Source: Rhodococcus sp. WMMA185
Lineage (GTDB): Bacteria; Actinomycetota; Actinomycetes; Mycobacteriales; Mycobacteriaceae
Assembly (NCBI RefSeq): GCF_001767395.1
Contig: NZ_CP017014.1
Span: forward strand, 186,001 to 250,000
Direction: 5' to 3'
DNA length: 64,000 bases
In this document: piece after piece, positions 1-64,000 of the stretch
Layout: each line of letters starts with the position of its first letter
How positions within the stretch are numbered: position 1 is the first letter of the stretch
Translations under genes and position numbers: made by a program
Notes under the pieces: model-generated
Seen by the model: the letters and a program-made list of their open reading frames with translations, nothing else
Databases searched by the model: none
What the model was told of the DNA's origin: nothing

Positions 1-2058
1 CATCGTGGCGGGGACGAGGAACATACGGATCACGGTGGCGTCGATGATGAGCGCTGCGATCATGCCGTAGGAGATGTACTTCATCATCACCAGTTCGGAG
101 AACCCGAAGGCGCCGGTTACGACGATGAGGATGAGGGCAGCTGCGGTAATGATGCGACCGGTGTGCGCAGTGCCGATGCGGATCGATTCCGACGTGCTCG
201 CCCCTTGGGCTCTCGCTTCCACCATGCGAGAGAGGAGGAACACCTCGTAGTCGGTGGACAGGCCGTAGACGATCGCGATGATCAACACGAGGATCGGCGA
301 ACTGATCGGGCCCGGAGTGAAGTTCAGCAACGACGCACCGTGGCCGTCGATGAAGATCCACGTGAGGATGCCGAGAGTGGAACCGAGGCCCAGCGCACTC
401 ATCAGGGCCGCCTTGATCGGCAGCACCAGCGAACCGAACGTCAGGAACATCAGCAGCGTCGTCAGGATCAGGACAGTGATCACCATCGTGGGCAGGTTGT
501 CGAGCAACGCGGCGATGCTGTCCTGCTCGATCGCCGGCGTACCGCCCACCAGCACTTGCACGCCGTCGGGGTTGTCCATGGCGCGGAGGTAGTCGATGGC
601 CGGCTTCGAGTCGTTGCGATCGATCAGTCCGGCCTTGAGGACGACGACGCCGTCCTTGGTCGGCCCCTCGGGAGTGAATCTCTCGATCAGGCCGGGTGCC
701 TCGCTGGCATCGGTGATGATCTGACCGAGCTGTTGGTTGTCCGCATCCGATACGACGAGTTTGAGCGGTTCGGTGCGCAGATTCGGGAAGATCTCGTCGA
801 ACTCCTCCTGCGCCACTCGGGTCGGATTGTTCGGCGGGAGGTAGGTCTCGTTGATGCCACCGAACTTGATCCCGGTCAGCGGGATGATCAGCAGGAGCAG
901 ACCAACGACGATGGGAATGGTCACCTTGAGCGGGTTGCGCATCACCCAGCGGGTGAGCCGGCCCCAGATGCTCGCCTCGATTTCTTCGGCGTTCTTGGTT
1001 TGACGGAGACGGTCGAGCGTCAAAGAGTCGATTCGTTTGCCGAGGATGCCGAGGATCGCAGGCAGGATCGTGATGGACGTCAACGCGGCAAGTCCGACCG
1101 TCGCAATGGCGCCGTAGGCGACGGACTTCAGGAAGCCCTGCGGGAAGATCACCAGCCCGCCGAGGCTGACGATGATCATCGTCGCGGAGAAGGTGACGGT
1201 ACGGCCCGCCGTCATGACGGTTCTACGGACGGCGGAGGCGGTGTCGTGCCCCTCCGCCATCTCTTCTCGGAAGCGGCTGACGATGAACAGCCCGTAGTCG
1301 ATGGCCAGGCCGAGGCCCACAAGAGAGACAACGGGTGCGACGAACGAGTTGACCTCGGTGAAGTTTGTGAACAGACGGACTATGCCGTTGGCGCCGACGA
1401 CAGTGAGGCCACCGATGATCAATGGCAACGCTGCCGCGACGACGCCACCGAACACGAAGAACAGAAGAACGCCCACGGCGGGGATCGCCAGTAGTTCCAT
1501 TCGTTTGATGTCATTGGCCATCGTGTCGTTCAACGCCCTGGCAACGGGCTGGAGCCCGGAGAGTTGCACATCGACACCATCGATGTAGAACTCGTCCTTG
1601 ATGTCACCGAAATTGTTGGTGACCTCGGTGTCGTTGTCACCGGCGATCGCGACACTCTCGATGGCGTGCTGCTTGTCGGCATCCGATGCGGAGGCGAGGT
1701 GCGGCGCGTTGGCTACATCGAAGTAGCCGCCGTTGATCCGGAGGATCTTGTCCGGGTGGTTCGCGACCAGCGATTCCAGGTTCTCGACAATCTTCGCCTG
1801 GAACTCCGGATCGTCGATCGTCTTGCCTTCGGGTGCCGTGTAGAGCACCACGACATCGCTGGTGGTGTCGCGCCCAAAGGTGCTGTCAGCCAGCTCAGCC
1901 GCGGCGACCGACTCCGAGGCCGGATCGTCCCAGCCGCTCTGGCTGAGATGATCCTGGAGGCTGAGCCCGTAGGCAGCCGAACCGAGCAACAAGGCAACCA
2001 TGATGCCGATGACGGTGAATCGGGCCCGGTAGACGATGCTTCCCCAGCTCGCGAACAC
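1..2058 (-). CDS. mmpL3: MmpL3-like RND transporter of mycolate precursors, C-terminus cut by window edge
   Basis: Inner-membrane RND/MmpL transporter; in mycobacteria MmpL3 flips trehalose monomycolate to the periplasm. The frame is open from a GTG at 2058 to base 1, giving 686 codons; the family is usually 900-1000 residues, so the last membrane helices and cytoplasmic tail are missing. Two Asp-Tyr proton-relay pairs are visible, D254-Y255 (context LAIDYGLF) and D603-Y604 (context LSTDYEVF), each in a predicted helix as in MmpL3. The start MFASWGSIVYRARF was chosen because it is the MmpL3 N-terminus and lies 10 bases after the stop of the upstream NYN gene. The neighbours NYN-trmB are those of Rv0207c-Rv0208c, which supports MmpL3 over other MmpL paralogs. 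Confidence 0.93.
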   Translation of the reverse strand, partial: MFASWGSIVYRARFTVIGIMVALLLGSAAYGLSLQDHLSQSGWDDPASESVAAAELADSTFGRDTTSDVVVLYTAPEGKTIDDPEFQAKIVENLESLVANHPDKILRINGGYFDVANAPHLASASDADKQHAIESVAIAGDNDTEVTNNFGDIKDEFYIDGVDVQLSGLQPVARALNDTMANDIKRMELLAIPAVGVLLFFVFGGVVAAALPLIIGGLTVVGANGIVRLFTNFTEVNSFVAPVVSLVGLGLAIDYGLFIVSRFREEMAEGHDTASAVRRTVMTAGRTVTFSATMIIVSLGGLVIFPQGFLKSVAYGAIATVGLAALTSITILPAILGILGKRIDSLTLDRLRQTKNAEEIEASIWGRLTRWVMRNPLKVTIPIVVGLLLLIIPLTGIKFGGINETYLPPNNPTRVAQEEFDEIFPNLRTEPLKLVVSDADNQQLGQIITDASEAPGLIERFTPEGPTKDGVVVLKAGLIDRNDSKPAIDYLRAMDNPDGVQVLVGGTPAIEQDSIAALLDNLPTMVITVLILTTLLMFLTFGSLVLPIKAALMSALGLGSTLGILTWIFIDGHGASLLNFTPGPISSPILVLIIAIVYGLSTDYEVFLLSRMVEARAQGASTSESIRIGTAHTGRIITAAALILIVVTGAFGFSELVMMKYISYGMIAALIIDATVIRMFLVPATM

Positions 2059-2068
2059 AGATCAACTC

Positions 2069-2806
2069 CTACTCGGCAACACTTTTTCGCCCGACGAGCA
2101 GGGCGGAAAGCGGTCGGAACGGCTGCAACCAGGCACCCTCGTCGGGCAGAGTATCGAGACTGACCCGGGGCAGTGGCTCCCGGAACACGCCGGGGATGTC
2201 TTCGAGATCAACAAAGTCCAAGAGGTCGGACGCCACTGCCCAGCTTGCGTGTTCGCGGAATCCGATTATCTGCACCGGGATGCCGGTCGCCGCGATGTCC
2301 TCCAACGGTTCGCGGAAGGCTTGACCGTCGGCGGAAGCGACCATGACGCCGGCCAGACCCTCGCCGAGACGAAGGGCGATGTGCTCGAGCATGTCGGAAT
2401 CGACGTCGCTGTCCTCATCGACCTTCGGTTTGGCGAACACCGCGAAACCCACATTACGTAAGGCTTCGACCCACGGTCGCACGACATCCGCGCTGCCGGG
2501 AGCGATGTTGGTGAAGACCGTGGCCTCAGGTTCGAGGGTGTCGGTGCGGACTGCGGACAATTCCGCGGTTCGGGAGAGAAGCCAGCGACCGAGCGCATCG
2601 AATCGGGGCCGGTAGGCGGCCGTCGGCCGGCCGCCGAGGATGGAACCTAGACCCATGTCGAGGTTGGGTGCGTCCCAGACGAGGAGGACCCTCTTCTGGT
2701 GGCGTCCGTCACGAGTACCCAGCACGGGAGATTCTGACATCACGGCGCCAGCGCTGCCCGCAGGCACAGCGTCGGTCATATCGGAGTATTGCTCGCTGAC
2801 GCTCAT
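2069..2806 (-). CDS. NYN-domain protein (Rv0207c-like)
   Basis: 245 residues. The fold looks like the NYN/PIN-like nuclease family, whose members cleave RNA with clustered acidic residues. Visible acidic motifs are the VLLVWDAPNLD strand near the N-terminus, SDVDSDML in the middle and VASADGQAF after it, consistent with a metal site. No other domain is seen. The ATG at 2806 overlaps the trmB stop as ATGA, so translational coupling decides the start; a TTG 18 bases upstream is less likely. It sits between trmB and mmpL3 as in M. tuberculosis. The substrate is unknown, and the link to mycolate export is positional only. Confidence 0.8.
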   Translation of the reverse strand: MSVSEQYSDMTDAVPAGSAGAVMSESPVLGTRDGRHQKRVLLVWDAPNLDMGLGSILGGRPTAAYRPRFDALGRWLLSRTAELSAVRTDTLEPEATVFTNIAPGSADVVRPWVEALRNVGFAVFAKPKVDEDSDVDSDMLEHIALRLGEGLAGVMVASADGQAFREPLEDIAATGIPVQIIGFREHASWAVASDLLDFVDLEDIPGVFREPLPRVSLDTLPDEGAWLQPFRPLSALLVGRKSVAE

Positions 2807-3561
2807 GACCTGATCTTCCCCCAAATCAACTCGGTAATCGCACTGCCGACCCGGTGGGCCTTGTCCTCGAACTTCGTTACCGGACGCTCATGCGTCATCG
2901 GCGATTCCCAATCGAGCGAGGTCAGCAGTGGTTCCGCGTTGCCGGCCTCGGCGATCGCTTCGGCATACCCCGCATGGTCCGTTGCGACGTGTAACACACC
3001 GCCAGTCTTCAGTCGGCTCGCAATCAGCGCGAAGGTCGGCGACTGCAGAAGGCGCCGCTTGTGGTGCCGGGCCTTCGGCCACGGGTCCGGGAAGAATACA
3101 CGGACACCCGTGAGTGACTCCGGACCGATCATATTCTCGAGCACGTCCATAGCATCGCCTCGGAGTACCCGAATGTTAGGGATCTCGTCCCTCTCGATCT
3201 GCTGTAGCAGTTGTGCGAGCCCGGGCCGGTAGACCTCCACGGCCATCAGATTCACGTGGGGTTCGGCCTTTGCCATTGCTGCGGTGGCCGTGCCCGTACC
3301 CGAGCCGATCTCGAGGATAAGGGGTGCTTCCCGGCCGAACCATGCGGTCGGGTCCAGGAGATCGTCCGAGACGTCCGCGCCGATCAGTGGCCACTGCCGA
3401 TCCCACGCAGCCTGCTGCGCGGCGGTCAGGGCACCCCGACGCGAGCGGAAACTCGTTACCCTTGGGTGGAGACGGGATCCTCTCGATTCCTGCGTCTGGC
3501 CCCCGTCCGGGTCGGCGGGTATGTCCTGATCGGCGTGGTTCACCGGACCATTGTCACGCAT
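2803..3561 (-). CDS. trmB: tRNA (guanine-N7-)-methyltransferase
   Basis: SAM-dependent enzyme that makes 7-methylguanosine at position 46 of the tRNA variable loop. It has the SAM loop LEIGSGTGTATAAMA, the TrmB signature FFPDPWPKARHHKRRL and the C-terminal TKFEDKAHRVGSAI segment. The chosen ATG gives 252 residues, close to the mycobacterial protein. An ATG at 3579 is also possible and has a GAGGTGA about 12 bases upstream. The gene heads an operon with the NYN gene and mmpL3, and is divergent from the GTPase pair across about 200 bases. Confidence 0.92.
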   Translation of the reverse strand: MRDNGPVNHADQDIPADPDGGQTQESRGSRLHPRVTSFRSRRGALTAAQQAAWDRQWPLIGADVSDDLLDPTAWFGREAPLILEIGSGTGTATAAMAKAEPHVNLMAVEVYRPGLAQLLQQIERDEIPNIRVLRGDAMDVLENMIGPESLTGVRVFFPDPWPKARHHKRRLLQSPTFALIASRLKTGGVLHVATDHAGYAEAIAEAGNAEPLLTSLDWESPMTHERPVTKFEDKAHRVGSAITELIWGKIRS

Positions 3562-3768
3562 GAGGGCCCATTTCGGCATGCGGGTATGAAGTTCACCTCT
3601 AGTCGTCTTGATAATCACGGTTCCGCGCTTGTCGTCCAGCGTGATGTGATCGACGAATCGGTGATCGGTGCCGCTGCGCCGTGACGGTGAGAAGCCCTGG
3701 CCGTAGTTTGCGCTGGCCCGATCGGGATCTGACAGAATCGTCGGCGTTGCGAAAGGGGTGGCTGCGTC

Positions 3769-4785
3769 ATGGGCACGGTGGATGCCGGAGGCGAGGACTT
3801 GTTCGGACTTGCCGATCAGGTCGCGGCGCTGGACCCGAAGGCTGCAGATGACATCCATGAAGCCGCGACCGCCTTTCGGGCGCCGATCCGGGTGCAGACG
3901 GCCGGTCGCGCGGGGGTCGGCAGGTCCACGGTGGCCGAGGCGCTGACCGCGTGTGAGATCGCCGGCGTGGTCATCGAGGAGTCCGACGCGGTCGACGTGC
4001 CCGATGCGCCAGACCCCGTGCTCGACGCAGACCTGGTGATCTACCTCCTGGTCGAATCTGTTCGTGATGCAGATCGAGAAGCAGTACGGACACTCGAGCC
4101 GGCGCGGGTCCTTCAGGTGCTCAACAAGTCGGACACCGTGGGCGAGTCGCGTGCCCCCGGTGACGTGTGGTCTTCGGCGGTCGCGCGCGCATCGGATTGC
4201 GCGGTGGACGGCGGCTTCGCGACCCTGCCGCTGATCGGTTGGCTCGCAAACGCCGGTACGCCTTCCGAGTCGGATCTCGTCATCCTGCGGACCAGTCCGC
4301 GTGACCTGGAGGGTCGGTGGGGCGCCTACGGTGTGGCCCGTGCCAGGGCGGCGCTGGTGGCGAACCCGGCACTCGATGCCGCCGGTGTCGGTGCAGCCCT
4401 GCGTGAGGCCAGCGGAATCGCGGCATTGTCGGCCGCGGTCGCCGACCGTGTCGAGCGAATCCGAGCTCGGCGGGCCGAGGCCTTGCTCGACGCTCTGCGG
4501 GCGTGCGCCGCGCACAGCGTCTCAGCTCGCGATGTGGTCGAGAACTATCTCGCCGGGGACGGCGCAGTCGCGTTCGCAGCAGAGGCGGCGCGACTACACG
4601 TCGGCGAGTGGACCTCGGATGCACTGGACTCCCCTCGCACCGCCGGCGACGCGATCCGGTGTGCCGACTGGTGGAGAGGTCAACTGTCGCAGCAATCGTC
4701 CGCACGTCAGCACCGTGCCGTCATCGACATTCGTCGCCACTACATCCGCCTCTGGCAACAACTGAGCGGCAGTCGCGGCGCGTGA
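3769..4785 (+). CDS. P-loop GTPase-like protein, first of a coupled pair (Rv0209-like)
   Basis: 338 residues. A degenerate Walker A, GRAGVGRST, lies at residues 46-54, and an NKSD motif matching the G4 guanine-specificity motif at 119-122. The rest is Ala/Arg-rich helix without a signal peptide or membrane segment. The stop overlaps the GTG of the next gene (GTGA), so the two are probably translated together. Position between trmB and pckA matches Rv0209 of M. tuberculosis, listed there as hypothetical. A dynamin- or septation-type GTPase role is inference from the pair's architecture; nucleotide binding is the only part the sequence supports. Confidence 0.75.
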   Translation: MGTVDAGGEDLFGLADQVAALDPKAADDIHEAATAFRAPIRVQTAGRAGVGRSTVAEALTACEIAGVVIEESDAVDVPDAPDPVLDADLVIYLLVESVRDADREAVRTLEPARVLQVLNKSDTVGESRAPGDVWSSAVARASDCAVDGGFATLPLIGWLANAGTPSESDLVILRTSPRDLEGRWGAYGVARARAALVANPALDAAGVGAALREASGIAALSAAVADRVERIRARRAEALLDALRACAAHSVSARDVVENYLAGDGAVAFAAEAARLHVGEWTSDALDSPRTAGDAIRCADWWRGQLSQQSSARQHRAVIDIRRHYIRLWQQLSGSRGA

Positions 4786-6227
4786 CGAAGACACAAGCGC
4801 AGTTATCGGATTTGCCGGACGACACCCTCGCCGTCGTCACCCGCTGGAACCCGGAAGGCGCCGCGGAACTGGAGGCCGGTCGGGGTCCGCGGCTCGGGGT
4901 CTTCGTGGCAGGGCCTCCCCGCGCGGGGAAATCCACGCTGGTGAGGGGCCTTCGTGCGGTCGACTCCGCGGCAGTCGACTTCGTGGAAGATCCGGTCGAT
5001 GCCGGCGTGGTACTGATGGTGCTCGATGCCGCGGCACCTCTCGGGCGCGAAGAACTGGCTGTCCTCGACGTGGCCGCGCCGCCTGAACGTCCTGTGATAT
5101 TTGCTCTGACCAAGACCGATGTCCACCGGGATTGGGTGGCCGTCAACGAGCGCAACCGGATGCTCCTGGCCCGTCATTCGGCGCGATTCGCCGAGGCCGA
5201 AATCCATCCGGTGGCGGCGAGTGGATCCGGCGTCGAGTCGCTACTTGCGGCAATACTCCTGACAGCCGGCAATGAGGCTGGGGGTGCGCGGTCGGCCATA
5301 GAAAGCGTGCTCGAACAGACCCGGCGGATGATCGTGTCCACTGCGCGGTCGATCAGGCAGGCCGAGCCGGGTGCGGAATTGCGTGCAGAGCGGGTCCAAG
5401 TCTTGGCGCACCGCGATGCTTTGCGAACTGAACGCCTGGCGCAGCTGCGGAGCCAGGTCCAGCTCGCCAGGGTCGAGTTGATGCACGAGGTGGCTGCTCA
5501 GGTGCGGACCTCCGGTGCGACCACACGAGCCGAGATCGACCGCGCCGACCGTGCGACCCTCGCCCGCTACCCAGACCGGATGGCCCAACTGATCCGTGAG
5601 AGGGGCGCCGTGGTCGATGCCGCTGTGACGACGCGTCTCGATGATCTCCACACCCGGATGGGTGTGACACCGACCGCGCTCGGGTCCGAGTTCGGTCTGA
5701 CGGACGCGCTCTCTCAGGAGGGGCCACAGCAACGGCATCGCGGACTAGAGGACCGGATAACGATCCTGATCGGAGCGTCTGTCGGGCTGGGGCTGGGCGG
5801 CTTGCTGCTCTCGCCGTTGTCGATGGTGCCCGCGCTCGACATCGCGACCATTCCTCTGACTCTCGCGCTGGGAGCTCTCGCCGCGTGGTGGCTTACGCGG
5901 GCGCGCGGGCACATCGCGGAGCGTGCCCACGTCCGGCAGTGGGCCACCGAGGCGCTCGCTCACGTCCGGTCTCATTGGGAGCAGTTCGTTCTCGGTCGAC
6001 TGCTTGCCGCCGAAGCTCAGATCGGTGAGGCGGTCATCGCCGATAGTCGCGAGCGAGCCCTCAGAGTGGACGAGCGAGTCGCGGAGATCGATGCCGAACT
6101 GCGCTCTCTGGCAGTAAGATTCAAGGGTCAGCTGTCCTCGTGCGAGCGCGACCTGGCGGCCGTCGATCGTGGACTGCGCAGCGTTCGCAAACGGGCGGGG
6201 GAACTGGATCTGGTAGACAACGCTTGA
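4782..6227 (+). CDS. Membrane-anchored dynamin-like GTPase, second of the pair (Rv0210-like)
   Basis: 481 residues. Walker A GPPRAGKST lies at 44-52 and the G4 motif TKTD at 110-113. A long helical, Glu/Arg-rich stretch (about 180-320) follows, then a hydrophobic hairpin at about 326-370 that should place the protein in the membrane, then a C-terminal helical region with heptad-like character. GTPase plus helical bundle plus membrane hairpin is the layout of bacterial dynamin-like proteins. Start is the GTG overlapping the upstream stop. Function in membrane remodelling is inferred. Confidence 0.75.
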   Translation: MTKTQAQLSDLPDDTLAVVTRWNPEGAAELEAGRGPRLGVFVAGPPRAGKSTLVRGLRAVDSAAVDFVEDPVDAGVVLMVLDAAAPLGREELAVLDVAAPPERPVIFALTKTDVHRDWVAVNERNRMLLARHSARFAEAEIHPVAASGSGVESLLAAILLTAGNEAGGARSAIESVLEQTRRMIVSTARSIRQAEPGAELRAERVQVLAHRDALRTERLAQLRSQVQLARVELMHEVAAQVRTSGATTRAEIDRADRATLARYPDRMAQLIRERGAVVDAAVTTRLDDLHTRMGVTPTALGSEFGLTDALSQEGPQQRHRGLEDRITILIGASVGLGLGGLLLSPLSMVPALDIATIPLTLALGALAAWWLTRARGHIAERAHVRQWATEALAHVRSHWEQFVLGRLLAAEAQIGEAVIADSRERALRVDERVAEIDAELRSLAVRFKGQLSSCERDLAAVDRGLRSVRKRAGELDLVDNA

Positions 6228-6330
6228 ATACATGAACGCCCGACAGCAGTTCGCCGGGTTTCGTGTTCGACCACGTTGAATTACCGAGATTTGTGGGTGA
6301 GACTGGTCGGAAGGTGAAAGGGAGGTCGCA

Positions 6331-6639
6331 ATGGTGGCGGAGAGCTTTGTGGTCGCGGATGTGCCGAATCTGGACCCCGATACGTTCGGTCACGATGCCG
6401 GGGCGGTCGTGCTGACGGATCCGGTGTACGACATCGACGGTGACGGCGTCTTCGACACGCAAACCTTCACCAACGGAGGTGCCGCGGTCATCGCATCTGA
6501 CATGGATGCGGACGGCGATGCCGACCATGTGACGATAGTTGACGAGGAGGGCGCCTACGCGTCGTGGGAATTTCACCGCGACCGTGATGGCGTCGTTCGT
6601 TGGGAGCGCACCGACGGCGGGATTCTTGGTAACGGTTGA
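6331..6639 (+). CDS. Small acidic protein with EF-hand-like Asp repeats
   Basis: 102 residues, very acidic, with no signal peptide or membrane segment. Two DxDxDG-type loops, DIDGDGVFD and DMDADGDAD, resemble calcium-binding EF-hand or dockerin loops but without clear flanking helices. A good ribosome site (GGGAGG) precedes the ATG. It lies between the GTPase pair and pckA. Similar short proteins occur in rhodococci and mycobacteria (DUF6802-like, from memory). Calcium binding is plausible, not shown. Confidence 0.7.
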   Translation: MVAESFVVADVPNLDPDTFGHDAGAVVLTDPVYDIDGDGVFDTQTFTNGGAAVIASDMDADGDADHVTIVDEEGAYASWEFHRDRDGVVRWERTDGGILGNG

Positions 6640-6913
6640 GCACATCGAAAGGCGCTTTCCAGGATCGGGAAAGGTACCTGGCAACGCATCTGAATCGTTT
6701 CTGTGACCTTTCCAACCACGCCCGATTCCCCGCGATGGGACCGGCGGCGTTAACCTCTAGGGATAGGACACCCGGCGCCCGCGTCTTCCATGTGACATGG
6801 ACGGCCTGGCTGGACCCCGCCGAGAGGGGGAAATCGGACCGTCTGGCACTCGCTGTGAAGTTCTCATAGCGGACCGCAGATGGCCCGGTTCCGGCTCACC
6901 CCAGGAGAGTTTG

Positions 6914-8743
6914 ATGACCTCAGCGACCATTCCCGGTCTGAACGGAACTGACGGCACGCCCCCCACGGAGCACAGTGAGCTACTCACCTGGGTTCGAGAG
7001 GTGGCCGAACTCACTCAGCCCGACCGCGTTGTCTTCGCCGACGGCTCGGATGCTGAATGGGACCGGTTGACCGAGCAGCTCGTCGCGGCCGGGACGTTCA
7101 CCCGCCTCAACGACGAGAAGAAGCCGAATTCGTTCGTCGGCAACTCCGACCCGTCGGATGTCGCGCGCGTGGAGTCCCGTACCTATATCTGTTCGCGTAC
7201 CGAGATGGACGCCGGCCCTACCAACAACTGGATGGACCCGACGGAGATGCGGGCGCTGATGACCGATCTCTACCGCGGCAGTATGCGCGGACGAACCATG
7301 TACGTGGTGCCGTTCTGCATGGGACCGCTCGGCGCCGATGATCCCAAGCTGGGTGTCGAGATCACGGACTCCGAGTACGTTGTCGTGTCCATGCGCATCA
7401 TGACGCGTATGGGTGCCGCCGCGATGGAAAAACTCGGCAAGGACAAGCCCTTTGTGAAAGCGCTGCACTCGGTGGGCGCACCCCTGGCGGAGGGCCAGGC
7501 AGACGTCCCGTGGCCGTGCAACGACACGAAGTACATCACCCACTTCCCCGAGGATCGCGAGATCTGGAGCTACGGTTCCGGTTACGGCGGAAACGCTCTC
7601 CTCGGCAAGAAGTGCTACTCGCTGCGTATCGCGTCGGCCATGGCTCACGACGAGGGCTGGCTGGCCGAGCACATGCTCATCCTCAAATTGATCTCGCCCG
7701 AGAACAAGCCGTACTACATCGCGGCCGCGTTCCCGAGTGCGTGCGGTAAGACCAACCTCGCGATGATCCAGCCCACCATTCCCGGATGGCGCGCCGAGAC
7801 CCTCGGTGACGACATCGCGTGGATGCGCTTCGGTGAGGACGGCCGTCTGTACGCCGTCAACCCGGAGTTCGGATTCTTCGGCGTTGCACCGGGGACCAAC
7901 TACGGCTCCAACCCCAACGCGATGAAGACACTCGAAGCCGGTAACTCGTTGTACACCAACGTCGCCCAGACAGATGACGGCGACATCTGGTGGGAGGGCC
8001 TCGAGGGCGACCCACAACATCTTGTCGACTGGCGGGGCAACGAGTGGACGCCCGAGTCGGAAGAGAAGGCCGCGCACCCGAACTCGCGTTACTGCACTCC
8101 GATGTCGCAGTGCCCGATCCTCGCTCCCGAGTGGGACGACCCCCAAGGTGTGCCGATCTCGGCGATCCTGTTCGGTGGACGTCGTAAGACGACGGTTCCA
8201 CTGGTCAGCGAATCCTTTGATTGGCAGCACGGCACGTTCCTCGGTGCGACCCTGTCATCCGAGCAGACCGCCGCCGCCGAGGGTGCCGTCGGTACCGTTC
8301 GTCGCGATCCGATGGCGATGCTGCCGTTCATCGGCTACAACGCCGGTGACTACATCAACCACTGGATCAACCTCGGCAAGAACGCGGACTCCGAGAAGCT
8401 GCCGAAGATCTTCTACGTCAACTGGTTCCGTCGCGGCGAGGATGGCCGCTTCCTGTGGCCCGGATTCGGCGAGAACTCTCGCGTGCTGAAGTGGATCGTC
8501 GATCGCATCGAGCGCAAGGCAGGCGCTGAGTCCACCCCGATCGGATTGGTGCCCACCGCAGCCGATCTCGAACTCGACGGCCTGGACGTGAATGTCGACG
8601 ACGTCAGCGAGGCGCTGAAGGTTGACGCCGACGAATGGAAGCAGGAGTTGCCGCTCATCGAGGAATGGTTCGAATTCCTCGGAGAGAAGGTCCCCTCCGG
8701 TATCCGCAACGAATTCGAGGCACTGAAGCAGCGCCTGGGCTAG
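6914..8743 (+). CDS. pckA: Phosphoenolpyruvate carboxykinase (GTP)
   Basis: Cytosolic gluconeogenic enzyme that converts oxaloacetate and GTP to PEP, GDP and CO2. 609 residues, the usual length of the GTP class. The kinase-1a loop [12 protein letters not shown] is present with K279 in ACGKT (276-280), along with the substrate-binding [14 protein letters not shown] segment and the metal-site region [17 protein letters not shown]. The ATG was chosen for its AGGAGAG ribosome site 6 bases upstream; an in-frame start 117 bases earlier has no such site. The leader from 6640 is long (274 bases). A large palindrome follows the stop. Confidence 0.96.
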
Positions 8744-8758
8744 TCCCTCACCAATGAA

Positions 8759-8803
8759 CGAATGTCACAGTGGTTCAGTTGAACTGAACCACTGTGACAT
8801 TCG
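8759..8803. terminator. Perfect 22-bp inverted repeat between convergent genes
   Basis: Arms beginning CGAATGTCACAGTGG are perfectly complementary over 22 bp around a single central base, so a cruciform or long hairpin can form on either strand. It lies between the pckA stop and the aldehyde dehydrogenase stop, the place for a bidirectional terminator. There is no long T-tract, only TCGTCGTTTC. Confidence 0.7.
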
Positions 8804-8833
8804 TCGTTTCAGGATCGGTTCGCTCGCAGTCGC

Positions 8834-10282
8834 CTAGCCGGTGTAGCCGAGCGGCATCAGGACGGACTTGGTCTCGCAGAAGGATTCCAGCCCTTCCGGA
8901 CCGTTCTCGCGGCCGATACCCGAGGCCTTGTAGCCACCGAAGGGCGAGCCAGGGTCGAACGCGTACCAGTTGATCGCGTAGCTGCCCGTGCGGATCTTCT
9001 TCGCGACGGCGAAACCGTGCTCTATGTCGGTGGTGAACACGGATCCGGCCAGGCCATATTCGGAGTCGTTGGCGATCTTGATCGCCTCCTCCTCGGAATC
9101 GTATGGGATCACGGCCAGGACGGGCCCGAAGATCTCCTCACGGGCTATTGTCATCGAATTGTCGACGTCGGCGAAGATCGTGGGCTCGACGTACCATCCC
9201 TTGTCGAACCCCGCGGGCCTTCCGCCGCCGAGGACGAGACGTGCGCCCTGCTCCTTGCCCTTCGCGATGTAGTCTTCGACGCGATTGCGCTGCTTCTCGG
9301 AGATCAGCGGCCCGAGTTGGGCAGCCGGGTCGGAGGGATCCCCGACCGTCATGAGTCCGGCACCCGCCACCAGTTTGTCCAGCACCTCGTTGTACCGCGA
9401 GCGGGGGGCGAGGATGCGTGTTTGCGCCACGCACGCCTGGCCGGTGTTCATGAGCCCGGACATCACCAGCATCGGCATCGTGGCATCGAGGTCGGCGTCC
9501 TCGAGGATGATCGCCGCCGACTTCCCGCCCAGTTCGAGTGAGCAACTCTTGAGGTTCTGTGCCGCGATCGCTCCGATTCGGCGGCCCACCGGACTGCTTC
9601 CGGTGAACGTCACCTTGTCGATGCCGGGATGGGAGACGAGGTATTCGCCCGTCTCGGCGCCACCGGGAAGGACGGAGATGACTCCCTCCGGGACACCCGC
9701 CTCGGCAAAGATCTCGGCGACAAGATGGGTGGCGAGAGGAGATTCGGGAGCCGGCTTCAATAGAACGGTGCACCCAGCCAGCAACGCCGGGGCCAGCTTG
9801 TTGACAGCCAGGAACAGCGGCACGTTCCAGGCGAGGACAGCCGCCACCACGCCGACGGGCTCGCGCAACACCCGACTCTGGCCGAAGACGCCGGTGCGGG
9901 TCTGCTCCCACTCGAAATCGTTCGCCAAGCCGGCATAGAAGTTCAGGGTCGCCAGTGAGGGTGTCTGCTGCATCATGGAGACCATCGCCGGCGGCTGGCC
10001 CATCTCGGACGAGATGAGTGAGGCGAGAGTTTCGCCGCGCTCTTCGATCAGCTTGGCCGCCTTGGCAAGGATCTCGCCCCGCTCCGCAGGAGTGGTGTTC
10101 GGCCAGGGCCCCTGCGTAAACGCTTGCCGGGCAGCGACGACGGCGTCATCGATGTCGGCCGGCGACGCGACCGGGCAGCTACCGACGCGTTCTTCGGTTG
10201 CGGGGGAGAACACTTCGAGCACTTGATCGGTTGCGGGCGCAACCCACTTGCCGCCGATGTAGAGCTTGTCGTAGTCAGTCAT
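8834..10282 (-). CDS. NAD(P)-dependent aldehyde dehydrogenase (Rv0223c-like)
   Basis: 482 residues, a full-length aldehyde dehydrogenase. Catalytic residues are in place: C284 in GQACVAQT, E250 in LELGGKSA and N153 in AWNVPLFL; the NAD-loop FTGSSPVGRRIG is also present. ATG at 10282 with GGGAATGG upstream starts MTDYDKLYIGGKW, typical of the family. It follows a short ORF and a KstR-type box. In M. tuberculosis the equivalent Rv0223c is reported in the KstR cholesterol regulon. Substrate is therefore probably a steroid- or lipid-derived aldehyde, which is inference. Confidence 0.93.
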   Translation of the reverse strand: MTDYDKLYIGGKWVAPATDQVLEVFSPATEERVGSCPVASPADIDDAVVAARQAFTQGPWPNTTPAERGEILAKAAKLIEERGETLASLISSEMGQPPAMVSMMQQTPSLATLNFYAGLANDFEWEQTRTGVFGQSRVLREPVGVVAAVLAWNVPLFLAVNKLAPALLAGCTVLLKPAPESPLATHLVAEIFAEAGVPEGVISVLPGGAETGEYLVSHPGIDKVTFTGSSPVGRRIGAIAAQNLKSCSLELGGKSAAIILEDADLDATMPMLVMSGLMNTGQACVAQTRILAPRSRYNEVLDKLVAGAGLMTVGDPSDPAAQLGPLISEKQRNRVEDYIAKGKEQGARLVLGGGRPAGFDKGWYVEPTIFADVDNSMTIAREEIFGPVLAVIPYDSEEEAIKIANDSEYGLAGSVFTTDIEHGFAVAKKIRTGSYAINWYAFDPGSPFGGYKASGIGRENGPEGLESFCETKSVLMPLGYTG

Positions 10283-10310
10283 CGGTCCATTCCCTTTGTC
10301 GGTGCCCCGG

Positions 10311-10496
10311 TCAGGAGGCTGTGTCGGTGAAACTGTCGAATCCGCAGTGTGCGTGGGGTCCGACAGCCGCGACCTCGAACAATCCGGTCCCGGCATATGT
10401 CGCGTCGCGCCCGGTGAGATGAAGTCGAATGAGCTGTTGCCGGATGTGCGCGGTGAGTGACTCGGGATCGGCAGATCGAGCAGCGCTCGAGCTCAC
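10311..10496 (-). CDS. Candidate 61-residue protein in front of the aldehyde dehydrogenase
   Basis: Short ORF starting VSSSAARSADPESL and ending CGFDSFTDTAS. Support is the strong ribosome site GGGGAGGAG 7 bases before this GTG, a spacing better than for the GTG six bases earlier. It lies between the KstR-like box and the dehydrogenase ATG, with 28 bases to the next gene. No domain is recognised; one Cys and several His near the C-terminus are noted. It may be a real cytosolic small protein or a leader ORF. Confidence 0.5.
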   Translation of the reverse strand: MSSSAARSADPESLTAHIRQQLIRLHLTGRDATYAGTGLFEVAAVGPHAHCGFDSFTDTAS

Positions 10497-10536
10497 GGTC
10501 ACTCTCCTCCCCTGAACGCGGTGTGACTCTGAACAC

Positions 10537-10550
10537 TAGAACACGTTACA
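10537..10550 (-). promoter_or_regulatory. KstR-type operator
   Basis: TAGAACACGTTACA fits the published mycobacterial/rhodococcal KstR consensus TNNAACNNGTTNNA at every fixed position. It is 41 bases upstream of the short ORF start and oriented to control the aldehyde dehydrogenase operon. KstR is a TetR repressor released by 3-oxo-cholestenoyl-CoA type ligands. Confidence 0.7.
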
Positions 10551-10663
10551 GAGTTTGGGAATAGGTGGTGAGATCCTGCGGAATCAACTTCCGTAGATCT
10601 CCAGGCCGCTCGACTCGGCGAGAGTTCCGAGCCCCTCGAGATCCGTCGGGGCGACGACTGCGC

Positions 10664-11431
10664 TCAGCGCTTCTTCATCACGAGAACGAGGTTGCTGACC
10701 AGAAACTCTCGCAGCCCCGGAATCCGCACCATCCACCACGCCCACCTCGGATGGTAGCGCGGAAAAGCGGCCAGGAATTCAGCGTCAGGGGTGCGCCGGG
10801 CCCACCGAAGTCCGTCGGTCGCGGACACCTCGAACAACGAGACGCCGTAACGATTCTTCGGTTCGTGCCCGTTTTTGCGCAGGTAGCGCCGTGCGGCGTA
10901 TTCACCCCCGAACGCGTGCCAAGGTCCGGTCTCGTGTCCGCCGAACGGGCCCCACCACAGCGTGTACGAGAGCACGATCAGGCCACCGGGCTTGGTCACG
11001 CGAACCATCTCCTCGGCCATTGCCCACGGTTCGCTGACGTGCTCGGCGACGTTGGAGGAAAAGCAGATGTCCACCGATGACGTCCGAAAGGGCAGTGCCA
11101 GGCCGGACCCGCGCACGGATCCGCCGACGGCCAGGCCCGCCGCGTGCATCTCGGACGGATCCGGTTCCACCGGAACGTACCGGGCCCCCGCGTTCTGGAA
11201 CACCTCCGCGAAGTAGCCGGGTCCACCGCCGACATCGAGCACAGTGACACCAGACAGGTCCGAGTCGGTGAGACCTCTATATAGGTCGCCGATGAGTTCG
11301 ACCGAGTCGCGGGCAAGCGCGCCGTAGAAGAGATCGGGGGCGCTCTGCTCGTGCCGGAAGTCGCTGAGCAGGCCGAACGACCGTTTCAACGTGGCCCGTC
11401 GACCGAATCGTCGGGTCACGGGAGGTGTCAT
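10664..11431 (-). CDS. SAM-dependent methyltransferase (Rv0224c-like)
   Basis: 255 residues, class I methyltransferase of the UbiE/COQ5 type. The SAM loop VLDVGGGPGYFAEVF is at about residues 64-78, followed by the acidic VEPDPSEM and the SNVAEHVSEPWAM motif IV region. No membrane helix. The chosen ATG gives MTPPVTRRFGRR and nearly the same length as Rv0224c; a longer frame to 11533 would run into the divergent promoter region. It is divergent from the glycosyltransferase over 156 bases, as in M. tuberculosis. The acceptor is unknown; envelope glycan or lipid is inferred from neighbours. Confidence 0.85.
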   Translation of the reverse strand: MTPPVTRRFGRRATLKRSFGLLSDFRHEQSAPDLFYGALARDSVELIGDLYRGLTDSDLSGVTVLDVGGGPGYFAEVFQNAGARYVPVEPDPSEMHAAGLAVGGSVRGSGLALPFRTSSVDICFSSNVAEHVSEPWAMAEEMVRVTKPGGLIVLSYTLWWGPFGGHETGPWHAFGGEYAARRYLRKNGHEPKNRYGVSLFEVSATDGLRWARRTPDAEFLAAFPRYHPRWAWWMVRIPGLREFLVSNLVLVMKKR

Positions 11432-11587
11432 CACGGAAGTGAACTCTAGCCAGTGCAGGCGGCCTGGCAGCAAACCGCCCACGGTGGCTGAAGCATGGGG
11501 AAGAATTCGACCGATAAGGTGTTCGGGGGCCACGGCGGCACAACGCCCTGTCTCGAGAAGTAATTACCGCACCGACAACAGGAGTAC

Positions 11588-12814
11588 ATGAACGTGCGAG
11601 AGGTTCTGCTGCTCTGCTGGCGCGATACCGGCCACCCACAGGGGGGCGGTAGTGAGCGATACCTCGAGGAGGTCGGTGCACAACTTGCGGCACGGGGAAT
11701 CAAGGTCACTCTGCGCACCGCCCGCTACCGCGGAGCCGCCAAGAAGGAGACGGTCGACGGTATCGAGATCAGTCGTGGTGGAGGACGCTACAGCGTCTAC
11801 CCCCGTGCCCTTGCCGCGATCGCAGCGGGTCGACTCGGGTTCGGTCCGCTCAGGGGAATTCGACCAGATGCCGTCATCGACACCCAGAACGGCATCCCCT
11901 TCTTCTCCCGTGCTGTGGCCGGCGCGCCCGTCACTCTGCTCGTGCACCACTGCCACCGCGAGCAGTGGCCTGTGGCGGGGCGGCTGATGGGCAAGGTGGG
12001 CTGGTGGGTCGAATCGTGGCTGTCTCCGCGTACCCATCGAGACGATCAGTACCTCACGGTGTCGCTCCCGTCCGCGGAAGAACTGGTCGACCTCGGCGTC
12101 GACCGTGAACGCATTGCCGTGGTTCGCAACGGCGCCGACGACATCCCCGCCGGCGTCGTCGTCGGCGGAACAGCCACGCGGACCACACATCCGAGCGTGT
12201 GCGTTCTGTCGCGACTGGTGCCCCACAAGCAGATCGAGGACGCCCTCGAGGCCGTGGCCTTCCTGCGCCCGACCATCCCTGACATCCAGCTCGACGTCAT
12301 CGGTGGTGGTTGGTGGGAGCGCAATCTCCGCGACCGCGCGCACGAGTTGGGTATCGGTGACGCGGTCACGTTCCATGGCCACGTCGACGAGACCCGCAAG
12401 CATCGATTGCTGTCCAGGTCGTGGGTGCACGTGATGCCGTCTCGCAAAGAGGGTTGGGGCCTGGCGGTCATCGAGGCCGCTCAGCACGGCGTCCCGACCA
12501 TCGGTTATCGCAGCTCCAAGGGCCTGACGGATTCGATCGTCGACGGCGTCACCGGACTTCTCGTCGGCAGTGCCGAGGGGGGTGCTGCTGATGTCGGCGC
12601 CTTGACCGCGGCAGTCAACACCCTCCTGCTCGACTCCGAGACGCGACTCGTGCTCGGTGAGAAGGCGCGTGTCCGCGCGGGCGAGTTCTCCTGGGAACAC
12701 ACCGGCAAGGGCGTCCACGAGGTACTTGCGGGCACCGCAGCCGGTGTCCGCACCTCAGGACTGGTATCGGCGCTGTCGCCGAGCGTGCACCTCGAGGACG
12801 CCCGCGCCCAGTAG
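11588..12814 (+). CDS. GT4-family glycosyltransferase (Rv0225-like)
   Basis: 408 residues, GT-B fold retaining glycosyltransferase. The glycine-rich N-terminal acceptor loop (HPQGGGSERYLEE) and the EX7E donor motif EGWGLAVIE, E288 and E296, are both visible. No membrane segment. AGGAG lies 5 bases before the ATG. It is divergent from the methyltransferase, and its last 60 bases overlap tail-to-tail with the convergent membrane protein gene. Probably a nucleotide-sugar-dependent step in envelope polysaccharide or glycolipid assembly; sugar unknown. Confidence 0.88.
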   Translation: MNVREVLLLCWRDTGHPQGGGSERYLEEVGAQLAARGIKVTLRTARYRGAAKKETVDGIEISRGGGRYSVYPRALAAIAAGRLGFGPLRGIRPDAVIDTQNGIPFFSRAVAGAPVTLLVHHCHREQWPVAGRLMGKVGWWVESWLSPRTHRDDQYLTVSLPSAEELVDLGVDRERIAVVRNGADDIPAGVVVGGTATRTTHPSVCVLSRLVPHKQIEDALEAVAFLRPTIPDIQLDVIGGGWWERNLRDRAHELGIGDAVTFHGHVDETRKHRLLSRSWVHVMPSRKEGWGLAVIEAAQHGVPTIGYRSSKGLTDSIVDGVTGLLVGSAEGGAADVGALTAAVNTLLLDSETRLVLGEKARVRAGEFSWEHTGKGVHEVLAGTAAGVRTSGLVSALSPSVHLEDARAQ

Positions 12815-14530
12815 ACCTCCCGAGAGCATCAGTGCCCAGAGCGCATGGGCGGTGATCACCGCTGCCCGCGCCTGCCCGGATGACTGGTGCGGCGCAACGT
12901 CACCATCGACGCGATACAGCTCGAGGTGCTCGTCCGAGAACAGCCGCTCCAGGTCGGCCAGCGTCGTCGCGGATTCGCCCCTGAGTCCAGGCGTATCACG
13001 CTCGACCAGAACCCACCGGACGCCCAGCGCGGCAAGTTCGGCGGGGGAGCCACCGGTCAGCAGCACTCGTTCCACGTGTCGTGCGCGTGAACCCTCGCCT
13101 TGTACGACACCGCCGGCCACAACCAATTCGCCCGTTTGCAGGACGTCTTCGGGGAGCATCCGCGGGGCAGGATCCAGGACGGGCGCCGGGCCGGAATAGG
13201 GGAACTTGCGGAACATCCCGGCGGGCAAGACCGCGACATCGCCGCTGTTCGGGTCGGTGTCGAGCTGGGACGCCACCTGTTGCCACGACTGTGGGTACTC
13301 GATCGGGCGCAGCGCGCCCCCGACTCCCCACGCCAGGTCGGGAAGGGAGAGCAGCACCACGACGACAGCCGAGACAGACCATGTGCTGGGCCGCTGAAGC
13401 AGCACCGCGGTGTTGGGACGCCGCGACAGCGCCGCAGCGATGCGGGGGAGCGCAAGCACCGCCGCGGCGGCCGCGAGCGCATACAGCGGGGCGGCAAGCG
13501 CCACCCATTTCTGGGCGTCCCGGAGCAACCCCGCGCCGGGGATGGCCTGAACCACCCAGCGACCGAGATCGAGACCCCAGGCCGTGGCGCCGAAGGCGGG
13601 TGCCAACACCGCAACAAGTGCGAGCGCTGCGAGCGCTGATACGACGGGATTTCTGCGCCGCCGCCACAGGGCAGGCAACCCGAGTAGGACAAGGCCCAGC
13701 AGTGCAAGTGTGCCGAACAGGGCGAACAGTGTCGTGCGGGAATCCGGGACGGCGGCGCTGTTCCAAATGCCACCGAGTCCGGCGAGGCTGCCGATGGTCG
13801 CCAGTCCCGGCTCGGCTCGAGCTGCAAACGCCGCGACTCCGGCCGGATCGGAACCATCCCCGCCTCCGGACAGGGCGGTCGCCACCAGCCAGGGTGCGCT
13901 CGCGAGCACGAACAGGATCAGTGCACCCGTTGCCCTGCGCCATGCGGCGGACCTTCCACCCGGGGCAACGAGCACTGCCAACGCCGTCGCCGCGGCGAGC
14001 AGCACTCCGGTGGGGGTCAGTCCGGCGGCCGCGAGACAGGCCGCGAGCGCGAACCACCCTTGCGGCCGACCCCGGCGAATTGCGACCGCAGCGCACACCG
14101 TCCACGGCAAGGCGGCGTACCCGGTCAGCAGACTCCAATGTCCCTGTAGCAGGCGCTCAGCAACGTAGGGGTTCCACACCATCACCGTCGTGGCCACGAG
14201 TTGTGGCCCGAGTCCGGCCGTCGGCAGCACGGCGGCGACCATCCGCGCCGCACCCCACCCGGCCGCCCACAGGGCCGCTAGCAGAATCACCTTGACGAGC
14301 AACCCACCGTCGACGACGGCACTCAGCGTTGCGAGGAGCGCGTCCTGCGGCACCGCTCGCGCCGCGGCGTCGGTCAGTCCGAGAGCCGAGTCCGTCAAAT
14401 ACGAGCGGGGGGTGCTGACCGCGTCGCGTAACAGTAGGTAGCCCGGAGTGAGTACGGGTCCGAGGACCAGGAGTGCCAGCAGCAGGCTGTAGACGGCCGG
14501 GACGAACGGTGCGCGGTGCCGGACGGTCAT
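12755..14530 (-). CDS. Multi-pass membrane protein, GT-C-like (Rv0226c-like)
   Basis: 591 residues with about 10-12 predicted membrane helices in the first 460 residues and a soluble C-terminal region that ends in one more helix and a basic tail. Length and neighbours fit Rv0226c. The layout resembles GT-C glycosyltransferases that use polyprenyl-phosphate sugars, but no catalytic motif is assigned. ATG at 14530 (MTVRHRAPFVP) was chosen; another in-frame ATG lies 12 bases upstream. The start is divergent from the flippase with only about 60 bases between, and the 3' end overlaps the glycosyltransferase by 60 bp. Confidence 0.82.
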   Translation of the reverse strand: MTVRHRAPFVPAVYSLLLALLVLGPVLTPGYLLLRDAVSTPRSYLTDSALGLTDAAARAVPQDALLATLSAVVDGGLLVKVILLAALWAAGWGAARMVAAVLPTAGLGPQLVATTVMVWNPYVAERLLQGHWSLLTGYAALPWTVCAAVAIRRGRPQGWFALAACLAAAGLTPTGVLLAAATALAVLVAPGGRSAAWRRATGALILFVLASAPWLVATALSGGGDGSDPAGVAAFAARAEPGLATIGSLAGLGGIWNSAAVPDSRTTLFALFGTLALLGLVLLGLPALWRRRRNPVVSALAALALVAVLAPAFGATAWGLDLGRWVVQAIPGAGLLRDAQKWVALAAPLYALAAAAAVLALPRIAAALSRRPNTAVLLQRPSTWSVSAVVVVLLSLPDLAWGVGGALRPIEYPQSWQQVASQLDTDPNSGDVAVLPAGMFRKFPYSGPAPVLDPAPRMLPEDVLQTGELVVAGGVVQGEGSRARHVERVLLTGGSPAELAALGVRWVLVERDTPGLRGESATTLADLERLFSDEHLELYRVDGDVAPHQSSGQARAAVITAHALWALMLSGGLLGAGVLEVHARRQRRYQS

Positions 14531-14592
14531 GAGGCGCCACATTACGTGGTGCGCAGGCCGGGTTCGCGCAGTGCGTAGTGCATCATAAGCAA

Positions 14593-15789
14593 ATGCCACG
14601 CCGGATCCGCACCAAGTCAGCGGTGGCCGGGGTGACGATGGTGACAGCGGGTTCGATGGTCGCGAATATCGCCTCCTACCTGCTGCATCTTCCCGCAAGC
14701 CGCTGGCTTGGTCCTTCTGGGTACGGGGAGTTCGCCAGCCTGCTGGCCGCTCAACTCGTTCTGGCCGTACCCGCGCTCGCGCTTCAGACCGTCGTCGCAC
14801 GCGAAGTGGTTCGGGGCAAGGGTGCCCACGCAGTGCGGTTGCTCGGGTATCGCTGCGCCGTGATCGTCGCCCTGGTGGCCGCGCTGCTTGTTCCGGCGGT
14901 CTCCTGGGCACTGGACACCGGCACGCTCGCCACTTCTTCGGCACTGATCACAGCCCCCGTACTGGTCCTCCTCGCCACCGAGCAGGGACTGTTGCAGGGT
15001 GCGGCGCGTTTCGGCCCGTTGAGCGTTGTGCTCGCCGCGGCAGGTGTCGCCAAGGTTGTTCCCGCCGTCGTCGTGCTCGCTCTCGGGGCCGGACCGGGAC
15101 TCGCCCTCGCGGCCAGTGCGGTCGGAACCGGTCTGGTTGCCCTCGTCACCAGGCTGTTGGCCGACTCAGGCGTGCTGGGGGAAGCGAGCACGCGGATCGG
15201 CGTAGGGGCGGTGCTGAAGGCGTCCCAGGTGCAATTGGCGCTGATCGCGCTGTCATCGATGGATCTCGTGGTGGCAAGAATTGTTCTGAGCGCCGACGAC
15301 GCAGGCCTCTACGCGCTCGGAGCAGTCGCGACCAAGGCGGCGTTCTGGTTGCCCCAGGCCGTCGGTGTCGTCCTCTATCCCCGAATGGCTAACCCTGCCC
15401 AGTCGGTGCGTGCAGTTCGTTCGGCTCTGGCCATCCTCGTGGCCCTCGGCGCGGTGCTCGTCGCTGGGGTTGCGGTGGCCGCACCCCTCGTCCCAGTCCT
15501 CGTCGGGGCCGCTTACCAGCCCGTCCAATCGTTGTTGTGGCTGTTCGCGCTGCAGGGGGCCTGCCTGGCTGTCCTCCAGGGCGCGCTGCTCTCGGCGATC
15601 GCGGGCGAGAGGACGCACCTGGCGGTGATTGCCTGGATCGGCTTGGCAGTCGAGATGATCGCCATGCTGACAGTCGCGTCCACCATCGGGCAGTTCATCG
15701 GAATCGCCGTTGCCGTCGCCGCGGGCACCGCGCTGGTCGTCGGCGTCCGCGCCGTTCGCGGCGCGCGACACGATGCCGTGACAGCTTGA
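14593..15789 (+). CDS. Wzx/MATE-like polysaccharide flippase
   Basis: 398 residues, almost entirely hydrophobic, with about 12 membrane helices and the N-terminal GxxGYGEFASLLAAQL segment typical of polysaccharide-biosynthesis flippases (MVF/PST fold). It probably moves a lipid-linked sugar across the membrane. No clear ribosome site is seen before the ATG; a GTG 15 bases upstream is an alternative, and the very short spacing to the divergent gene suggests a short or absent leader. There is no counterpart between Rv0226c and Rv0227c in the M. tuberculosis order I recall, so this looks like an insertion in the block. Confidence 0.8.
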   Translation: MPRRIRTKSAVAGVTMVTAGSMVANIASYLLHLPASRWLGPSGYGEFASLLAAQLVLAVPALALQTVVAREVVRGKGAHAVRLLGYRCAVIVALVAALLVPAVSWALDTGTLATSSALITAPVLVLLATEQGLLQGAARFGPLSVVLAAAGVAKVVPAVVVLALGAGPGLALAASAVGTGLVALVTRLLADSGVLGEASTRIGVGAVLKASQVQLALIALSSMDLVVARIVLSADDAGLYALGAVATKAAFWLPQAVGVVLYPRMANPAQSVRAVRSALAILVALGAVLVAGVAVAAPLVPVLVGAAYQPVQSLLWLFALQGACLAVLQGALLSAIAGERTHLAVIAWIGLAVEMIAMLTVASTIGQFIGIAVAVAAGTALVVGVRAVRGARHDAVTA

Positions 15790-15795
15790 ACTGTG

Positions 15796-15846
15796 CGCCC
15801 GATGTGACATTTGTGCAGTCAGGCGGAACCGATGTCACATCGGGCG
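15796..15846. terminator. 15-bp inverted repeat, 21-base loop, after flippase gene
   Basis: CGCCCGATGTGACAT at 15796-15810 is exactly complementary to 15832-15846. It begins 7 bases after the flippase stop and precedes a second hairpin. The outer ATGTGACA motif is like that of the palindrome at 8759. Likely part of a terminator for the convergent pair. Confidence 0.55.
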
Positions 15847-15893
15847 AGCCACATCGTGTGCAACGCTCCCCGGATACCGGGCCCCGGACACGA

Positions 15894-15927
15894 CGAAGGG
15901 GACCTCGCAAGAGCAAGGTCCCCTTCG
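15894..15927. terminator. 12-bp GC-rich hairpin between convergent genes
   Basis: CGAAGGGGACCT and AGGTCCCCTTCG form a perfect 12-bp stem with a 10-base loop between the flippase and the DUF3068 gene. No long T-tract, but stem strength and position fit a bidirectional intrinsic terminator. Confidence 0.7.
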
Positions 15928-15959
15928 ATGCCGACTATGTTGAGCGCGGCCGACCGACG

Positions 15960-17114
15960 CTACCGCTGGTCGTCGTGCCTACGCGGATCGGTGACGGGAA
16001 TCTCCTCCGTCTTGTCCAAGGTCCAGTCGTGCTGCTCCGTAGGTGCGTCTGAACCCTCGAAGTGACGACCGCCCTGGCCCGAGGGCACATCGCCGCCACC
16101 GTTGGTGGACGCGGGCTGCTGGCCCTTCCCGCCGCGCAGGCCGAGGAAGATGCCCGCGATCAGCGCGATCAGGCCGAGAACGCCGGCAATGATGGGTATG
16201 GTGCGACCGAACAGGTTGATCGTGTCGATGCCATCCCTGGCCTGCTCGACCTGGGCCTCGATGGTCTGCTCGTCGAAGGGCAGCGTCACCTGCAGCACGT
16301 CGACCTCCGGCCGGTCAGCGTTACGCGCGTAGTACTGGTGCAGCTGCTCCTGACCCTTGACGATGATGCCGGTCTGGGGCTCGACCCACACGTCGCGCAC
16401 ATTGGCGTACCAGCGAGTCATGGTGATGGGGAGATCTCCACCGGGAACGCCCCAGGTCTCGGCCGGCAGTTCCAGCTTGTTGGTCGGGTCGTTGTCCACC
16501 ATCGACAGGTCGACCGGATCGATGGTCTGGCTGTAGTGGTACACGTTCAAGCCGTTGATCTCCGTCTCCTCGACGAAGTTCATGTCCTGCGTGGTGCGGG
16601 AGTTCAGGTCGAAGTAGGGGTAGCTCTTCTTCTCGGCGTCGAACGGGAACTTGTACTGCAGGCCGTCGCGCGGAACTTCCTGCGCGGGCTGGTCTGGTTC
16701 CGTCTGGATGGTGCCTACCGGGTCGTTGGTCGGCATCGCGCTCTTGCGGTCGATGGTGGTGCGGTCGACGGTCGCGGCCAGCAAGCCAACGTCGCCGGGC
16801 CTGTCGGTGCGAAACACTGTCTGACCGGCCTGGAGCGTGACCACATCTGCGTTGGAAGGCTCTTCGGTGGTGACATAGCGCTGCGACACGATCGGAACGT
16901 TGGTATCCACCTGTGCACTTCCTGCGAGAAGCGCCGCCGAGTCGAGCACGCTGCCCGTGCCTGAGGCAATCGTGGTTACTTCGAGGTCCAAGGGCGTCGT
17001 CTTCAACTTGCCTACGGTGTAGGTCGGAATGAGAATAGCGACGGCCAGTAGGAAGGCACCGAGGCCCACCAGAATGTATGCAAGTATCCGGCTCGGCCCT
17101 GAGCGCTCCGCCAT
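15960..17114 (-). CDS. DUF3068/PorA-family membrane protein (Rv0227c-like)
   Basis: 384 residues. A membrane helix at about 10-32 and another at about 300-325 bracket a large extracytoplasmic domain, with a Gly/Gln-rich cytosolic tail. This two-helix, long-ectodomain form is DUF3068; Rv0227c is the mycobacterial equivalent. AGGAGAG precedes the ATG. No enzyme motif is visible. Its place among envelope-glycan genes suggests a role in arabinogalactan or lipoglycan assembly, by position only. Confidence 0.85.
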   Translation of the reverse strand: MAERSGPSRILAYILVGLGAFLLAVAILIPTYTVGKLKTTPLDLEVTTIASGTGSVLDSAALLAGSAQVDTNVPIVSQRYVTTEEPSNADVVTLQAGQTVFRTDRPGDVGLLAATVDRTTIDRKSAMPTNDPVGTIQTEPDQPAQEVPRDGLQYKFPFDAEKKSYPYFDLNSRTTQDMNFVEETEINGLNVYHYSQTIDPVDLSMVDNDPTNKLELPAETWGVPGGDLPITMTRWYANVRDVWVEPQTGIIVKGQEQLHQYYARNADRPEVDVLQVTLPFDEQTIEAQVEQARDGIDTINLFGRTIPIIAGVLGLIALIAGIFLGLRGGKGQQPASTNGGGDVPSGQGGRHFEGSDAPTEQHDWTLDKTEEIPVTDPRRHDDQR

Positions 17115-17334
17115 GCTGACTCTCCTAACTCAAATCTGTCGACTGAGATTCCCCCACCGGCAGCAGGGCTGCGCGGATCGCATGGAGTCCACATCGACAC
17201 CACGTGAGGCAAAACACTAACAGTCCCGAGCACTCATCTGCCCCATCGGATAGTAGTCGTATGGGCGGATTCACTGAGAAATGACGCGGCCGGAGTTTTT
17301 CGTCACAGCGTGGGCACCGGGCACACTATTGGTA

Positions 17335-18561
17335 ATGAGTACATCGGTCACCACATCGGAAACGTCTGTGCCCGCCGCCACCGCTACTGCGGCGCCGGCC
17401 CCACGGGGCTTCATTCCCGCACTCGAGGGGCTGCGCGGTCTTGTCGCGCTCGGGGTGCTGGTGACGCACGTCGCGTTCCAAACCGGATTCACGCAGGTCC
17501 CCGTCGTGGGGCGATTGGTGGAACGACTCGACCTGTGTGTGGCGGTGTTCTTCGCATTGTCCGGATTCCTGTTGTGGCGCAGCCACGCTGGGGCGGCTCG
17601 CGGTATGGGTTCGGCGCAGGGAGCGGTCCGCTATTGGATCTCGCGTGTGACGCGCATTCTGCCGGCGTATTGGGTTGCGGTGGCGGTGGTACTGATGTTC
17701 CTGCCCGCAGCGGACGGGAGCTTTCGTACCTGGTGGGCGAATCTCGGTCTGGTCCAGGTCTTCGTGCCGCTCACGCTCACCAGCGGTCTTACCCAGATGT
17801 GGAGCCTGTCGGTCGAGGTGGCCTTCTATCTGGTGCTCCCGCTATTGGCATTCGCGCTGTTCCGGCTGAAGGGTTCCGCTGCGCGGCTGCGTATTCCAGT
17901 GATCCTCGCGATGGCCGCCGTGAGCCTCGTATGGGCGTTCTTACCCGTTCCTACCCCGAACGGAATAAACCACGAGAATTGGCTTCCCGGCTATCTGCCG
18001 TGGTTCGGAGCTGGCATGTTGCTGGCGGAGTTGTCGGTGAGCCGGCCGGGACGAATGCACCGATGGGCGCGGCATCGGGGGTGGATGTCGGTGGTCGCCG
18101 TGGTGGCATTTGCGCTCACCGCGACCGATCTCGGCGGGCCGGCTGGGCTGGTGCGGCTCGAGCCGTGGCAGTTCGCCACCAAGATCGTGCTCGGAGCGGT
18201 CATCAGTTTCACGCTCATGGCCCCGCTGGTGTTGTCAGACAGGTCGCAGCACCGCTTCCTCACGAGCCCAGTCGCGCTGGCCGTCGGCCGATGGTCGTAC
18301 GGCATCTTCATCTGGCACCTCGCGGTGCTGTCGACGGTCTTTCAGGTGTTCGGGCTCGTCCCGTTCGCTGGAAACTTCGTCTACGCGTTGGTGCTCACCA
18401 CCGTGTTGAGCATCGCGGTTGCGTCGGCGAGCTACGCACTGGTGGAAGAACCCGCACGCCGCGCCGTCAGGCGATGGGATAGCCGGCGCAGCGGCGTCGA
18501 ACGCCCGAGCGGTAACACGGCCAGTCCCGTGGCGACCAAGGCAACCAGCAGCGGGAACTGA
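17335..18561 (+). CDS. Membrane acyltransferase, acyltransferase_3 family (Rv0228-like)
   Basis: 408 residues with about 10 membrane helices. The N-terminal ALEGLRGLVALGVLVTHV segment has the conserved Arg and catalytic-type His of O-acyltransferases that acylate sugars in the envelope. This ATG gives the length of Rv0228 and starts MSTSVTTSETS; an in-frame ATG at 17281 is the alternative. Neither has a clear ribosome site, so a leaderless mRNA is possible. Its 3' end overlaps the convergent aftD by 130 bp. Donor and acceptor unknown. Confidence 0.85.
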   Translation: MSTSVTTSETSVPAATATAAPAPRGFIPALEGLRGLVALGVLVTHVAFQTGFTQVPVVGRLVERLDLCVAVFFALSGFLLWRSHAGAARGMGSAQGAVRYWISRVTRILPAYWVAVAVVLMFLPAADGSFRTWWANLGLVQVFVPLTLTSGLTQMWSLSVEVAFYLVLPLLAFALFRLKGSAARLRIPVILAMAAVSLVWAFLPVPTPNGINHENWLPGYLPWFGAGMLLAELSVSRPGRMHRWARHRGWMSVVAVVAFALTATDLGGPAGLVRLEPWQFATKIVLGAVISFTLMAPLVLSDRSQHRFLTSPVALAVGRWSYGIFIWHLAVLSTVFQVFGLVPFAGNFVYALVLTTVLSIAVASASYALVEEPARRAVRRWDSRRSGVERPSGNTASPVATKATSSGN

Positions 18562-21500
18562 ACGAAGAACGAGTGCCCGACGTATCCGTCTGGTGCGCGC
18601 CACGGGCCGGTGGACAGTATTGCCATGCCGAGCATCGCGGATGCGCCCGCGATGCCGACCAGAACCCGTGCCGTGGAGATGGTTCCGCGTAGATGGACGA
18701 GGCCGGCGACCAATGCGGTCATCACGATCGTCGTTGCCGCGCCGACCGGTCCGCTGATCACGGTGGCGGCGGCCAAGATTCCGAGCCAGCCGACCGATGC
18801 GCTGCCCCAGGTTCTGGGTGCCGCACCCGGGTCGCGCCTGCGGTCCCGACGACGCGGCCACAGTGCGGCGGCGATCAGTGGAACCAACAGCAGCAAGCCG
18901 CCGAAGATTCCCAGCCGGTACCAACGGTCGGTGGGGAAGTCGAGAGTCACCGTCCCTTCGGTTCCTGCGGGGACGACCCATCCCTGCTGCCATCCGTCCA
19001 CGACGATCGGAGTCAGTTCGTTGCCGTCCGGGTCGGTTGCCACCCAGCCGATGTTGGTGCTCTCGGGTACGACGACCAGCCGTTCCGAATCCGAGTGCGG
19101 CACCGTCAGCTCTCGGTGGTTGTCGGTCCACGCGGTGGTTTCGACCCGCTCGGTCGGAACTGCAGTCTCCGCCGGTCCCGCGTTCAGGCGAAGGCTGTCG
19201 ACGAAGAACGCCGACCCGGGATCCACCGTGACTTCCTGGGAGCCCGCGACCAATGTCACCGGGCCGGAAGAGTCACACACGGTCGCGGACACCGGGGCGC
19301 CGGAAAGAATCTGGTCGACAGTTGCAGTGATACTGGTGCGGACGGGTTGCCCGCCGATCGACACGACAGGCCCCTCGGTGCAGGGAACGGTCACCGTACG
19401 GGCGCCCGGGTCGTCGGTCGGTCCCGAACCGGGCAGCAGTGCGCCACCCTCGCCGAGCACCCCGACATCCGCGAGTCCAGCCGGCTGCGACTGACTGAAC
19501 CCCAGAACGTTCCGGTCGACGATGTCATCCCAGGACACGAGACTGAGCACGATTCGGTCGGTCACCAGCGGTTCGAGGGCGACGGTCCCGTCGCCGGAGT
19601 CCACGTCGCGCACCTGTGGGCCGCTCCCCAGGTCGACGGCGACTCGGTGTGGAGCAGCGGGCACCGGGCCGAGGCTGGGTGTCAGTTGGAGGCCGGTTAC
19701 GAGCGTGGGTTCGGGTAGGTCGATGACGAGAGTGGGCTTCGCGCCTGTGCCGTGTGTAGTGTCCAACGCCGACGACCAACTGGTGCGTATGTCGCCGTCT
19801 GTGGCAGCGAATGCGGAACCGCGGAGGTCGCCGATGTCGCTCGCTCCTTGTGCGGTGGGTCGATCCCGCTGGGTGAGCAACTCTTCCAGCGCAGCTCCGT
19901 GCCGTGCGCGCACCGTGAGTTGGGTTGTGACTTCGGTGGTTTCGGGGACGGTCAGCGTTCTCTCGAACACGCCGACCTCCTCGGGAGGCACGATAAGGGC
20001 GTTGCTGCACCGGATGCGGTCGGGGCCCTCGGCGCAGGCGTTTCGTCCCGGAAGTTCTTGGCTCAGGTCCCATCCCGATACAGACGCACCACTCGGCGTC
20101 GGCGGCAGTACCGTCTGATGCCGGATCGGGATGGTGACGGGCGCGTCAGGATTGGAGAAGTCCTCCACCGATAGCTCGCTGATACCGAACTGCGCCCCTG
20201 CAGAACCATTTTCGGTTCGGGTAGCGGTGATCCTCACCCACGGTGTGGGGCCGCCGGGTACGGATACGGTGATCGGCTCACCCGGGGCGTCGACCTTGAC
20301 CGCGGTGGTGCCGTTGGGTGTCGACACCTCCATCCAACGGACGGGGACGCCGATCGCGGCCGGGCTTGTCGTGATGTGCAGCAGAGAGCTTCTGAGCGGG
20401 GTGTCGAAGTCGATCTGGAGCCACTGGCCGAGAGCTCGTTCGAGGACGTTGCTGAACCAACCCGTCGAGGGGTCGCCGTCGACGGCCGACGCGGCGCTAC
20501 TCCCCGGGGAGGTGCCGCCCAGTTGGGTGGCGTCGGAGGCGGCGCTGGACACGGTCAGTCTCGCGCCCTCCCATCTCCCCTCCACCAGGGGTGTGTCAGC
20601 GACCGCATAGTCGGGCACGAGGTTGAAGGTGCGCCGAGGGTCGTCAGGACTGCGCAAGGCCGAACTGTGGTTGTCGACCTTCCCGTAGTCGGTTTCGCGG
20701 TCTCGGGGAGTGTCGGTGACGGTGACATCGTCGACAGCTAATCCGGCGCGCTGTGCGTCTGCGGCCAGCAATACCGGCCCGGCGCCGGGCAGGGCGCCGT
20801 TCTCCCGCAGACGCTGCAGCGACTCAGGTCCTCCCTGTACGCGCGGGATCGTGTCGAGGTCTGCCACGTACGGTCCGCTGGTCGTCGGAGCGCCGTCCGG
20901 CATCGACACTTCGAAGATCTCGATGGCCGGGTAGCGGGGCCTCAGGTCGTTGTCGATCACCAAGCCCTCGGTCTCGGCGGGCCCGATGTCCTCGCCGAAC
21001 TCGGCGACCCGTGTGAATCCGGGAGAGCCGGCGATCGCTTGGTGAACCAGCATCGGTCGGGCCGATCTGGACGTGTCGGGGTCGAGATCGTTGCGGAGTA
21101 CGAGGTAGTGGATGCCCTGCCCCAGCAGGGTCTGCGCCATGCCGTCCGAGGGTCGGCCGTCGGCGATGAGTCGCTGGATGGAGTCCATCGCCCGAATGGT
21201 TCCGGGTGGGGTGAGGGGGACGGCATCGCGCGAAGCCCAGGGTGTCGATGCCAGCGCCTGCAGGGGTTCGTCTCGGGTGAGGCCCCACACCTGGCTACCG
21301 AACGGTGCGCCGGGAACGACGAGAGCGCGTTCGGCGTCCGAGCCGTCCGGACTGGTGCCCCCGGCGTTCTCCTCTAGCCACGCTGCCGCCTGATGCCAAT
21401 AGTCGGGTACCGCGGTGTAGGTGCCGCGCGGGGCGAGTTTGCCAGTCCATGCCAGCGACGTCGCCAGGGTGAGGGCAACCAGGACCAAGCTGGCGACCGC

Positions 21501-22829
21501 GACCATCGGTTCACGCTCGGGATGTGCGACCGCGCTGCGCCAGCGGGCGGAGGGGACCGAACCGGGCAGCGGTACCTTCGCCAGCAGATGAGCCAGTCCG
21601 AGGACGAGGGGCAGTCGGACGAGCGGTTCGAGTTTGTGCACGTTCCGCAGGGGTGCCCCGCTGGAATCGAGGAACAATCGCACCTGGTCGGCGAACGGAG
21701 AGCCCAGCTCGCCGACGTATCCGGCCGCGAGCCCCGCGACACCGACGAAGAGGATCAGTGCCAGGCGTCCGCGGGCGGGCATCGATCGCATGCACAGCCC
21801 GGCAAGACCCGCGGCGGCGATGAGGCCGGTCGCGGCGACGGCGGCGGGTTGGGTGACGAGGACGGCGCCGGCGATGCGCTCGGGGGAAACGAACGGAGTC
21901 CAGCTGTCGGTGCCGCGCAGGACCTCCGCGAGGGCCGTCCATTGCGTCGTCACGGAGGAGGACTCGATGTAATCGAGGAACGGGGGACTCACCTTGCCGA
22001 GCAGAAGTAGCGGAACAACCCACCAGGCGGTGGCGAGAACCAGGAAGGGGAGCCACCACGCGGTAAATGTCCACCAGCGACGGTTCGGGCGATGAGAGAT
22101 CCACCACAGTCCGGCGACGAGGCATGCCGCCGCGGTTGCAACGGCGTTGACCGCGCCCATCAGGGCGACCGCGAGCGCCGACTGCGCCGCTAGTCTCGCG
22201 GGTGAGCGCAGGAGCGCGCCGCCACGAATGTCACTACCGGCTTGGCCGGTGCCAGTCGGGGCGAAGGCCAAGATGAGCGGTAGCAGCACCCACGGAGCCA
22301 GCATCATCGGGAGGGTTTCCGATGAGATCGAACCCAACGTTGTCAGGACGCGGGGAGAGAAGGCGAAAGCGACTGCCGCGATGATGCGAGAAGAGCGGCT
22401 ACCGATGCCGAGAGCTTCGGCCACGCGGATGATGCCCCAGAAGCCGGCAACCAGCAGCAAGGCCCACCACAGGCGCTGCGTGATCCATGCAGGGACATTC
22501 AGGATGTCGCCGAGCGAGAAGAAGGTGCCGTGTGGGAAGAAGTATCCGTAGGCCTGGTTCTGGACCTGGCCCATGGGGGCCTGGCTACTCCACTGATGCG
22601 ACGCCCGCTCGAGGAATCCGATCGGATTCTGGGAGAGGTCGTACTTGGTGTCGGCGGCGAGCCGGCGGGGGGCTTGGAGAAAGGTGAGAAGAAGGGCTAC
22701 GACAGAGGCGCCGAACAGCCACCGTCGTGACAGAGGCTCCCCGGAGGGCGCCATGGAGGACATGGCCGCCGACTCGGGGGAAGTGCGGGAACTCGTGGAG
22801 CGTGCGCCCTCAGCGGCTGCCGTACTCAA
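18432..22829 (-). CDS. aftD: Alpha-(1->3)-arabinofuranosyltransferase AftD
   Basis: Very large (up to 1465 residues) GT-C membrane arabinosyltransferase; in mycobacteria AftD adds alpha-1,3 branches in arabinogalactan and lipoarabinomannan from decaprenyl-phospho-arabinose. The N-terminal 450 residues are multi-pass, with acidic D60 and D64 in the first outer loop (ADTKYDLSQNP). Two discoidin-like carbohydrate-binding stretches are seen at roughly 770-880 and 985-1090, and helices return after about 1330. The start is uncertain: the TTG at 22829 overlaps the DUF2613 stop by 20 bases, while ATGs at 22763 or 22754 (MAPSGEPLSRRW) better match the mycobacterial N-terminus. The stop lies inside the convergent acyltransferase gene. 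Confidence 0.92.
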   Translation of the reverse strand: MSTAAAEGARSTSSRTSPESAAMSSMAPSGEPLSRRWLFGASVVALLLTFLQAPRRLAADTKYDLSQNPIGFLERASHQWSSQAPMGQVQNQAYGYFFPHGTFFSLGDILNVPAWITQRLWWALLLVAGFWGIIRVAEALGIGSRSSRIIAAVAFAFSPRVLTTLGSISSETLPMMLAPWVLLPLILAFAPTGTGQAGSDIRGGALLRSPARLAAQSALAVALMGAVNAVATAAACLVAGLWWISHRPNRRWWTFTAWWLPFLVLATAWWVVPLLLLGKVSPPFLDYIESSSVTTQWTALAEVLRGTDSWTPFVSPERIAGAVLVTQPAAVAATGLIAAAGLAGLCMRSMPARGRLALILFVGVAGLAAGYVGELGSPFADQVRLFLDSSGAPLRNVHKLEPLVRLPLVLGLAHLLAKVPLPGSVPSARWRSAVAHPEREPMVAVASLVLVALTLATSLAWTGKLAPRGTYTAVPDYWHQAAAWLEENAGGTSPDGSDAERALVVPGAPFGSQVWGLTRDEPLQALASTPWASRDAVPLTPPGTIRAMDSIQRLIADGRPSDGMAQTLLGQGIHYLVLRNDLDPDTSRSARPMLVHQAIAGSPGFTRVAEFGEDIGPAETEGLVIDNDLRPRYPAIEIFEVSMPDGAPTTSGPYVADLDTIPRVQGGPESLQRLRENGALPGAGPVLLAADAQRAGLAVDDVTVTDTPRDRETDYGKVDNHSSALRSPDDPRRTFNLVPDYAVADTPLVEGRWEGARLTVSSAASDATQLGGTSPGSSAASAVDGDPSTGWFSNVLERALGQWLQIDFDTPLRSSLLHITTSPAAIGVPVRWMEVSTPNGTTAVKVDAPGEPITVSVPGGPTPWVRITATRTENGSAGAQFGISELSVEDFSNPDAPVTIPIRHQTVLPPTPSGASVSGWDLSQELPGRNACAEGPDRIRCSNALIVPPEEVGVFERTLTVPETTEVTTQLTVRARHGAALEELLTQRDRPTAQGASDIGDLRGSAFAATDGDIRTSWSSALDTTHGTGAKPTLVIDLPEPTLVTGLQLTPSLGPVPAAPHRVAVDLGSGPQVRDVDSGDGTVALEPLVTDRIVLSLVSWDDIVDRNVLGFSQSQPAGLADVGVLGEGGALLPGSGPTDDPGARTVTVPCTEGPVVSIGGQPVRTSITATVDQILSGAPVSATVCDSSGPVTLVAGSQEVTVDPGSAFFVDSLRLNAGPAETAVPTERVETTAWTDNHRELTVPHSDSERLVVVPESTNIGWVATDPDGNELTPIVVDGWQQGWVVPAGTEGTVTLDFPTDRWYRLGIFGGLLLLVPLIAAALWPRRRDRRRDPGAAPRTWGSASVGWLGILAAATVISGPVGAATTIVMTALVAGLVHLRGTISTARVLVGIAGASAMLGMAILSTGPWRAPDGYVGHSFFVQFPLLVALVATGLAVLPLGRSTPLRRLSHRLTARRAGSSTSA

Positions 22830-22983
22830 CCTGGTTCAGCAGTGAGGAATCCGCATTGCCACTGCGGTCGACCTCGGGACGCGTGTTTTGCTGCGCAGCT
22901 GCGGTGATGCCGAGTGTTGCCACAGTGCCGAGCGCAATGCCGATTACGGCGCTGACCGCACCGGGCACAAGGAACTTCTGCAT
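22810..22983 (-). CDS. 57-residue DUF2613 small membrane/secreted protein (Rv0236A-like)
   Basis: Starts MQKFLVPGAVSAVIGIALG and ends NQVEYGSR; one hydrophobic segment at about 5-30, then a short polar tail. Length is exactly that of Rv0236A, which also sits directly upstream of aftD. The ATG at 22983 is preceded by GGGAG. Its stop lies 20 bases inside the longest aftD frame, so the two are probably translated as a unit. Possibly a subunit or chaperone of AftD; that is inference. Confidence 0.85.
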   Translation of the reverse strand: MQKFLVPGAVSAVIGIALGTVATLGITAAAQQNTRPEVDRSGNADSSLLNQVEYGSR

Positions 22984-23055
22984 CAGACATCTCCCACCGT
23001 TGTGTCATCGGAGCACACAGGGTGTTCCCGCGTGCGAACTGCAAGGGTCAAGGTA

Positions 23056-24213
23056 TCACCCGGAGGCCAGAGAACTGCAGATTGGTGCCCGGTAGTGATG
23101 TCTCGTCGGTGCGCCGTTGTGCTCCGGTCGCTGCTCGAGGGCGAAGGCTCGTAGCAGGGTGCGCAGTTTTGTGCTCGTCTCCTCGAGCTCGGATTCCGGG
23201 TCGGACTCGGCGACGATCCCACCGCCAGCCGTCGCGATCGCTTCGCGGCCGTCTGCGGTGATCTCGGCGCATCGGATTGCCACCACCCAGTCGCCGTCGC
23301 CTTCCGCGTCACACCATCCGACGGCGCCGCCGTAGAACCGCCGGTCCTCCTCGATGTCCTTGATGGTCGTCATTGCCAGGCTGGTCGGCGTTCCGCACAC
23401 GGCTGGTGTCGGGTGCAGGACAGTCGCCAGGTCCAGGGCGCTGGTCGCCGGGTCGCGAAGTATGCCCTCGATCGGTGTTGCCAGATGCCACACTTCGTGC
23501 GTGCTGGTGAGGACGGGTGAATCCGGAATCGACAACTCGCTGCACAACGGGGCCAGAGCCTCCCTGATCCAGTCCGTGACGAAAGCGTGCTCTGCCAGGT
23601 TCTTGGCGGACTCGAGCAGGGCGCGGCCCTCCTGCGCGTCGGCAGCGGGGTCCAGACGCCGCGGTGCCGTTCCGGCTAGTGGGCGGCAGACCACCCGTCG
23701 CCCGCGCCGGCTGAGCAGCACTTCGGGGCTGGCGCCGACCAGGCTGTGGCCGCGGAAGCTGTCGCCGGCGGCCGTGAGGTCGACGGCGAATCCGTTGGCG
23801 GCAGGATCAAGGGCGATCAGCCTAGCGACCAATGCCTCCGCGGAGATGGGGGAGTCGGCGCCGAGAGCAACGCTGCGCGCGGCGACGACCTTCTCGAGTG
23901 CGCCGCCCCGCAGGCGCGCGATGAGGGACCGGACGCGGGACACGTGCTCGGCGGGAGCCGGAACTTCGCGGGTCAGGCTCACCATCGGAAGGTCCGGAAT
24001 GCTCTCGGGCTGCCAGGGGCCGTCGGTGAACTCCCAGAACTCGGGCGCTGTCAGGGCCGCGGGACGCTCTGGGTCGAACGGCAAGGCGCCGACGATCAGC
24101 TCCGTATCACCGTTCGAAAGGGCGGTGATGCTCGCCGCAGCAGTGTCGTATGTGTCCCGGGCGCCGAACGCACGCAACGTTCGATCTGCACGGGAGAGTA
24201 GAAAACCGTCCAT
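23056..24213 (-). CDS. Isochorismate synthase
   Basis: 385 residues, chorismate-binding family (MenF/EntC/DhbC). It converts chorismate to isochorismate for menaquinone or catecholate siderophore synthesis. Visible are K108 in LEKVVAARS (catalytic base region), the PLAGTAPR strand, HPTPAVCGTP and the metal-binding end GGIVAESDPESELEET. AGG lies before the ATG. It starts 31 bases after the universal stress gene, probably one transcript. No entABE or menD partner lies nearby, so which pathway it feeds cannot be told here. Confidence 0.88.
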   Translation of the reverse strand: MDGFLLSRADRTLRAFGARDTYDTAAASITALSNGDTELIVGALPFDPERPAALTAPEFWEFTDGPWQPESIPDLPMVSLTREVPAPAEHVSRVRSLIARLRGGALEKVVAARSVALGADSPISAEALVARLIALDPAANGFAVDLTAAGDSFRGHSLVGASPEVLLSRRGRRVVCRPLAGTAPRRLDPAADAQEGRALLESAKNLAEHAFVTDWIREALAPLCSELSIPDSPVLTSTHEVWHLATPIEGILRDPATSALDLATVLHPTPAVCGTPTSLAMTTIKDIEEDRRFYGGAVGWCDAEGDGDWVVAIRCAEITADGREAIATAGGGIVAESDPESELEETSTKLRTLLRAFALEQRPEHNGAPTRHHYRAPICSSLASG

Positions 24214-24244
24214 GGTGGACCTGACAGTAGTCGTGGCCGTTTGA

Positions 24245-24712
24245 CTACCTCCCGGGAGGCACGATCAGCACCGGACGGTGGCTGTGTCGCAAGACATGGT
24301 CGGCGACGCTGCTCTGTAGAAGCGACCGCAGCCCCGTTGTTCCGCGGGTGCCTGTGACGATGATGTCGGCCGCGAGTTCGTCGGCAGTCTCCACGATCGC
24401 CGACCAGATGGTGGTAGTGCATTCGACGCATCGACCTTCGGTGATCAGGCCGACGGCCTCGGCGAGTTCGGTGCCCTCTGTATTCGTGGCCTTGGCGTCG
24501 CCGAGTGCGACGTCTTCGGTTTCTTCGTCGGGCACCCATTCGGGTTGCATCACACCCGAGATTCCAGACATGCGTGCAGCCTGCCGAGCCATCGGCTCCC
24601 ATACCGTCACCAGTACCGCGCGATCGGACGCGATGAACCGGCCCGCGTACTCCACCGCACGTTTGGCATTGTCGGATCCGTCATAGGCGATCATGATCAA
24701 ACCTGCAGTCAC
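24245..24712 (-). CDS. Universal stress protein, UspA family
   Basis: 155 residues, single Usp domain. The N-terminal strand IMIAYDGSDNAKRAV carries the ATP-contact Asp, and the C-terminal GTRGTTGLRSLLQSSVADHV resembles the G-2x-G-9x-G(S/T) ATP loop, with Ser where the third Gly is expected. Start GTG at 24712 has a full AGGAGG 5 bases upstream. Divergent from lpqI. Confidence 0.9.
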   Translation of the reverse strand: MTAGLIMIAYDGSDNAKRAVEYAGRFIASDRAVLVTVWEPMARQAARMSGISGVMQPEWVPDEETEDVALGDAKATNTEGTELAEAVGLITEGRCVECTTTIWSAIVETADELAADIIVTGTRGTTGLRSLLQSSVADHVLRHSHRPVLIVPPGR

Positions 24713-24831
24713 CAGGACCTCCTGAGTACGGGGTTCCGCTACACACAGGTTAGCAAGGCGGTCAGTGGTGGTAGCCGGTTTCTTCGGCCGCCGCGGAAGC
24801 GTCGGCGACGAACTGGGCTACGGTCGAACGC

Positions 24832-25986
24832 ATGCGCCTCAAGTATGCACTCGCGCTCACTGCCTGCGCCGGTCTCGTGGCTGGATGCTCTTCGGGTGGT
24901 ATCGGTACACTGCCGGAATCCTCCGCCGCGATGCCGGTCTCGCAGGCTGTGGTTGCGCCCCCCGCTGCTGCGCCGGTCACATGTGATGAACAGTTCCTTC
25001 AATCATTGTCGCTGCGGCACAAACTCGCTCAGCTATTGAATGTAGGTGTGACCGGGACAGCAGACGCTTTGCGGGTGGTCCGCGATGAACAGATCGGCGG
25101 CATCTTCATCGGCAGCTGGACCGACAAGTCGCTACTCGCCGACGGTAAGGTCGCTCAGGTCGCGTCCGCGTCGCCGCTGCCACTGATGGTGACGATCGAC
25201 GAGGAGGGCGGCCGTGTCTCTCGGGCCGCGGATCTACTCGGGCCGATACCGTCCGCCAGGCAGACCGCCGCGACGATGACTGAGGAGCAGACCTATCAGA
25301 TGGCGCTCGAGCGTGGCCGAGGTCTGAAGGACTTGGGCGTCACAGTCAACTTCGCCCCCGATGTGGACGTGAGCAGTCAGCCTGACAACAGCGTCATAGG
25401 CGACCGCTCGTACTCGAGCGACCCCGCCGTCGTCAGCCGTTACGCCGACGCCTACGCGCGTGGAATGCGCGACGCTGGAATCCTGCCCGTGATCAAGCAT
25501 TTTCCCGGTCATGGATCGGCGTCGGGTGATTCGCATACCGGTGCCGTCACGACGCCGCCCCTCGACGAGTTGCGGGCGAAGGATCTCATTCCCTTCCGCG
25601 ACCTCGGGACGACGGGTGTCGGAGTCATGCTCGGCCACCTCGAGGTTCCCGGGCTGACGGCTCCGGGAGTCCCTGCGAGTATCAGCCCCGACGCCGTGGC
25701 ACTGCTGCGCGGAGGCACGGGATTCGGTGCTGCACCGTTCGCCGGACCCATCTTTACCGACGACCTCAGCGGCATGAAGGCCATCACCGACCGATACGAC
25801 ATCGCAGATGCGGTCGAGGCGGCTCTGGTAGCGGGTGTGGACGTTGCGTTGTGGATCACCACCGACGATGTTCCGCGGGTGCTCGACCACCTCGAAGACG
25901 CTGTGGCATCTGGGAAACTGCCCCAGGAGCGCGTCGACGAAGCTGTTCTGACGGTTGCCCGTGCCAAGGATGCGCTTGCCTGCTAG
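24832..25986 (+). CDS. lpqI: LpqI-type GH3 beta-N-acetylglucosaminidase lipoprotein
   Basis: 384 residues. A signal peptide ends in the lipobox VAGC with C19 as the lipid attachment site. The GH3 NagZ signature is complete: KHFPGHG at 222-228, and D233-S234-H235, the catalytic Asp-His dyad on a flexible loop. It should release N-acetylglucosamine from muropeptides in cell-wall recycling. Rv0237 is the equivalent and also precedes the TetR gene. Start at MRLKYALALTAC fits a short signal peptide. Confidence 0.93.
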   Translation: MRLKYALALTACAGLVAGCSSGGIGTLPESSAAMPVSQAVVAPPAAAPVTCDEQFLQSLSLRHKLAQLLNVGVTGTADALRVVRDEQIGGIFIGSWTDKSLLADGKVAQVASASPLPLMVTIDEEGGRVSRAADLLGPIPSARQTAATMTEEQTYQMALERGRGLKDLGVTVNFAPDVDVSSQPDNSVIGDRSYSSDPAVVSRYADAYARGMRDAGILPVIKHFPGHGSASGDSHTGAVTTPPLDELRAKDLIPFRDLGTTGVGVMLGHLEVPGLTAPGVPASISPDAVALLRGGTGFGAAPFAGPIFTDDLSGMKAITDRYDIADAVEAALVAGVDVALWITTDDVPRVLDHLEDAVASGKLPQERVDEAVLTVARAKDALAC

Positions 25987-26015
25987 CTTCTCGTTCTTCG
26001 CCCGGACCCGCTTTA

Positions 26016-26029
26016 TTACCGTAGAGTAA
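26016..26029 (+). promoter_or_regulatory. TTAC-N6-GTAA operator overlapping the TetR-gene -10 region
   Basis: TTACCGTAGAGTAA; its right half runs into TAAGAT, a good -10 hexamer 7 bases upstream of the expected transcript start. The same palindrome is found before fadA2/fabG4 (29014) and fadE5 (35833). Expected to be bound by the adjacent TetR protein, by inference. Confidence 0.6.
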
Positions 26030-26061
26030 GATAGCGGGTCAGGGCGATCGATGGAGGACGA

Positions 26062-26661
26062 ATGGCGGGCGGCACCAAGCGATTGCCACGCGCAGTGCGC
26101 GAGCAGCAGATGCTCGATGCGGCTGTCGACGTCTTTTCCGACAGAGGATTTCACGAGACGTCTATGGACGCGATTGCGGCCAAGGCGGAAATCTCGAAGC
26201 CGATGCTGTACCTGTACTACGGGTCCAAGGATGAACTGTTCGCCGCCTGCATCGCACGCGAGGGCAGACGTTTCGTCGAGGCACTCGCTCCGGCGGGAGA
26301 TCCCAGCCTGAGCCCGCGAGAGCAGCTGCGTCGCGCGCTCGAGGAGTTCCTCGGGTTCGTGAGTTCGCACCGCAAGTCGTGGATGGTTCTGTACCGCCAG
26401 GCAATGAGGCAGCAGGCGTTCGTCGGTTCGGTGAAGTCGAGCCGAGACCGTCTGATCGAATTGACCGCCCATCTGCTCGAGTCGAGCACGCGGGATCCGG
26501 GTGAGGGCCAGGACTTCGAGCTGATCGCTATCGCCCTCGTCGGTGCGGGTGAGGCCGTCGCCGACCGTGTCGCCGGCGGTGAGATCGAGGTGGCTACGGC
26601 GGTCGATCTTCTGGAGTCTCTTGCCTGGCGCGGTCTAGCGGGCGAAAAGAAGCCGGAGTGA
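26062..26661 (+). CDS. TetR-family transcriptional regulator (Rv0238-like)
   Basis: 199 residues. The N-terminal helix-turn-helix spans about 30-62 (TSMDAIAAKAEISKPMLYLYY), with a ligand-binding C-terminal domain of no recognised type. GGAGGA precedes the ATG. A palindrome overlaps its own -10, pointing to autoregulation. Gene order LpqI-TetR-HtdX-FabG4-FadA2-FadE5 matches M. tuberculosis. The ligand is probably an acyl-CoA, given that the same palindrome precedes the fatty-acid genes; this is inference. Confidence 0.9.
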   Translation: MAGGTKRLPRAVREQQMLDAAVDVFSDRGFHETSMDAIAAKAEISKPMLYLYYGSKDELFAACIAREGRRFVEALAPAGDPSLSPREQLRRALEEFLGFVSSHRKSWMVLYRQAMRQQAFVGSVKSSRDRLIELTAHLLESSTRDPGEGQDFELIAIALVGAGEAVADRVAGGEIEVATAVDLLESLAWRGLAGEKKPE

Positions 26662-26722
26662 ATGTGCCTTTCGGCGGGGCGGCGCTGGGGTCGGTGACCG
26701 CGCAGCGCCGAAAGGCACATTC
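26660..26722. terminator. 17-bp inverted repeat between convergent TetR and htdX
   Basis: GAATGTGCCTTTCGGCG at 26660-26676 is exactly complementary to 26706-26722; a second GGCGCT/AGCGCC pair lies inside the loop. It overlaps the TetR stop and ends 10 bases before the htdX stop. Likely bidirectional terminator. Confidence 0.65.
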
Positions 26723-26732
26723 CCCGGGGCAG

Positions 26733-27599
26733 CTACCGTAGCGTCGCCGTGAGGTGGGGGTAACCCTTCCGCGCGTTCTTCAGCGAAAGATCCCAGCCGT
26801 CGTCGGTCTGATCGGCGTACAGGTTGAGCGTGGACGGTAGCAGAATCGGCTTGCCGAACCGGACACTGTAGGTGACGGCATCCGGAATCCGCCCCTCCAC
26901 CGAGCCGAGAACGGTAGCGGCGCTCCACATGCCGTGCGCAATCGGCTTGGGGAATCCGAAAGCCTTTGCGCCCAAGGACGAGACGTGAATCGGGTTGCGG
27001 TCACCCGACACCGCGGCGTACTTGCTGATCGTTTTTTGATCGACCCGGAGGGTTCGCAAGGGGCGAAGCGGTTCCGCCTCGCCTTTCGGCTCGGGGCCCG
27101 GCTGCCCGGACAACGACGTCTTCTGCTGATGCAGAAGGGTGGACGTCTGCTTCCATACCAGTTCGCGTCCGACCCTGATCTCGCTGATCACATCGATCAG
27201 CAGACCTTTGCGGTGCTCGCGCAGATTCGCCGCATGTACCGACACATCGAGCGGTTCGCTCATGGAGATGGGCCGAAGTTGTTCTATGACGTTCTCCGCG
27301 TGCACCGATCCGATGGCGGGGAAGGGGAACCCGTCCGACACCATCAACTTCATCATGATCGGGAACACCAGGGTGAACGGGTACGTCACCGGAAGGACGT
27401 CTCCGAAACGCAGGCCGGTCACCCGGTCATAAGCAGCCAGGTTGTCGGCATCGACGCGCAGGCCGTTCAGCACGAGCGTGGTGTCCGGGGCGTCGTGCCC
27501 ACTAGCCCCGATGAACGGTATCGCGCTGCGGACCGCACCAGCGTAGATGTCGAGCGTGCGCGGCGTCTCGGTGAGTCGCACCACCTTGCCCGCCATCAT
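26733..27599 (-). CDS. htdX: MaoC-type (R)-3-hydroxyacyl-thioester dehydratase HtdX
   Basis: 288 residues, double hot-dog hydratase that interconverts (R)-3-hydroxyacyl and trans-2-enoyl thioesters. The hydratase-2 motif is in the C-terminal half: [18 protein letters not shown] with catalytic Asp and His, followed by [14 protein letters not shown] overlaps the fabG4 stop (ATGA), so expression is coupled. It works with FabG4 and FadA2 in reductive or oxidative fatty acyl cycling; direction is not settled by sequence. Confidence 0.92.
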
Positions 27600-28942
27600 G
27601 CACCCAACAGGCTCTGGCCGCAGACTCGGACGACCTGCCCGGTGACGGCGCTCGATGCGGGACTTGCGAAGTAGGCGACAGTTTCGGCAACGTCGACGGT
27701 TTCACCGCCCTGCAGCAGGGAACTCATGCGACGTCCGGCCTCGCGCGTGGCGAAGGGAACCGCCGCGGTCATCGCCGTCTCGATGAAGCCTGGGGCAACG
27801 GCATTGATGGTGATCTTCTTCTTCGCCAGCACCGGCGCGGTCGCCTGCACCAACCCGATGACTCCCGCCTTCGAGGTACTGTAGTTGGTCTGCCCGCGAT
27901 TGCCCGCAATGCCGGCGATGGAGGAGACGTCGACCACGCGGCCGCCCTCCTTCAGAGCGCCCTTGGCGACGAGAGTGTCGGTGATTCGTTGCGGAGCAAG
28001 AAGGTTGACGTTGATCACCATGTTCCAGCGGCCCTCGTCCATGTTGGCGAGCGTCTTGTCGCGGGTGATGCCTGCGTTGTGGACGACGATGTCTGCGCCG
28101 CCGTGCCGTTCGAGGACGAACTCGGCCAGTTTGTCGGCCGCATCGTCGGCTGTGACATCGAGCGCGAGGGACGTTCCGCCCACCTTGTTTGCGGTCTCCG
28201 ACAGCGCCTCACCGGCAGACGGGATGTCGGCGCAGATGACGTGCGCGCCGTCGCGGGAGAGCACCTCGGCGATGGTGGCGCCGATGCCGCGGGCCGCACC
28301 CGTCACGATGGCAATCTTGCCGGCGAGGGGCTTGTCCCAGTCTGCGGGCGAAACGGAGTCTTGGTCGCCCACCCGGATGACCTGACCGCTGACGAATGCG
28401 GACTTGGCCGACAGCAGGAATCGGAGGGTGGATTCGAGGCCCGAGAGGCCTGCGGAGGCCTTCGGTGAGACGTAGACGAGCATCGAAGTGGCGCCGCGCT
28501 TGACTTCCTTGCCGACGCTGCGGGTGAAGCCTTCGAGCGCGCGCTGCGCGATGTGCTCGTCGACGTCGGACGTTTCTTCCGGAGTGGTGCCGAGTACCAC
28601 GACGCGCGCCGATGGCGCGAGGTTACGGATCACGGGCTGAAAGAACTCGAACAGCCGCTCGAGTTCGGTGACCGAAGCGATGCCGGTGGCATCGAATACG
28701 AGGGCGCCGTACTGGTCGTCGCCCGCGCTTGCCTCGGTGTAGTCGGACAGCAGTTGACGCAGCGGCTCGGCGAGACGGCCCTTGCCTCCGATCAGGACCG
28801 GACCGGGGAGCGGCGGCTCGCCGTGCTTGTATCGCCGCAAGTTCTCTGGGCGCGGCAGTCCCGCCTTCGCGGCGATGAAAGCGCCGGGCGCGGATGAGAG
28901 GAACTGGGAATAGATGTCGGGAGCTCCCTTGCTGGCTGACAC
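27596..28942 (-). CDS. fabG4: High-molecular-weight 3-oxoacyl-thioester reductase FabG4
   Basis: 448 residues, longer than normal FabG because of an N-terminal flavodoxin-like, non-catalytic domain (about 1-200). The C-terminal SDR domain has GAARGIG at 215-221, NAG at 289-291, Ser about 340, Y354 and K358. HMw FabG enzymes prefer NADH. Start GTG at 28942 has AAGGTAGG upstream and aligns with the Rv0242c N-terminus; the frame extends upstream but without homology. First gene of the fabG4-htdX operon, divergent from fadA2. Confidence 0.93.
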
Positions 28943-29013
28943 TGTCCTACCTTCTGTCGTCTCTGGGTGGTCAGTCACCGGGCTCCGATTGGGGCGCGGT
29001 GTCGACAAGAAAC

Positions 29014-29027
29014 TTACTCCTGAGTAA
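29014..29027. promoter_or_regulatory. TTAC-N6-GTAA operator in the fabG4/fadA2 divergent region
   Basis: TTACTCCTGAGTAA, extended to a 7-bp-arm palindrome CTTACTC-CT-GAGTAAG at 29013-29028. The right half joins TAAGAATAG, a -10-like hexamer for fadA2; read on the other strand it gives TAAGTT for fabG4. One site could control both operons. Confidence 0.65.
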
Positions 29028-29073
29028 GAATAGTAGCCAACAGGTAATCACACCAGATCCTTGGAGACGTTCA

Positions 29074-30408
29074 GTGACCAGCAAAGCTCGCACCACCTCG
29101 AAGTCCGCAGCAGCGCGGAAGCCACGCGGAAAGCAGCAGCGTCCCGTCGCCATCGTCGGCGGAAATCGAATTCCCTTCGCCCGCTCCGACAAGGCGTACG
29201 CGCAGGCGTCCAACCAGGACATGTTCACCGCGACCCTGGACGGGCTGGTGAGCCGCTTCAACCTTCAGGGCGAAAAGCTGGGCTTGGTAGCGGGTGGCGC
29301 CGTGCTCAAGCACAGCCGCGACTTCAACCTGATGCGCGAATCCGTGCTCGGTAGCGCGTTGAGCCCCTACACCCCGGCGTTCGACCTGCAGCAGGCGTGC
29401 GGCACCGGGTTGGCGTCGATTGTGACCGTCGGTGATGCGATCGCGGCCGGACGTATCGATGCCGGAGTTGGCGGTGGCGTCGACACTACGTCTGACGCCC
29501 CGATCGGCGTGAACGACGAGCTTCGCGAGTTCCTGTTGTCATTGAACCGTGCGAAGACGACTGGCGAACGCATCAAACTCCTCGGCAATGTTCGCCCCTC
29601 GATGCTCGGCGTCGAGATCCCACGCAACGGCGAACCCCGCACTGGGCTCTCGATGGGCGAGCACGCAGCCATCACGGCGAAGGAGTTCGGCATCCGCCGT
29701 GAGGACCAGGACGAATTGGCTGCGGCCAGCCACAAGAACATGGCCGCCGCATACGACCGCGGATTCTTCGATGATCTGGTGACGCCGTTCCTGGGCCTCA
29801 CCCGGGACGACAACCTGCGCCCCGGCTCCACCGTCGAGAAGCTGGCGACGCTGAAGCCGGTGTTCGGGGTAAAGGCGGGCGACGCCACGATGACGGCGGG
29901 GAACTCGACCCCGCTCACCGACGGCGCGTCTGCGGTCTTGCTGTCGAGCGACGAGTGGGCTGCCGAGCGCAAACTGCCGGTACTTGCCCATCTCGTCGAC
30001 TCCGAGACCGCGGCCGTCGACTACATCCATGGCAAGGACGGACTCTTGATGGCGCCGACGTACGCCATCCCGCGTCTGCTGGCCCGCAACGGCCTCACCT
30101 TGCAGGATTTCGATTTCTACGAGATCCACGAAGCTTTCGCATCCGTCGTGCTGGCGACGCTGCAGGCCTTCGAATCGGAGGAGTACTGCAAGGAGAGGCT
30201 CGGTCTCGACGGCGCACTCGGGTCTATCGATCGGAGCAAGCTGAACGTCAACGGATCATCGTTGGCGGCGGGGCACCCGTTCGCTGCGACGGGCGGCCGT
30301 ATCGTCGCATCGCTCGCCAAGGCGCTTGCCGAGAAGGGGTCAGGACGTGGGTTGATCTCGATTTGCGCGGCCGGCGGACAAGGTGTGACGGCAATCATAG
30401 AGGCGTGA
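29074..30408 (+). CDS. fadA2: Acetyl-CoA acetyltransferase / 3-ketoacyl-CoA thiolase (FadA2, FadI-like)
   Basis: 444 residues, thiolase fold. Nucleophile C109 in LQQACGTGLAS, H401 in LAAGHPFAATGG and acid/base C431 in CAAGGQG are all present. The length and the basic Lys/Arg-rich first 25 residues fit FadI-type degradative thiolases. Start GTG at 29074 with GGAGA upstream. Divergent from fabG4-htdX and sharing the palindrome. Likely cleaves 3-ketoacyl-CoA in beta-oxidation. Confidence 0.92.
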   Translation: MTSKARTTSKSAAARKPRGKQQRPVAIVGGNRIPFARSDKAYAQASNQDMFTATLDGLVSRFNLQGEKLGLVAGGAVLKHSRDFNLMRESVLGSALSPYTPAFDLQQACGTGLASIVTVGDAIAAGRIDAGVGGGVDTTSDAPIGVNDELREFLLSLNRAKTTGERIKLLGNVRPSMLGVEIPRNGEPRTGLSMGEHAAITAKEFGIRREDQDELAAASHKNMAAAYDRGFFDDLVTPFLGLTRDDNLRPGSTVEKLATLKPVFGVKAGDATMTAGNSTPLTDGASAVLLSSDEWAAERKLPVLAHLVDSETAAVDYIHGKDGLLMAPTYAIPRLLARNGLTLQDFDFYEIHEAFASVVLATLQAFESEEYCKERLGLDGALGSIDRSKLNVNGSSLAAGHPFAATGGRIVASLAKALAEKGSGRGLISICAAGGQGVTAIIEA

Positions 30409-30451
30409 TTCGACCGGTCTGTCGGGTAGCTGGCAGACCGAAAGGTCAGCG

Positions 30452-30468
30452 TGTTCGTATAACGAACA
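30452..30468. promoter_or_regulatory. 17-bp palindrome TGTTCGT-ATA-ACGAACA
   Basis: Perfect 7-bp arms in the 333-base gap between fadA2 and the VanW gene. The gap otherwise holds only the hairpin at 30556 and no recognisable gene. The spacing differs from the actinobacterial SOS box. Factor unknown. Confidence 0.4.
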
Positions 30469-30555
30469 ATCGTCCGGACTTGCGGAGTTGGTCGGATCTT
30501 TCGGGAACTCTTGGCCGCAGGTGTAACGCTGGAGATTAGCTGGCGATATTCCTTT

Positions 30556-30604
30556 GAGTCCCGTGCTGCTGCCTGACCCCCGACTTGGCAGCAGCGCGGG
30601 GCTC
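30556..30604 (+). terminator. 18-bp GC-rich hairpin downstream of fadA2
   Basis: Arms 30556-30573 and 30587-30604 pair along 18 positions, two of them G-U, around a 13-base loop. A short TCTACGTTTCC follows. Probable terminator of fadA2. Confidence 0.6.
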
Positions 30605-30741
30605 TCTACGTTTCCGGCGACGGTAGTCTGTCGACGGGCGCGGGGTCTGAACCGGACCTCGCTCTATTTGGCGCGCGCCCGAAATGCAACGAGCACCGAC
30701 GGCAAGCTGAGGCCGACGGACAAATCGGTGAGAGGGCCACG

Positions 30742-33015
30742 GTGAGGGACGAAGACGGCGATACAGGCAGCGATGCACACGAGGTGGCGCCGCCCGAGCC
30801 GAACTCCGACGAAGCCCCGACCACGCAACTGAACCTCGGTGAGCTCAACAAACGCCTCGACGGTGAGGATTCGGAACCTCAGGATCCGGACTCACAGCAT
30901 CCGGAACCTCAGGATCCGGACCCACAGCATCCTGAACCTCAGGATCCGGAACCTCAGGAATGGGCAGAGCCTGCACCCTACGACGCCGAGACGCAGGTGA
31001 TACCGGCGATCGCTCAGCAGGCCGATACCGGACAAGAGCGGGCGTATTCCAGGGCAGGTGAGCTGCCCGATGTGCCGACTGCGGACTCGCCCACCGGGCC
31101 CACCGTGGGTATCGAAGCTCAGGTACCGCAGACGGCGTCGGCGTCCGAACCTGCCGCTACGACTCGCCCGCCCTGGGCGAAGATTGCTGCAATTGCCGGA
31201 GCGGTTATCGCGGTGATCGCAATCGCTTATGTCGCCGACCTCGCCATGTCCTCCGGGAAAATCCCACGTGGGGTCACTGTGGCCGGTGTCGACGTGGGTG
31301 GGTCGACTCGTGAGGCTGCCGCCGCCACATTGGAGGCTCAGGTCGGGCCGCGGGTGGATCAACCGGTGACCGTGCAGGCCGGTGACGTGTCTGCGGAACT
31401 CGTGCCCGCTGCCGCCGGTCTCGGAGTCGACTGGGAAGCTACGCTCGACCGGGCCGATTCGCAACCACTCAATCCGTTCACTCGGCTCGCATCGTTCTTC
31501 TTCACCGACGAAATCGGCGTGGTCTCGACCCGCGACGACGCCGCGATGACCGCGGCCATCGATGATCTGCGTGGGCAGACCGACCGCGAGCCTCGTGAGG
31601 GAGACGTCGTATTCGAGGACGCAGCCCCCGTACCGGTCGATCCGCTGACTGGGCAGACACTCGACGGTGAGGGCGCATCGGCGGCGTTGACCGAGCGGTG
31701 GGCGTTCGGTCAGACGGTTGAGTTGCCCGTCGACGTGGTGCCCGTAACGGTCACGAGGGAAGGTGTCCAGAGGGCTCTCGACGAGATCGCGACGCCCGCT
31801 GTGTCTGCGGACCTGGTGTTCGCCGGCCGTGACGGCGAAGCTGCGACCCTGCAGCGGGAACAGGTCGGCGCCGTCCTCGGATTCGAGCCGGACGGCAACG
31901 GCGGGTTGAAGCCCACGTACAACCTCGAGGCTGCAACCGACATTCTGGCTCCCCAGCTCGAATCGACGGAGGTTGAGCCCAAAGATGCGACGATCGCTCT
32001 CAGCGGGGGATCGCCCACGGTCGTTCCGGCTGTCGTCGGAGACCTGGTGCAGTGGCCGCAGACTCTGCAGGAGTTGCCCGAATTGTTGCGCAGCAACGTC
32101 TCTCGCACAGCCGATGCGATTTACGGAGAGGTCGAGCCTGCTCTGACAACCGAAGATGCACAGGCGCTCGGGGTCAAGGAAGTGATCAGCGAGTTCACCA
32201 CCAGCGGGTTCTCGGCGGCCTCCGGCACCAACATCCGTCTCGCAGCCGCTCAGATCAACGGTGCGCTGATCAAGCCGGGCGACACTTTCTCGATGAACGA
32301 TTACACAGGTCCGCGTGGCACGGCCCAGGGCTACGTGGAGTCGGGAATCATCAACTACGGTCGCCCGGACACCGCTGTCGGCGGCGGGGTGAGCCAGGTG
32401 GCGACGACGCTCTACAACGCCGCGTATTTCGCCGGCATGGAGGATGTCGAGCACACCGAACACTCGTACTACATCTCGCGGTACCCGGAGGCGCGCGAAG
32501 CCACCGTCTTCGAGGGGGCCATCGACCTGAAATTCCGCAACACCTCGGACACCGGCGTCCTGATCGAGGCCATAGGCGGAAGTTCGGATCTGACTGTCAG
32601 GATGTGGGGAACCAAGACGGTCGATGTCCAGTCCATCACCGGCAACCGGACGAGGCCGACCCAGCCGGAGACGATCACGCTGCCGGCGGGTGATCACTGC
32701 ATCCCCTCGGGTGGCGCACCAGGATTCACCACCAGCGACACCCGCGTGATCTCCGATCACGCAACCGGGAGGGAGATCTCTCGCAACACCAGGACGGTTC
32801 GCTACGACCCAGTCCCGGTCGTCAAGTGCGAAGAGCCCGACGACGCAACAGAATCCGCCGAGCGCTCACCCGCTGCGATGCCCAAGCCGGCTGTGGAGAC
32901 TCCTGCCGCCACGCGAACTCAATCCCCAGTGGCCGCAAGCCCGACAACCACTACGACAAGCCCGACAACCACTACTACCAAGTCGAGGCCGAAGCCGATG
33001 CAGGAGGACGAGTAG
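30742..33015 (+). CDS. VanW-domain membrane protein with peptidoglycan-binding-like repeats
   Basis: 757 residues. The acidic cytosolic N-terminus contains three copies of a 10-residue Glu-Pro-Gln repeat (45-74). One membrane helix lies at 147-168, then a long external part with two PG_binding_4-like segments, then a VanW domain at about 478-625, and a Pro/Thr-rich tail of TTTTTSPTT type. It is therefore a single-pass protein facing the wall. VanW was named from vancomycin clusters but its activity is unknown. Start GTG has GAGAGGG 6 bases upstream. Confidence 0.85.
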   Translation: MRDEDGDTGSDAHEVAPPEPNSDEAPTTQLNLGELNKRLDGEDSEPQDPDSQHPEPQDPDPQHPEPQDPEPQEWAEPAPYDAETQVIPAIAQQADTGQERAYSRAGELPDVPTADSPTGPTVGIEAQVPQTASASEPAATTRPPWAKIAAIAGAVIAVIAIAYVADLAMSSGKIPRGVTVAGVDVGGSTREAAAATLEAQVGPRVDQPVTVQAGDVSAELVPAAAGLGVDWEATLDRADSQPLNPFTRLASFFFTDEIGVVSTRDDAAMTAAIDDLRGQTDREPREGDVVFEDAAPVPVDPLTGQTLDGEGASAALTERWAFGQTVELPVDVVPVTVTREGVQRALDEIATPAVSADLVFAGRDGEAATLQREQVGAVLGFEPDGNGGLKPTYNLEAATDILAPQLESTEVEPKDATIALSGGSPTVVPAVVGDLVQWPQTLQELPELLRSNVSRTADAIYGEVEPALTTEDAQALGVKEVISEFTTSGFSAASGTNIRLAAAQINGALIKPGDTFSMNDYTGPRGTAQGYVESGIINYGRPDTAVGGGVSQVATTLYNAAYFAGMEDVEHTEHSYYISRYPEAREATVFEGAIDLKFRNTSDTGVLIEAIGGSSDLTVRMWGTKTVDVQSITGNRTRPTQPETITLPAGDHCIPSGGAPGFTTSDTRVISDHATGREISRNTRTVRYDPVPVVKCEEPDDATESAERSPAAMPKPAVETPAATRTQSPVAASPTTTTTSPTTTTTKSRPKPMQEDE
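30874..30963 (+). repeat. 30-bp in-frame tandem repeat, three units
   Basis: Units code for EPQDPDSQHP, EPQDPDPQHP and EPQDPEPQEW. The in-frame period makes copy number likely to vary between strains. Lies in the cytosolic segment of the VanW protein. Confidence 0.85.
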
Positions 33016-33032
33016 CCGCGTTGCTCCCGAAT

Positions 33033-33060
33033 GCGCCCGTTCTTCGAACAGGTTGGGCGC
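33033..33060 (+). terminator. Short hairpin after the VanW gene
   Basis: GCGCCC and GGGCGC with a 16-base loop that itself holds GTTC-TTC-GAAC, followed by CCCATTTTCG. Weak intrinsic terminator candidate. Confidence 0.4.
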
Positions 33061-33143
33061 GGCCCATTTTCGCACATCCGGGTTTACGTGTCGGAGAATC
33101 ACGGGAGCTTGCTCTTGACAAGCTTGGGTATGAGAGTTGAGGG

Positions 33144-33335
33144 ATGACCAAGCAGAGGTTTCGAGTACTGAACGCCGCCTGTACGGCATTGGCCATTTTG
33201 TGTGTCATGCTCCCGATCATGTTGCAGGGGAGATTCTCTAGCGGGATCCTCGGCTGGTCTCTAGCGCTGATCGTTCTGGCAATTTGGTTCTCCGCGGCGG
33301 TTGTCATGTGGCGGAAGCAGAACATGCCACGGTGA
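33144..33335 (+). CDS. 63-residue two-helix membrane protein
   Basis: MTKQRFRVLNAAC start, then hydrophobic segments at about 10-28 and 35-56, ending WRKQNMPR. GAGAG lies 7 bases before the ATG. Basic termini suggest both ends in the cytosol. No family recognised; neighbours give no clear role. Confidence 0.55.
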   Translation: MTKQRFRVLNAACTALAILCVMLPIMLQGRFSSGILGWSLALIVLAIWFSAAVVMWRKQNMPR

Positions 33336-33462
33336 TCGAGTGTTGATTCCGTTGCGAACCTGAGGCTGCGCACCCGGCAGGCTGTAGGTACGTACGCTGG
33401 CCGCCAGGTGGTGCTGACGGCCAGCTTGCTGCAGTCCTGTATGGCAATCGTCAAACGGGACA

Positions 33463-33476
33463 ACCCTCTAGAGGGT
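33463..33476. repeat. 14-bp perfect palindrome ACCCTCTAGAGGGT
   Basis: Lies between the convergent small membrane genes (stops at 33335 and 33517). With no loop it can only form a cruciform or serve as a protein site. No other copy was noticed. Confidence 0.4.
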
Positions 33477-33516
33477 CAGTCGCGGAGAGTGAGGGGTGTC
33501 CCGCCATCGTTGTCGG

Positions 33517-33744
33517 TCAATTCAAGCGAGTGACGAGCCGCCGCGCGATCAGCCACCATGCAAGCGCGCCCAAGAAAGGGACTAGCAGCACGATCACTAT
33601 CCATACGATCTTCACCCCCACAGACGCAATTCGTGCACGAATGATCGCAACGGAGGTCGCCACGACAAATACGGCCCCAAGCATCCAGAGAACGTCTGCG
33701 TACAGCGGTAACAGTGGTTCGCTCGAGGCTTCGGCCACGGACAT
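33517..33744 (-). CDS. Small PLDc_N-type membrane protein
   Basis: 75 residues with two membrane helices; the second, VGVKIVWIVIVLLVPFLGAL, followed by WWLIARR, is the PLDc_N (phospholipase D N-terminal) pattern found alone in many actinobacterial small proteins. ATG at 33744 chosen; a GTG lies one codon upstream. The role of stand-alone PLDc_N proteins is unknown. Confidence 0.7.
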   Translation of the reverse strand: MSVAEASSEPLLPLYADVLWMLGAVFVVATSVAIIRARIASVGVKIVWIVIVLLVPFLGALAWWLIARRLVTRLN

Positions 33745-33875
33745 CACACCACTCTAGAAGATGATCTCTTGTCGAACCTCGCCAGGTCATGGCTGAAAGC
33801 AATGTGCCCCGGCGCTTTTCAGTGGCGGGTCATGGCTTGCAGAACTAGTGGCTGATCGATATCCAGAAAAACGAA

Positions 33876-33917
33876 ACGGTCGCCGCAACTCCTACGGTTG
33901 GGTGTTGCGGCGACCGT
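33876..33917 (-). terminator. Intrinsic terminator of fadE5
   Basis: ACGGTCGCCGCAAC and GTTGCGGCGACCGT form a perfect 14-bp stem with a 14-base loop. Read from fadE5 it is followed by TCGTTTTTCTGG, a proper T-tract. The clearest rho-independent terminator in the window. Confidence 0.88.
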
Positions 33918-33939
33918 CAGTAGTTGGTCTCCGAGCCGA

Positions 33940-35775
33940 TCAGAAGGCGGCTTCGTCGAGCTCCATGATGTCGTTGTCGATGTTGGTGATGATGCCGCGG
34001 GTTGCGGTGAGCTCGGGCAGAACGTTCTTGGCGAAGAAGGACGCGATGGCGACCTTTCCTTCGTAGAACGACTTGTCCGCCCCGGATGCACCCTCGTCGA
34101 GAGCCTTGATCGCGATCTCCGACTGCTGCAGCAGCTGCCAGCCGATGAGCAGGTCGCCGACGGCCATCAGGAAGCGGACGGAGCCGAGGCCGACCTTGTA
34201 CAGCTCGGTCGGCTGCTCCTGCGCACCCATGAGGTACCCGGTGAGGGTGGCTGCCATGGTCTGAACGTCCTCGAGGGCGGTGGCGAGCAAAGCCCGCTCG
34301 GCCTTGAGGCGACCGTTGCCTGCCTCGCTGTCGATGAACTTCTTGACCTGTCCGGCAACGTGCGCGAGGGCCACGCCACGGTCGCGGGCAATCTTGCGGA
34401 AGAAGAAGTCCTGCGCCTGAATGGCGGTGGTGCCCTCGTACAGGGAGTCGATCTTCGCGTCGCGGATGTACTGCTCGATCGGGTAGTCCTGCAGGAAGCC
34501 CGAGCCACCGAAGGTCTGCAGGCTTTCGGTCAGGTACTGGTACGCGCGCTCGGAGCCGACGCCCTTGACGATCGGAAGCAGCAGGTCGTTGACCCGGTAC
34601 GCGAGGTCTTCGTCCGCGCCGGACACCAACTTGGCGACGGCCGCGTCTTGGTGTGCCGCGGTGTACAGGTAGACCGCGCGCAACCCTTCGGCGTATGCCT
34701 TCTGCATCGCGAGGGCACGACGGACGTCGGGGTGGTGCGTGATGGTGACACGCGGAGCGGCCTTGTCGGTCATCTGCGTGAGGTCGGCGCCCTGCACGCG
34801 CTCCTTGGCGTAATCGAGGGCGTTGAGGTAGCCGGTGGAGAGCGTGGCGATGGCCTTGGTGCCGACCATCATGCGAGCGTGCTCGATGACGTCGAACATC
34901 TGCGCGATGCCGTTGTGGATCTCGCCGACGAGCCAGCCCTGCGCGGGAATGCCGTGGCCACCGAAGGTGAGCTCACAGGTGGCCGATACCTTCAGGCCCA
35001 TCTTGTGCTCGACGTTGGTGACGAAGACGCCGTTGCGCTCGCCGTACTCGTTGGTCTCGAAGTTGAAGTGCGTCTTCGGGACGTAGAAGAGGCTCAGTCC
35101 CTTGGTGCCCGGTCCGGCGCCCTCGGGGCGCGCGAGGACGAGGTGGAAAATGTTCTCGAACAAGTCGTCGGAGTCGGCCGAGGTGATGAACCGCTTGACA
35201 CCCTCGATGTGCCAGGAGCCGTCGTCCTGCTTGATGGCCTTGGTGCGTCCGGCGCCGACGTCGGAGCCGGCGTCGGGCTCGGTGAGGACCATGGTCGCGC
35301 CCCATCCGCGCTCGACGATGGTCTCGGCCCACTTCTTCTGTTCGTCGGTGCCGTTGTTGTACAGAACGTTGGCGAACGCGGGACCGGCCTGGTACATGTG
35401 CGCAGCTGGCTGGGAGCCGAGGATCAGTTCATTGATGGCCCACACGGCGGACCGTGGCACGGGAACGCCCCCGATCTCCTCGGAGAGACCCATGCGGTAC
35501 CACTCGGCGTCGTAGAGGGCGCGGAAGGACTTCTTGAACGATTCCGGCAGCGTGACGGAGTGGCTCTCGGGGTCGAAGACCGGGGGGTTGCGGTCGGCAT
35601 CGGCGAACGATTCGCCGAGCGGTCCTTCGGCGAGGCGGGCAACTTCACTGAGCATGTTGCGGATCGTGTCTGCGTCGAGATCGCCCCATACGCCTTCGCC
35701 TAGCGGCTGCTCGAGCCCGAGTACCTCGAAGAGGTTGAACTCCAGGTCGCGGACGTTGCTCTTGTAATGGCCCAT
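33940..35775 (-). CDS. fadE5: Acyl-CoA dehydrogenase FadE5
   Basis: 611 residues, exactly the length of Rv0244c. FAD enzyme for the first step of beta-oxidation, with broad chain-length use in mycobacteria. Catalytic base E447 is in [11 protein letters not shown]; the FAD loop [13 protein letters not shown] and the R-Y-G-F-type C-terminal helical domain of long ACADs are present. ATG at 35775 starts [10 protein letters not shown]. Controlled by a TTAC-N6-GTAA palindrome 58 bases upstream and closed by a strong terminator, so it is a single-gene unit. Confidence 0.95.
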
Positions 35776-35832
35776 GTCTTCTGTCTCTCCCAGTGAGATG
35801 GTGCGGTCTGTCAGCGAGTACCGCCCAAGTTA

Positions 35833-35846
35833 TTACTCGTCGGTAA
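35833..35846 (-). promoter_or_regulatory. TTAC-N6-GTAA operator overlapping the fadE5 promoter
   Basis: On the gene strand TTACCGACGAGTAA followed by TAACT, so the right half forms a TAATAA -10-like hexamer. Same site type and geometry as at 26016 and 29014. Confidence 0.6.
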
Positions 35847-35857
35847 CTTTGCTGATA

Positions 35858-36481
35858 TTACGCGCGATTTTCCTGACTGCCAAGACCTCGACGGCGCGCG
35901 ACCACGAGTGCGTCGATTGCTGTGCCGGTGTCGGTCTCTCGGGAGCGCCGTTCTGCGACGTCGATGTCGAGCCTGCCTTTGAACGATGCTACCAAATCAT
36001 CTGGACTGTAGAGGATTTCGGCGTCTGGTGGACCACCGACCCCCTGTGTCGAGTTGACTGTGTCATGCCCCAAAATCATGAGGATTCCATCAGGTTTCAG
36101 AGCGCATATGGCGCGGTTCACAACCTGGAGGCGCTCCTCGGGGGCGAGATGGAGGTAGATCATCAGCACGAGGTCGTACTCGCCGCCGAGGTCCGAAGCG
36201 GTGACATCGGCCAGCCGGTAGTCGAGCCGTTCGCGGACGGATCGGGGCGCCGCTGCGGCCACTCGGACGGCTCTGTCGAGGGCTACGGCCGAGAAGTCGA
36301 GGGCCGTCACCTCCCAGCCGCGAGTGGCGAGCCAGTGTGCGTTGCGGCCCTCTCCGCATGCGAGGTCGAGTGCGCGGCCGCGGGGAAGCGAGGTGACCCA
36401 CTCCACCACCAACTCGTTCGGTGGCTCGCCGCGCACGAGTTCTCTGCGCGAGTACAGCTCGTCCCAGGCCGATGCATCCAT
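35858..36481 (-). CDS. Class I SAM-dependent methyltransferase, TehB-like
   Basis: 207 residues. SAM loop ALDLACGEGRNAHWLA at about 36-51, then VTALDFSAVALDRA, and MIYLHLAPEERLQVV further on; these resemble TehB/thiopurine-type methyltransferases. ATG MDASAWDELYSRREL chosen as the family N-terminus. Starts 14 bases after the stop of the DUF4185 gene, so probably co-transcribed. Substrate unknown. Confidence 0.82.
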   Translation of the reverse strand: MDASAWDELYSRRELVRGEPPNELVVEWVTSLPRGRALDLACGEGRNAHWLATRGWEVTALDFSAVALDRAVRVAAAAPRSVRERLDYRLADVTASDLGGEYDLVLMIYLHLAPEERLQVVNRAICALKPDGILMILGHDTVNSTQGVGGPPDAEILYSPDDLVASFKGRLDIDVAERRSRETDTGTAIDALVVARRRGLGSQENRA

Positions 36482-36495
36482 GGCCCTGACGGTAG

Positions 36496-37611
36496 TCAGG
36501 GAGTCAGCGTGGTGTGCATCAGGAGCACGTTGTAGTTGCTGTGCACGGTTGTGAGGAAGTAGAGATCCGGACCCGACGACCACGGGTGGATGTAGGCCCC
36601 GTACGCGCTCGGAAGCTCTCTGGTGTCGATGAGTACCTCGGGCCCGCTCCACGGGCCGGTGAGCGATGGTGAGCGTCGCATCACCACGGAGTTGAACTGG
36701 TCGGTGGTCATCATGAGGTATTGGCCGAGGTACTCGTTGTAGGCGACCGACAGCTCACCGACCCCGTCGGCCATGATCGGCCTGGCGGCGTCCGGATTCG
36801 ACTCGACCCACTCGGTGCCGTCGAAGTACTCGTAGGCGCCGAGGTCCATGATCTCGGCCTCGGGGACGCGTGCCAGGTGGACCAGCCCGCCACGTCCAGA
36901 CGGCGTTCCGTACTGGTAGACGTAACCGTCGTCCTTGACGAACGCGCTCATCTGGAAGTTGGCATTGCCGCCGGCGTTCGGGCGATGTGTCTCGGGCGCG
37001 ACGATCCAATTCTCTCCGTTGTCCAGGGAGTAGGCGAGCCCGGAGAAATTCGTGTTCCACGATCCGGCCTCGCCCCAGTCTCGTACCGACATCATGCTGA
37101 GGATCTGGGTGTCACCGACCGCGACACCTGCTGTGGGGACACGGCTGATCTCGACGAACGGAATTTTTGGGCTCGGTACGAGTTCTTTCGCCTGTCCGAA
37201 GATGTCGCGCGGGGCGCTGTCGAAGTGCATGCCGTCGGAGAGATTCCTGTCCGAACTGCGGAACAGGGTGCTGCTGCGCCAGGCCCACAAGCTGCCAGAC
37301 AGCAGGTTGGGGAGACCGAGACCGGCAGTGTCGCCGAACGCGGTGAGTATCTGTCCCCGGCCGTTGTCCCACATGATGCCGAGGTCGGTGCCGAGGACGT
37401 TGACGTCCTGGGTGCGGTTGGTGCTGAGCAACCCAGTCTGCTGCGACACAGCGCGAGCGCGCCCGGTGAGGTTGGGGATTCCGTTGGTGCCGTTGAGCCC
37501 GGGTATCGGATTGATGGCATTCGGGTTCGCCGCTGTGGGTGCGGCAAACGCGATCGATGACACTACGACGCTGGTGAGAGAGGCGGCTGCGAGAGTTCTG
37601 AATCGTTTCAA
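36496..37611 (-). CDS. Secreted DUF4185 protein
   Basis: 371 residues. A signal peptide (KRFRTLAAASLTSVVV, Ala-rich cleavage near AAPTAA) is followed by a beta-rich domain of the DUF4185 type, with DLGIMWDNG, AFGDTAG and repeated WSSGPDLYF-like strands, suggesting a propeller. The start is a TTG at 37611 with GGAGAG 6 bases upstream. Similar proteins are found secreted in mycobacteria and rhodococci; the activity is unknown, possibly glycan binding or hydrolysis. Confidence 0.82.
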   Translation of the reverse strand: MKRFRTLAAASLTSVVVSSIAFAAPTAANPNAINPIPGLNGTNGIPNLTGRARAVSQQTGLLSTNRTQDVNVLGTDLGIMWDNGRGQILTAFGDTAGLGLPNLLSGSLWAWRSSTLFRSSDRNLSDGMHFDSAPRDIFGQAKELVPSPKIPFVEISRVPTAGVAVGDTQILSMMSVRDWGEAGSWNTNFSGLAYSLDNGENWIVAPETHRPNAGGNANFQMSAFVKDDGYVYQYGTPSGRGGLVHLARVPEAEIMDLGAYEYFDGTEWVESNPDAARPIMADGVGELSVAYNEYLGQYLMMTTDQFNSVVMRRSPSLTGPWSGPEVLIDTRELPSAYGAYIHPWSSGPDLYFLTTVHSNYNVLLMHTTLTP

Positions 37612-37796
37612 AATGGACTCTCCAATCCCTAGCAACAGGCGAAATTGCACGGCCCGACGGAGCGCCCGCTAAGGGCGACCAACTGCTGGAAATCAGGAAG
37701 AAGTCTAACAATTTGACTCTTCGCTGGCGCGTTGATTTGACACTCGGCACGAATTCCGCAGGTCGGCGTCTCGTGGTCGTTCTCGAGCGGTAATAC

Positions 37797-37814
37797 CTAC
37801 CGGTGCTACCGGTG
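37797..37814 (+). promoter_or_regulatory. Tandem CTACCGGTG direct repeat upstream of fabH
   Basis: Two adjacent exact 9-bp copies, each holding the ACCGGT palindrome, 83 bases before the fabH ATG. The spacing of 9 bp is unusual for a dimer on one DNA face. Candidate regulator site in the 285-base divergent region between the DUF4185 gene and fabH. Confidence 0.35.
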
Positions 37815-37896
37815 GGTTGGACTTCGACGTAACGTGTGCTCACGGTAAGTTCACGCCGCGCATAAACCACGCGGGACCTTTTGAGGAGATCGATCG

Positions 37897-38916
37897 ATGG
37901 GAAAGCAGATCGCTACTGCGGCTGGAGGTCGGCAGTCCGCCCTCCTCGGGCTCGGCGTATACCGGCCTGAACGGGTCGTCACCAACGACGAGATCTGTGA
38001 GTTAATCGACTCGACCGACGAGTGGATCCAGTCTCGTTCGGGTATCAAGAACCGGCGTTTCGCAGCGGAAGACGAGAGCGTCGTCACGATGTCCATTGCT
38101 GCGGGACGGGACGCAATCGAGGCGAGTGGGATCGATCCCGAGCAGATCGGCTGCGTCATCGTCGCCACGTCGACGTACCTGTTGTTGACACCTCCGGCCG
38201 CGGCCGTGGTCGCCGATGCGCTCGGCACCAGCGGACCCGGCGCCTTCGACGTCAGCGGCGGGTGCGCGGGCTTCTGCACGGCGCTGACCGTCGCGTCGGA
38301 CCTTGTGCGGGGAGGATCCGTCGACTACGCCCTCGTGGTGGGTGTCGAGAAGATGAGCGTCACCACCGACCCGACCGACCGCGGTACACGGTTCATTTTC
38401 GGCGACGGCGCCGGAGCCGTCGTCGTCGGCAAGAGTGACGTCGCGGGTATCGGGCCGGTGGAGTGGGGTTCGGACGGCGCCCAGTCCGGTGCCATCGTGC
38501 AGGACATGGATTGGTACGAGTACATCACGACGCCGGGCGCCACACGCCCGTACATCAAGATGACCGGAACAGCGGTGTTCCGCTGGGCCGCCTTCGAGAT
38601 GGGCAAGGTGGGCCTCACTGCACTGGAGAAGGCGGGGCTGTCCGTCGAAGATCTCGATGCGTTCGTTCCGCACCAGGCCAACTCCCGGATCACAGAGGTG
38701 ATCGCCCGGAGCATGAAGATCCCCGAGGGCGTTCCGGTTGCCGACGACATCGCCGAGAGCGGAAATACTTCGGCGGCATCGGTGCCATTGGCGATGGCCG
38801 CCATGCTCGAGTCCGGTGACACCAAGCCGGGTGACACAGCCCTGCTGCTCGCGTTCGGTGCCGGGCTGTCTTACGCGGCTCAGGTCGTGACCCTGCCGGT
38901 TCTCGCGAAGAACTGA
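37897..38916 (+). CDS. fabH: 3-oxoacyl-ACP synthase III (FabH)
   Basis: 339 residues, KAS III that condenses acyl-CoA with malonyl-ACP, linking FAS I products to FAS II mycolate elongation in this lineage. Catalytic triad C123 (SGGCAGF), H259 (PHQAN) and N290 (GNTSAAS) is intact. AGGAG before the ATG. It stands alone, not beside other FAS II genes. Confidence 0.95.
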   Translation: MGKQIATAAGGRQSALLGLGVYRPERVVTNDEICELIDSTDEWIQSRSGIKNRRFAAEDESVVTMSIAAGRDAIEASGIDPEQIGCVIVATSTYLLLTPPAAAVVADALGTSGPGAFDVSGGCAGFCTALTVASDLVRGGSVDYALVVGVEKMSVTTDPTDRGTRFIFGDGAGAVVVGKSDVAGIGPVEWGSDGAQSGAIVQDMDWYEYITTPGATRPYIKMTGTAVFRWAAFEMGKVGLTALEKAGLSVEDLDAFVPHQANSRITEVIARSMKIPEGVPVADDIAESGNTSAASVPLAMAAMLESGDTKPGDTALLLAFGAGLSYAAQVVTLPVLAKN

Positions 38917-38934
38917 TCCGAAATCGGCCAGTCG

Positions 38935-38958
38935 GGCCGGCTCCGGGACGAGTCGGCC
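38935..38958. terminator. 9-bp hairpin between convergent fabH and phosphodiesterase
   Basis: GGCCGGCTC and GAGTCGGCC pair with one G-U and a 6-base loop. Position between two stops fits a terminator; no T-tract. Confidence 0.5.
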
Positions 38959-38992
38959 TGGCAGGACCGCTGGCGGTGTGTCGGTGCCGCGA

Positions 38993-40147
38993 CTAAGCGG
39001 CGGCGATGTGCAACAGAGGAATCAGCAATTCGTCGTCGGTGAGAGCTCCGTGTTGCCCGGGCAGCGCAGACAGCCTCGATTCGACGTTCCTTCGAACCAC
39101 GGCGGCTTCGCCTTGCGCAATTGCGACCACGTGTCCGATGCGGTTATGTATCTCGGACCGCACGGCGGGCCCGAACAACCCTGCGGCGAGGGCCTCATCC
39201 CTGGTCCCGATCCACATGCGGTGTCCGAGTTCGGCCCTCCAGCTGTCCGCGACGTCGGCTGCGGCCCCCTGCCTCGTGTGGACGTGTCTGCACCGCGGCT
39301 CACCCGCGAGCGCGACGACACCGTCCGACAGTGCAGCGGTGCTGTCGAAGTCGACTTTGTCGTTCTCGGCGACGGTGACCATGCCATGGTCGGCGGTTAT
39401 GTAAAGCGCGGCGCCGGTGCCCTCGAGAGCTGCGGCGAGGTTCTCGACTAGGCGGTCGACGAGGGCCAATTGTCGGAGCCAGGACTCGGAACCCGGCCCG
39501 TAGATGTGGCCGAGTGTGTCGACTTCGCTGAGATAGCAGTACGTCAGCGTCCGATCGTCTGCACGCGCGGCGTCGGCAACATGCGCGATCAGGTCGCCGT
39601 ATGCGTGTATCCCGATGAAGGTGCCGCCGCGCATGACCGCGCGGGTGAGGCCCGACCCGTCGAATGTCGAGGGGGCCACGATGCGGCAAGAAATTTCCGC
39701 CGCCGTAGCGCGTTCGAAGACCGTGGGTGAGGGTTGGGTGACCTCGGGCGCCAGTCGCCGACGTTCGTCTCGGCCACGCCCCGATTGCCACGACAACCAG
39801 TTGAGAGTGTTGTGAACCTCACGAACGTATGACTGGTACCCGGTAATGCCGTGGCTGCCGGACGGTAACCCGGTTCCGAGGGACGCGATGCTGGTGGCCG
39901 TCGTGGTGGGGAATCCCGCTCGGATCGGCTGGCCGGAAAGGCTGTCGAGGAAGGGTGCGTATTCCCGGTGTCGATTCAGCAGATTCCAGCCCAGGCCGTC
40001 GATCAGCAGGACGACGGTGCGCTTGCTGTCCGGCAGGTCTAGGCGATTGGCCTCGCCGCTGACGCTTAGCGAGGCGAGGACCGACGGCATGAGCGTAGAC
40101 AGCGTGGGCTGTGAGTACACGTCGAGCGGGGGCGCCGAAACGGTCAT
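38993..40147 (-). CDS. Type I phosphodiesterase / nucleotide pyrophosphatase family protein
   Basis: 384 residues, alkaline-phosphatase superfamily. Metal and nucleophile signatures are visible: VVLLIDGLGW (Asp), FPTTTATSIASLGTG (nucleophile Thr), SEVDTLGHIYGPG (Asp/His), YITADHGM (Asp-His) and a late GQHGALTDDELLIPL (His). No signal peptide, so it is probably cytosolic. ATG MTVSAPPLDVYSQ chosen. Divergent from the hydrolase over 206 bases. Substrate not predictable. Confidence 0.88.
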   Translation of the reverse strand: MTVSAPPLDVYSQPTLSTLMPSVLASLSVSGEANRLDLPDSKRTVVLLIDGLGWNLLNRHREYAPFLDSLSGQPIRAGFPTTTATSIASLGTGLPSGSHGITGYQSYVREVHNTLNWLSWQSGRGRDERRRLAPEVTQPSPTVFERATAAEISCRIVAPSTFDGSGLTRAVMRGGTFIGIHAYGDLIAHVADAARADDRTLTYCYLSEVDTLGHIYGPGSESWLRQLALVDRLVENLAAALEGTGAALYITADHGMVTVAENDKVDFDSTAALSDGVVALAGEPRCRHVHTRQGAAADVADSWRAELGHRMWIGTRDEALAAGLFGPAVRSEIHNRIGHVVAIAQGEAAVVRRNVESRLSALPGQHGALTDDELLIPLLHIAAA

Positions 40148-40353
40148 AGATCCACTATGGCGGATTGGTCGAGACCGTAGCGCGTTACGGGCGCCAGGTG
40201 AGCCGGATAGGTTCGGGCCGCCTGGAAGGCAACTGGATGCGTCCTGGATCCGAGCAGACACTGAAACCGCTAAATCCCAGTTCACATCCGCTGCGTGACG
40301 CAGAACCGATACCGGGACCAATCGTGAGTGGGGTCACGTGCAAAGCTGTGGGC

Positions 40354-41262
40354 ATGGTGGATATTGCACGCCCGCAGTTGGAGGGCACAGTTGCTGTAGG
40401 TGAGGGGCGTCGACTCGGGTTCGCAGAGTTCGGTTCGGCGCAGGGGAGAGCGATCTTCTGGTTGCACGGGACGCCAGGTGCGCGACGCCAGGTTCCCATG
40501 GAGGCAAGGGCGTTCGCCGAACGCGAGAATGTCAGGCTGATCGGGATAGATCGACCGGGTGTGGGTTCGTCGACGTTGTACCACTACGGCGCGGTGATCG
40601 ACTTCGCTGACGACCTTCGCACAGTCGCGGACACACTGGGCGTCGACGAGATGGCCGTGATCGGACTGTCCGGTGGCGGACCCTACACACTGGCCGCGGC
40701 CCGTGCGATGCCCGATCGGGTGGTCGCAACCGCCGTCATCGGAGGTGTCGCCCCGACGAAAGGCCCCGATGCAATTCGCAGCGGGCTGATGGATTTTGCG
40801 TCGCTGGTGGCTCCGGCACTGGCAGCGGGTGGCATTCCCGTAGGAATGGCAGCGGGCTCGATCATCCGGCTCGCAAGGCCGTTCGCGTCTCCGATCATCG
40901 ACCTCTACGGGCGGCTGTCTCCGGAAGGCGACCGCCGACTGCTCGCGCGCCCGGAATTCAAGGCGATGTTTCTCGACGATCTCGTCAACGGCACTCGCAA
41001 GCAACTCAGTGCGCCGTTCGCCGACCTGGTGTTGTTCACCAAGGATTGGGGATTTCAGGTTGGTTCTGTGGAGACCCCGGTGCGGTGGTGGCACGGCGAC
41101 TGCGACCACATCATCCCGATGGAGCACGGCCAGCACATGGTTTCGTTGCTGCCCAACGCGGAGTTCCACATGATGCATGGCGAAAGTCATCTCGGCGGGC
41201 TGGGGATGTCGGAGGAGATTCTCCATTCGCTGCTCGACATCTGGGACAAGAGGGGGGCGTAG
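40354..41262 (+). CDS. Alpha/beta-hydrolase
   Basis: 302 residues. Nucleophile S106 in GLSGGGP, D251 in GDCDH and H279 in GESHLGG form a complete triad; the oxyanion HGTPGARR strand is near 38-45. No signal peptide. ATG (MVDIARPQLE) has no strong ribosome site. It is followed by the FMN dehydrogenase after 54 bases, possibly one operon. Substrate unknown. Confidence 0.85.
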   Translation: MVDIARPQLEGTVAVGEGRRLGFAEFGSAQGRAIFWLHGTPGARRQVPMEARAFAERENVRLIGIDRPGVGSSTLYHYGAVIDFADDLRTVADTLGVDEMAVIGLSGGGPYTLAAARAMPDRVVATAVIGGVAPTKGPDAIRSGLMDFASLVAPALAAGGIPVGMAAGSIIRLARPFASPIIDLYGRLSPEGDRRLLARPEFKAMFLDDLVNGTRKQLSAPFADLVLFTKDWGFQVGSVETPVRWWHGDCDHIIPMEHGQHMVSLLPNAEFHMMHGESHLGGLGMSEEILHSLLDIWDKRGA

Positions 41263-41316
41263 GAATGGTTCGCGCTGTAACCGTCCCCCCGTCGCGGTCT
41301 GTGGAAGGCTCTGCGT

Positions 41317-42603
41317 ATGTCTGAGAGCGAGAACCGGGACGGCCCGGGCCGGGCCCGCCAGAATCTGATCTACCGCGACGGCGTGCTCGGTCGTACGCCG
41401 TCCGTCCCCACGGATTTCGATACGCTCGAGCGGCGGGCCAGAAAGAAGATGAGCGCCAAGGGCTGGGCCTACGTCCACGGCGGGGCTGGCTTGGGCCGCA
41501 CGATGCAGGCCAACCGGGACGCGTTCGACAAGTGGCAGATCGTTCCGCGGGTGCTGCGCGATGTCTCGAAGCGCGACATCGGCGTCGAACTGTTCGGTCG
41601 ACGGATCCCGGCGCCGGTGCTCCTTGCTCCCGTCGGTGCCTCCGAACTTGCTCGGCCCGAGGGTGACGTGGCGATCGCTGCTGCCGCCGCCGAATTGGGT
41701 GTGCCGTACATCTTCTCCAATCAGGGGTGCGCGCCGATGGAGGAGAGCGCGGCGGCGATGGGCGACGCCCCCCGATGGTTCCAGCTGTACTGGAGCACAG
41801 ACGACGACCTCGTCGACAGCTTGCTCGGGCGGGCCGAGAACATCGGGGCCGACGCTGTCGTCGTCACCCTCGACACGACCATGCTCGGTTGGCGCCCGGA
41901 GGATCTCAACCTCGGCTCGCTTCCATTCGCGCAAGGCCAGGGGATCGCACAGTACACATCGGACCCGGTGTTCCGCAGGATCGTGCACGACAGGGTCAGG
42001 TCGGCGGTAGGGAAGGCGGATGTGGAGGTGACGCTCGGCGCCATCCGGTCGCTGATATCGATGACCCGGCGCTTTCCCGGTCGTTTCCTCGACAACCTCC
42101 GGTCGCCGGAACCGCGCGCCGCCGTCGAGACGTTTCTCGACATCTATTCACGACCGTCGTTGAGTTGGGCGGACATCGAGACCCTGCGCAGCAGAACGTC
42201 CTTGCCGATCCTCCTCAAAGGCGTCCTCCACCCAGACGACGCTCGTCGCGCCATCGATGCCGGGGTGGACGGCATCGTCGTGTCCAATCACGGCGGACGA
42301 CAGGTGGACGGCAGCGTGTCTTCGCTGGATGCGCTGGTAGACATCGCGCCCGTCGCCGACGGCAAGTTGACCTTGCTCCTCGACAGTGGAATCCGCACGG
42401 GAGCAGACGTCTTCAAGGCCCTGGCGCTCGGCGCAGACGCGGTGACACTCGGTCGCCCGCATTTGTACGGGTTGGCCCTTGCCGGTCAAGCCGGCGCACG
42501 AGACGCCACGGCCAACGTGATCGCCGAATTCGACCTCACGATGGGGTTGAGCGGTCTGAAGTCCGTTGCCGAGATCGATCGGGACGCTCTGCGACGGGCG
42601 TAG
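41317..42603 (+). CDS. FMN-dependent alpha-hydroxy-acid dehydrogenase / lactate 2-monooxygenase-like
   Basis: 428 residues, TIM-barrel flavoenzyme of the LldD/lactate monooxygenase family. Active-site H325 with SNHGGRQVDG, and the FMN-phosphate region DSGIRTGADVFKALALGAD, are complete. Length over 400 and the long central loop resemble lactate 2-monooxygenase more than the shorter LldD, but substrate cannot be assigned. GGAAGG lies 9 bases before ATG. Confidence 0.88.
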   Translation: MSESENRDGPGRARQNLIYRDGVLGRTPSVPTDFDTLERRARKKMSAKGWAYVHGGAGLGRTMQANRDAFDKWQIVPRVLRDVSKRDIGVELFGRRIPAPVLLAPVGASELARPEGDVAIAAAAAELGVPYIFSNQGCAPMEESAAAMGDAPRWFQLYWSTDDDLVDSLLGRAENIGADAVVVTLDTTMLGWRPEDLNLGSLPFAQGQGIAQYTSDPVFRRIVHDRVRSAVGKADVEVTLGAIRSLISMTRRFPGRFLDNLRSPEPRAAVETFLDIYSRPSLSWADIETLRSRTSLPILLKGVLHPDDARRAIDAGVDGIVVSNHGGRQVDGSVSSLDALVDIAPVADGKLTLLLDSGIRTGADVFKALALGADAVTLGRPHLYGLALAGQAGARDATANVIAEFDLTMGLSGLKSVAEIDRDALRRA

Positions 42604-42662
42604 GTCGACGCGTTCGGTGAAAGGCAGTTCGTTGAACGGCTCTGCGCCCGGTACGGTCGCCG

Positions 42663-43718
42663 TCAGCTCTCGCAGCCCACTCCGTCACCGTCTCGGTCCA
42701 GGTGGGTGCTGTAGCCGGGTTGGCCGATCAGAACCGGCGCGGCACCCGCAGCCCTGGCCGCCGAACAGTTCTTGTAATAGACGTCGCTCGGTGGTGCCGT
42801 ATCGACGGTCGGGAGAGGTGCCGGCGCGACCGGCACCGGCGACGCGATCGGTGCGAGGGTGGAGTCGGTGGTCGAGGCGGGTTCCGCGGCTCCGCAGTCC
42901 TGGAGTACGCGCGCGATTGCGTCGTGCTCGGCCTGGGTGACCCACAGTCCGTACGCGGCCTTTACCGCTACCTGATCGGAAACGTATGTGCACCGATAGC
43001 TCCTGTTCGGCGGCAGCCACGTTGCGGCGTCGCCGTCCGACTTCTGCTGATTGGCGGCACCGTCGACCGCTTTCAGATTCCGCGGGTCGTTCGCGAAGTT
43101 CGTTCGGGTGGCGGTGTCGAGTTGCTGGGCGCCCTTCTGCCACGCATCGGAAAGAGCGACGACGTGATCGATCTGCACGTCCGCTGACGTTCGATCGCCC
43201 CGCACGAAGGAAATGGTCTTCCCGGTGTAGGGGTCGAGCAGTGTTCCACTCTGCACGGCGCAGTCACTGCTACCCGGCTTGAACACGACCTGTTCGAGAT
43301 CGCGCCGGAGGATGTCGTTTCGGGTGTCGCACCCGTTGTGGCCGCCCTCTACGGTGACGTCGTCGGTCCACGACGACCCGAACAGGTCCCGGTCGTAGCC
43401 GGTCTTCGGCGCACGCCCCTTGATCTCGAGGGTGGCGAGCAGACGCAGTGCGTCGTTCTTGTCGACGACGTCGGCGGTGAGGGGATCGATAGCAGACGCA
43501 GACGTCGTCGGTGCCTGCGCCGAAGTGGTACTCGATGGACCAAGCGTGGGGACCGCAGCCGTGCTCGTTGCAGATGTCGATCCTGCTGCGACTTCAGGTG
43601 ATTGGTCGCCCTGACATGAGCTGAGCAAGAGAACTGCGGATACGACCACGATTGATCCGGCAGCGACCGAGGGCCATTTCTTGCGTGTGACAGGCGCCCA
43701 GGACGAGAGGCGGGTCAT
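42663..43718 (-). CDS. HNH-nuclease lipoprotein with C-terminal excalibur domain
   Basis: 351 residues. The signal peptide ends at lipobox LSSC with C35. A Thr/Ser/Ala-rich linker (about 38-80) is followed by a DUF1524/GmrSD-type HNH domain, with VQIDHVVALSDAW carrying the catalytic His and FANDPRNL the Asn. A C-terminal excalibur calcium-binding motif DRDGDGVGCES ends the protein. It should be an extracellular, lipid-anchored DNase. ATG at 43718 chosen; upstream starts at 43766 are possible. Confidence 0.85.
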   Translation of the reverse strand: MTRLSSWAPVTRKKWPSVAAGSIVVVSAVLLLSSCQGDQSPEVAAGSTSATSTAAVPTLGPSSTTSAQAPTTSASAIDPLTADVVDKNDALRLLATLEIKGRAPKTGYDRDLFGSSWTDDVTVEGGHNGCDTRNDILRRDLEQVVFKPGSSDCAVQSGTLLDPYTGKTISFVRGDRTSADVQIDHVVALSDAWQKGAQQLDTATRTNFANDPRNLKAVDGAANQQKSDGDAATWLPPNRSYRCTYVSDQVAVKAAYGLWVTQAEHDAIARVLQDCGAAEPASTTDSTLAPIASPVPVAPAPLPTVDTAPPSDVYYKNCSAARAAGAAPVLIGQPGYSTHLDRDGDGVGCES

Positions 43719-43811
43719 TCGGTTACTCGGCAGTACGTCAGCATGCGAAAGAGTATGGCCGAACATGCCGGGATCGTCAGGTTCTGCGCGAGCGAGTCGG
43801 CCCGAAACTGT

Positions 43812-43845
43812 GCCGGGCGTCGCGACGAAGGTCGCGACGCCCGGC
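43812..43845 (-). terminator. Perfect 15-bp hairpin with GAAG loop
   Basis: GCCGGGCGTCGCGAC and its exact complement separated by 4 bases, 11 bases downstream of the Gly/Pro-rich gene stop. Very stable; likely terminator of that gene, with only a short T-run after it. Confidence 0.75.
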
Positions 43846-43856
43846 AACTGTGTCGC

Positions 43857-44243
43857 TCAGAGCGACCCTAAACCAGGAGGTCCGAAGATTCCGGGAGGCC
43901 CGAGGCCGGGACCTCCGAAGCCGGGACCTCCGAAACCGAAACCGGGTCCAAAGAAGTCGTGTCCGGGCGGTCCAAACCCGCCGGGCCCGCCGAAACCGTG
44001 TGGCCCGCCGAAACCGTGTGGGCCGCCGAAACCATGTGGTCCACCGAAACCTCCCGGTCCACCGAAACCATGCGGTCCGTATCCTCCAGGGCCGCGAACG
44101 AGTTCGGTGGCATGCGCCGAGTGCGATACGACTGGCGCGGCGGTAGCCGGTGCGGCTGCGATACCTAGGGGAAGCGCGACGAGCGCTGCGGCAGTAATGA
44201 TTTTGGCGAGAGTCCGGCGCGCGGGAAAGTGCGAAATATTCAT
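43857..44243 (-). CDS. Secreted Gly/Pro/His/Phe-rich repeat protein 1
   Basis: 128 residues. Signal peptide MNISHFPARRTLAKI plus an Ala/Leu core, cleaved near ATAAPVV. The mature part is a low-complexity chain of GFGGPHGFGGP repeats, rich in Gly, Pro, Phe and His, ending FGPPGLGSL. No Cys. ATG has GGAG 9 bases upstream. Paralog of the next gene (44540), with the same signal region and a duplicated leader. Could be a structural or metal-binding wall-associated protein; unknown. Confidence 0.8.
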   Translation of the reverse strand: MNISHFPARRTLAKIITAAALVALPLGIAAAPATAAPVVSHSAHATELVRGPGGYGPHGFGGPGGFGGPHGFGGPHGFGGPHGFGGPGGFGPPGHDFFGPGFGFGGPGFGGPGLGPPGIFGPPGLGSL

Positions 44244-44348
44244 GATGTGGTGCTCCTTGATCGAGATCCGGATCCTTCGCATTCAACAATTGCGCCTGAT
44301 CCGGGCGGCCCCTGTAGTGACTGGCGGGTCCAGCGACCACCGTACGCT
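44244..44348 (-). repeat. 105-bp duplicated leader, copy 1
   Basis: Upstream region of the first Gly/Pro-rich gene, nearly identical over its whole length to 44831-44935 (offset 587). It includes GGATCCGGATCTC and CAATTGCGCC elements. Marks a tandem duplication of gene plus promoter. Confidence 0.9.
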
Positions 44349-44409
44349 TTGTACTAATTGCGTGTGTGCGTGGAATTCGGCGGCGATCCTGGCGAACGCC
44401 TTGATGATT

Positions 44410-44428
44410 CGAACGAAGCTATCGTTCG
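44410..44428. terminator. 7-bp inverted repeat between the two Gly/Pro-rich genes
   Basis: CGAACGA-AGCTA-TCGTTCG in the 191-base gap upstream of copy 1 and downstream of copy 2. Could be a weak terminator or a protein site. Confidence 0.35.
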
Positions 44429-44539
44429 CGTGCTCACATCAGGGGCTGCGTCGGTCCGCCCGTTTCACCTGCTTCTGGCCGACGGCGGCCTACGCAAGCC
44501 GATCGATTGAGTTTTGCAACAAGTTTGTGAGTGTGCTCT

Positions 44540-44830
44540 TTAGTAGCCGGGACGGGGGTGGTAGCCGGGGCCAGGATGGTAGCCGGGGCCAAAGAAACCG
44601 GGTCCGAAGTGGCCTGGAGGTCCTGGGTGGAATCCCGGTCCGTAACCGCCTGGTCCAGGGTGGGGGCCCGGGCCGCCGTAACGCACGAGTTCAGCGGAAT
44701 GAGCCGAATGTGACACGACGGGTGCGGCGCTAGCTGGCGCTACTCCGATCCCGAGGGGCAGCGCGACGAGCGCTCCGGCAGCGATGATCTTGGCGAGAGT
44801 TCGGCGTGAGGGAAAGTGCGAATAGTTCAT
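44540..44830 (-). CDS. Secreted Gly/Pro/His/Tyr-rich repeat protein 2
   Basis: 96 residues. Signal region MNYSHFPSRRTLAKI and cleavage near ASAAPVVSHSAHSAELVR are shared with the 43857 gene. The mature part is different: PGPGGYGPGFHPGPPG-type repeats ending YHPRPGY, with Tyr and His where the paralog has Phe. Same GGAG ribosome site spacing. Tandem duplication followed by divergence of the repeat part. Confidence 0.8.
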   Translation of the reverse strand: MNYSHFPSRRTLAKIIAAGALVALPLGIGVAPASAAPVVSHSAHSAELVRYGGPGPHPGPGGYGPGFHPGPPGHFGPGFFGPGYHPGPGYHPRPGY

Positions 44831-44935
44831 GATGTGGTGCTCCTTGTTCGAGATCCGGATCCTTCGCATTCAACAATTGCGCCAGATCCGGGCGGCCCCT
44901 GTGGTGACTGGCGGGTCCAGCGACCACCGTACGCT
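44831..44935 (-). repeat. 105-bp duplicated leader, copy 2
   Basis: Upstream region of the second Gly/Pro-rich gene; see copy 1 at 44244. Differences are scattered single bases, so the non-coding part is about as conserved as the signal-peptide codons. Confidence 0.9.
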
Positions 44936-45286
44936 CGGTTACGGCTACCTGTGTGAGTCGAACTCGAACGTGATCCTGTTGTGACAGTAGAAAGTTGCAA
45001 CCAGACTCTGTTCACCCGAGGTATCCGAACTCCTGGTGTGCCAAATACCCTTGCGAATCCGGCCCCAAGTGAACCACCGTTGGTGGTTGCGGTTACATCT
45101 GTTCTCGGCAATGTGTAATTCCGAGTTCTTCTGTGGAGAAATCTGCAGACGAGGTTGATCTTCTGTTAGGCCAGCGGCCGAATCGTGAGGCCCAGGCTCG
45201 AGATCCACTTGTATGCGCTTTCCGACTGGTTCCCTCGAGTTCATGCATCTTGAGACACTGGATATGAGGTCCAGAGAAGGATTCCG
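44936..45286. other. 351-base gap without a recognisable gene
   Basis: Noticeably more A/T than its surroundings. The only structure seen is the 17-base inverted repeat at 45072. It should hold the divergent promoters of the Gly/Pro-rich gene and of the arfB-like gene. No tRNA or ORF with good codon use was found. Confidence 0.5.
45072..45088. promoter_or_regulatory. Inverted repeat AACCACC-GTT-GGTGGTT
   Basis: Perfect 7-bp arms, 3-base centre, midway in the 44936-45286 gap. Candidate operator; factor unknown. Confidence 0.35.
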
Positions 45287-45748
45287 ATGATGGTGATGAA
45301 GGAATACCCTGCGCAGGGCGCGGTTACCGACGATCTGGAGATCACGCGATCGTTGGTCGTTCCCGCCACGGAGCTGCACTGGCGGTTTTCCCGATCCAGC
45401 GGCCCGGGTGGCCAGGGAGTCAATACCACGGACTCGAGGGTGCAACTGGCCGTGAACATTTCGGCTTTGCCGGCGCTGTCGCCCGAGCAGATCGAATCCA
45501 TCCGGACTCGGCTGGCGCACAGGCTGGTTGACGGGGTGATTACCGTGACGGCATCCGACTCGAGATCGCAACTGCGCAATCGATGGGCAGCGCGGGCGCG
45601 AATGTCGGCATTGCTGAGAAATGCGCTCCTGATCGAACCGCGCAAGCGTCTTCCCACCACCGCGACCATGGGTTCGCGTCGACGAAGACTCGAGGACAAG
45701 AAACAGCGCGCCCAGACGAAGAACCTACGGAAGAAGCCGGAAATATAG
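45287..45748 (+). CDS. arfB: ArfB/YaeJ-type peptidyl-tRNA hydrolase (alternative ribosome rescue)
   Basis: 153 residues. The release-factor GGQ motif is in SSGPGGQGVNTTDSRVQL (about residues 37-54), and the C-terminus is a long basic tail of RRRRLEDKKQRAQTK type that enters the empty mRNA channel. It frees nascent chains from stalled ribosomes. GAGAAGG precedes the first of four close start codons (ATG ATG GTG ATG), so the exact start is uncertain by a few residues. Confidence 0.9.
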   Translation: MMVMKEYPAQGAVTDDLEITRSLVVPATELHWRFSRSSGPGGQGVNTTDSRVQLAVNISALPALSPEQIESIRTRLAHRLVDGVITVTASDSRSQLRNRWAARARMSALLRNALLIEPRKRLPTTATMGSRRRRLEDKKQRAQTKNLRKKPEI

Positions 45749-45804
45749 GGCTGCCTTCACGGGCAAACGGATGATTCTGGCCGCGGCACCGATCATGGAA
45801 CGCG

Positions 45805-47307
45805 TCAGCCGTTGGGTTGGGTCTTCAACAGGTTTGCGAAGGTGCTCTTCAGCTGTGGGTAGAGGGACGCGAAGACACGGTATTGCGCCTCATATGCCTC
45901 GGATGTCGCGCTGCGCGGCCTATACGATTGAGCGACGGGAAAGAGCCCCGGCGGTGCGTACGTGTCGTACCAACCCAGTTTGTGTCCGGCGATGATGGCG
46001 GCGCCGCGCGTCGCGGCATTCTCCGGCTCGGCGACCACCTCGAGGTCACGTGCCAGGACATCTGCCAGTATCTGCATCCAGACCGCCGACTTGGCGCCGC
46101 CGCCGACGACATACAACGTCTCCGCCGTCGTCCCCAACACCTCGAAGAGCGATCGATAGGCAAAGCAGACGCCTTCCATGACGGCCCGTATGAGGTCGGC
46201 GTGCGTGGTCTGATGGGAGATTCCGATATAACAGGCGCGGGCGTGGGGATCGCGAAATGGGGAACGTTCACCGGTCAGGTATGGCAGGTAGATGACACCG
46301 TTGCTGCCGACCGGTGCAGCCGCCGCAGTTGCGTTGAGCTCCGCATAGCCGCTTCCGTGTGCTACCTCGTCGCGCACCCAATCCAGATTGCCGCCTGCGG
46401 TGAGCATGGGCGCGACCTGGATGAATCGTTGTTGGTCGGGATGGCGCAGGGTGAAGATACCGGCTTCGGCGCTGGAGGCCGAAGACTGAACAGTGTCAAG
46501 CAAAGTGGATGCGATCCAGCCAGTGGTGCCGAGGTAGCAGTAGGAGCGATTCGGTTCGCCCGCACCGACACCCGCCGTCTTGGCTGCCAAGTCGCCCGCA
46601 CCGGCGAAGACAGGCAGTCCTGCCGGCAGCGCAAGTGTCTGCGCGGCAGCAGCTGTCAGCGTCCCGATGCATTCGTGAGCCGCGAACAGCGGAGGTAGCT
46701 TGTGCGCATCCAACCCCAAGCGTTCCAAGAGGTCGGTCGCCCACATGTTGTTCCGTAAATCGAGCAGACCGGTGGTGCTGGCCGTCGTGTAATCGCAGCT
46801 GGCGACACCGCAGAGCTTCCAGGCAATGTAGCTGTGTGCGCCGAGGAGAATCGTTCGTGCCGCGGCCAGTCGATCTGCTTCGTGCCCCCGCAGCCACCGC
46901 CACTTCGCCAACAGGCTCGCCGCATCCTGCGTATTGCCGGTGATGCGCAACAACTCGTCGTTGCCGATATGCGCGGCGATTGTCTTGGCTTCGCGCTGCG
47001 CACGCGTATCCGAGTAAAGAATGGCGCGCCCAATCGAGTCGTCCGCGCCTATGAGGATCAGGTCTTGCATCTGGCCGGTCAGCGTAATTCCGGCCAGATC
47101 CTGCGCCGACAGGTCGACCATCTGCCGAAGCTGAGCCAGCGAGTCTCGGGTCGCCTGCCACCATGCGCTGGGCTCCTGCTCGATTCGAGCACCGTCAGCG
47201 TAGGTCTCATAGCCCGCATATCCGCTGGCCAGCAGCCGACCATCCTGCGCGACGAGCGCGGCCTTGGTGCCTGTGGTGCCTATGTCGAGCGCGATGAGAG
47301 TTTGCAC
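45805..47307 (-). CDS. FGGY-family carbohydrate kinase, xylulokinase-like
   Basis: 500 residues. N-terminal phosphate loop LIALDIGTTGTKAAL, the central ITLTGQMQDLI strand, and the C-terminal adenosine loop VVGGGAKSAVWMQILADVL are complete. Similar to xylulose kinases, though FGGY substrates cannot be read from sequence. GTG at 47307 chosen because it begins VQTLIALDIG; a TTG at 47376 would overlap the upstream gene. Last gene of an operon with a guanidine-modifying enzyme and an MHS transporter. Confidence 0.85.
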   Translation of the reverse strand: MQTLIALDIGTTGTKAALVAQDGRLLASGYAGYETYADGARIEQEPSAWWQATRDSLAQLRQMVDLSAQDLAGITLTGQMQDLILIGADDSIGRAILYSDTRAQREAKTIAAHIGNDELLRITGNTQDAASLLAKWRWLRGHEADRLAAARTILLGAHSYIAWKLCGVASCDYTTASTTGLLDLRNNMWATDLLERLGLDAHKLPPLFAAHECIGTLTAAAAQTLALPAGLPVFAGAGDLAAKTAGVGAGEPNRSYCYLGTTGWIASTLLDTVQSSASSAEAGIFTLRHPDQQRFIQVAPMLTAGGNLDWVRDEVAHGSGYAELNATAAAAPVGSNGVIYLPYLTGERSPFRDPHARACYIGISHQTTHADLIRAVMEGVCFAYRSLFEVLGTTAETLYVVGGGAKSAVWMQILADVLARDLEVVAEPENAATRGAAIIAGHKLGWYDTYAPPGLFPVAQSYRPRSATSEAYEAQYRVFASLYPQLKSTFANLLKTQPNG

Positions 47308-47342
47308 TGGATGTTCGCTTCCGTCAGGGGCTTCGACGCTGC

Positions 47343-48323
47343 CTACCAGTCGCGTTGTAACTCCATAGTGCTGCAATGCAAGCTTCCGCCGTTCTTTTGG
47401 ATCTCGTCGTACTCAACCGGGATGGTCTCTACGTTGAACTTTGACGTGAGAAGCTCGGCGGTGCGTGGCAGATGAGCACCGATCACCACCTTTCGAGGAG
47501 CGATGGTCAAGGAGTTGACTGCCCACTCCTCGCCCCGCGGCACCTCTACCGTCTCGATTCCGAGCCGGTTCAACTCGACGATGAATTCGTAGGGAAGTTC
47601 CGCGCTCTCGACGAGTGCCAGATCATGATCGAGCATGACCATGCTTCCGTCGATATGAATGCAGTACCCCGGCAACGGAACTTCGATGACATCCATTCCG
47701 ACGGCCTCGAGATGCCGGCGGATGTGAAGAAAACCCTCATGGTTGCACCGAATTGATGTACCGAATGCCGCTAAGTCGGGGCGAAGCTTCACGAAACTGC
47801 CGCCTTCCGCCACGGCGGTACCGGTGAGCGTGCCGAGAATGGGCATTCCCGCTGCGGCGACGGTCCGAGTGATCGATTGTTCTTCGCCCCGTCGCATCCG
47901 GGGGGCAAGGCGCAGAATGACTGCACCGCCGGGCACGGTGATCAGTGGATCGCGCGTGTAGATCGACTTCGTAAACGTCTCGGGAAGTTCGGGAGCCATC
48001 AGCACTTCGATTCCCTCGCTCTCGAGGGTGTCGACGTAGCCCGCGTACTGGGCGACGAGTTTTTCCCAGTCGGGCGCGTTGCGGTCCCTCCAGTACCAGC
48101 TTCCTGCGGGATCGATGCAGGCTTGGAGCTCTTCGCTCCAGGCATCCGGGCGAATATTGCGCAGACCAGGGTTCGGCGGCCGCATGAGGACCGTGCGGAG
48201 CTGGCTCACCTCATCTGCCGCTCCCCAGGCGCGCCCCCAGTTGGAGCGAAGTTCTTCACGGTCGAGAAACCCGGGTTCGGGCTCGGGTCCGAGAACTTCA
48301 TGAACATTCTTTGGATTCGACAT
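47343..48323 (-). CDS. Guanidine-modifying enzyme (amidinotransferase / deiminase superfamily)
   Basis: 326 residues, pentein fold. Catalytic residues: C317 in GGSLHCSTMEL near the C-terminus, H223 in CIHIDGSM and acidic residues in IYTRDPLI. The family includes arginine deiminase, dimethylarginine hydrolase and arginine:glycine or inosamine-phosphate amidinotransferases. GGSLHC is closest to hydrolase or amidinotransferase types, but substrate is open. Middle gene of the operon: 65 bases after the transporter, 35 before the kinase. Confidence 0.82.
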   Translation of the reverse strand: MSNPKNVHEVLGPEPEPGFLDREELRSNWGRAWGAADEVSQLRTVLMRPPNPGLRNIRPDAWSEELQACIDPAGSWYWRDRNAPDWEKLVAQYAGYVDTLESEGIEVLMAPELPETFTKSIYTRDPLITVPGGAVILRLAPRMRRGEEQSITRTVAAAGMPILGTLTGTAVAEGGSFVKLRPDLAAFGTSIRCNHEGFLHIRRHLEAVGMDVIEVPLPGYCIHIDGSMVMLDHDLALVESAELPYEFIVELNRLGIETVEVPRGEEWAVNSLTIAPRKVVIGAHLPRTAELLTSKFNVETIPVEYDEIQKNGGSLHCSTMELQRDW

Positions 48324-48388
48324 ATGAACTGCTCCGTTGTTCTATCTGTTTCATCTGTTCTATCCCAGTCGTTTCGTGAAGAGCGCTG

Positions 48389-49693
48389 TCAGTCGTCGAG
48401 GAGAACTGGGCGGCGCTTCGCCGAAGCAAAAGATACGAGTGTGACCAGGGAGAGTATTACTAGAATTGAACCTGTCCACCATATCGAATCATTTGTGATG
48501 TCCAAGACGAAGGTGGCCACGAACGGGACGAGTCCGGCTATAACACCCGCCAGGCTGTACGCGATTCCGGTAGCCGTCTGGCGCACGTGTGCAGGGAATA
48601 GACCATTCAGGACTTCACCACACGCCGCATACGAAATGGAAATCAGCGCGGAACCGGCAATCATTGCGAATGCGACAGTGTTCTGCGTGCCCCCTACCAC
48701 GATTGCGAAGATGGGAAGGGCGAATATGGTAGATGCGGTCGCTCCGAGCAGTCCGACATTTACGCCACCAATGCGATTGGCAAGCAACCCCCACCCCAAG
48801 AACAGCACTACGTTTGTCGCCGATCCGATGAGCGAGGCATTCAGGAGCGGTGTTGGATCCAACCCCAGTTCACGGGTGGCGTAGTTGAGGACGAACGTGT
48901 TGACGAAGTAGTACCCGGCAACTCCCAGTGCAGCAACGCCGATTCCGATGAGCAGGGGATTCTTGTGTGTTCGGGCAACCATACCCAGTGGGGCCGAGTG
49001 CTTCTCTGATTCCGCCAGTTCGGCCGCCGAGGCTTCGGGCAGCGCACGCCGAAGCCAGACGACGATGAGCATGAATGGTAGTGCCATGATAAATGGCACT
49101 CTCCAACCCCAGTCAGAAAATGCCTCCGTGGTGAGCACGGCGGTCAGGACACTGAACGTAACGGTTCCGATGAGAATTCCCGCCGGATTTCCGAGCTGCG
49201 GGAGCATTGCATAGAAGCCTCGCTTCCCTGACGGAGTCTGCTCGGTGATCATTGCGGACGCTCCGCTCCACTCGCCTCCCATCGCGATCCCCTGTACGAG
49301 GCGCAGGCACACCAACAGGATCGCAGCCGTAATTCCTATCGAATGAGAACCGGGAATGAATCCGACCAGAGACGTTGAAATCCCCATCATCCAGATCGTG
49401 ATCATCAAACTTCTCTTGCGACCGACTCGGTCCCCGATATGGCCGAAGATAATCGCGCCGAGTGGGCGTGCAACGAATCCAATCGCGAAGGTCGCAAACG
49501 CAGCGAGCGCGCCCGCTACCGGATCTTCGGACGGGAAGAAGACGTCACCGAAGACCAGGGCCGCGGCGGTTCCGAACAAGTAGAAGTCGTACCACTCCAT
49601 CGCTGTGCCCGTGAACGCAGCCAGGGCAATGCGCCGATGTTTTCCTCCCTGCACTGTCGCGCGGGGACTCTTTGCGTCTGTATAGACCTCCAC
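48389..49693 (-). CDS. MFS transporter, metabolite:H+ symporter (MHS/ProP-like)
   Basis: 434 residues, 12 membrane helices. N-terminal AFTGTAMEWYDFYLFGTA and the loop GDRVGRKRS are diagnostic of the MHS family, which takes up dicarboxylates, betaine, shikimate and the like. Start GTG at 49693 with AAAGG upstream. First gene of the operon with the guanidine-modifying enzyme and FGGY kinase; likely imports their substrate. Confidence 0.88.
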   Translation of the reverse strand: MEVYTDAKSPRATVQGGKHRRIALAAFTGTAMEWYDFYLFGTAAALVFGDVFFPSEDPVAGALAAFATFAIGFVARPLGAIIFGHIGDRVGRKRSLMITIWMMGISTSLVGFIPGSHSIGITAAILLVCLRLVQGIAMGGEWSGASAMITEQTPSGKRGFYAMLPQLGNPAGILIGTVTFSVLTAVLTTEAFSDWGWRVPFIMALPFMLIVVWLRRALPEASAAELAESEKHSAPLGMVARTHKNPLLIGIGVAALGVAGYYFVNTFVLNYATRELGLDPTPLLNASLIGSATNVVLFLGWGLLANRIGGVNVGLLGATASTIFALPIFAIVVGGTQNTVAFAMIAGSALISISYAACGEVLNGLFPAHVRQTATGIAYSLAGVIAGLVPFVATFVLDITNDSIWWTGSILVILSLVTLVSFASAKRRPVLLDD

Positions 49694-49863
49694 AGTGTGG
49701 CCTTTCGCTGCAAGATCAGTCGACGACGTCGGCTCGCCTCGTTTCACCGGTGATGCGTCCCGTCATGATCCAGGCTTTCCCACACGTGTCGTGGTCAATA
49801 AACACACGTTGTCTGAGCCGACCACCTGCGACAACCGCTATTCGCCCACGTTTTGAGCGCGAT

Positions 49864-49881
49864 GATGTGCACCTGCACATC
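49864..49881. promoter_or_regulatory. Inverted repeat GATGTGC-ACCT-GCACATC
   Basis: 7-bp arms in the 252-base gap between propeller gene A (stop at 49946) and the MFS start at 49693. Either an operator for the transporter operon or a weak terminator. An ACACGTGT palindrome also lies at 49782. Confidence 0.35.
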
Positions 49882-49945
49882 TCTGTTGAATCGTGGGCCG
49901 CCGATCAGTGCGCTGATGTCAGGATTCGTCTGCGATCCGATCCGA

Positions 49946-51010
49946 TCAGGACGGCCACGCCAGTGAGCCGAGGCTGCCGAGCGATCCCGTCGACTGTGCT
50001 TGTTCGATCGCGATCACCGACACTGAATGGCCCGAGTAGTTGGTGACGTAGGCGTGGGTACCGCTGGGAGTGATCGCCACCCCGTACGGGCCGTTGCTGA
50101 TGTCGATGGTGGTGGCGGTGTGGGTGGCGGTGTCGATCACTGACACGGTGTCGCCGTAGAGGTTGGTGACATAGGCGTGGGTGCCGTCGGGGGTGATCGC
50201 CACTCCGGACGGGCCGTGGCCGACGTCGATTGTGGTGGTGACGGTGTGGGTGGTGGTGCCGATTACCGACACGGTGTTGTCGGCGCTGTTGGTGATGTAG
50301 GCGTGGGTGCCGTCGGGGGTGATCGCAACCGCTTTTGGTTTGTCTCCGACGTCGATTGTGGTGGTGACGGTGTGGGTGGTGGTGTCGAGCACCGACACGG
50401 TGTTGTCGTAGAGGTTGGTGATGTAGGCGTGGGTGCCGTCGGGGGTGATCGCCACATCGCCCGGGCCGTTGCCGATGTCGATGGTGGTTGCGGTGTGGGC
50501 GGTGGTGCCGATTACCGACATGGTGTTGTCGGCGCTGTTGGTGACGTAGGCGTGGGTGCCGTTCGGGGTGATTGCCACCCCGACGGGCTTTTGGCCGACG
50601 TCGATGGTGGTGATGGCGTGGGTGGTGGTGTCGAGCACCGACACGGTGTTGTCGTAGTAGTTGGTGATGTAGGTGTGGGTGCCGCCCGGGGTGATCGCCA
50701 CATCGCCCGGGCCGTTGCCGACCTCGATGGTGGTTGCGGTGTGGGCGGTGGTGTCGATCACCGACACCGAATCGCCGCCGTGATTGATCGCATAGGCGTG
50801 GGTGCCGCCGGGGGTGATCGCCACCCCGACTGGATAGTCCCCGACATCGATGGTTGTGGTGACGGTGTCGGCATGCGTGGTCGGGGCGGCCGCTAGCACC
50901 AGTCCCGCCGCGAGGGCGACGGCGAGGCTTACTGTGCGTCGTTGCCCAGTGCGGTACCCCGACTCCGTGCAACCGCCGCGATGGGGTGATTCGACTGTGG
51001 TGTGCGACAT
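49946..51010 (-). CDS. Secreted seven-bladed YVTN beta-propeller A
   Basis: 354 residues. A basic N-terminus and an Ala/Leu core form a signal peptide cleaved near THA-DTV. Seven repeats of about 41 residues follow, each TTIDVGxxPxGVAITPxGTHAYxTN..SVSVxDTTTH, giving a seven-bladed propeller. A short linker and the tail GSLGSLAWPS end the protein. The leader AAGGAGTCCGATCACG before the ATG is shared with propeller B. YVTN propellers bind proteins or glycans; no catalytic site is visible. Confidence 0.88.
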   Translation of the reverse strand: MSHTTVESPHRGGCTESGYRTGQRRTVSLAVALAAGLVLAAAPTTHADTVTTTIDVGDYPVGVAITPGGTHAYAINHGGDSVSVIDTTAHTATTIEVGNGPGDVAITPGGTHTYITNYYDNTVSVLDTTTHAITTIDVGQKPVGVAITPNGTHAYVTNSADNTMSVIGTTAHTATTIDIGNGPGDVAITPDGTHAYITNLYDNTVSVLDTTTHTVTTTIDVGDKPKAVAITPDGTHAYITNSADNTVSVIGTTTHTVTTTIDVGHGPSGVAITPDGTHAYVTNLYGDTVSVIDTATHTATTIDISNGPYGVAITPSGTHAYVTNYSGHSVSVIAIEQAQSTGSLGSLGSLAWPS

Positions 51011-51248
51011 CGTGATCGGACTCCTTCGAAGGACGAAACGGCGCCTGGGTACCGGAATTCACGGGGCTCAGCACGCGCGGGGCACCGCGAGATGGAAACC
51101 GAAAAGTCTTCCTGTGCGAGGCGGACTTTACGGGACCTACCGGCGCAGTGCGGGATATTCGTGCCGTTCGGCATGTCCCGCAGCGGTTGGGGCGCACAGG
51201 CTTTGCTTGCGAGCGCCAAGATCGGGTGCGGTGGTTCGAACCTGTGGG

Positions 51249-52574
51249 TCAGGAGGGCCAGGCCAACGAGCCGAGGCTGCCGCTGGACCCGGTCGACGGC
51301 GTGTCCGTGATGTCGAGGGTGACGGGCAGGTAGGCGTCGTCACCGATGCCGTTGATCGCGGTGACCGTGAATGCGAACTTCCCTGCGGCAGTGGGGGTGC
51401 CGGACAGGACACCATCGGCACTGATAGTAAGCCCATCGGGCAGGGGTCCGGCGGTGAAGGTGGTGGTGGGTTCAGGCTCTCCGGTCAGGGTGAAGGCGTA
51501 CTCGTAGGGCTGCCCGACGACACCGACCGGGGGTGTGCCGGTCAGCGTTGGTGCCGCGTCGATCGCGAGCACCGACACCGTGTCGTCGTTGCTGTTGGTG
51601 ATATAAGCGTGGGTGCCGTTGGGGGTAATCGCCAGCCCGGTCGGGTCGTCGCCGACGTCGATGGTGTCTGTGACGGTGTTGGTGGCGGTGTCGAGTACCG
51701 ACACCGTGTTGCCAAGGGTGTTGGTGACGTAGGCGCGGGTGCCGTCGGGGGTGATCCCTACCGCGCTCGGGGAGTTGCCGACGCCGATGGTGGTGGCAAT
51801 GGTGTTGGTGGTGGTGTCGATCACCGACACAGTGTTGTCGCTGCTGTTGGTGATGTAGGCGTGGTTGCCGTTGGGGGTGATCGCTACCCCGTACGGTCCG
51901 TCGCCGACGTCGATGGTGGTGGTGACGGCGTTGGTTCCAGTGTTGATCACCGACACCGTGTCGCTGGAGGCATTGGTGATGTAGGCGTGGTTGCCGTTGG
52001 GGGTGATCGCTACCCCGTACGGTCCGTCGCCGACGTCGATGGTGGTGGTGACGGTGTTGGCTCCAGTGTTGATCACCGACACCATGTCGCGGGTGAGGTT
52101 GGTGATGTAGGCGTGGTTGCCGTCGGGGGTGATCGCCACTCTCAGCGGATAGCTGCTGACATCGATGGTGGTGGCGGTGTGGGTGGTGGTGTCGAGCACC
52201 GACACCGTGCCGCCACCGAAGTTGGTCACGTAGGCGTGGGTGCCGTCGGCTGTGATCGTCACGTCGTGCGGTTCGTCGCCGACGTCGATCGTGGTGACGT
52301 CGTGGGTGGTGGTGTCGATCACCGACACCGAGTTCGAGTCTCGGTTGGCGACGTAGGCGTGGGAGCCGTCGGGGGTAATTGCGACGCCGTCCGGGCCGCT
52401 GCCGACGCCGATGGTGGTGGTGACGGTGTCGGCGTGCGCGGCAGGGACGGCTGAGAACATCAGCCCCGCAGCCAGGGCGGCGACCATACCCACGGCGCGC
52501 TCTTGCCCGGTGCCGGGTTCCGCATCCGGGCGACCGACGAGACGGGGATAGTCAGCAATGGTGTTGCGCGACAT
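51249..52574 (-). CDS. Secreted YVTN beta-propeller B with C-terminal Ig-like domain
   Basis: 441 residues. Signal peptide cleaved near AHA-DTV, seven propeller repeats as in A, then an extra domain of about 90 residues starting APTLTGTPPVGVVGQPYEY. This is a putative-Ig (He_PIG/cadherin-like) domain with GLPDGLTISADG-type strands. The tail is again GSLGSLAWPS. Upstream AAGGAGTCCTATCACG. Middle gene of three, 70 bases after propeller C. Confidence 0.87.
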   Translation of the reverse strand: MSRNTIADYPRLVGRPDAEPGTGQERAVGMVAALAAGLMFSAVPAAHADTVTTTIGVGSGPDGVAITPDGSHAYVANRDSNSVSVIDTTTHDVTTIDVGDEPHDVTITADGTHAYVTNFGGGTVSVLDTTTHTATTIDVSSYPLRVAITPDGNHAYITNLTRDMVSVINTGANTVTTTIDVGDGPYGVAITPNGNHAYITNASSDTVSVINTGTNAVTTTIDVGDGPYGVAITPNGNHAYITNSSDNTVSVIDTTTNTIATTIGVGNSPSAVGITPDGTRAYVTNTLGNTVSVLDTATNTVTDTIDVGDDPTGLAITPNGTHAYITNSNDDTVSVLAIDAAPTLTGTPPVGVVGQPYEYAFTLTGEPEPTTTFTAGPLPDGLTISADGVLSGTPTAAGKFAFTVTAINGIGDDAYLPVTLDITDTPSTGSSGSLGSLAWPS

Positions 52575-52644
52575 CGTGATAGGACTCCTTCGACGGATAA
52601 GGGGTGCCTGGGCGGAGGCATTTCTGGTGGTCCGAGCCTGTTGA

Positions 52645-53706
52645 TTAGGACGGCCAGCTCAGTGAGCCGAGGCTGCCGAATGACGACCGTGACTCCTCGA
52701 TCGCGATTACCGACACCGTGTTGTTGTTGTTGTTGGTGACGTAGGCGTGGGTGCCGTCTGGGTTGATCGCCACCCCGGTCGGTCCGTCGCCGACGTCGAC
52801 GGTGGTGGCGACGGTGTGGGTGGTGGTGTCGAGTACCGACACCGCGTCGCCGCTGTTGTGGGTGATGTAGGCGTGGGTGCCGTCGGGGTTGATCGCCACC
52901 CCGGTCGGTCCGTCGCCGACGTCGATCGCGGTGACGGTGTGGGTGGTGGTGTCGAGTACCGACACCGCGTCCCCGTTGGTGTGGGTGACGTAGGCGTGGG
53001 TGCCACGGGGAGCAATCGCCACATCGATCGGGTTGCGGCCGACGTCGACGGTGGTGATGACGGTGTGGTTGGTGGTGTCGAGCACCGACACCGCGTGGCC
53101 GCTGTTGTGGGTGATGTATGCGCGGGTGCTGTCGGGGGTGATCGCCACCTCGTTCGGTCCGTCGCCGACGTCGATCGTGGTGACGTCGTGGTTGGTGGTG
53201 TCGATTACCGACACCGTGTTGCTTCGGAGGTTGGTGACGTAGGCGCGGGTGCCGTCGGGGGTGATCGCCACCGCGGACGGGTCGTCGCCGACGTCCATCG
53301 CGGTGACGTCGTGGGTGGTGGTGTCGATTACCGACACCGTGTTGCTTCGGAGGTTGGTGACGTAGGCGCGGGTGCCGTCGGGGGTGATGGCCACGTCGAA
53401 CGGTAGGTTCCCGACGTCGATGGTGGTGACGTCGTGGGTGGTGGTGTCGATTACCGACACCGTGTTGCTGAGGGTGTTGGTGACGTAGGCGTGGGTGCCG
53501 TCGGGGGTAATTGCGACCCCGTCCGGGCCTTTGCCCACGTCGATCGTGGTGGTGACGGTGTCGGCGTGCGCAGCCGGAGTTGCCGTGAGCATCAGCCCCA
53601 CAGCCAGGGCAGCGACCAACCCTGCCGTTTGCCGTGGCCCGGTCCGGGGCTCTGCCCTCTGGCTACCTACACGACCGGACGGGTCGACAATGGTGGTGCG
53701 TGACAT
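52645..53706 (-). CDS. Secreted seven-bladed YVTN beta-propeller C
   Basis: 353 residues. Signal peptide cleaved near AHA-DTV, seven repeats, tail GSLGSLSWPS. ATG at 53706 (MSRTTIVDPSG) chosen by comparison with A and B, which start at the same place; the spacing of its weaker GAGGGGG site is also the same. A TATAGT -10-like hexamer is at 53748-53753. First gene of the tandem set. Confidence 0.86.
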   Translation of the reverse strand: MSRTTIVDPSGRVGSQRAEPRTGPRQTAGLVAALAVGLMLTATPAAHADTVTTTIDVGKGPDGVAITPDGTHAYVTNTLSNTVSVIDTTTHDVTTIDVGNLPFDVAITPDGTRAYVTNLRSNTVSVIDTTTHDVTAMDVGDDPSAVAITPDGTRAYVTNLRSNTVSVIDTTNHDVTTIDVGDGPNEVAITPDSTRAYITHNSGHAVSVLDTTNHTVITTVDVGRNPIDVAIAPRGTHAYVTHTNGDAVSVLDTTTHTVTAIDVGDGPTGVAINPDGTHAYITHNSGDAVSVLDTTTHTVATTVDVGDGPTGVAINPDGTHAYVTNNNNNTVSVIAIEESRSSFGSLGSLSWPS

Positions 53707-54201
53707 CGTGATGGGACCCCCTCGAACAGTCATTCCAGCGGGTGGGGACTATACGGGGACCATCAATGCGACGCGGCCTATTCGTCCGGATCGGCATGTT
53801 CTGCAGTGAGGAAGGTCACGGGGTTTCGCGCTGCTGCCTACCCGCCCCAGAGGGGAGCCGATGTGGGAATAGTTGAGCGAGAATGCTGTTCGAAGAACCG
53901 GCGGTCGAGATAGCCCGATTCGCAATTCTCGGACCGCGCCCAGTCGGCGATCCACGATGAGGTCGACAACCGACAACGCCGCCAACAAACTTGTGGGGCA
54001 ACGTGAGTGGTGCGGTATCTCTGGCAAAGGTTTGATGGTTCGACGTTGAACTCGGGCGCCGTCAAAAACGTGTAGAGATACCGCGGGCACCTCACCGTTC
54101 CTTGGGCCCGGTTGAGGCCGATTTTGCAGCTCCTGAGCCGAACAGCCCCTAGCAGAATAGGCTGGAAGGAGGTGGGGCCTGACTCGGCTGGGAAGGTTCT
54201 G
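53707..54201. other. 495-base gap between propeller C and the XdhC gene
   Basis: Holds the propeller C promoter, the widely spaced inverted repeat at 54012-54084 and the GGAAGG ribosome site of the XdhC gene. Several open frames exist but none has the codon bias or homology of a gene. It may contain decayed sequence. Confidence 0.45.
54012..54084. repeat. 11-bp inverted repeat, 51-base spacer
   Basis: GCGGTATCTCT at 54012-54022 and AGAGATACCGC at 54074-54084, exact. Too far apart for a simple operator; could be the end pair of a small element or a looped regulatory site. Confidence 0.4.
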
Positions 54202-55350
54202 ATGCGCGAGGTGCTGGCAGATCTGATGGCGGTGTGGACCGCAGGTGGAACGGCGGGAGTCGGAACCGTGGTCCGCACGTTCCACTCGGCACCGCGACCG
54301 CCCGGGGCATCGATGGTCGTGGCACCGGATGGGAGCGTCTCCGGGTCGGTTTCGGGTGGGTGCGTCGAGGGGGCCGTCTACGACTTGGCTGCAGAGGTCA
54401 CGGCTTCGGGGGTGCCGGAGTTGCAGCGGTACGGAGTCAGCGACGAGAACGCCTTCTCTGTCGGACTGACCTGCGGCGGAACCATCGATATCTTTGTCGA
54501 ACCGGTATCGCGCGAGAGGTTCCCGGAGCTGGGCGAGGTGGCCGGCGACATCGAGAATCACCGCCCGGTAGCGGTGGCAACGGTGATTGCGCATCCGGAT
54601 TCCGCGCGGATAGGGCGTCGGTTGGTCGTGTGGCCGGAGAATCGCAGCGGGTCGTTGTGTTCGGCCCGTGCGGATTGTGCCGTCACCGATGATGCTCGGG
54701 GCCTTCTCGCAGCGGGTGTCAGCGCCGTGCTGACGTACGGTGCGGACGGGCAGCGTCGTGGTGAGGGGATGGAAGTATTCGTTGCCAGCTACGCGCCCAG
54801 GCCACGCATGCTCGTGTTCGGGGCAATCGACTTCGCTGCGGCCGTGGCCAGGCAGGGATCATTCATGGGTTATCGAGTGACGGTGTGTGACGCTCGCCCG
54901 GTATTCGCGACAACCGCGAGGTTTCCGACGGCGGACGAGGTGGTGGTGGACTGGCCGCATCGCTACCTCGCCGACCAGGCCGAGGCCGGCGCTATCGACG
55001 GTCGGACGGTGATCTGCGTGCTCACCCACGATCCGAAATTCGACGTCCCACTGCTCGAGATGGCGCTGCGGCTGCCTGATATCGCGTTCATCGGGGCGAT
55101 GGGATCGCGCCGAACCGACCTGGACAGGCGCGAGCGCCTGCGCGAGGCCGGTGTGACCGACACCGAACTTGCTCGGCTGTCCAGTCCGATTGGGCTCGAT
55201 ATCGGCGCCCGGACACCGGAGGAGACGGCGGTGTCGATCGCGGCCGAGATCATTGCCCACCGATGGGGAGGGACCGGGCGCCCGCTCGCGGAGTCGAGCG
55301 GGCGGATTCACCACGACGAGCCCGTCGACTCGCGCGTCGATCAGGTCTGA
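54202..55350 (+). CDS. XdhC/CoxI-family molybdenum cofactor maturation protein
   Basis: 382 residues. N-terminal XdhC_CoxI domain with SGGCVEG and TCGGTIDIF, and C-terminal Rossmann domain with RMLVFGAIDFAAAVA and GAMGSRRTDLDRR. These proteins bind Mo-cofactor and load or sulfurate it into xanthine-dehydrogenase-type enzymes. Located 183 bases upstream of coxM, so it should act on this CO dehydrogenase. GGAAGG 5 bases before the ATG. Confidence 0.88.
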   Translation: MREVLADLMAVWTAGGTAGVGTVVRTFHSAPRPPGASMVVAPDGSVSGSVSGGCVEGAVYDLAAEVTASGVPELQRYGVSDENAFSVGLTCGGTIDIFVEPVSRERFPELGEVAGDIENHRPVAVATVIAHPDSARIGRRLVVWPENRSGSLCSARADCAVTDDARGLLAAGVSAVLTYGADGQRRGEGMEVFVASYAPRPRMLVFGAIDFAAAVARQGSFMGYRVTVCDARPVFATTARFPTADEVVVDWPHRYLADQAEAGAIDGRTVICVLTHDPKFDVPLLEMALRLPDIAFIGAMGSRRTDLDRRERLREAGVTDTELARLSSPIGLDIGARTPEETAVSIAAEIIAHRWGGTGRPLAESSGRIHHDEPVDSRVDQV

Positions 55351-55384
55351 CTCCGAAGGACACGAGCCTTCAAGTTTCCCCATT

Positions 55385-55403
55385 TACCCTCCAAGGCAGG
55401 GTA
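55385..55403. promoter_or_regulatory. Inverted repeat TACCCT-N7-AGGGTA before coxM
   Basis: Exact 6-bp arms in the 183-base region between the XdhC gene and coxM. Either operator of the cox genes or a small terminator; no T-tract follows. Confidence 0.4.
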
Positions 55404-55533
55404 TTTCACCGAGATTGCTTGGTGCATCTGTATGCGCGATCGGCGTATCCCGTATCACGCGATTCGCCCGGGCTTGACGGGCAACAGGTTCTTGCGCAGT
55501 CTGAAAGAATCCCCCTTTGTGAGGAAGGCCACA

Positions 55534-56439
55534 ATGCAAGTTCCAGGGAATTTTGAGTACGAGCGCGCAACCCGCGTCGAGGACGCCATTAGCCTGCTCG
55601 ACCGACTGGGCGACGAAGCCAGACTCGTGGCGGGCGGGCACAGTTTACTTCCGATGATGAAGCTTCGCCTCGCCAATCCCGAGTACCTCATCGACATCAA
55701 CGACCTCGAGCGCGAACTCGGATATATCACGACGGAGCCCAAGAAAGTGCGGATCGGCGCGATGACACGGCACCGCAGGCTCCTCGAATCGGACGAACTC
55801 GCGGCGGTGTTTCCGCTGTTCCGCGACGCGGAGAAAGTGATCGCGGATCCGGTCGTACGTAATCGGGGAACCATCGGTGGTTCGCTGTGCCAAGCCGATC
55901 CCGCAGAAGATCTCACGACGGTATGCGAGGTCATTGACGCGACGTGCGTGGTGCAGGGCCCGCGCGGACGCCGCGAAATCCCGGTATCCGATTTCGAGGT
56001 CGGACCGTATGAGACGGCGCTCGAACACAACGAGATGCTCATCGAAGTCGTGATTCCAGTGCGCAGCCACAGTTCGAGCGCATACGCCAAGGTCGAACGG
56101 CGAACCGGGGATTGGGCGGTCACAGCGGCCGGATCTGCGGTGACGGTGGAGGGCGGTGAGATCGCACGCGCGGCGGTCGGCCTGACCGCGGTCGACGCGG
56201 ACCCGTCCGGACTCGCGTCGGTCGCCGACTACCTCGTCGGTCGTCCTCCGTCGGAGGAGACGTTCGAGCAGGCCGGACGCCTCGCCTCGCAGGCCTGCGC
56301 GCCGGTCGGGGACGCGCGGGGCACGGCGGACTACAAACGTCATCTCGCGTCGGAACTGACGATCCGCACGCTCCGTACCGCGGTCGATCGAGTGCTCCGC
56401 AGCGAAGTCGGGCACGAGCCGAGCCAGGAAGAGGCGTAG
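55534..56439 (+). CDS. coxM: Carbon monoxide dehydrogenase medium (FAD) subunit
   Basis: 301 residues, FAD-binding subunit of the molybdenum hydroxylase family. FAD contacts AGGHSLLPMMKLRLA (about 32-46) and RNRGTIGGSLCQADPAEDL (about 109-127) are clear. It passes electrons from the iron-sulfur subunit to quinone. GAGGAAGG precedes the ATG. First of the M-S-L order that marks form I CODH operons. Confidence 0.93.
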   Translation: MQVPGNFEYERATRVEDAISLLDRLGDEARLVAGGHSLLPMMKLRLANPEYLIDINDLERELGYITTEPKKVRIGAMTRHRRLLESDELAAVFPLFRDAEKVIADPVVRNRGTIGGSLCQADPAEDLTTVCEVIDATCVVQGPRGRREIPVSDFEVGPYETALEHNEMLIEVVIPVRSHSSSAYAKVERRTGDWAVTAAGSAVTVEGGEIARAAVGLTAVDADPSGLASVADYLVGRPPSEETFEQAGRLASQACAPVGDARGTADYKRHLASELTIRTLRTAVDRVLRSEVGHEPSQEEA

Positions 56440-56441
56440 CC

Positions 56442-56966
56442 ATGCAGGTGAATATGACCGTCAACGGCGACCCGGTGGCCGCCGAGATAGAACCGCGCAT
56501 GCTGTTGGTTCACTTCCTTCGTGACCAACTCGGTCTGACCGGGACCCACTGGGGGTGCGATACCAGCAACTGCGGAACCTGTGTGGTCACCGTAGATGGC
56601 GATCCGGTGAAGTCGTGCACAATGCTCGCGGCGATGGCCGGCGGACACGACGTCCGCACGGTCGAGGGTCTCGAGCAAGACGGCGAACTCGATCCGGTCC
56701 AGCAGGGTTTCATGCAGTGCCACGGATTGCAGTGCGGGTTCTGCACCCCCGGAATGATGATGACGGCCCGGGCTTTGCTCGATCGGGAGGAAAGCCCGGA
56801 CGAGGCCACCATCCGGGAAGCGATTTCCGGGCAGATCTGCCGCTGCACCGGGTACACCACGATCGTCCGCTCGATTCAATGGGCCGCCGAGCACCGCGAC
56901 GGTGAGTCCGCCGGCAGTGAGAGTGCCCCCCAGACGGCGGACGAACATGCAGGAAGTGCGTCATGA
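56442..56966 (+). CDS. coxS: Carbon monoxide dehydrogenase small (2Fe-2S) subunit
   Basis: 174 residues. Ferredoxin-like cluster ligands C39, C44, C47, C59 and the helical-domain cluster C98, C101, C133, C135 are all present. Its C-terminal tail is longer than usual, rich in Glu/Ser/Ala. Starts 2 bases after coxM and overlaps coxL by 4 (ATGA). Confidence 0.95.
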   Translation: MQVNMTVNGDPVAAEIEPRMLLVHFLRDQLGLTGTHWGCDTSNCGTCVVTVDGDPVKSCTMLAAMAGGHDVRTVEGLEQDGELDPVQQGFMQCHGLQCGFCTPGMMMTARALLDREESPDEATIREAISGQICRCTGYTTIVRSIQWAAEHRDGESAGSESAPQTADEHAGSAS

Positions 56967-59380
56967 CCACCACCGAATCACGTCCGGCGTCCGGCGGCGT
57001 CGAACTGGAAGACGCCCAGCTGGAAGACAACGACAAGAAGCCTTGCGGCCACGGCCGCATGCTCCGCAAGGAGGATCCGCGGTTCATTCGAGGGGCAGGC
57101 AACTACCTCGACGACATCACCCTTCCGGGGATGCTGCATCTGGCGATTCTGCGCTCGCCCGTCGCGCACGCACGAATCGTGAGTATCGATACCTCTGCGG
57201 CGCAAGAGCTTCCGAAGGTGAAGGCGGTGGTGACCGGCGCGGACCTCGCGGAGAAGAACCTGGCATGGATGCCGACGTTGTCCAATGACGTGCAGGCCGT
57301 GCTCGCCACCGACAAGGTGCGTTTCCAGGGTCAAGAGGTAGCGTTCGTCATCGCAGAGGATCGATACTCCGCGCGCGATGCGCTGGAGTTGATCGACGTC
57401 GAGTACGACATGCTCGATCCCGTCGTCGACGTTCGCACGGCTCTGTCTCCGGACGCTCCCGTCATCCGCACCGACCTCGACGGCAAGAAAGACAATCACT
57501 GTTTCGACTGGGAGACAGGAGATGCCGAGGCTACCGAGGCCGTGTTCGCGAAGGCGGACGTAGTGACGAAGCAGGAGATCGTCTACCCCCGAGTGCATCC
57601 GGCGCCGATGGAGACGTGCGGAGCGGTCGCGGACGTCGACCGGGTCTCGGGCAAGCTGACCTTGTACTCCACCTCGCAGGCCCCGCACGCACACCGGACG
57701 CTCTATGCCCTCGTCGCGGGAATCCCCGAGCACAAGATCCGGGTGGTCTCTCCCGATATCGGTGGAGGATTCGGTAACAAGGTCCCGATCTACCCCGGGT
57801 ACGTGTGCGCGATCGTGGCATCACTGGTGACGGGCAAGCCGGTGAAGTGGATGGAGGATCGCAGCGAGAATCTCATGAGCACCGGATTCGCCCGCGACTA
57901 CATCATGGTCGGTGAGATCGCGGCGACCTCCGAGGGGAAGATGCTCGCGATCCGCACGAAGGTGCTCGCCGACCACGGGGCGTTCAACGGAACGGCGGCG
58001 CCCTTGAAGTATCCGGCAGGATTCTTCGGCGTCTTCACCGGCAGCTACGACATCGAGGCCGCGCACTGTGCGATGACGGCGGTCTACACGAACAAGGCAC
58101 CCGGCGGCGTGGCGTACGCCTGCTCGTTCCGTATCACCGAGGCGGTCTATCTGGTCGAGCGGCTCGTCGACTGTCTCGCGTTCGATCTGAAAATGGATCC
58201 GGCGGAACTCCGGCTGAAGAACTTGCTGAAGCCGGACCAGTTCCCTTACACCAGCAAGACGGGGTGGGTGTACGACTCGGGCGACTACGAGACCACCATG
58301 CGCAAGGCCATGGACCTGGTCGGGTACGAACAGCTGCGCCGGGAACAGGCTGAGCGCCGCGAACGCGGTGAACTGATGGGGATCGGGATGTCGTTCTTCA
58401 CAGAAGCGGTCGGTGCCGGGCCTCGGAAAGACATGGACATTCTCGGACTGGGCATGGCGGATGGGTGCGAGCTGCGTGTGCACCCGACGGGCAAGGCCGT
58501 GGTGCGGTTGTCGGTGCAGACGCAGGGGCAGGGGCACGAGACGACGTTCGCGCAGATCGTGGCGGAGGAGTTGGGGATTCCGCCCGACGACATCGATGTC
58601 GTGCACGGCGATACGGACAACACGCCGTTCGGGCTCGGCACGTACGGCAGTAGGTCGACGCCGGTGTCGGGGGCGGCGGCGGCACTGGTGTCACGCAAGG
58701 TGCGGGACAAGGCGAAGATCATCGCGTCGGGAATGCTCGAGGTCTCGGTTGCGGATCTGGAATGGGAGAAGGGCGAATTCCACGTCAAGGGCGACCCGTC
58801 CGCTAAGGTGACGATCCAGGACATCGCAATGCGGGCGCACGGCGCGGGCGATCTGCCGGAGGGCATCGAGGGTGGGCTAGAGGCGCAGATCTGCTACAAC
58901 CCCGAGAATCTGACCTACCCCTACGGCGCCTACTTCTGCGTCGTCGACGTCGATCCCGGCACCGCGGAGGTGAAGGTGCGGCGGTTCCTCGCCGTCGACG
59001 ACTGCGGCACTCGCATCAACCCGATGATCATCGAGGGCCAGGTGCACGGCGGAATCGTCGACGGCATCGGTATGGCGTTGATGGAGATCATCGAGTTCGA
59101 CGAGGACGGCAACTGTCTCTCCGGATCGCTCATGGACTATCTGATCCCCACGTCCCTCGAGATCCCGCCGCTCGAGACGGGCTTCACCGTCACGCCGTCG
59201 CCCCACCACCCGATCGGCGCGAAGGGCGTCGGTGAGTCCGCGACCGTCGGATCACCGGCGGCCGTGGTGAATGCCGTCGTGGACGCGCTCGCCCCGTTCA
59301 GTGTTCGGCACGCCGACATGCCGCTCACGCCGTCGCGGGTGTGGGAAGCAATGCAGGGCCGTGCGACTCCACCGATCTGA
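56963..59380 (+). CDS. coxL: Form I carbon monoxide dehydrogenase large (Mo-Cu) subunit
   Basis: 805 residues, catalytic subunit that oxidises CO to CO2. The form I signature AYxCSFR is present as VAYACSFR with C387, the residue that holds copper in the Mo-S-Cu centre. Active-site E758 lies in GAKGVGESATVGSP. Other Mo-pterin contacts (GGGFGNK) are visible. The signature separates it from form II homologs, where AYRGAGR is usual. Aerobic CO use, including scavenging of trace CO, is expected. Confidence 0.95.
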   Translation: MTTTESRPASGGVELEDAQLEDNDKKPCGHGRMLRKEDPRFIRGAGNYLDDITLPGMLHLAILRSPVAHARIVSIDTSAAQELPKVKAVVTGADLAEKNLAWMPTLSNDVQAVLATDKVRFQGQEVAFVIAEDRYSARDALELIDVEYDMLDPVVDVRTALSPDAPVIRTDLDGKKDNHCFDWETGDAEATEAVFAKADVVTKQEIVYPRVHPAPMETCGAVADVDRVSGKLTLYSTSQAPHAHRTLYALVAGIPEHKIRVVSPDIGGGFGNKVPIYPGYVCAIVASLVTGKPVKWMEDRSENLMSTGFARDYIMVGEIAATSEGKMLAIRTKVLADHGAFNGTAAPLKYPAGFFGVFTGSYDIEAAHCAMTAVYTNKAPGGVAYACSFRITEAVYLVERLVDCLAFDLKMDPAELRLKNLLKPDQFPYTSKTGWVYDSGDYETTMRKAMDLVGYEQLRREQAERRERGELMGIGMSFFTEAVGAGPRKDMDILGLGMADGCELRVHPTGKAVVRLSVQTQGQGHETTFAQIVAEELGIPPDDIDVVHGDTDNTPFGLGTYGSRSTPVSGAAAALVSRKVRDKAKIIASGMLEVSVADLEWEKGEFHVKGDPSAKVTIQDIAMRAHGAGDLPEGIEGGLEAQICYNPENLTYPYGAYFCVVDVDPGTAEVKVRRFLAVDDCGTRINPMIIEGQVHGGIVDGIGMALMEIIEFDEDGNCLSGSLMDYLIPTSLEIPPLETGFTVTPSPHHPIGAKGVGESATVGSPAAVVNAVVDALAPFSVRHADMPLTPSRVWEAMQGRATPPI

Positions 59381-59412
59381 CCAGGGCACAACTTCACTCG
59401 GCAGGAGGTCCG

Positions 59413-60318
59413 ATGGAAACAGGTCCGATGGATCTGAAGGAGCGTGCGGCGCAGCTGACGCGTGACCGCAGGCCGTTCGTGCGTGCCACAGTGGTGCGGG
59501 CGCAACAGCCGACGTCGAGTCACTCCGGAGACGAGGCGATCCTCCTGCAGGATGGGTCGATCGAGGGTTTCGTCGGTGGTCAGTGCGCGCAGAACTCGGT
59601 TCGGCAGGCGGCCCTGGCCGCGCTCGAGACCAACGAGAGCGTCCTGCTGCGCGTCCTTCCGGACGGTGCCGTGCAATTCCCCGAAGCTCCGGGTGCGTCC
59701 GTCGTGGTGAATCCGTGCCTGTCGGGCGGCGCCATGGAGATATTCCTCGAGCCACAGTTGCCGGCGCCGCTGGTGCGGATCTACGGGACCACACCGATCG
59801 CGAACCATCTGACGAATATGGCTGAGATGTTGGGTTTCGCCGTCGAGGGAGACGACGCGGACATCGAGAAACTCTCCGGGGCCACCGCCGTGGTTCTCGC
59901 TGGTCACGGTGGACCCGAAGCCGAGGTGATTCGGGCTGCTCTCGATGCCGGTGTCGGCTATGTCGGCCTCGTCGCCAGTCGAACCCGAGGTGGGGCAATT
60001 CTCGACACCCTGGATCTGACGGGGGCCGAGCGGGCCCGGGTGCACACTCCGGTCGGCTTGGACATCGGCGCAAAGACAGCGGCCGAGATCGCAGTGTCGA
60101 TCGCAGCGGAGTTGGTCAGGGAATTGCGGATCGGCGGGCTTGTCGCTCCGGCAACCGAATCGTCCGAACCGGCGGCGACCGAGGCGATCGATCCGGTGTG
60201 CGGGATGAGTGTGGTTGTTGGTCCGGACACCCTGCACCTGAGTCGAGGCGGCGAGGATTTCTGGTTCTGCGGACCGGGTTGTCGAGCGTCCTTTTCGCAG
60301 GCGGGGGGAGCGGCATGA
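59413..60318 (+). CDS. XdhC-family maturation protein fused to a YHS metal-binding domain (CoxF-like)
   Basis: 301 residues. The first ~250 are XdhC-like: VGGQCAQNSVRQA, LSGGAMEIFLEP, a Rossmann half, then GLDIGAKTAAEIAVSIAAEL. The last ~45 are a YHS domain: AIDPVCGMSV, then WFCGPGCRASFSQ, with Cys in both halves as in copper-binding YHS/TRASH domains. Its place right after coxL suggests that it delivers Mo-cofactor and perhaps copper to the active site. AGGAGG 5 bases before ATG. The second XdhC protein of this locus. Confidence 0.88.
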   Translation: METGPMDLKERAAQLTRDRRPFVRATVVRAQQPTSSHSGDEAILLQDGSIEGFVGGQCAQNSVRQAALAALETNESVLLRVLPDGAVQFPEAPGASVVVNPCLSGGAMEIFLEPQLPAPLVRIYGTTPIANHLTNMAEMLGFAVEGDDADIEKLSGATAVVLAGHGGPEAEVIRAALDAGVGYVGLVASRTRGGAILDTLDLTGAERARVHTPVGLDIGAKTAAEIAVSIAAELVRELRIGGLVAPATESSEPAATEAIDPVCGMSVVVGPDTLHLSRGGEDFWFCGPGCRASFSQAGGAA

Positions 60319-61202
60319 CGCAGGTATTCGAGGATGTGGCGGATGTTGTGCGCCGCTTCGATCACGAGGACTATCTTCTCGACCTCGGTACCGCGTCGGC
60401 GCTGTATCTCGCAACCGTGCTGCGACGTCCGCTCCTGCTCGAAGGCGAACCCGGCGTCGGTAAGACGACCGCAGCCAAGACTCTCGCCAACGTGCTCGAC
60501 GCGCCGCTGATCCGATTGCAGTGCTACGAGGGCCTCACCGCCAACGAGGCGCTCTATGACTGGAACTATCAGCGGCAACTGCTCACCATCCGGCTGGCCG
60601 AATCTCGAGGCGACGGGCTCGAGGAGGATGACCTCTTCACCGAGGAGTTCTTGCTGCAACGCGCGATCCTCCAGTGCGTGAGGTATCGGGGCCCTACCCC
60701 GCCGGTGCTACTGATCGACGAAATTGACCGAGCCGATGACGAATTCGAGGCACTTCTCCTAGAGTTCCTGGGCGAGGGATCGGTGACGGTTCCCGAGCTC
60801 GGAACCTTCACGGCCGAACATCACCCCGTCGTTGTGTTGACATCCAACCGGAGTCGGGATCTACATGACGCTCTCCGGAGGCGCTGCCTGTACCACTGGA
60901 TCGACTATCCCGAACCCGCCCGGGCCGCCGCCATCGTGCGGCGTACCGTCCCGGCGGCCGAGGCGCTTCTCATCGACCACGCCACACGATTCGTGGGCCA
61001 GGCACGCGAACTCGATCTCGACAAGCCGCCCGGGATCGCGGAAACGATCGACTGGGTTTCGGCACTAGCCGCGCTCGGTGTCGCCGATCTCGTTCGAGAC
61101 GACGCGTTCCGGAGCCTGAGTGCGCTTGCCAAGACTCCGGACGACCGCACGACAATCCAGGACGCTTTCGCCGATTACGCACACGACCTGGCCACACGAT
61201 GA
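60315..61202 (+). CDS. coxD: MoxR-type AAA+ ATPase, CoxD-like
   Basis: 295 residues. Walker A GEPGVGKTT (about 44-52), Walker B VLLIDEID, sensor 1 VLTSNRSRDL and an arginine-finger region ALRRRC. In Oligotropha CoxD helps assemble the Mo-S-Cu cluster. ATG overlaps the upstream stop (ATGA). Works with the VWA protein CoxE, as MoxR ATPases do. Confidence 0.92.
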   Translation: MTQVFEDVADVVRRFDHEDYLLDLGTASALYLATVLRRPLLLEGEPGVGKTTAAKTLANVLDAPLIRLQCYEGLTANEALYDWNYQRQLLTIRLAESRGDGLEEDDLFTEEFLLQRAILQCVRYRGPTPPVLLIDEIDRADDEFEALLLEFLGEGSVTVPELGTFTAEHHPVVVLTSNRSRDLHDALRRRCLYHWIDYPEPARAAAIVRRTVPAAEALLIDHATRFVGQARELDLDKPPGIAETIDWVSALAALGVADLVRDDAFRSLSALAKTPDDRTTIQDAFADYAHDLATR

Positions 61203-61215
61203 GAGGGCAAGTGTC

Positions 61216-61860
61216 ATGAAGATTGCCAATGAGTTCACCGTCAGTGCACCGATCGACAAGGCATGGGAGGTGCTGAGCGATCTCGACGAAGTGGCCCCGC
61301 TGCTGCCGGGCGCGCAGATGATCGGACGGGAGGGGGACGACTACCTGGGCAAGGTCAAAGTGAAGGTCGGTCCGGTGACGAGTGAGTTCAAAGGCAAGGC
61401 CACCTTCGTCGTCCTTGACGAGAAGACGTACCGAGCGGTGATCGACGCCAGTGGCCGGGAATCACGGGGGTCGGGCAATGCGTCAGCGACGATCACCGCG
61501 CAGTTGTACGAGGTGGACAACGGCACTCGCGTCACCGTCGACACCGACATGAAGATCGTCGGCAAACTCGCGCAATTCGGTAGCGGCATGCTGACGCAGG
61601 TGTCGGAGAAACTCCTCGGACAGTTCGCGGAGTCGTTGGAATCACGGCTGACCGAGGGGCCCGTCGATCAGGGGCAGTCTGCAGCCGAGGTCGCGGAAGG
61701 TACCTCCACGCTCACGGCTGTCCGGCCCGTATCCGAGTCCGAGCCACTGGATCTGCTCGAGCTTTCGGGTGCCGGGAAATGGAAGCGCTACGCTCCTGTT
61801 GTGGTCGCCGTCCTGGCGGGAGTTGTGGTCGCGGTCCTGGTCGGTCGCCGAGGACGATGA
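61216..61860 (+). CDS. coxG: CoxG-like SRPBCC protein with C-terminal membrane anchor
   Basis: 214 residues. A START/SRPBCC domain covers 1-150 (FTVSAPIDKAWEVLSDLDEVAPLLPGA... type motif), followed by a linker and a C-terminal helix, YAPVVVAVLAGVVVAVLVG, ending in RRGR. CoxG proteins anchor CODH at the membrane and carry quinone for electron transfer in the mycobacterial Cox system. GAGAGGG before ATG; the stop overlaps coxE (ATGA). Confidence 0.9.
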   Translation: MKIANEFTVSAPIDKAWEVLSDLDEVAPLLPGAQMIGREGDDYLGKVKVKVGPVTSEFKGKATFVVLDEKTYRAVIDASGRESRGSGNASATITAQLYEVDNGTRVTVDTDMKIVGKLAQFGSGMLTQVSEKLLGQFAESLESRLTEGPVDQGQSAAEVAEGTSTLTAVRPVSESEPLDLLELSGAGKWKRYAPVVVAVLAGVVVAVLVGRRGR

Positions 61861-63098
61861 CGTCCTCTGGAATTCTGCGAGGGGTCGATCTGGCGGCCTT
61901 CGCCGTGGCGTTGGTGGCCAAACTCAGATCCAGCGGTGTCATTGTTTCTGCCAGCGGCCCAGCAGTTTTCGTGGAGTCCCTACACCTGTCACCTCCGACC
62001 TCGCGAGCGCCGCTCTACTGGTCGGCACGTCTGACTCTCGTCAACCGCGTGGAAGACCTCGCCGCCTTCGATGCGGTGTTTTCTGCGGTGTTCGACGACG
62101 CGCTCGTATCCCTGGATCCGGTCGCACGCCGCGTGGCGCCGGGGCGGGAGACCTCGCTGGCCGGTATCCATGGCGGACGCGATCGTGGCGACGAGGAGGT
62201 CGAGGACGTCGAGGGCGTGCCGTGGGTGACCCGACCGACGGTGACCGGCGGCGGGTCCGTCGAGGAACTCGACGATGTGCTCACCGCTGTGCCGGACACC
62301 CTACCCAGCCGTCTCGCCGCAATGGCGGACGAACCCTTCGCGCGGTTCGATGCCGACGATCTCAGGCTCCTTGGATCATGGCTCGAGCAGGCCACCGCCC
62401 GATGGCCGCGCCGCCGTGCCCGCCGCCGCGAAGTGCACCGCCGTGGTCGGCGTATCGACTTGCGCGCCACCATGAATCGGTCGAGGGCCACGGGTTGGGA
62501 ACCGGTGGTCCTTGCGAGATCGCGCACCCGGACCCGCCCGCGTCGCATCGTGATGCTCTGTGACGTGAGCCGATCGATGCAGCCATACGCGGCAATCTAT
62601 CTGCACCTCATGCGGGCAGCCGTGCAGCGGCCGAGCGCGGGTCGACCGGAGGTGTTCGCCTTTTCCACTTCCCTGACGCGCCTGACGCCGGTGCTGTCGC
62701 ATCGCAGCGCCGAGACCGCGGTCGAGAGGGCGAACGAGAAGGTGGCCGACCGGTTCGGCGGCACCCATATCGCCGGCAGCCTGGGTGAGCTGCTGGCATC
62801 GCCGCACGGCAACGCGTTGCGGGGCGCGCTGGTCGTCATCGCCTCCGACGGATGGGACAGCGACGACCCGGACACTCTCGCACACATGCTGGTACGCATC
62901 CGACGGCGTGCGCACAGCGTGGTGTGGCTCAACCCTCGCGCCGGCGACCCCGGCTTCGAGCCGCTCGCCGGATCCATGGCGGCTGCGCTGCCACTCTGCG
63001 ATGCCTTCCTCCCGGCACACTCGCTGTCCGCGCTCCGCGATGCCTTGGACGTGATCGGCCGGGTGGGATCGCAGGGTGTGAGAGTTCCAGGTCGGTAG
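61857..63098 (+). CDS. coxE: VWA-domain protein, CoxE-like
   Basis: 413 residues. A C-terminal von Willebrand A domain carries the MIDAS motif DVSRSM (DxSxS) after a strongly basic stretch (WPRRRARRREVHRRG). Partners the AAA+ ATPase CoxD in copper and sulfur insertion. Last gene of the operon; translation is coupled to coxG by ATGA. Its final codons, GGTCGGTAG, merge into the 25-bp repeat array that follows. Confidence 0.9.
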   Translation: MTSSGILRGVDLAAFAVALVAKLRSSGVIVSASGPAVFVESLHLSPPTSRAPLYWSARLTLVNRVEDLAAFDAVFSAVFDDALVSLDPVARRVAPGRETSLAGIHGGRDRGDEEVEDVEGVPWVTRPTVTGGGSVEELDDVLTAVPDTLPSRLAAMADEPFARFDADDLRLLGSWLEQATARWPRRRARRREVHRRGRRIDLRATMNRSRATGWEPVVLARSRTRTRPRRIVMLCDVSRSMQPYAAIYLHLMRAAVQRPSAGRPEVFAFSTSLTRLTPVLSHRSAETAVERANEKVADRFGGTHIAGSLGELLASPHGNALRGALVVIASDGWDSDDPDTLAHMLVRIRRRAHSVVWLNPRAGDPGFEPLAGSMAAALPLCDAFLPAHSLSALRDALDVIGRVGSQGVRVPGR

Positions 63099-63480
63099 GC
63101 TGTGGCGTTTCCACGTCGGTAAGGGTGTGGCGTTTCCACGTCGGTAAAGGTGTGGCGTTTCCACGTCGGTAAAGGTGTGGCGTTTCCACGTCGGTAAAGG
63201 TGTGGCGTTTCCACGCCTAGGGTCCCTGGCCGCGATGGCGCCAATCCCTGAAGCTTGAAGTACATCGCACACGGACCCGCGATTCTCACAAGGAATTCGC
63301 AAGTCGGGCAAGGGAACACCCCATCCCCATCACCGAAACGGTCTCAACGGTGCGGTGGGGTAGCCACTGGATGCGAGACGCAGGCCTCGGCCGTACGGTC
63401 GGGGCTTGGGTCGTGTCTGCAGGCGTCCTTCGGCGACTTCGGTGCTTGGTTGCTAGTCCTCTGTTGCTAGTCCTCCGTTG
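63099..63480. other. 382-base gap after coxE
   Basis: Holds the 25-bp tandem array (63101-63219) and the three 14-bp repeats at its right end. The 230 bases between contain no convincing ORF or hairpin. It separates convergent coxE and the LigD gene. Confidence 0.5.
63101..63219. repeat. 25-bp tandem repeat, five units
   Basis: Units start at 63101, 63126, 63151, 63176 and 63201, at exact 25-bp period: TGTGGCGTTTCCACG then TCGGTAAAGG. Each has a small dyad GTGG-N5-CCAC. Copies differ by one base at most; the last is cut after CCACG. No spacers, so it is not a CRISPR array. Confidence 0.92.
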
Positions 63481-63489
63481 CTAGTCCTC
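63450..63489. repeat. 14-bp repeat, three units, containing the LigD stop codon
   Basis: TTGCTAGTCCTC at 63450, 63464 and 63478. The third copy includes the LigD-gene stop (CTA on this strand), so the same stop is repeated twice downstream in a 14-base period. Confidence 0.85.
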
Positions 63490-64000
63490 GGCTCCGCCGT
63501 GATCGGGCCGGCCCTCCGACTCGTCGCGTTCGGCCCATTCCAGGAGTTCCTCGATCGAGTACACCGCATCATCGATTCCCGCGTGCAGGTCGCCGAGTTC
63601 GGCGAAGCGTGCGGGCACGGTCGAGATGGTGAAATCGCGAGGATGCACGTCATCGATCTCGTCCCAGGTGATCGGGGTGGACACCGTCGCATCGGGCACA
63701 CCGCGCACCGAGTAGGCACTGGCGATGGTGTGATCGCGCGCGTTCTGGTTGTAGTCGACGAACAACCTGTGGGGATCGCGGTCCCTGCGCCACCAGGCGG
63801 TCGTCACGTCTTGTGGCGCCCGGCGCTCGACCTCGCGCGCAAAGGCCAGCGCAGCCCGACGGACGTCACCGAACCCCCATTCCGGTCGGATTCGTACGTA
63901 GACATGCACGCCTCTTCCGCCCGAGGTCTTCGGCCACCCCGTCGCGCCGAGTTCGTCGAGTAACTCGTGAACCACCCCGGCAACCCGGCGCACCCTGTCG
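63481..64000 (-). CDS. LigD-type primase-polymerase domain, N-terminus cut by window edge
   Basis: About 173 residues of the C-terminal part of an archaeo-eukaryotic primase-type polymerase used in bacterial non-homologous end joining. KTSGGRGVHVYVRI, VFVDYNQNARDHTIAS-type segment (LFVDYNQNARDHT) and SVRGVPDATVSTPITWDEI are its hallmark motifs. The frame stays open to the edge, so the start is beyond 64000. No ligase domain is seen after it, so it is a stand-alone LigD polymerase rather than the full fusion. Confidence 0.88.
   Translation of the reverse strand, partial: DRVRRVAGVVHELLDELGATGWPKTSGGRGVHVYVRIRPEWGFGDVRRAALAFAREVERRAPQDVTTAWWRRDRDPHRLFVDYNQNARDHTIASAYSVRGVPDATVSTPITWDEIDDVHPRDFTISTVPARFAELGDLHAGIDDAVYSIEELLEWAERDESEGRPDHGGAED

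Follow-up and report, generated by a model that had tools for sequence, protein, structure and literature searches.

The window, a stretch of 64,000 nucleotides from Rhodococcus sp. WMMA185, contains a lipid module that includes a TetR-family regulator. Three palindromes of the form TTAC-N6-GTAA were reported in a preliminary description at 26016, 29014 and 35833, and all three are present. The features of the module are as follows, the operators being predicted and divided into two classes, A and B.

26016-26029, plus strand: predicted class A operator, TTACCGTAGAGTAA, before the TetR gene; its right half continues into the -10-like TAAGAT at 26027-26032
26062-26661, plus strand: TetR-family regulator of 199 aa with recognition helix SKPMLYLYY (Pfam TetR_N and TetR_C_46 over cut-off)
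26733-27599, minus strand: htdX-like MaoC dehydratase (Pfam MaoC)
27596-28942, minus strand: fabG4-like 3-oxoacyl-ACP reductase (NCBIfam NF006110, 684.7 bits, cut-off 410)
29002-29031, plus strand: fadA2 promoter-like TCGACA with TAAGAA (17 bp) or AAGAAT (18 bp), from a consensus scan; a near fit that overlaps the operator
29014-29027, no strand: predicted class A operator, TTACTCCTGAGTAA, common to the divergent fabG4 and fadA2 promoters
29074-30408, plus strand: fadA2-like thiolase with a GTG start (NCBIfam NF006740, 781.5 bits, cut-off 539)
33940-35775, minus strand: fadE5-like acyl-CoA dehydrogenase (Pfam Acyl-CoA_dh_M, _1 and _C over cut-off; named by gene order)
35846-35833, minus strand: predicted class B operator, TTACCGACGAGTAA / GTTACCGACGAGTAAT, before fadE5
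35855-35883, minus strand: fadE5 promoter-like TTGGCA-17-TAATAT, from a consensus scan, upstream of the operator

The GTG start of fabG4 was assumed and the gene was scanned as 27596-28945. The htdX ORF and the next gene have 4 bases in common, and htdX is probably in an operon with fabG4. The window TetR scored 63.9 bits for the TetR_N DNA-binding domain (Pfam cut-off 24), placing it in the TetR family. Its best match was the NCBIfam FasR equivalog NF053731, at 89.5 bits against a cut-off of 330. The NCBIfam FadR and PsrA models gave 41.3 bits (cut-off 200) and 35.6 bits (cut-off 300), respectively. FadR of the Bacillus type and PsrA are TetR repressors of beta-oxidation genes that are released by acyl-CoA, and their operators differ from the present sites. 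The way of working proposed below, a TetR-type repressor released by acyl-CoA, would be analogous to theirs. By gene order the window TetR is presumably of the Rv0238 type. It is near-identical over 199 residues (387.8 bits) to PDB 3f1b, a TetR-like transcriptional regulator whose listing names no operator or ligand; one 3f1b-related term had no matches in PMC7382501. Rv0238 appears in passages of a review as a regulator of efflux pumps, with P450 induction on overproduction (PMC6469627). According to passages of another paper, only five TetR-type regulators are common to every mycobacterium analysed there, M. leprae included, and Rv0238 and Rv3208 are two of them (PMC4482099). No demonstrated operator of Rv0238 was found in the literature passages on it.

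The pattern TTACN6GTAA occurred three times in the window compared to 0.05 times on average when the dinucleotides were shuffled (100 shuffles). The genome-wide scan proposed in the preliminary description gave a weak signal for the plain pattern, with 12 matches in the same genome against 7 for a reversed control. A second plain-pattern comparison gave 33 against 35, showing no enrichment. The class B 16-mer was enriched, GYTACYN4RGTAAC matching 115 times against 9 for its reversed control (12 genomes, both strands counted). Three of the 12 sites in the same genome are those of the window; another four precede etfBA, etfD, fadA and the malic enzyme gene. The remaining five (L006, L007, L010, L011 and L012) were not counted as support. 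L006 lies between two same-strand genes about 33 bp apart, L007 is a hairpin, L010 lies within a helicase reading frame, the setting of L011 is ambiguous and the start nearest to L012 is about 470 bp away.

Upstream regions of orthologs were compared from -300 to +60 of the start in 80 named Rhodococcus, Nocardia, Antrihabitans and Prescottella loci, and sites were conserved before the TetR, fabG4, fadA2 and fadE5 genes. Both half-sites matched completely (8/8) before 75 of 80 TetR genes, 70 of 70 fabG4 genes, 71 of 71 fadA2 genes and 12 of 18 fadE5 genes; a match of at least 7/8 was found for 79 of 80 TetR genes and for all 18 fadE5 genes. The sites are related by descent and these counts, like the class counts below, are not independent events. 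Loci were left out when the gene, or its N-terminal end, could not be located in the stretch (10 for fabG4, 9 for fadA2 and 62 for fadE5). The control palindrome ACTT was matched at 7/8 in 48/80 TetR, 70/70 fabG4 and 71/71 fadA2 loci because it overlaps the true site there, and the other ten control palindromes were matched in at most 9 loci. The consensus TTACYS..GAGTAA previously given for all sites did not hold in some orthologs, for example TTACCTTGGAGTAA in Nocardia.

The three sites had been described as one motif, but their flanks and centres fall into two classes. Class A, CTTAC-N6-GTAAG, comprises the sites at the TetR gene (26016) and at the divergent fabG4/fadA2 promoters (29014). 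Class B, GYTACYSRYSRGTARC, comprises the fadE5 site (35833) and also sites at etfB, etfD and fadA. The 26016 and 29014 sites scored 22.4 and 25.3 as class A compared to 14.6 and 16.5 as class B, while the fadE5 site scored 22.9 as class B compared to 12.8 as class A. C at -1 with G at +15 was found in 35 of 43 distinct TetR-gene sites and in 24 of 24 fadA2 sites, and the reverse flanks G..C in none of the 67 class A sites. Among the 92 class B sites (etfB, etfD, fadA and TetR-negative etfB) the flanks were G..C in 61 and C..G in 2. The central step was YR in 48 of 67 class A sites (RY in 6) compared to 1 of 92 class B sites (RY in 74). Leave-one-out assignment was correct for 41/41 and 81/82 sites. 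The fadE5 sites, which were held out of matrix building, were class B in all 11 distinct 16-mers.

Sites outside the training set gave the same division. The fadA2 sites of 12 further genomes of the family were all class A (7 distinct sequences), and the fadE5 sites of 8/8 mycobacteria were class B, all one sequence. Among nine genomes taken as mycobacteria the fabG4/fadA2 site was class A in 9/9 and the fadE5 site class B in 8/8, the fadE5 gene not being found in one. At the TetR gene a class A site was scored in four of these nine and none in five, at a threshold reached by 29 of 1,000 random windows. Autorepression had been proposed for the window TetR; the site at its own gene agrees with this, but with a scored site in 4/9 mycobacteria autorepression is not universal. 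Outside the family the split was not clean. The fadA2 sites were 3 A and 3 B in 6 genomes, and the TetR-gene sites were 3 A, 4 B and 1 none in 8 genomes. In g41, all 15 distinct full sites scored higher as B, some as near ties (17.5 against 17.7); scoring there covered the retrieved loci (15 loci, with 24 sites listed). On these sequence patterns the two operator classes are very probably real.

Class B sites were also found well beyond the window. A site was present before etfB in 51 of 59 genomes, in 15 of 16 families of the order. In a 30-genome set it was found at 28 of 29 close orthologs of etfB, 27 of 30 of etfD and 19 of 19 of fadA, compared to 0-5 for controls. In another 30 genomes, classed as lacking a close window-TetR ortholog by similarity scores (29-34% identity where listed), the etfB site was kept at 7/8 or better in 23 (permuted-palindrome controls 0-3/30), so the window TetR cannot own the whole set. 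Seven of the 30, including both genomes of family f11, had no etfB site. Sites were thus not confined to genomes in which the window TetR occurs. The SKPM helix was found in 27/30 genomes and was missing in the three g41 genomes, and the etfB class B site persists in g41. Two sites were present at etfD in 4/7 mycobacteria and at fadE5 in Nocardia loci; those of the window are single and intact. The loci near class B sites offered no obvious candidate for an autoregulated class B regulator. In the tubercle bacillus, acyl-CoA dehydrogenase function and beta-oxidation are described, in passages of one report, as dependent on EtfBA and EtfD (PMC8593149).

The palindromes had been said to overlap the -10 region at all three promoters, and this was borne out in part. 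TAAGAT (26027-26032) at the TetR promoter and TAAGTT on the fabG4 strand at 29014 fit as overlapping -10 elements, and fadA2 is a near fit. The overlap probably fails for fadE5. A better candidate promoter is present there at 35883-35855, which puts the palindrome about 9 bp downstream of its -10, and this TTGGCA-17-TAATAT was kept in 4/4 Rhodococcus fadE5 loci compared (L048, L054, L056 and L060).

The same genome encodes a FasR ortholog (L046), which scored 378.7 bits for NF053731, above the cut-off of 330. Its best PDB match was the 6o6n/6o6o/6o6p group, which we take to be M. tuberculosis FasR (Rv3208). FasR and the window TetR share 30% identity and both belong to the TetR family, 6o6p being the next PDB match of the window TetR after 3f1b. 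Unlike the window TetR, which falls below the FasR cut-off, M. tuberculosis FasR has the helix SKPVLYQHF and is a published activator of fas-acpS. The FasR co-crystal 25-mer contains one exact and one single-mismatch TAC-N6-GTA, and class B sites share this core, as members of a FasR regulon would. The best score of the oligo had p=0.0016 for class B and p=0.0073 for class A (mononucleotide shuffles). It separates B from A weakly (10.6 vs 8.3 bits), and the best-scoring repeat has an imperfect half-site. A FasR-type helix was found in 26 of 30 genomes with a further TetR stretch; the other four stretches held another TetR. Clusters of TAC-N6-GTA before fas were reported in 2012 as motif X of McGuire et al. 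(PMC3388012). The present sites likewise have a palindromic TAC-N6-GTA upstream of fatty-acid genes, and passages of that paper tie motif X to palmitate-induced clusters. Motif X is described there in mycobacteria, at fas, Rv3229c and Rv3230c, in clusters of 2-3 sites each, and section 16 assigns no regulator. Rv3029c, fixA, Rv0338c, Rv0244c, fadE5 and Rv0238 are all absent from its main text, and the word "oxidation" is absent from the main text of the FasR-mutant paper (PMC7652896). In the literature searched (titles and abstract starts of the matches listed, and passages of papers), neither Rv0238 nor FasR was seen to be named as the regulator of these sites.

The reading favored here is that two paralogous TetR proteins, probably acyl-CoA-responsive, recognize a common TAC-N6-GTA core in different operators. 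The window TetR (SKPMLYLYY) would bind class A at its own promoter and at the divergent fabG4-htdX/fadA2 promoter, and would repress by covering -10 elements, so that one operator may shut both divergent promoters. The FasR-type sibling (SKPVLYQHF) would bind class B at fadE5, etfBA, etfD, fadA and probably the malic enzyme gene, and would repress by covering the -10 or the start site. Passages on FasR at the fas promoter describe disruption of its DNA binding by acyl-CoA with chains of at least C16 (PMC7382501), and by analogy long-chain acyl-CoA may release the sibling here. Beta-oxidation and its electron-transfer chain would then come on together. That the window TetR owns class A is considered probable, and ownership of class B by FasR is slightly favored. 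As a whole this two-regulator reading, drawn from sequence comparison, was given a probability of about 0.5.

The preliminary description had placed the TetR gene, fabG4/fadA2 and fadE5 in one regulon of the neighboring TetR, to which etfBA, etfD and fadA would then be added. The TTAC and GTAA halves are common to all sites, and the three window sites are close to the TetR gene and conserved with it. The conserved TetR-like operators, the own-gene site and the site common to fabG4/fadA2 are the parts of that description which are supported. The inclusion of fadE5 is not, since its site is of a separate class (in the 11/11 and 8/8 above) that persists without a close TetR ortholog, at etfB in the 23 genomes and in g41. 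On this class split and the class B sites of TetR-negative genomes, one regulon for all three window sites was rejected, and the single-regulon model is quite improbable. The FasR-type sibling is a likelier owner of the fadE5 site than the window TetR. That both siblings bind both classes with differing affinity, giving overlapping regulons and graded cross-talk, is unlikely: the common core, the mixed assignments outside the family and the near ties in g41 agree with it, but the classes separate sharply within the family.

A third regulator, not FasR, may own class B, with both classes real and class A left to the window TetR. The spread of class B over 15/16 sampled families is in line with this, as are the FasR-type genes, which had no autoregulatory site (7/8 or better) upstream in 7 loci examined, and the match of the FasR oligo hints at FasR without deciding the matter. 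It is nevertheless rather unlikely, given the TAC-N6-GTA core of FasR-bound DNA and the FasR-type protein in 26/30 genomes where a further TetR was examined. One candidate, the TetR ahead of rpsL in mycobacteria, presumably Rv0681-like by position, was rejected; its helix was unrelated in 3 of the 4 genomes, where readable, and its stretch held no site of at least 7/8 in all 4. The palindromes might also be RNA hairpins (terminators) instead of operators. The TetR site of the window is part of a hairpin that extends beyond it (z -5.9), and at L007 the match forms a hairpin of 14 pairs (z -4.1). Of 75 distinct related stretches, just one passed this test for the longer TetR stem, and the 29014 and 35833 regions gave z scores of 0.45 and -1.31. 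The hairpin reading was rejected on these values except for L007, and is very improbable for the set.

Little is known of how these bacteria control beta-oxidation. According to a passage in a 2017 paper on Streptomyces, neither the signals nor the genes that regulate the catabolism of TAG and fatty acids had yet been described (PMC5539140). We tentatively suggest that FasR is fundamentally a pan-actinobacterial repressor acting on genes for beta-oxidation, for electron-transfer flavoprotein and for linked acetyl-CoA reactions (isocitrate lyase, crotonyl-CoA reductase and acyl-CoA mutase in some lineages, named by eye), an extrapolation from a sample of one order. The window TetR, as its ancient sibling, would have acquired the small fabG4-htdX and fadA2 module through a shift of one flank base and of the central step of the operator. 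The two-class code is a directly testable prediction for both regulators. If it is true, fatty-acid synthesis and breakdown would be linked by one sensor.

The TTAC-N6-GTAA palindromes fell into two classes of putative operator: class A (CTTAC-N6-GTAAG) and class B (at fadE5, etfB, etfD and fadA). The three palindromes placed in the window by the preliminary description were present in the sequence.

Palindromes of the window and their class scores
26016, before the TetR-family regulator gene (26062..26661, plus strand): class A 22.4, class B 14.6
29014, between the divergent fabG4 and fadA2 promoters: class A 25.3, class B 16.5
35833, minus strand, before fadE5: class A 12.8, class B 22.9

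The gene order is GH3-family protein, TetR, htdX- and fabG4-like genes (minus strand), fadA2-like thiolase, VanW-domain protein and fadE5-like acyl-CoA dehydrogenase. It was kept, without a matched VanW gene, in nine genomes of genus g2, which we take to be mycobacteria (lineage names are assumed); fadE5 lay outside the stretch in one of the nine. The Rv numbers used for these genes are likewise our assumption. TTACN6GTAA occurred three times in 64 kb compared to 0.05 expected (100 dinucleotide shuffles). The genome-wide scan gave a weak result (12 matches versus 7 for the reversed pattern), and YTACYN4RGTAR showed no genome-wide excess (33 versus 35). Conservation, not genome-wide count, carries the case for the sites.

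Sites were sought within -300 to +60 of the gene start in 80 named loci, keeping only those where both the gene and its N-terminus could be located (10 dropped for fabG4, 9 for fadA2, 62 for fadE5). The comparison of regions upstream of TetR orthologs bore the motif out, with all eight half-site bases matched in 75/80 and at least seven in 79/80. An 8/8 site preceded fabG4 in 70/70 and fadA2 in 71/71; for fadE5 it was 12/18, with at least 7/8 in 18/18. Ten of eleven permuted control palindromes matched at most nine loci at 7/8. The ACTT control, which overlaps the true site, for that reason reached 48/80 (TetR), 70/70 (fabG4) and 71/71 (fadA2) at 7/8; its 8/8 matches numbered 4, 1 and 1.

Several related structures were observed. 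The TetR-gene palindrome lies within a long hairpin (window 26000-26052) directly past the stop codon of the upstream gene, the outer stem being kept in one of 75 related stretches. A one-mismatch site (GTACTGCCGAGTAA, minus strand, window 43723-43736) falls within a predicted ORF of 394 aa (lipoprotein- or nuclease-like by eye), in its 5' part. At window 63085-63215 a 25-bp unit is repeated in tandem (5.3 copies, 96% match), and TTACCGACGTGGAA, related to the motif with two mismatches, appears there four times with a 25-bp period. Repeats of 123-126 bp form long arrays (window 50039-50868 and 51566-53561) that may possibly encode a beta-propeller protein, which is a guess. At L007:1480-1535, between acyl-CoA dehydrogenase and inositol-monophosphatase-like genes of the same genome, a TTAC-N6-GTAA match tops a 14-pair hairpin that is probably a terminator.

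Full sites were also present in the same genome upstream of etfBA, etfD, a thiolase and malic enzyme. Class B-like 7/8 sites precede, or coincide with the start of, dlaT-, aceE- and lpd-like genes (L244, L245 and L248), three pyruvate dehydrogenase components named partly by eye; a divergent gene lies on the other side of the lpd-like gene's site. Across 30 chosen genomes a site of at least 7/8 was found at etfB in 28/29 (one genome had no etfB match), at etfD in 27/30 and at fadA in 19/19 close orthologs (11 genomes with distant thiolases only were dropped), with controls at 0-5. In 12 genomes the 16-base class B pattern GYTACYN4RGTAAC had 61 matches on one strand and 54 on the other, the reversed control 5 and 4. 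Forty further places taken from these matches gave 61 nearby ORFs, many of them acyl-CoA genes by eye; several places lay in unrelated genes or next to them. A Pfam scan covered ten of the 61 proteins. Seven gave matches to thiolase, zinc-dependent dehydrogenase, 3-hydroxyacyl-CoA dehydrogenase, acyl-CoA mutase, acyl-CoA dehydrogenase (two proteins) and AMP-binding families; of the others, one matched pyruvate-ferredoxin oxidoreductase, one a general FAD-oxidoreductase model, and an etfD-like fragment had no match at 1e-10.

The proposal that the three sites form one regulon of the neighbouring TetR was not supported: the fadE5 site falls into class B, and class B sites persist in genus g41 and in genomes without a close ortholog. 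The recognition helix of the window TetR (SKPMLYLYY, SKPM type) was present in 27/30 chosen genomes and missing from all three of g41, which keep sites at etfBA, etfD and fadA, and at fadE5-like and isocitrate-lyase-like genes (both named by eye). Among another 30 genomes, which lack a close ortholog (best TetR hits at 29-34% identity where listed), the etfB site was at least 7/8 in 23 and 8/8 in 8, with controls at 0-3. Both sets together gave 51/59 genomes, and at least one genome of 15/16 sampled families had the site, f11 being the exception. The site can thus be kept without the window TetR.

Site picking for the class analysis ignored flanks. At the TetR gene and fadA2, C before TTAC with G after GTAA was found in 59/67 distinct sites and G..C in none; at etfB, etfD, fadA and etfB of TetR-negative genomes G..C was found in 61/92 and C..G in 2/92. 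The central step was YR in 48/67 versus 1/92. Leave-one-out calls were correct in 41/41 and 81/82. The fadE5 sites, which contributed to neither matrix and come from the named lineages that also supplied class A, were class B in 11/11. Outside the training set but within the family, class A was called for fadA2 in 12/12 genomes, with 7 distinct sequences, and class B for fadE5 in 8/8 mycobacteria, all sharing one sequence; the TetR gene had a class A site in 4/9 mycobacteria and 3/3 others. Beyond the family the calls were split (three of each class for fadA2; for the TetR gene 3 A, 4 B and 1 none), at a threshold reached by 29/1000 random windows.

For class A the candidate binder is the window TetR, to judge by position, shared history and its SKPM helix. 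Its closest PDB sequences, after the near-identical 3f1b, are FasR structures. The PDB codes are presumed to be those of FasR, consistent with the best PDB match of L046, the FasR ortholog locus of the same genome. L046 scored 378.7, above the FasR family cut-off of 330. The FasR-type helix SKPVLYQHF was found in 26/30 genomes with a further TetR stretch read (18 + 7 and the genome of L046), the stretches being chosen from BLAST or family hits; those of G014, G027, G052 and G062 held another TetR, not FasR-type. Clusters of TAC-N6-GTA were described in front of fas in 2012 (PMC3388012). In this region FasR binds three inverted repeats, and the M. tuberculosis FasR co-crystal oligo carries an exact TAC-N6-GTA and a second one with a single mismatch (PMC7382501). 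The best class B score of this oligo was matched by 0.16% of mononucleotide shuffles and the class A score by 0.73%. On the helix survey, L046 score, oligo match, fas clusters and PDB ranking FasR is the best candidate owner of class B, not a proven one. A second TetR with the SKPM helix was observed in three loci of family f14 (L255, L256 and L257). C..G sites were present in two of the three; in L255 and L257 the TetR gene has a CTTAC..GTAGG site upstream and diverges from a gene that by eye is flavin-monooxygenase-like.

Overlap with the -10 region, described for all three promoters, stood for the TetR gene and for 29014 toward fabG4, was a near fit toward fadA2 and probably failed for fadE5. 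At the TetR gene the palindrome continues into TAAGAT, the sixth -10 position being T in 91% of distinct sites. The 29014 palindrome gives TAAGTT at its fabG4 end and TAAGAA at its fadA2 end, and a single bound dimer could therefore block both promoters together. At etfB the palindrome continues into -10s resembling TAACAT, with T in 88% of one set and 91% of the other. T was lower elsewhere (fadA2 71%, etfD 63%, fadE5 60%, fadA 41%), and extended palindrome symmetry could explain part of the signal. The better candidate promoter of fadE5, TTGGCA-17-TAATAT, lies upstream of the palindrome, and the intact putative operator would therefore cover the start point. Nocardia fadE5 loci have two sites, with the -10 within the upstream one. 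The mechanism would be repression with release by acyl-CoA.

Earlier work had already described the TAC-N6-GTA core and its occurrence at fas. M. tuberculosis etfD transcripts respond to iron via IdeR (PMC8593149); a review called Rv0238 an efflux-pump regulator whose overproduction led to P450 induction (PMC6469627), and a network model predicted it to be essential on glycerol (PMC8648758). The passages in question contain no test of these sites. Judged by searches of open papers, the two operator classes, the class B set of fadE5, etf and fadA across the order, and the proposed division of roles between the window TetR and a sibling of FasR type are new. Full class B-like sites were also observed upstream of isocitrate-lyase-like genes (by eye) in two g41 genomes (L284 and L292), which would bring the glyoxylate shunt under this motif as well.
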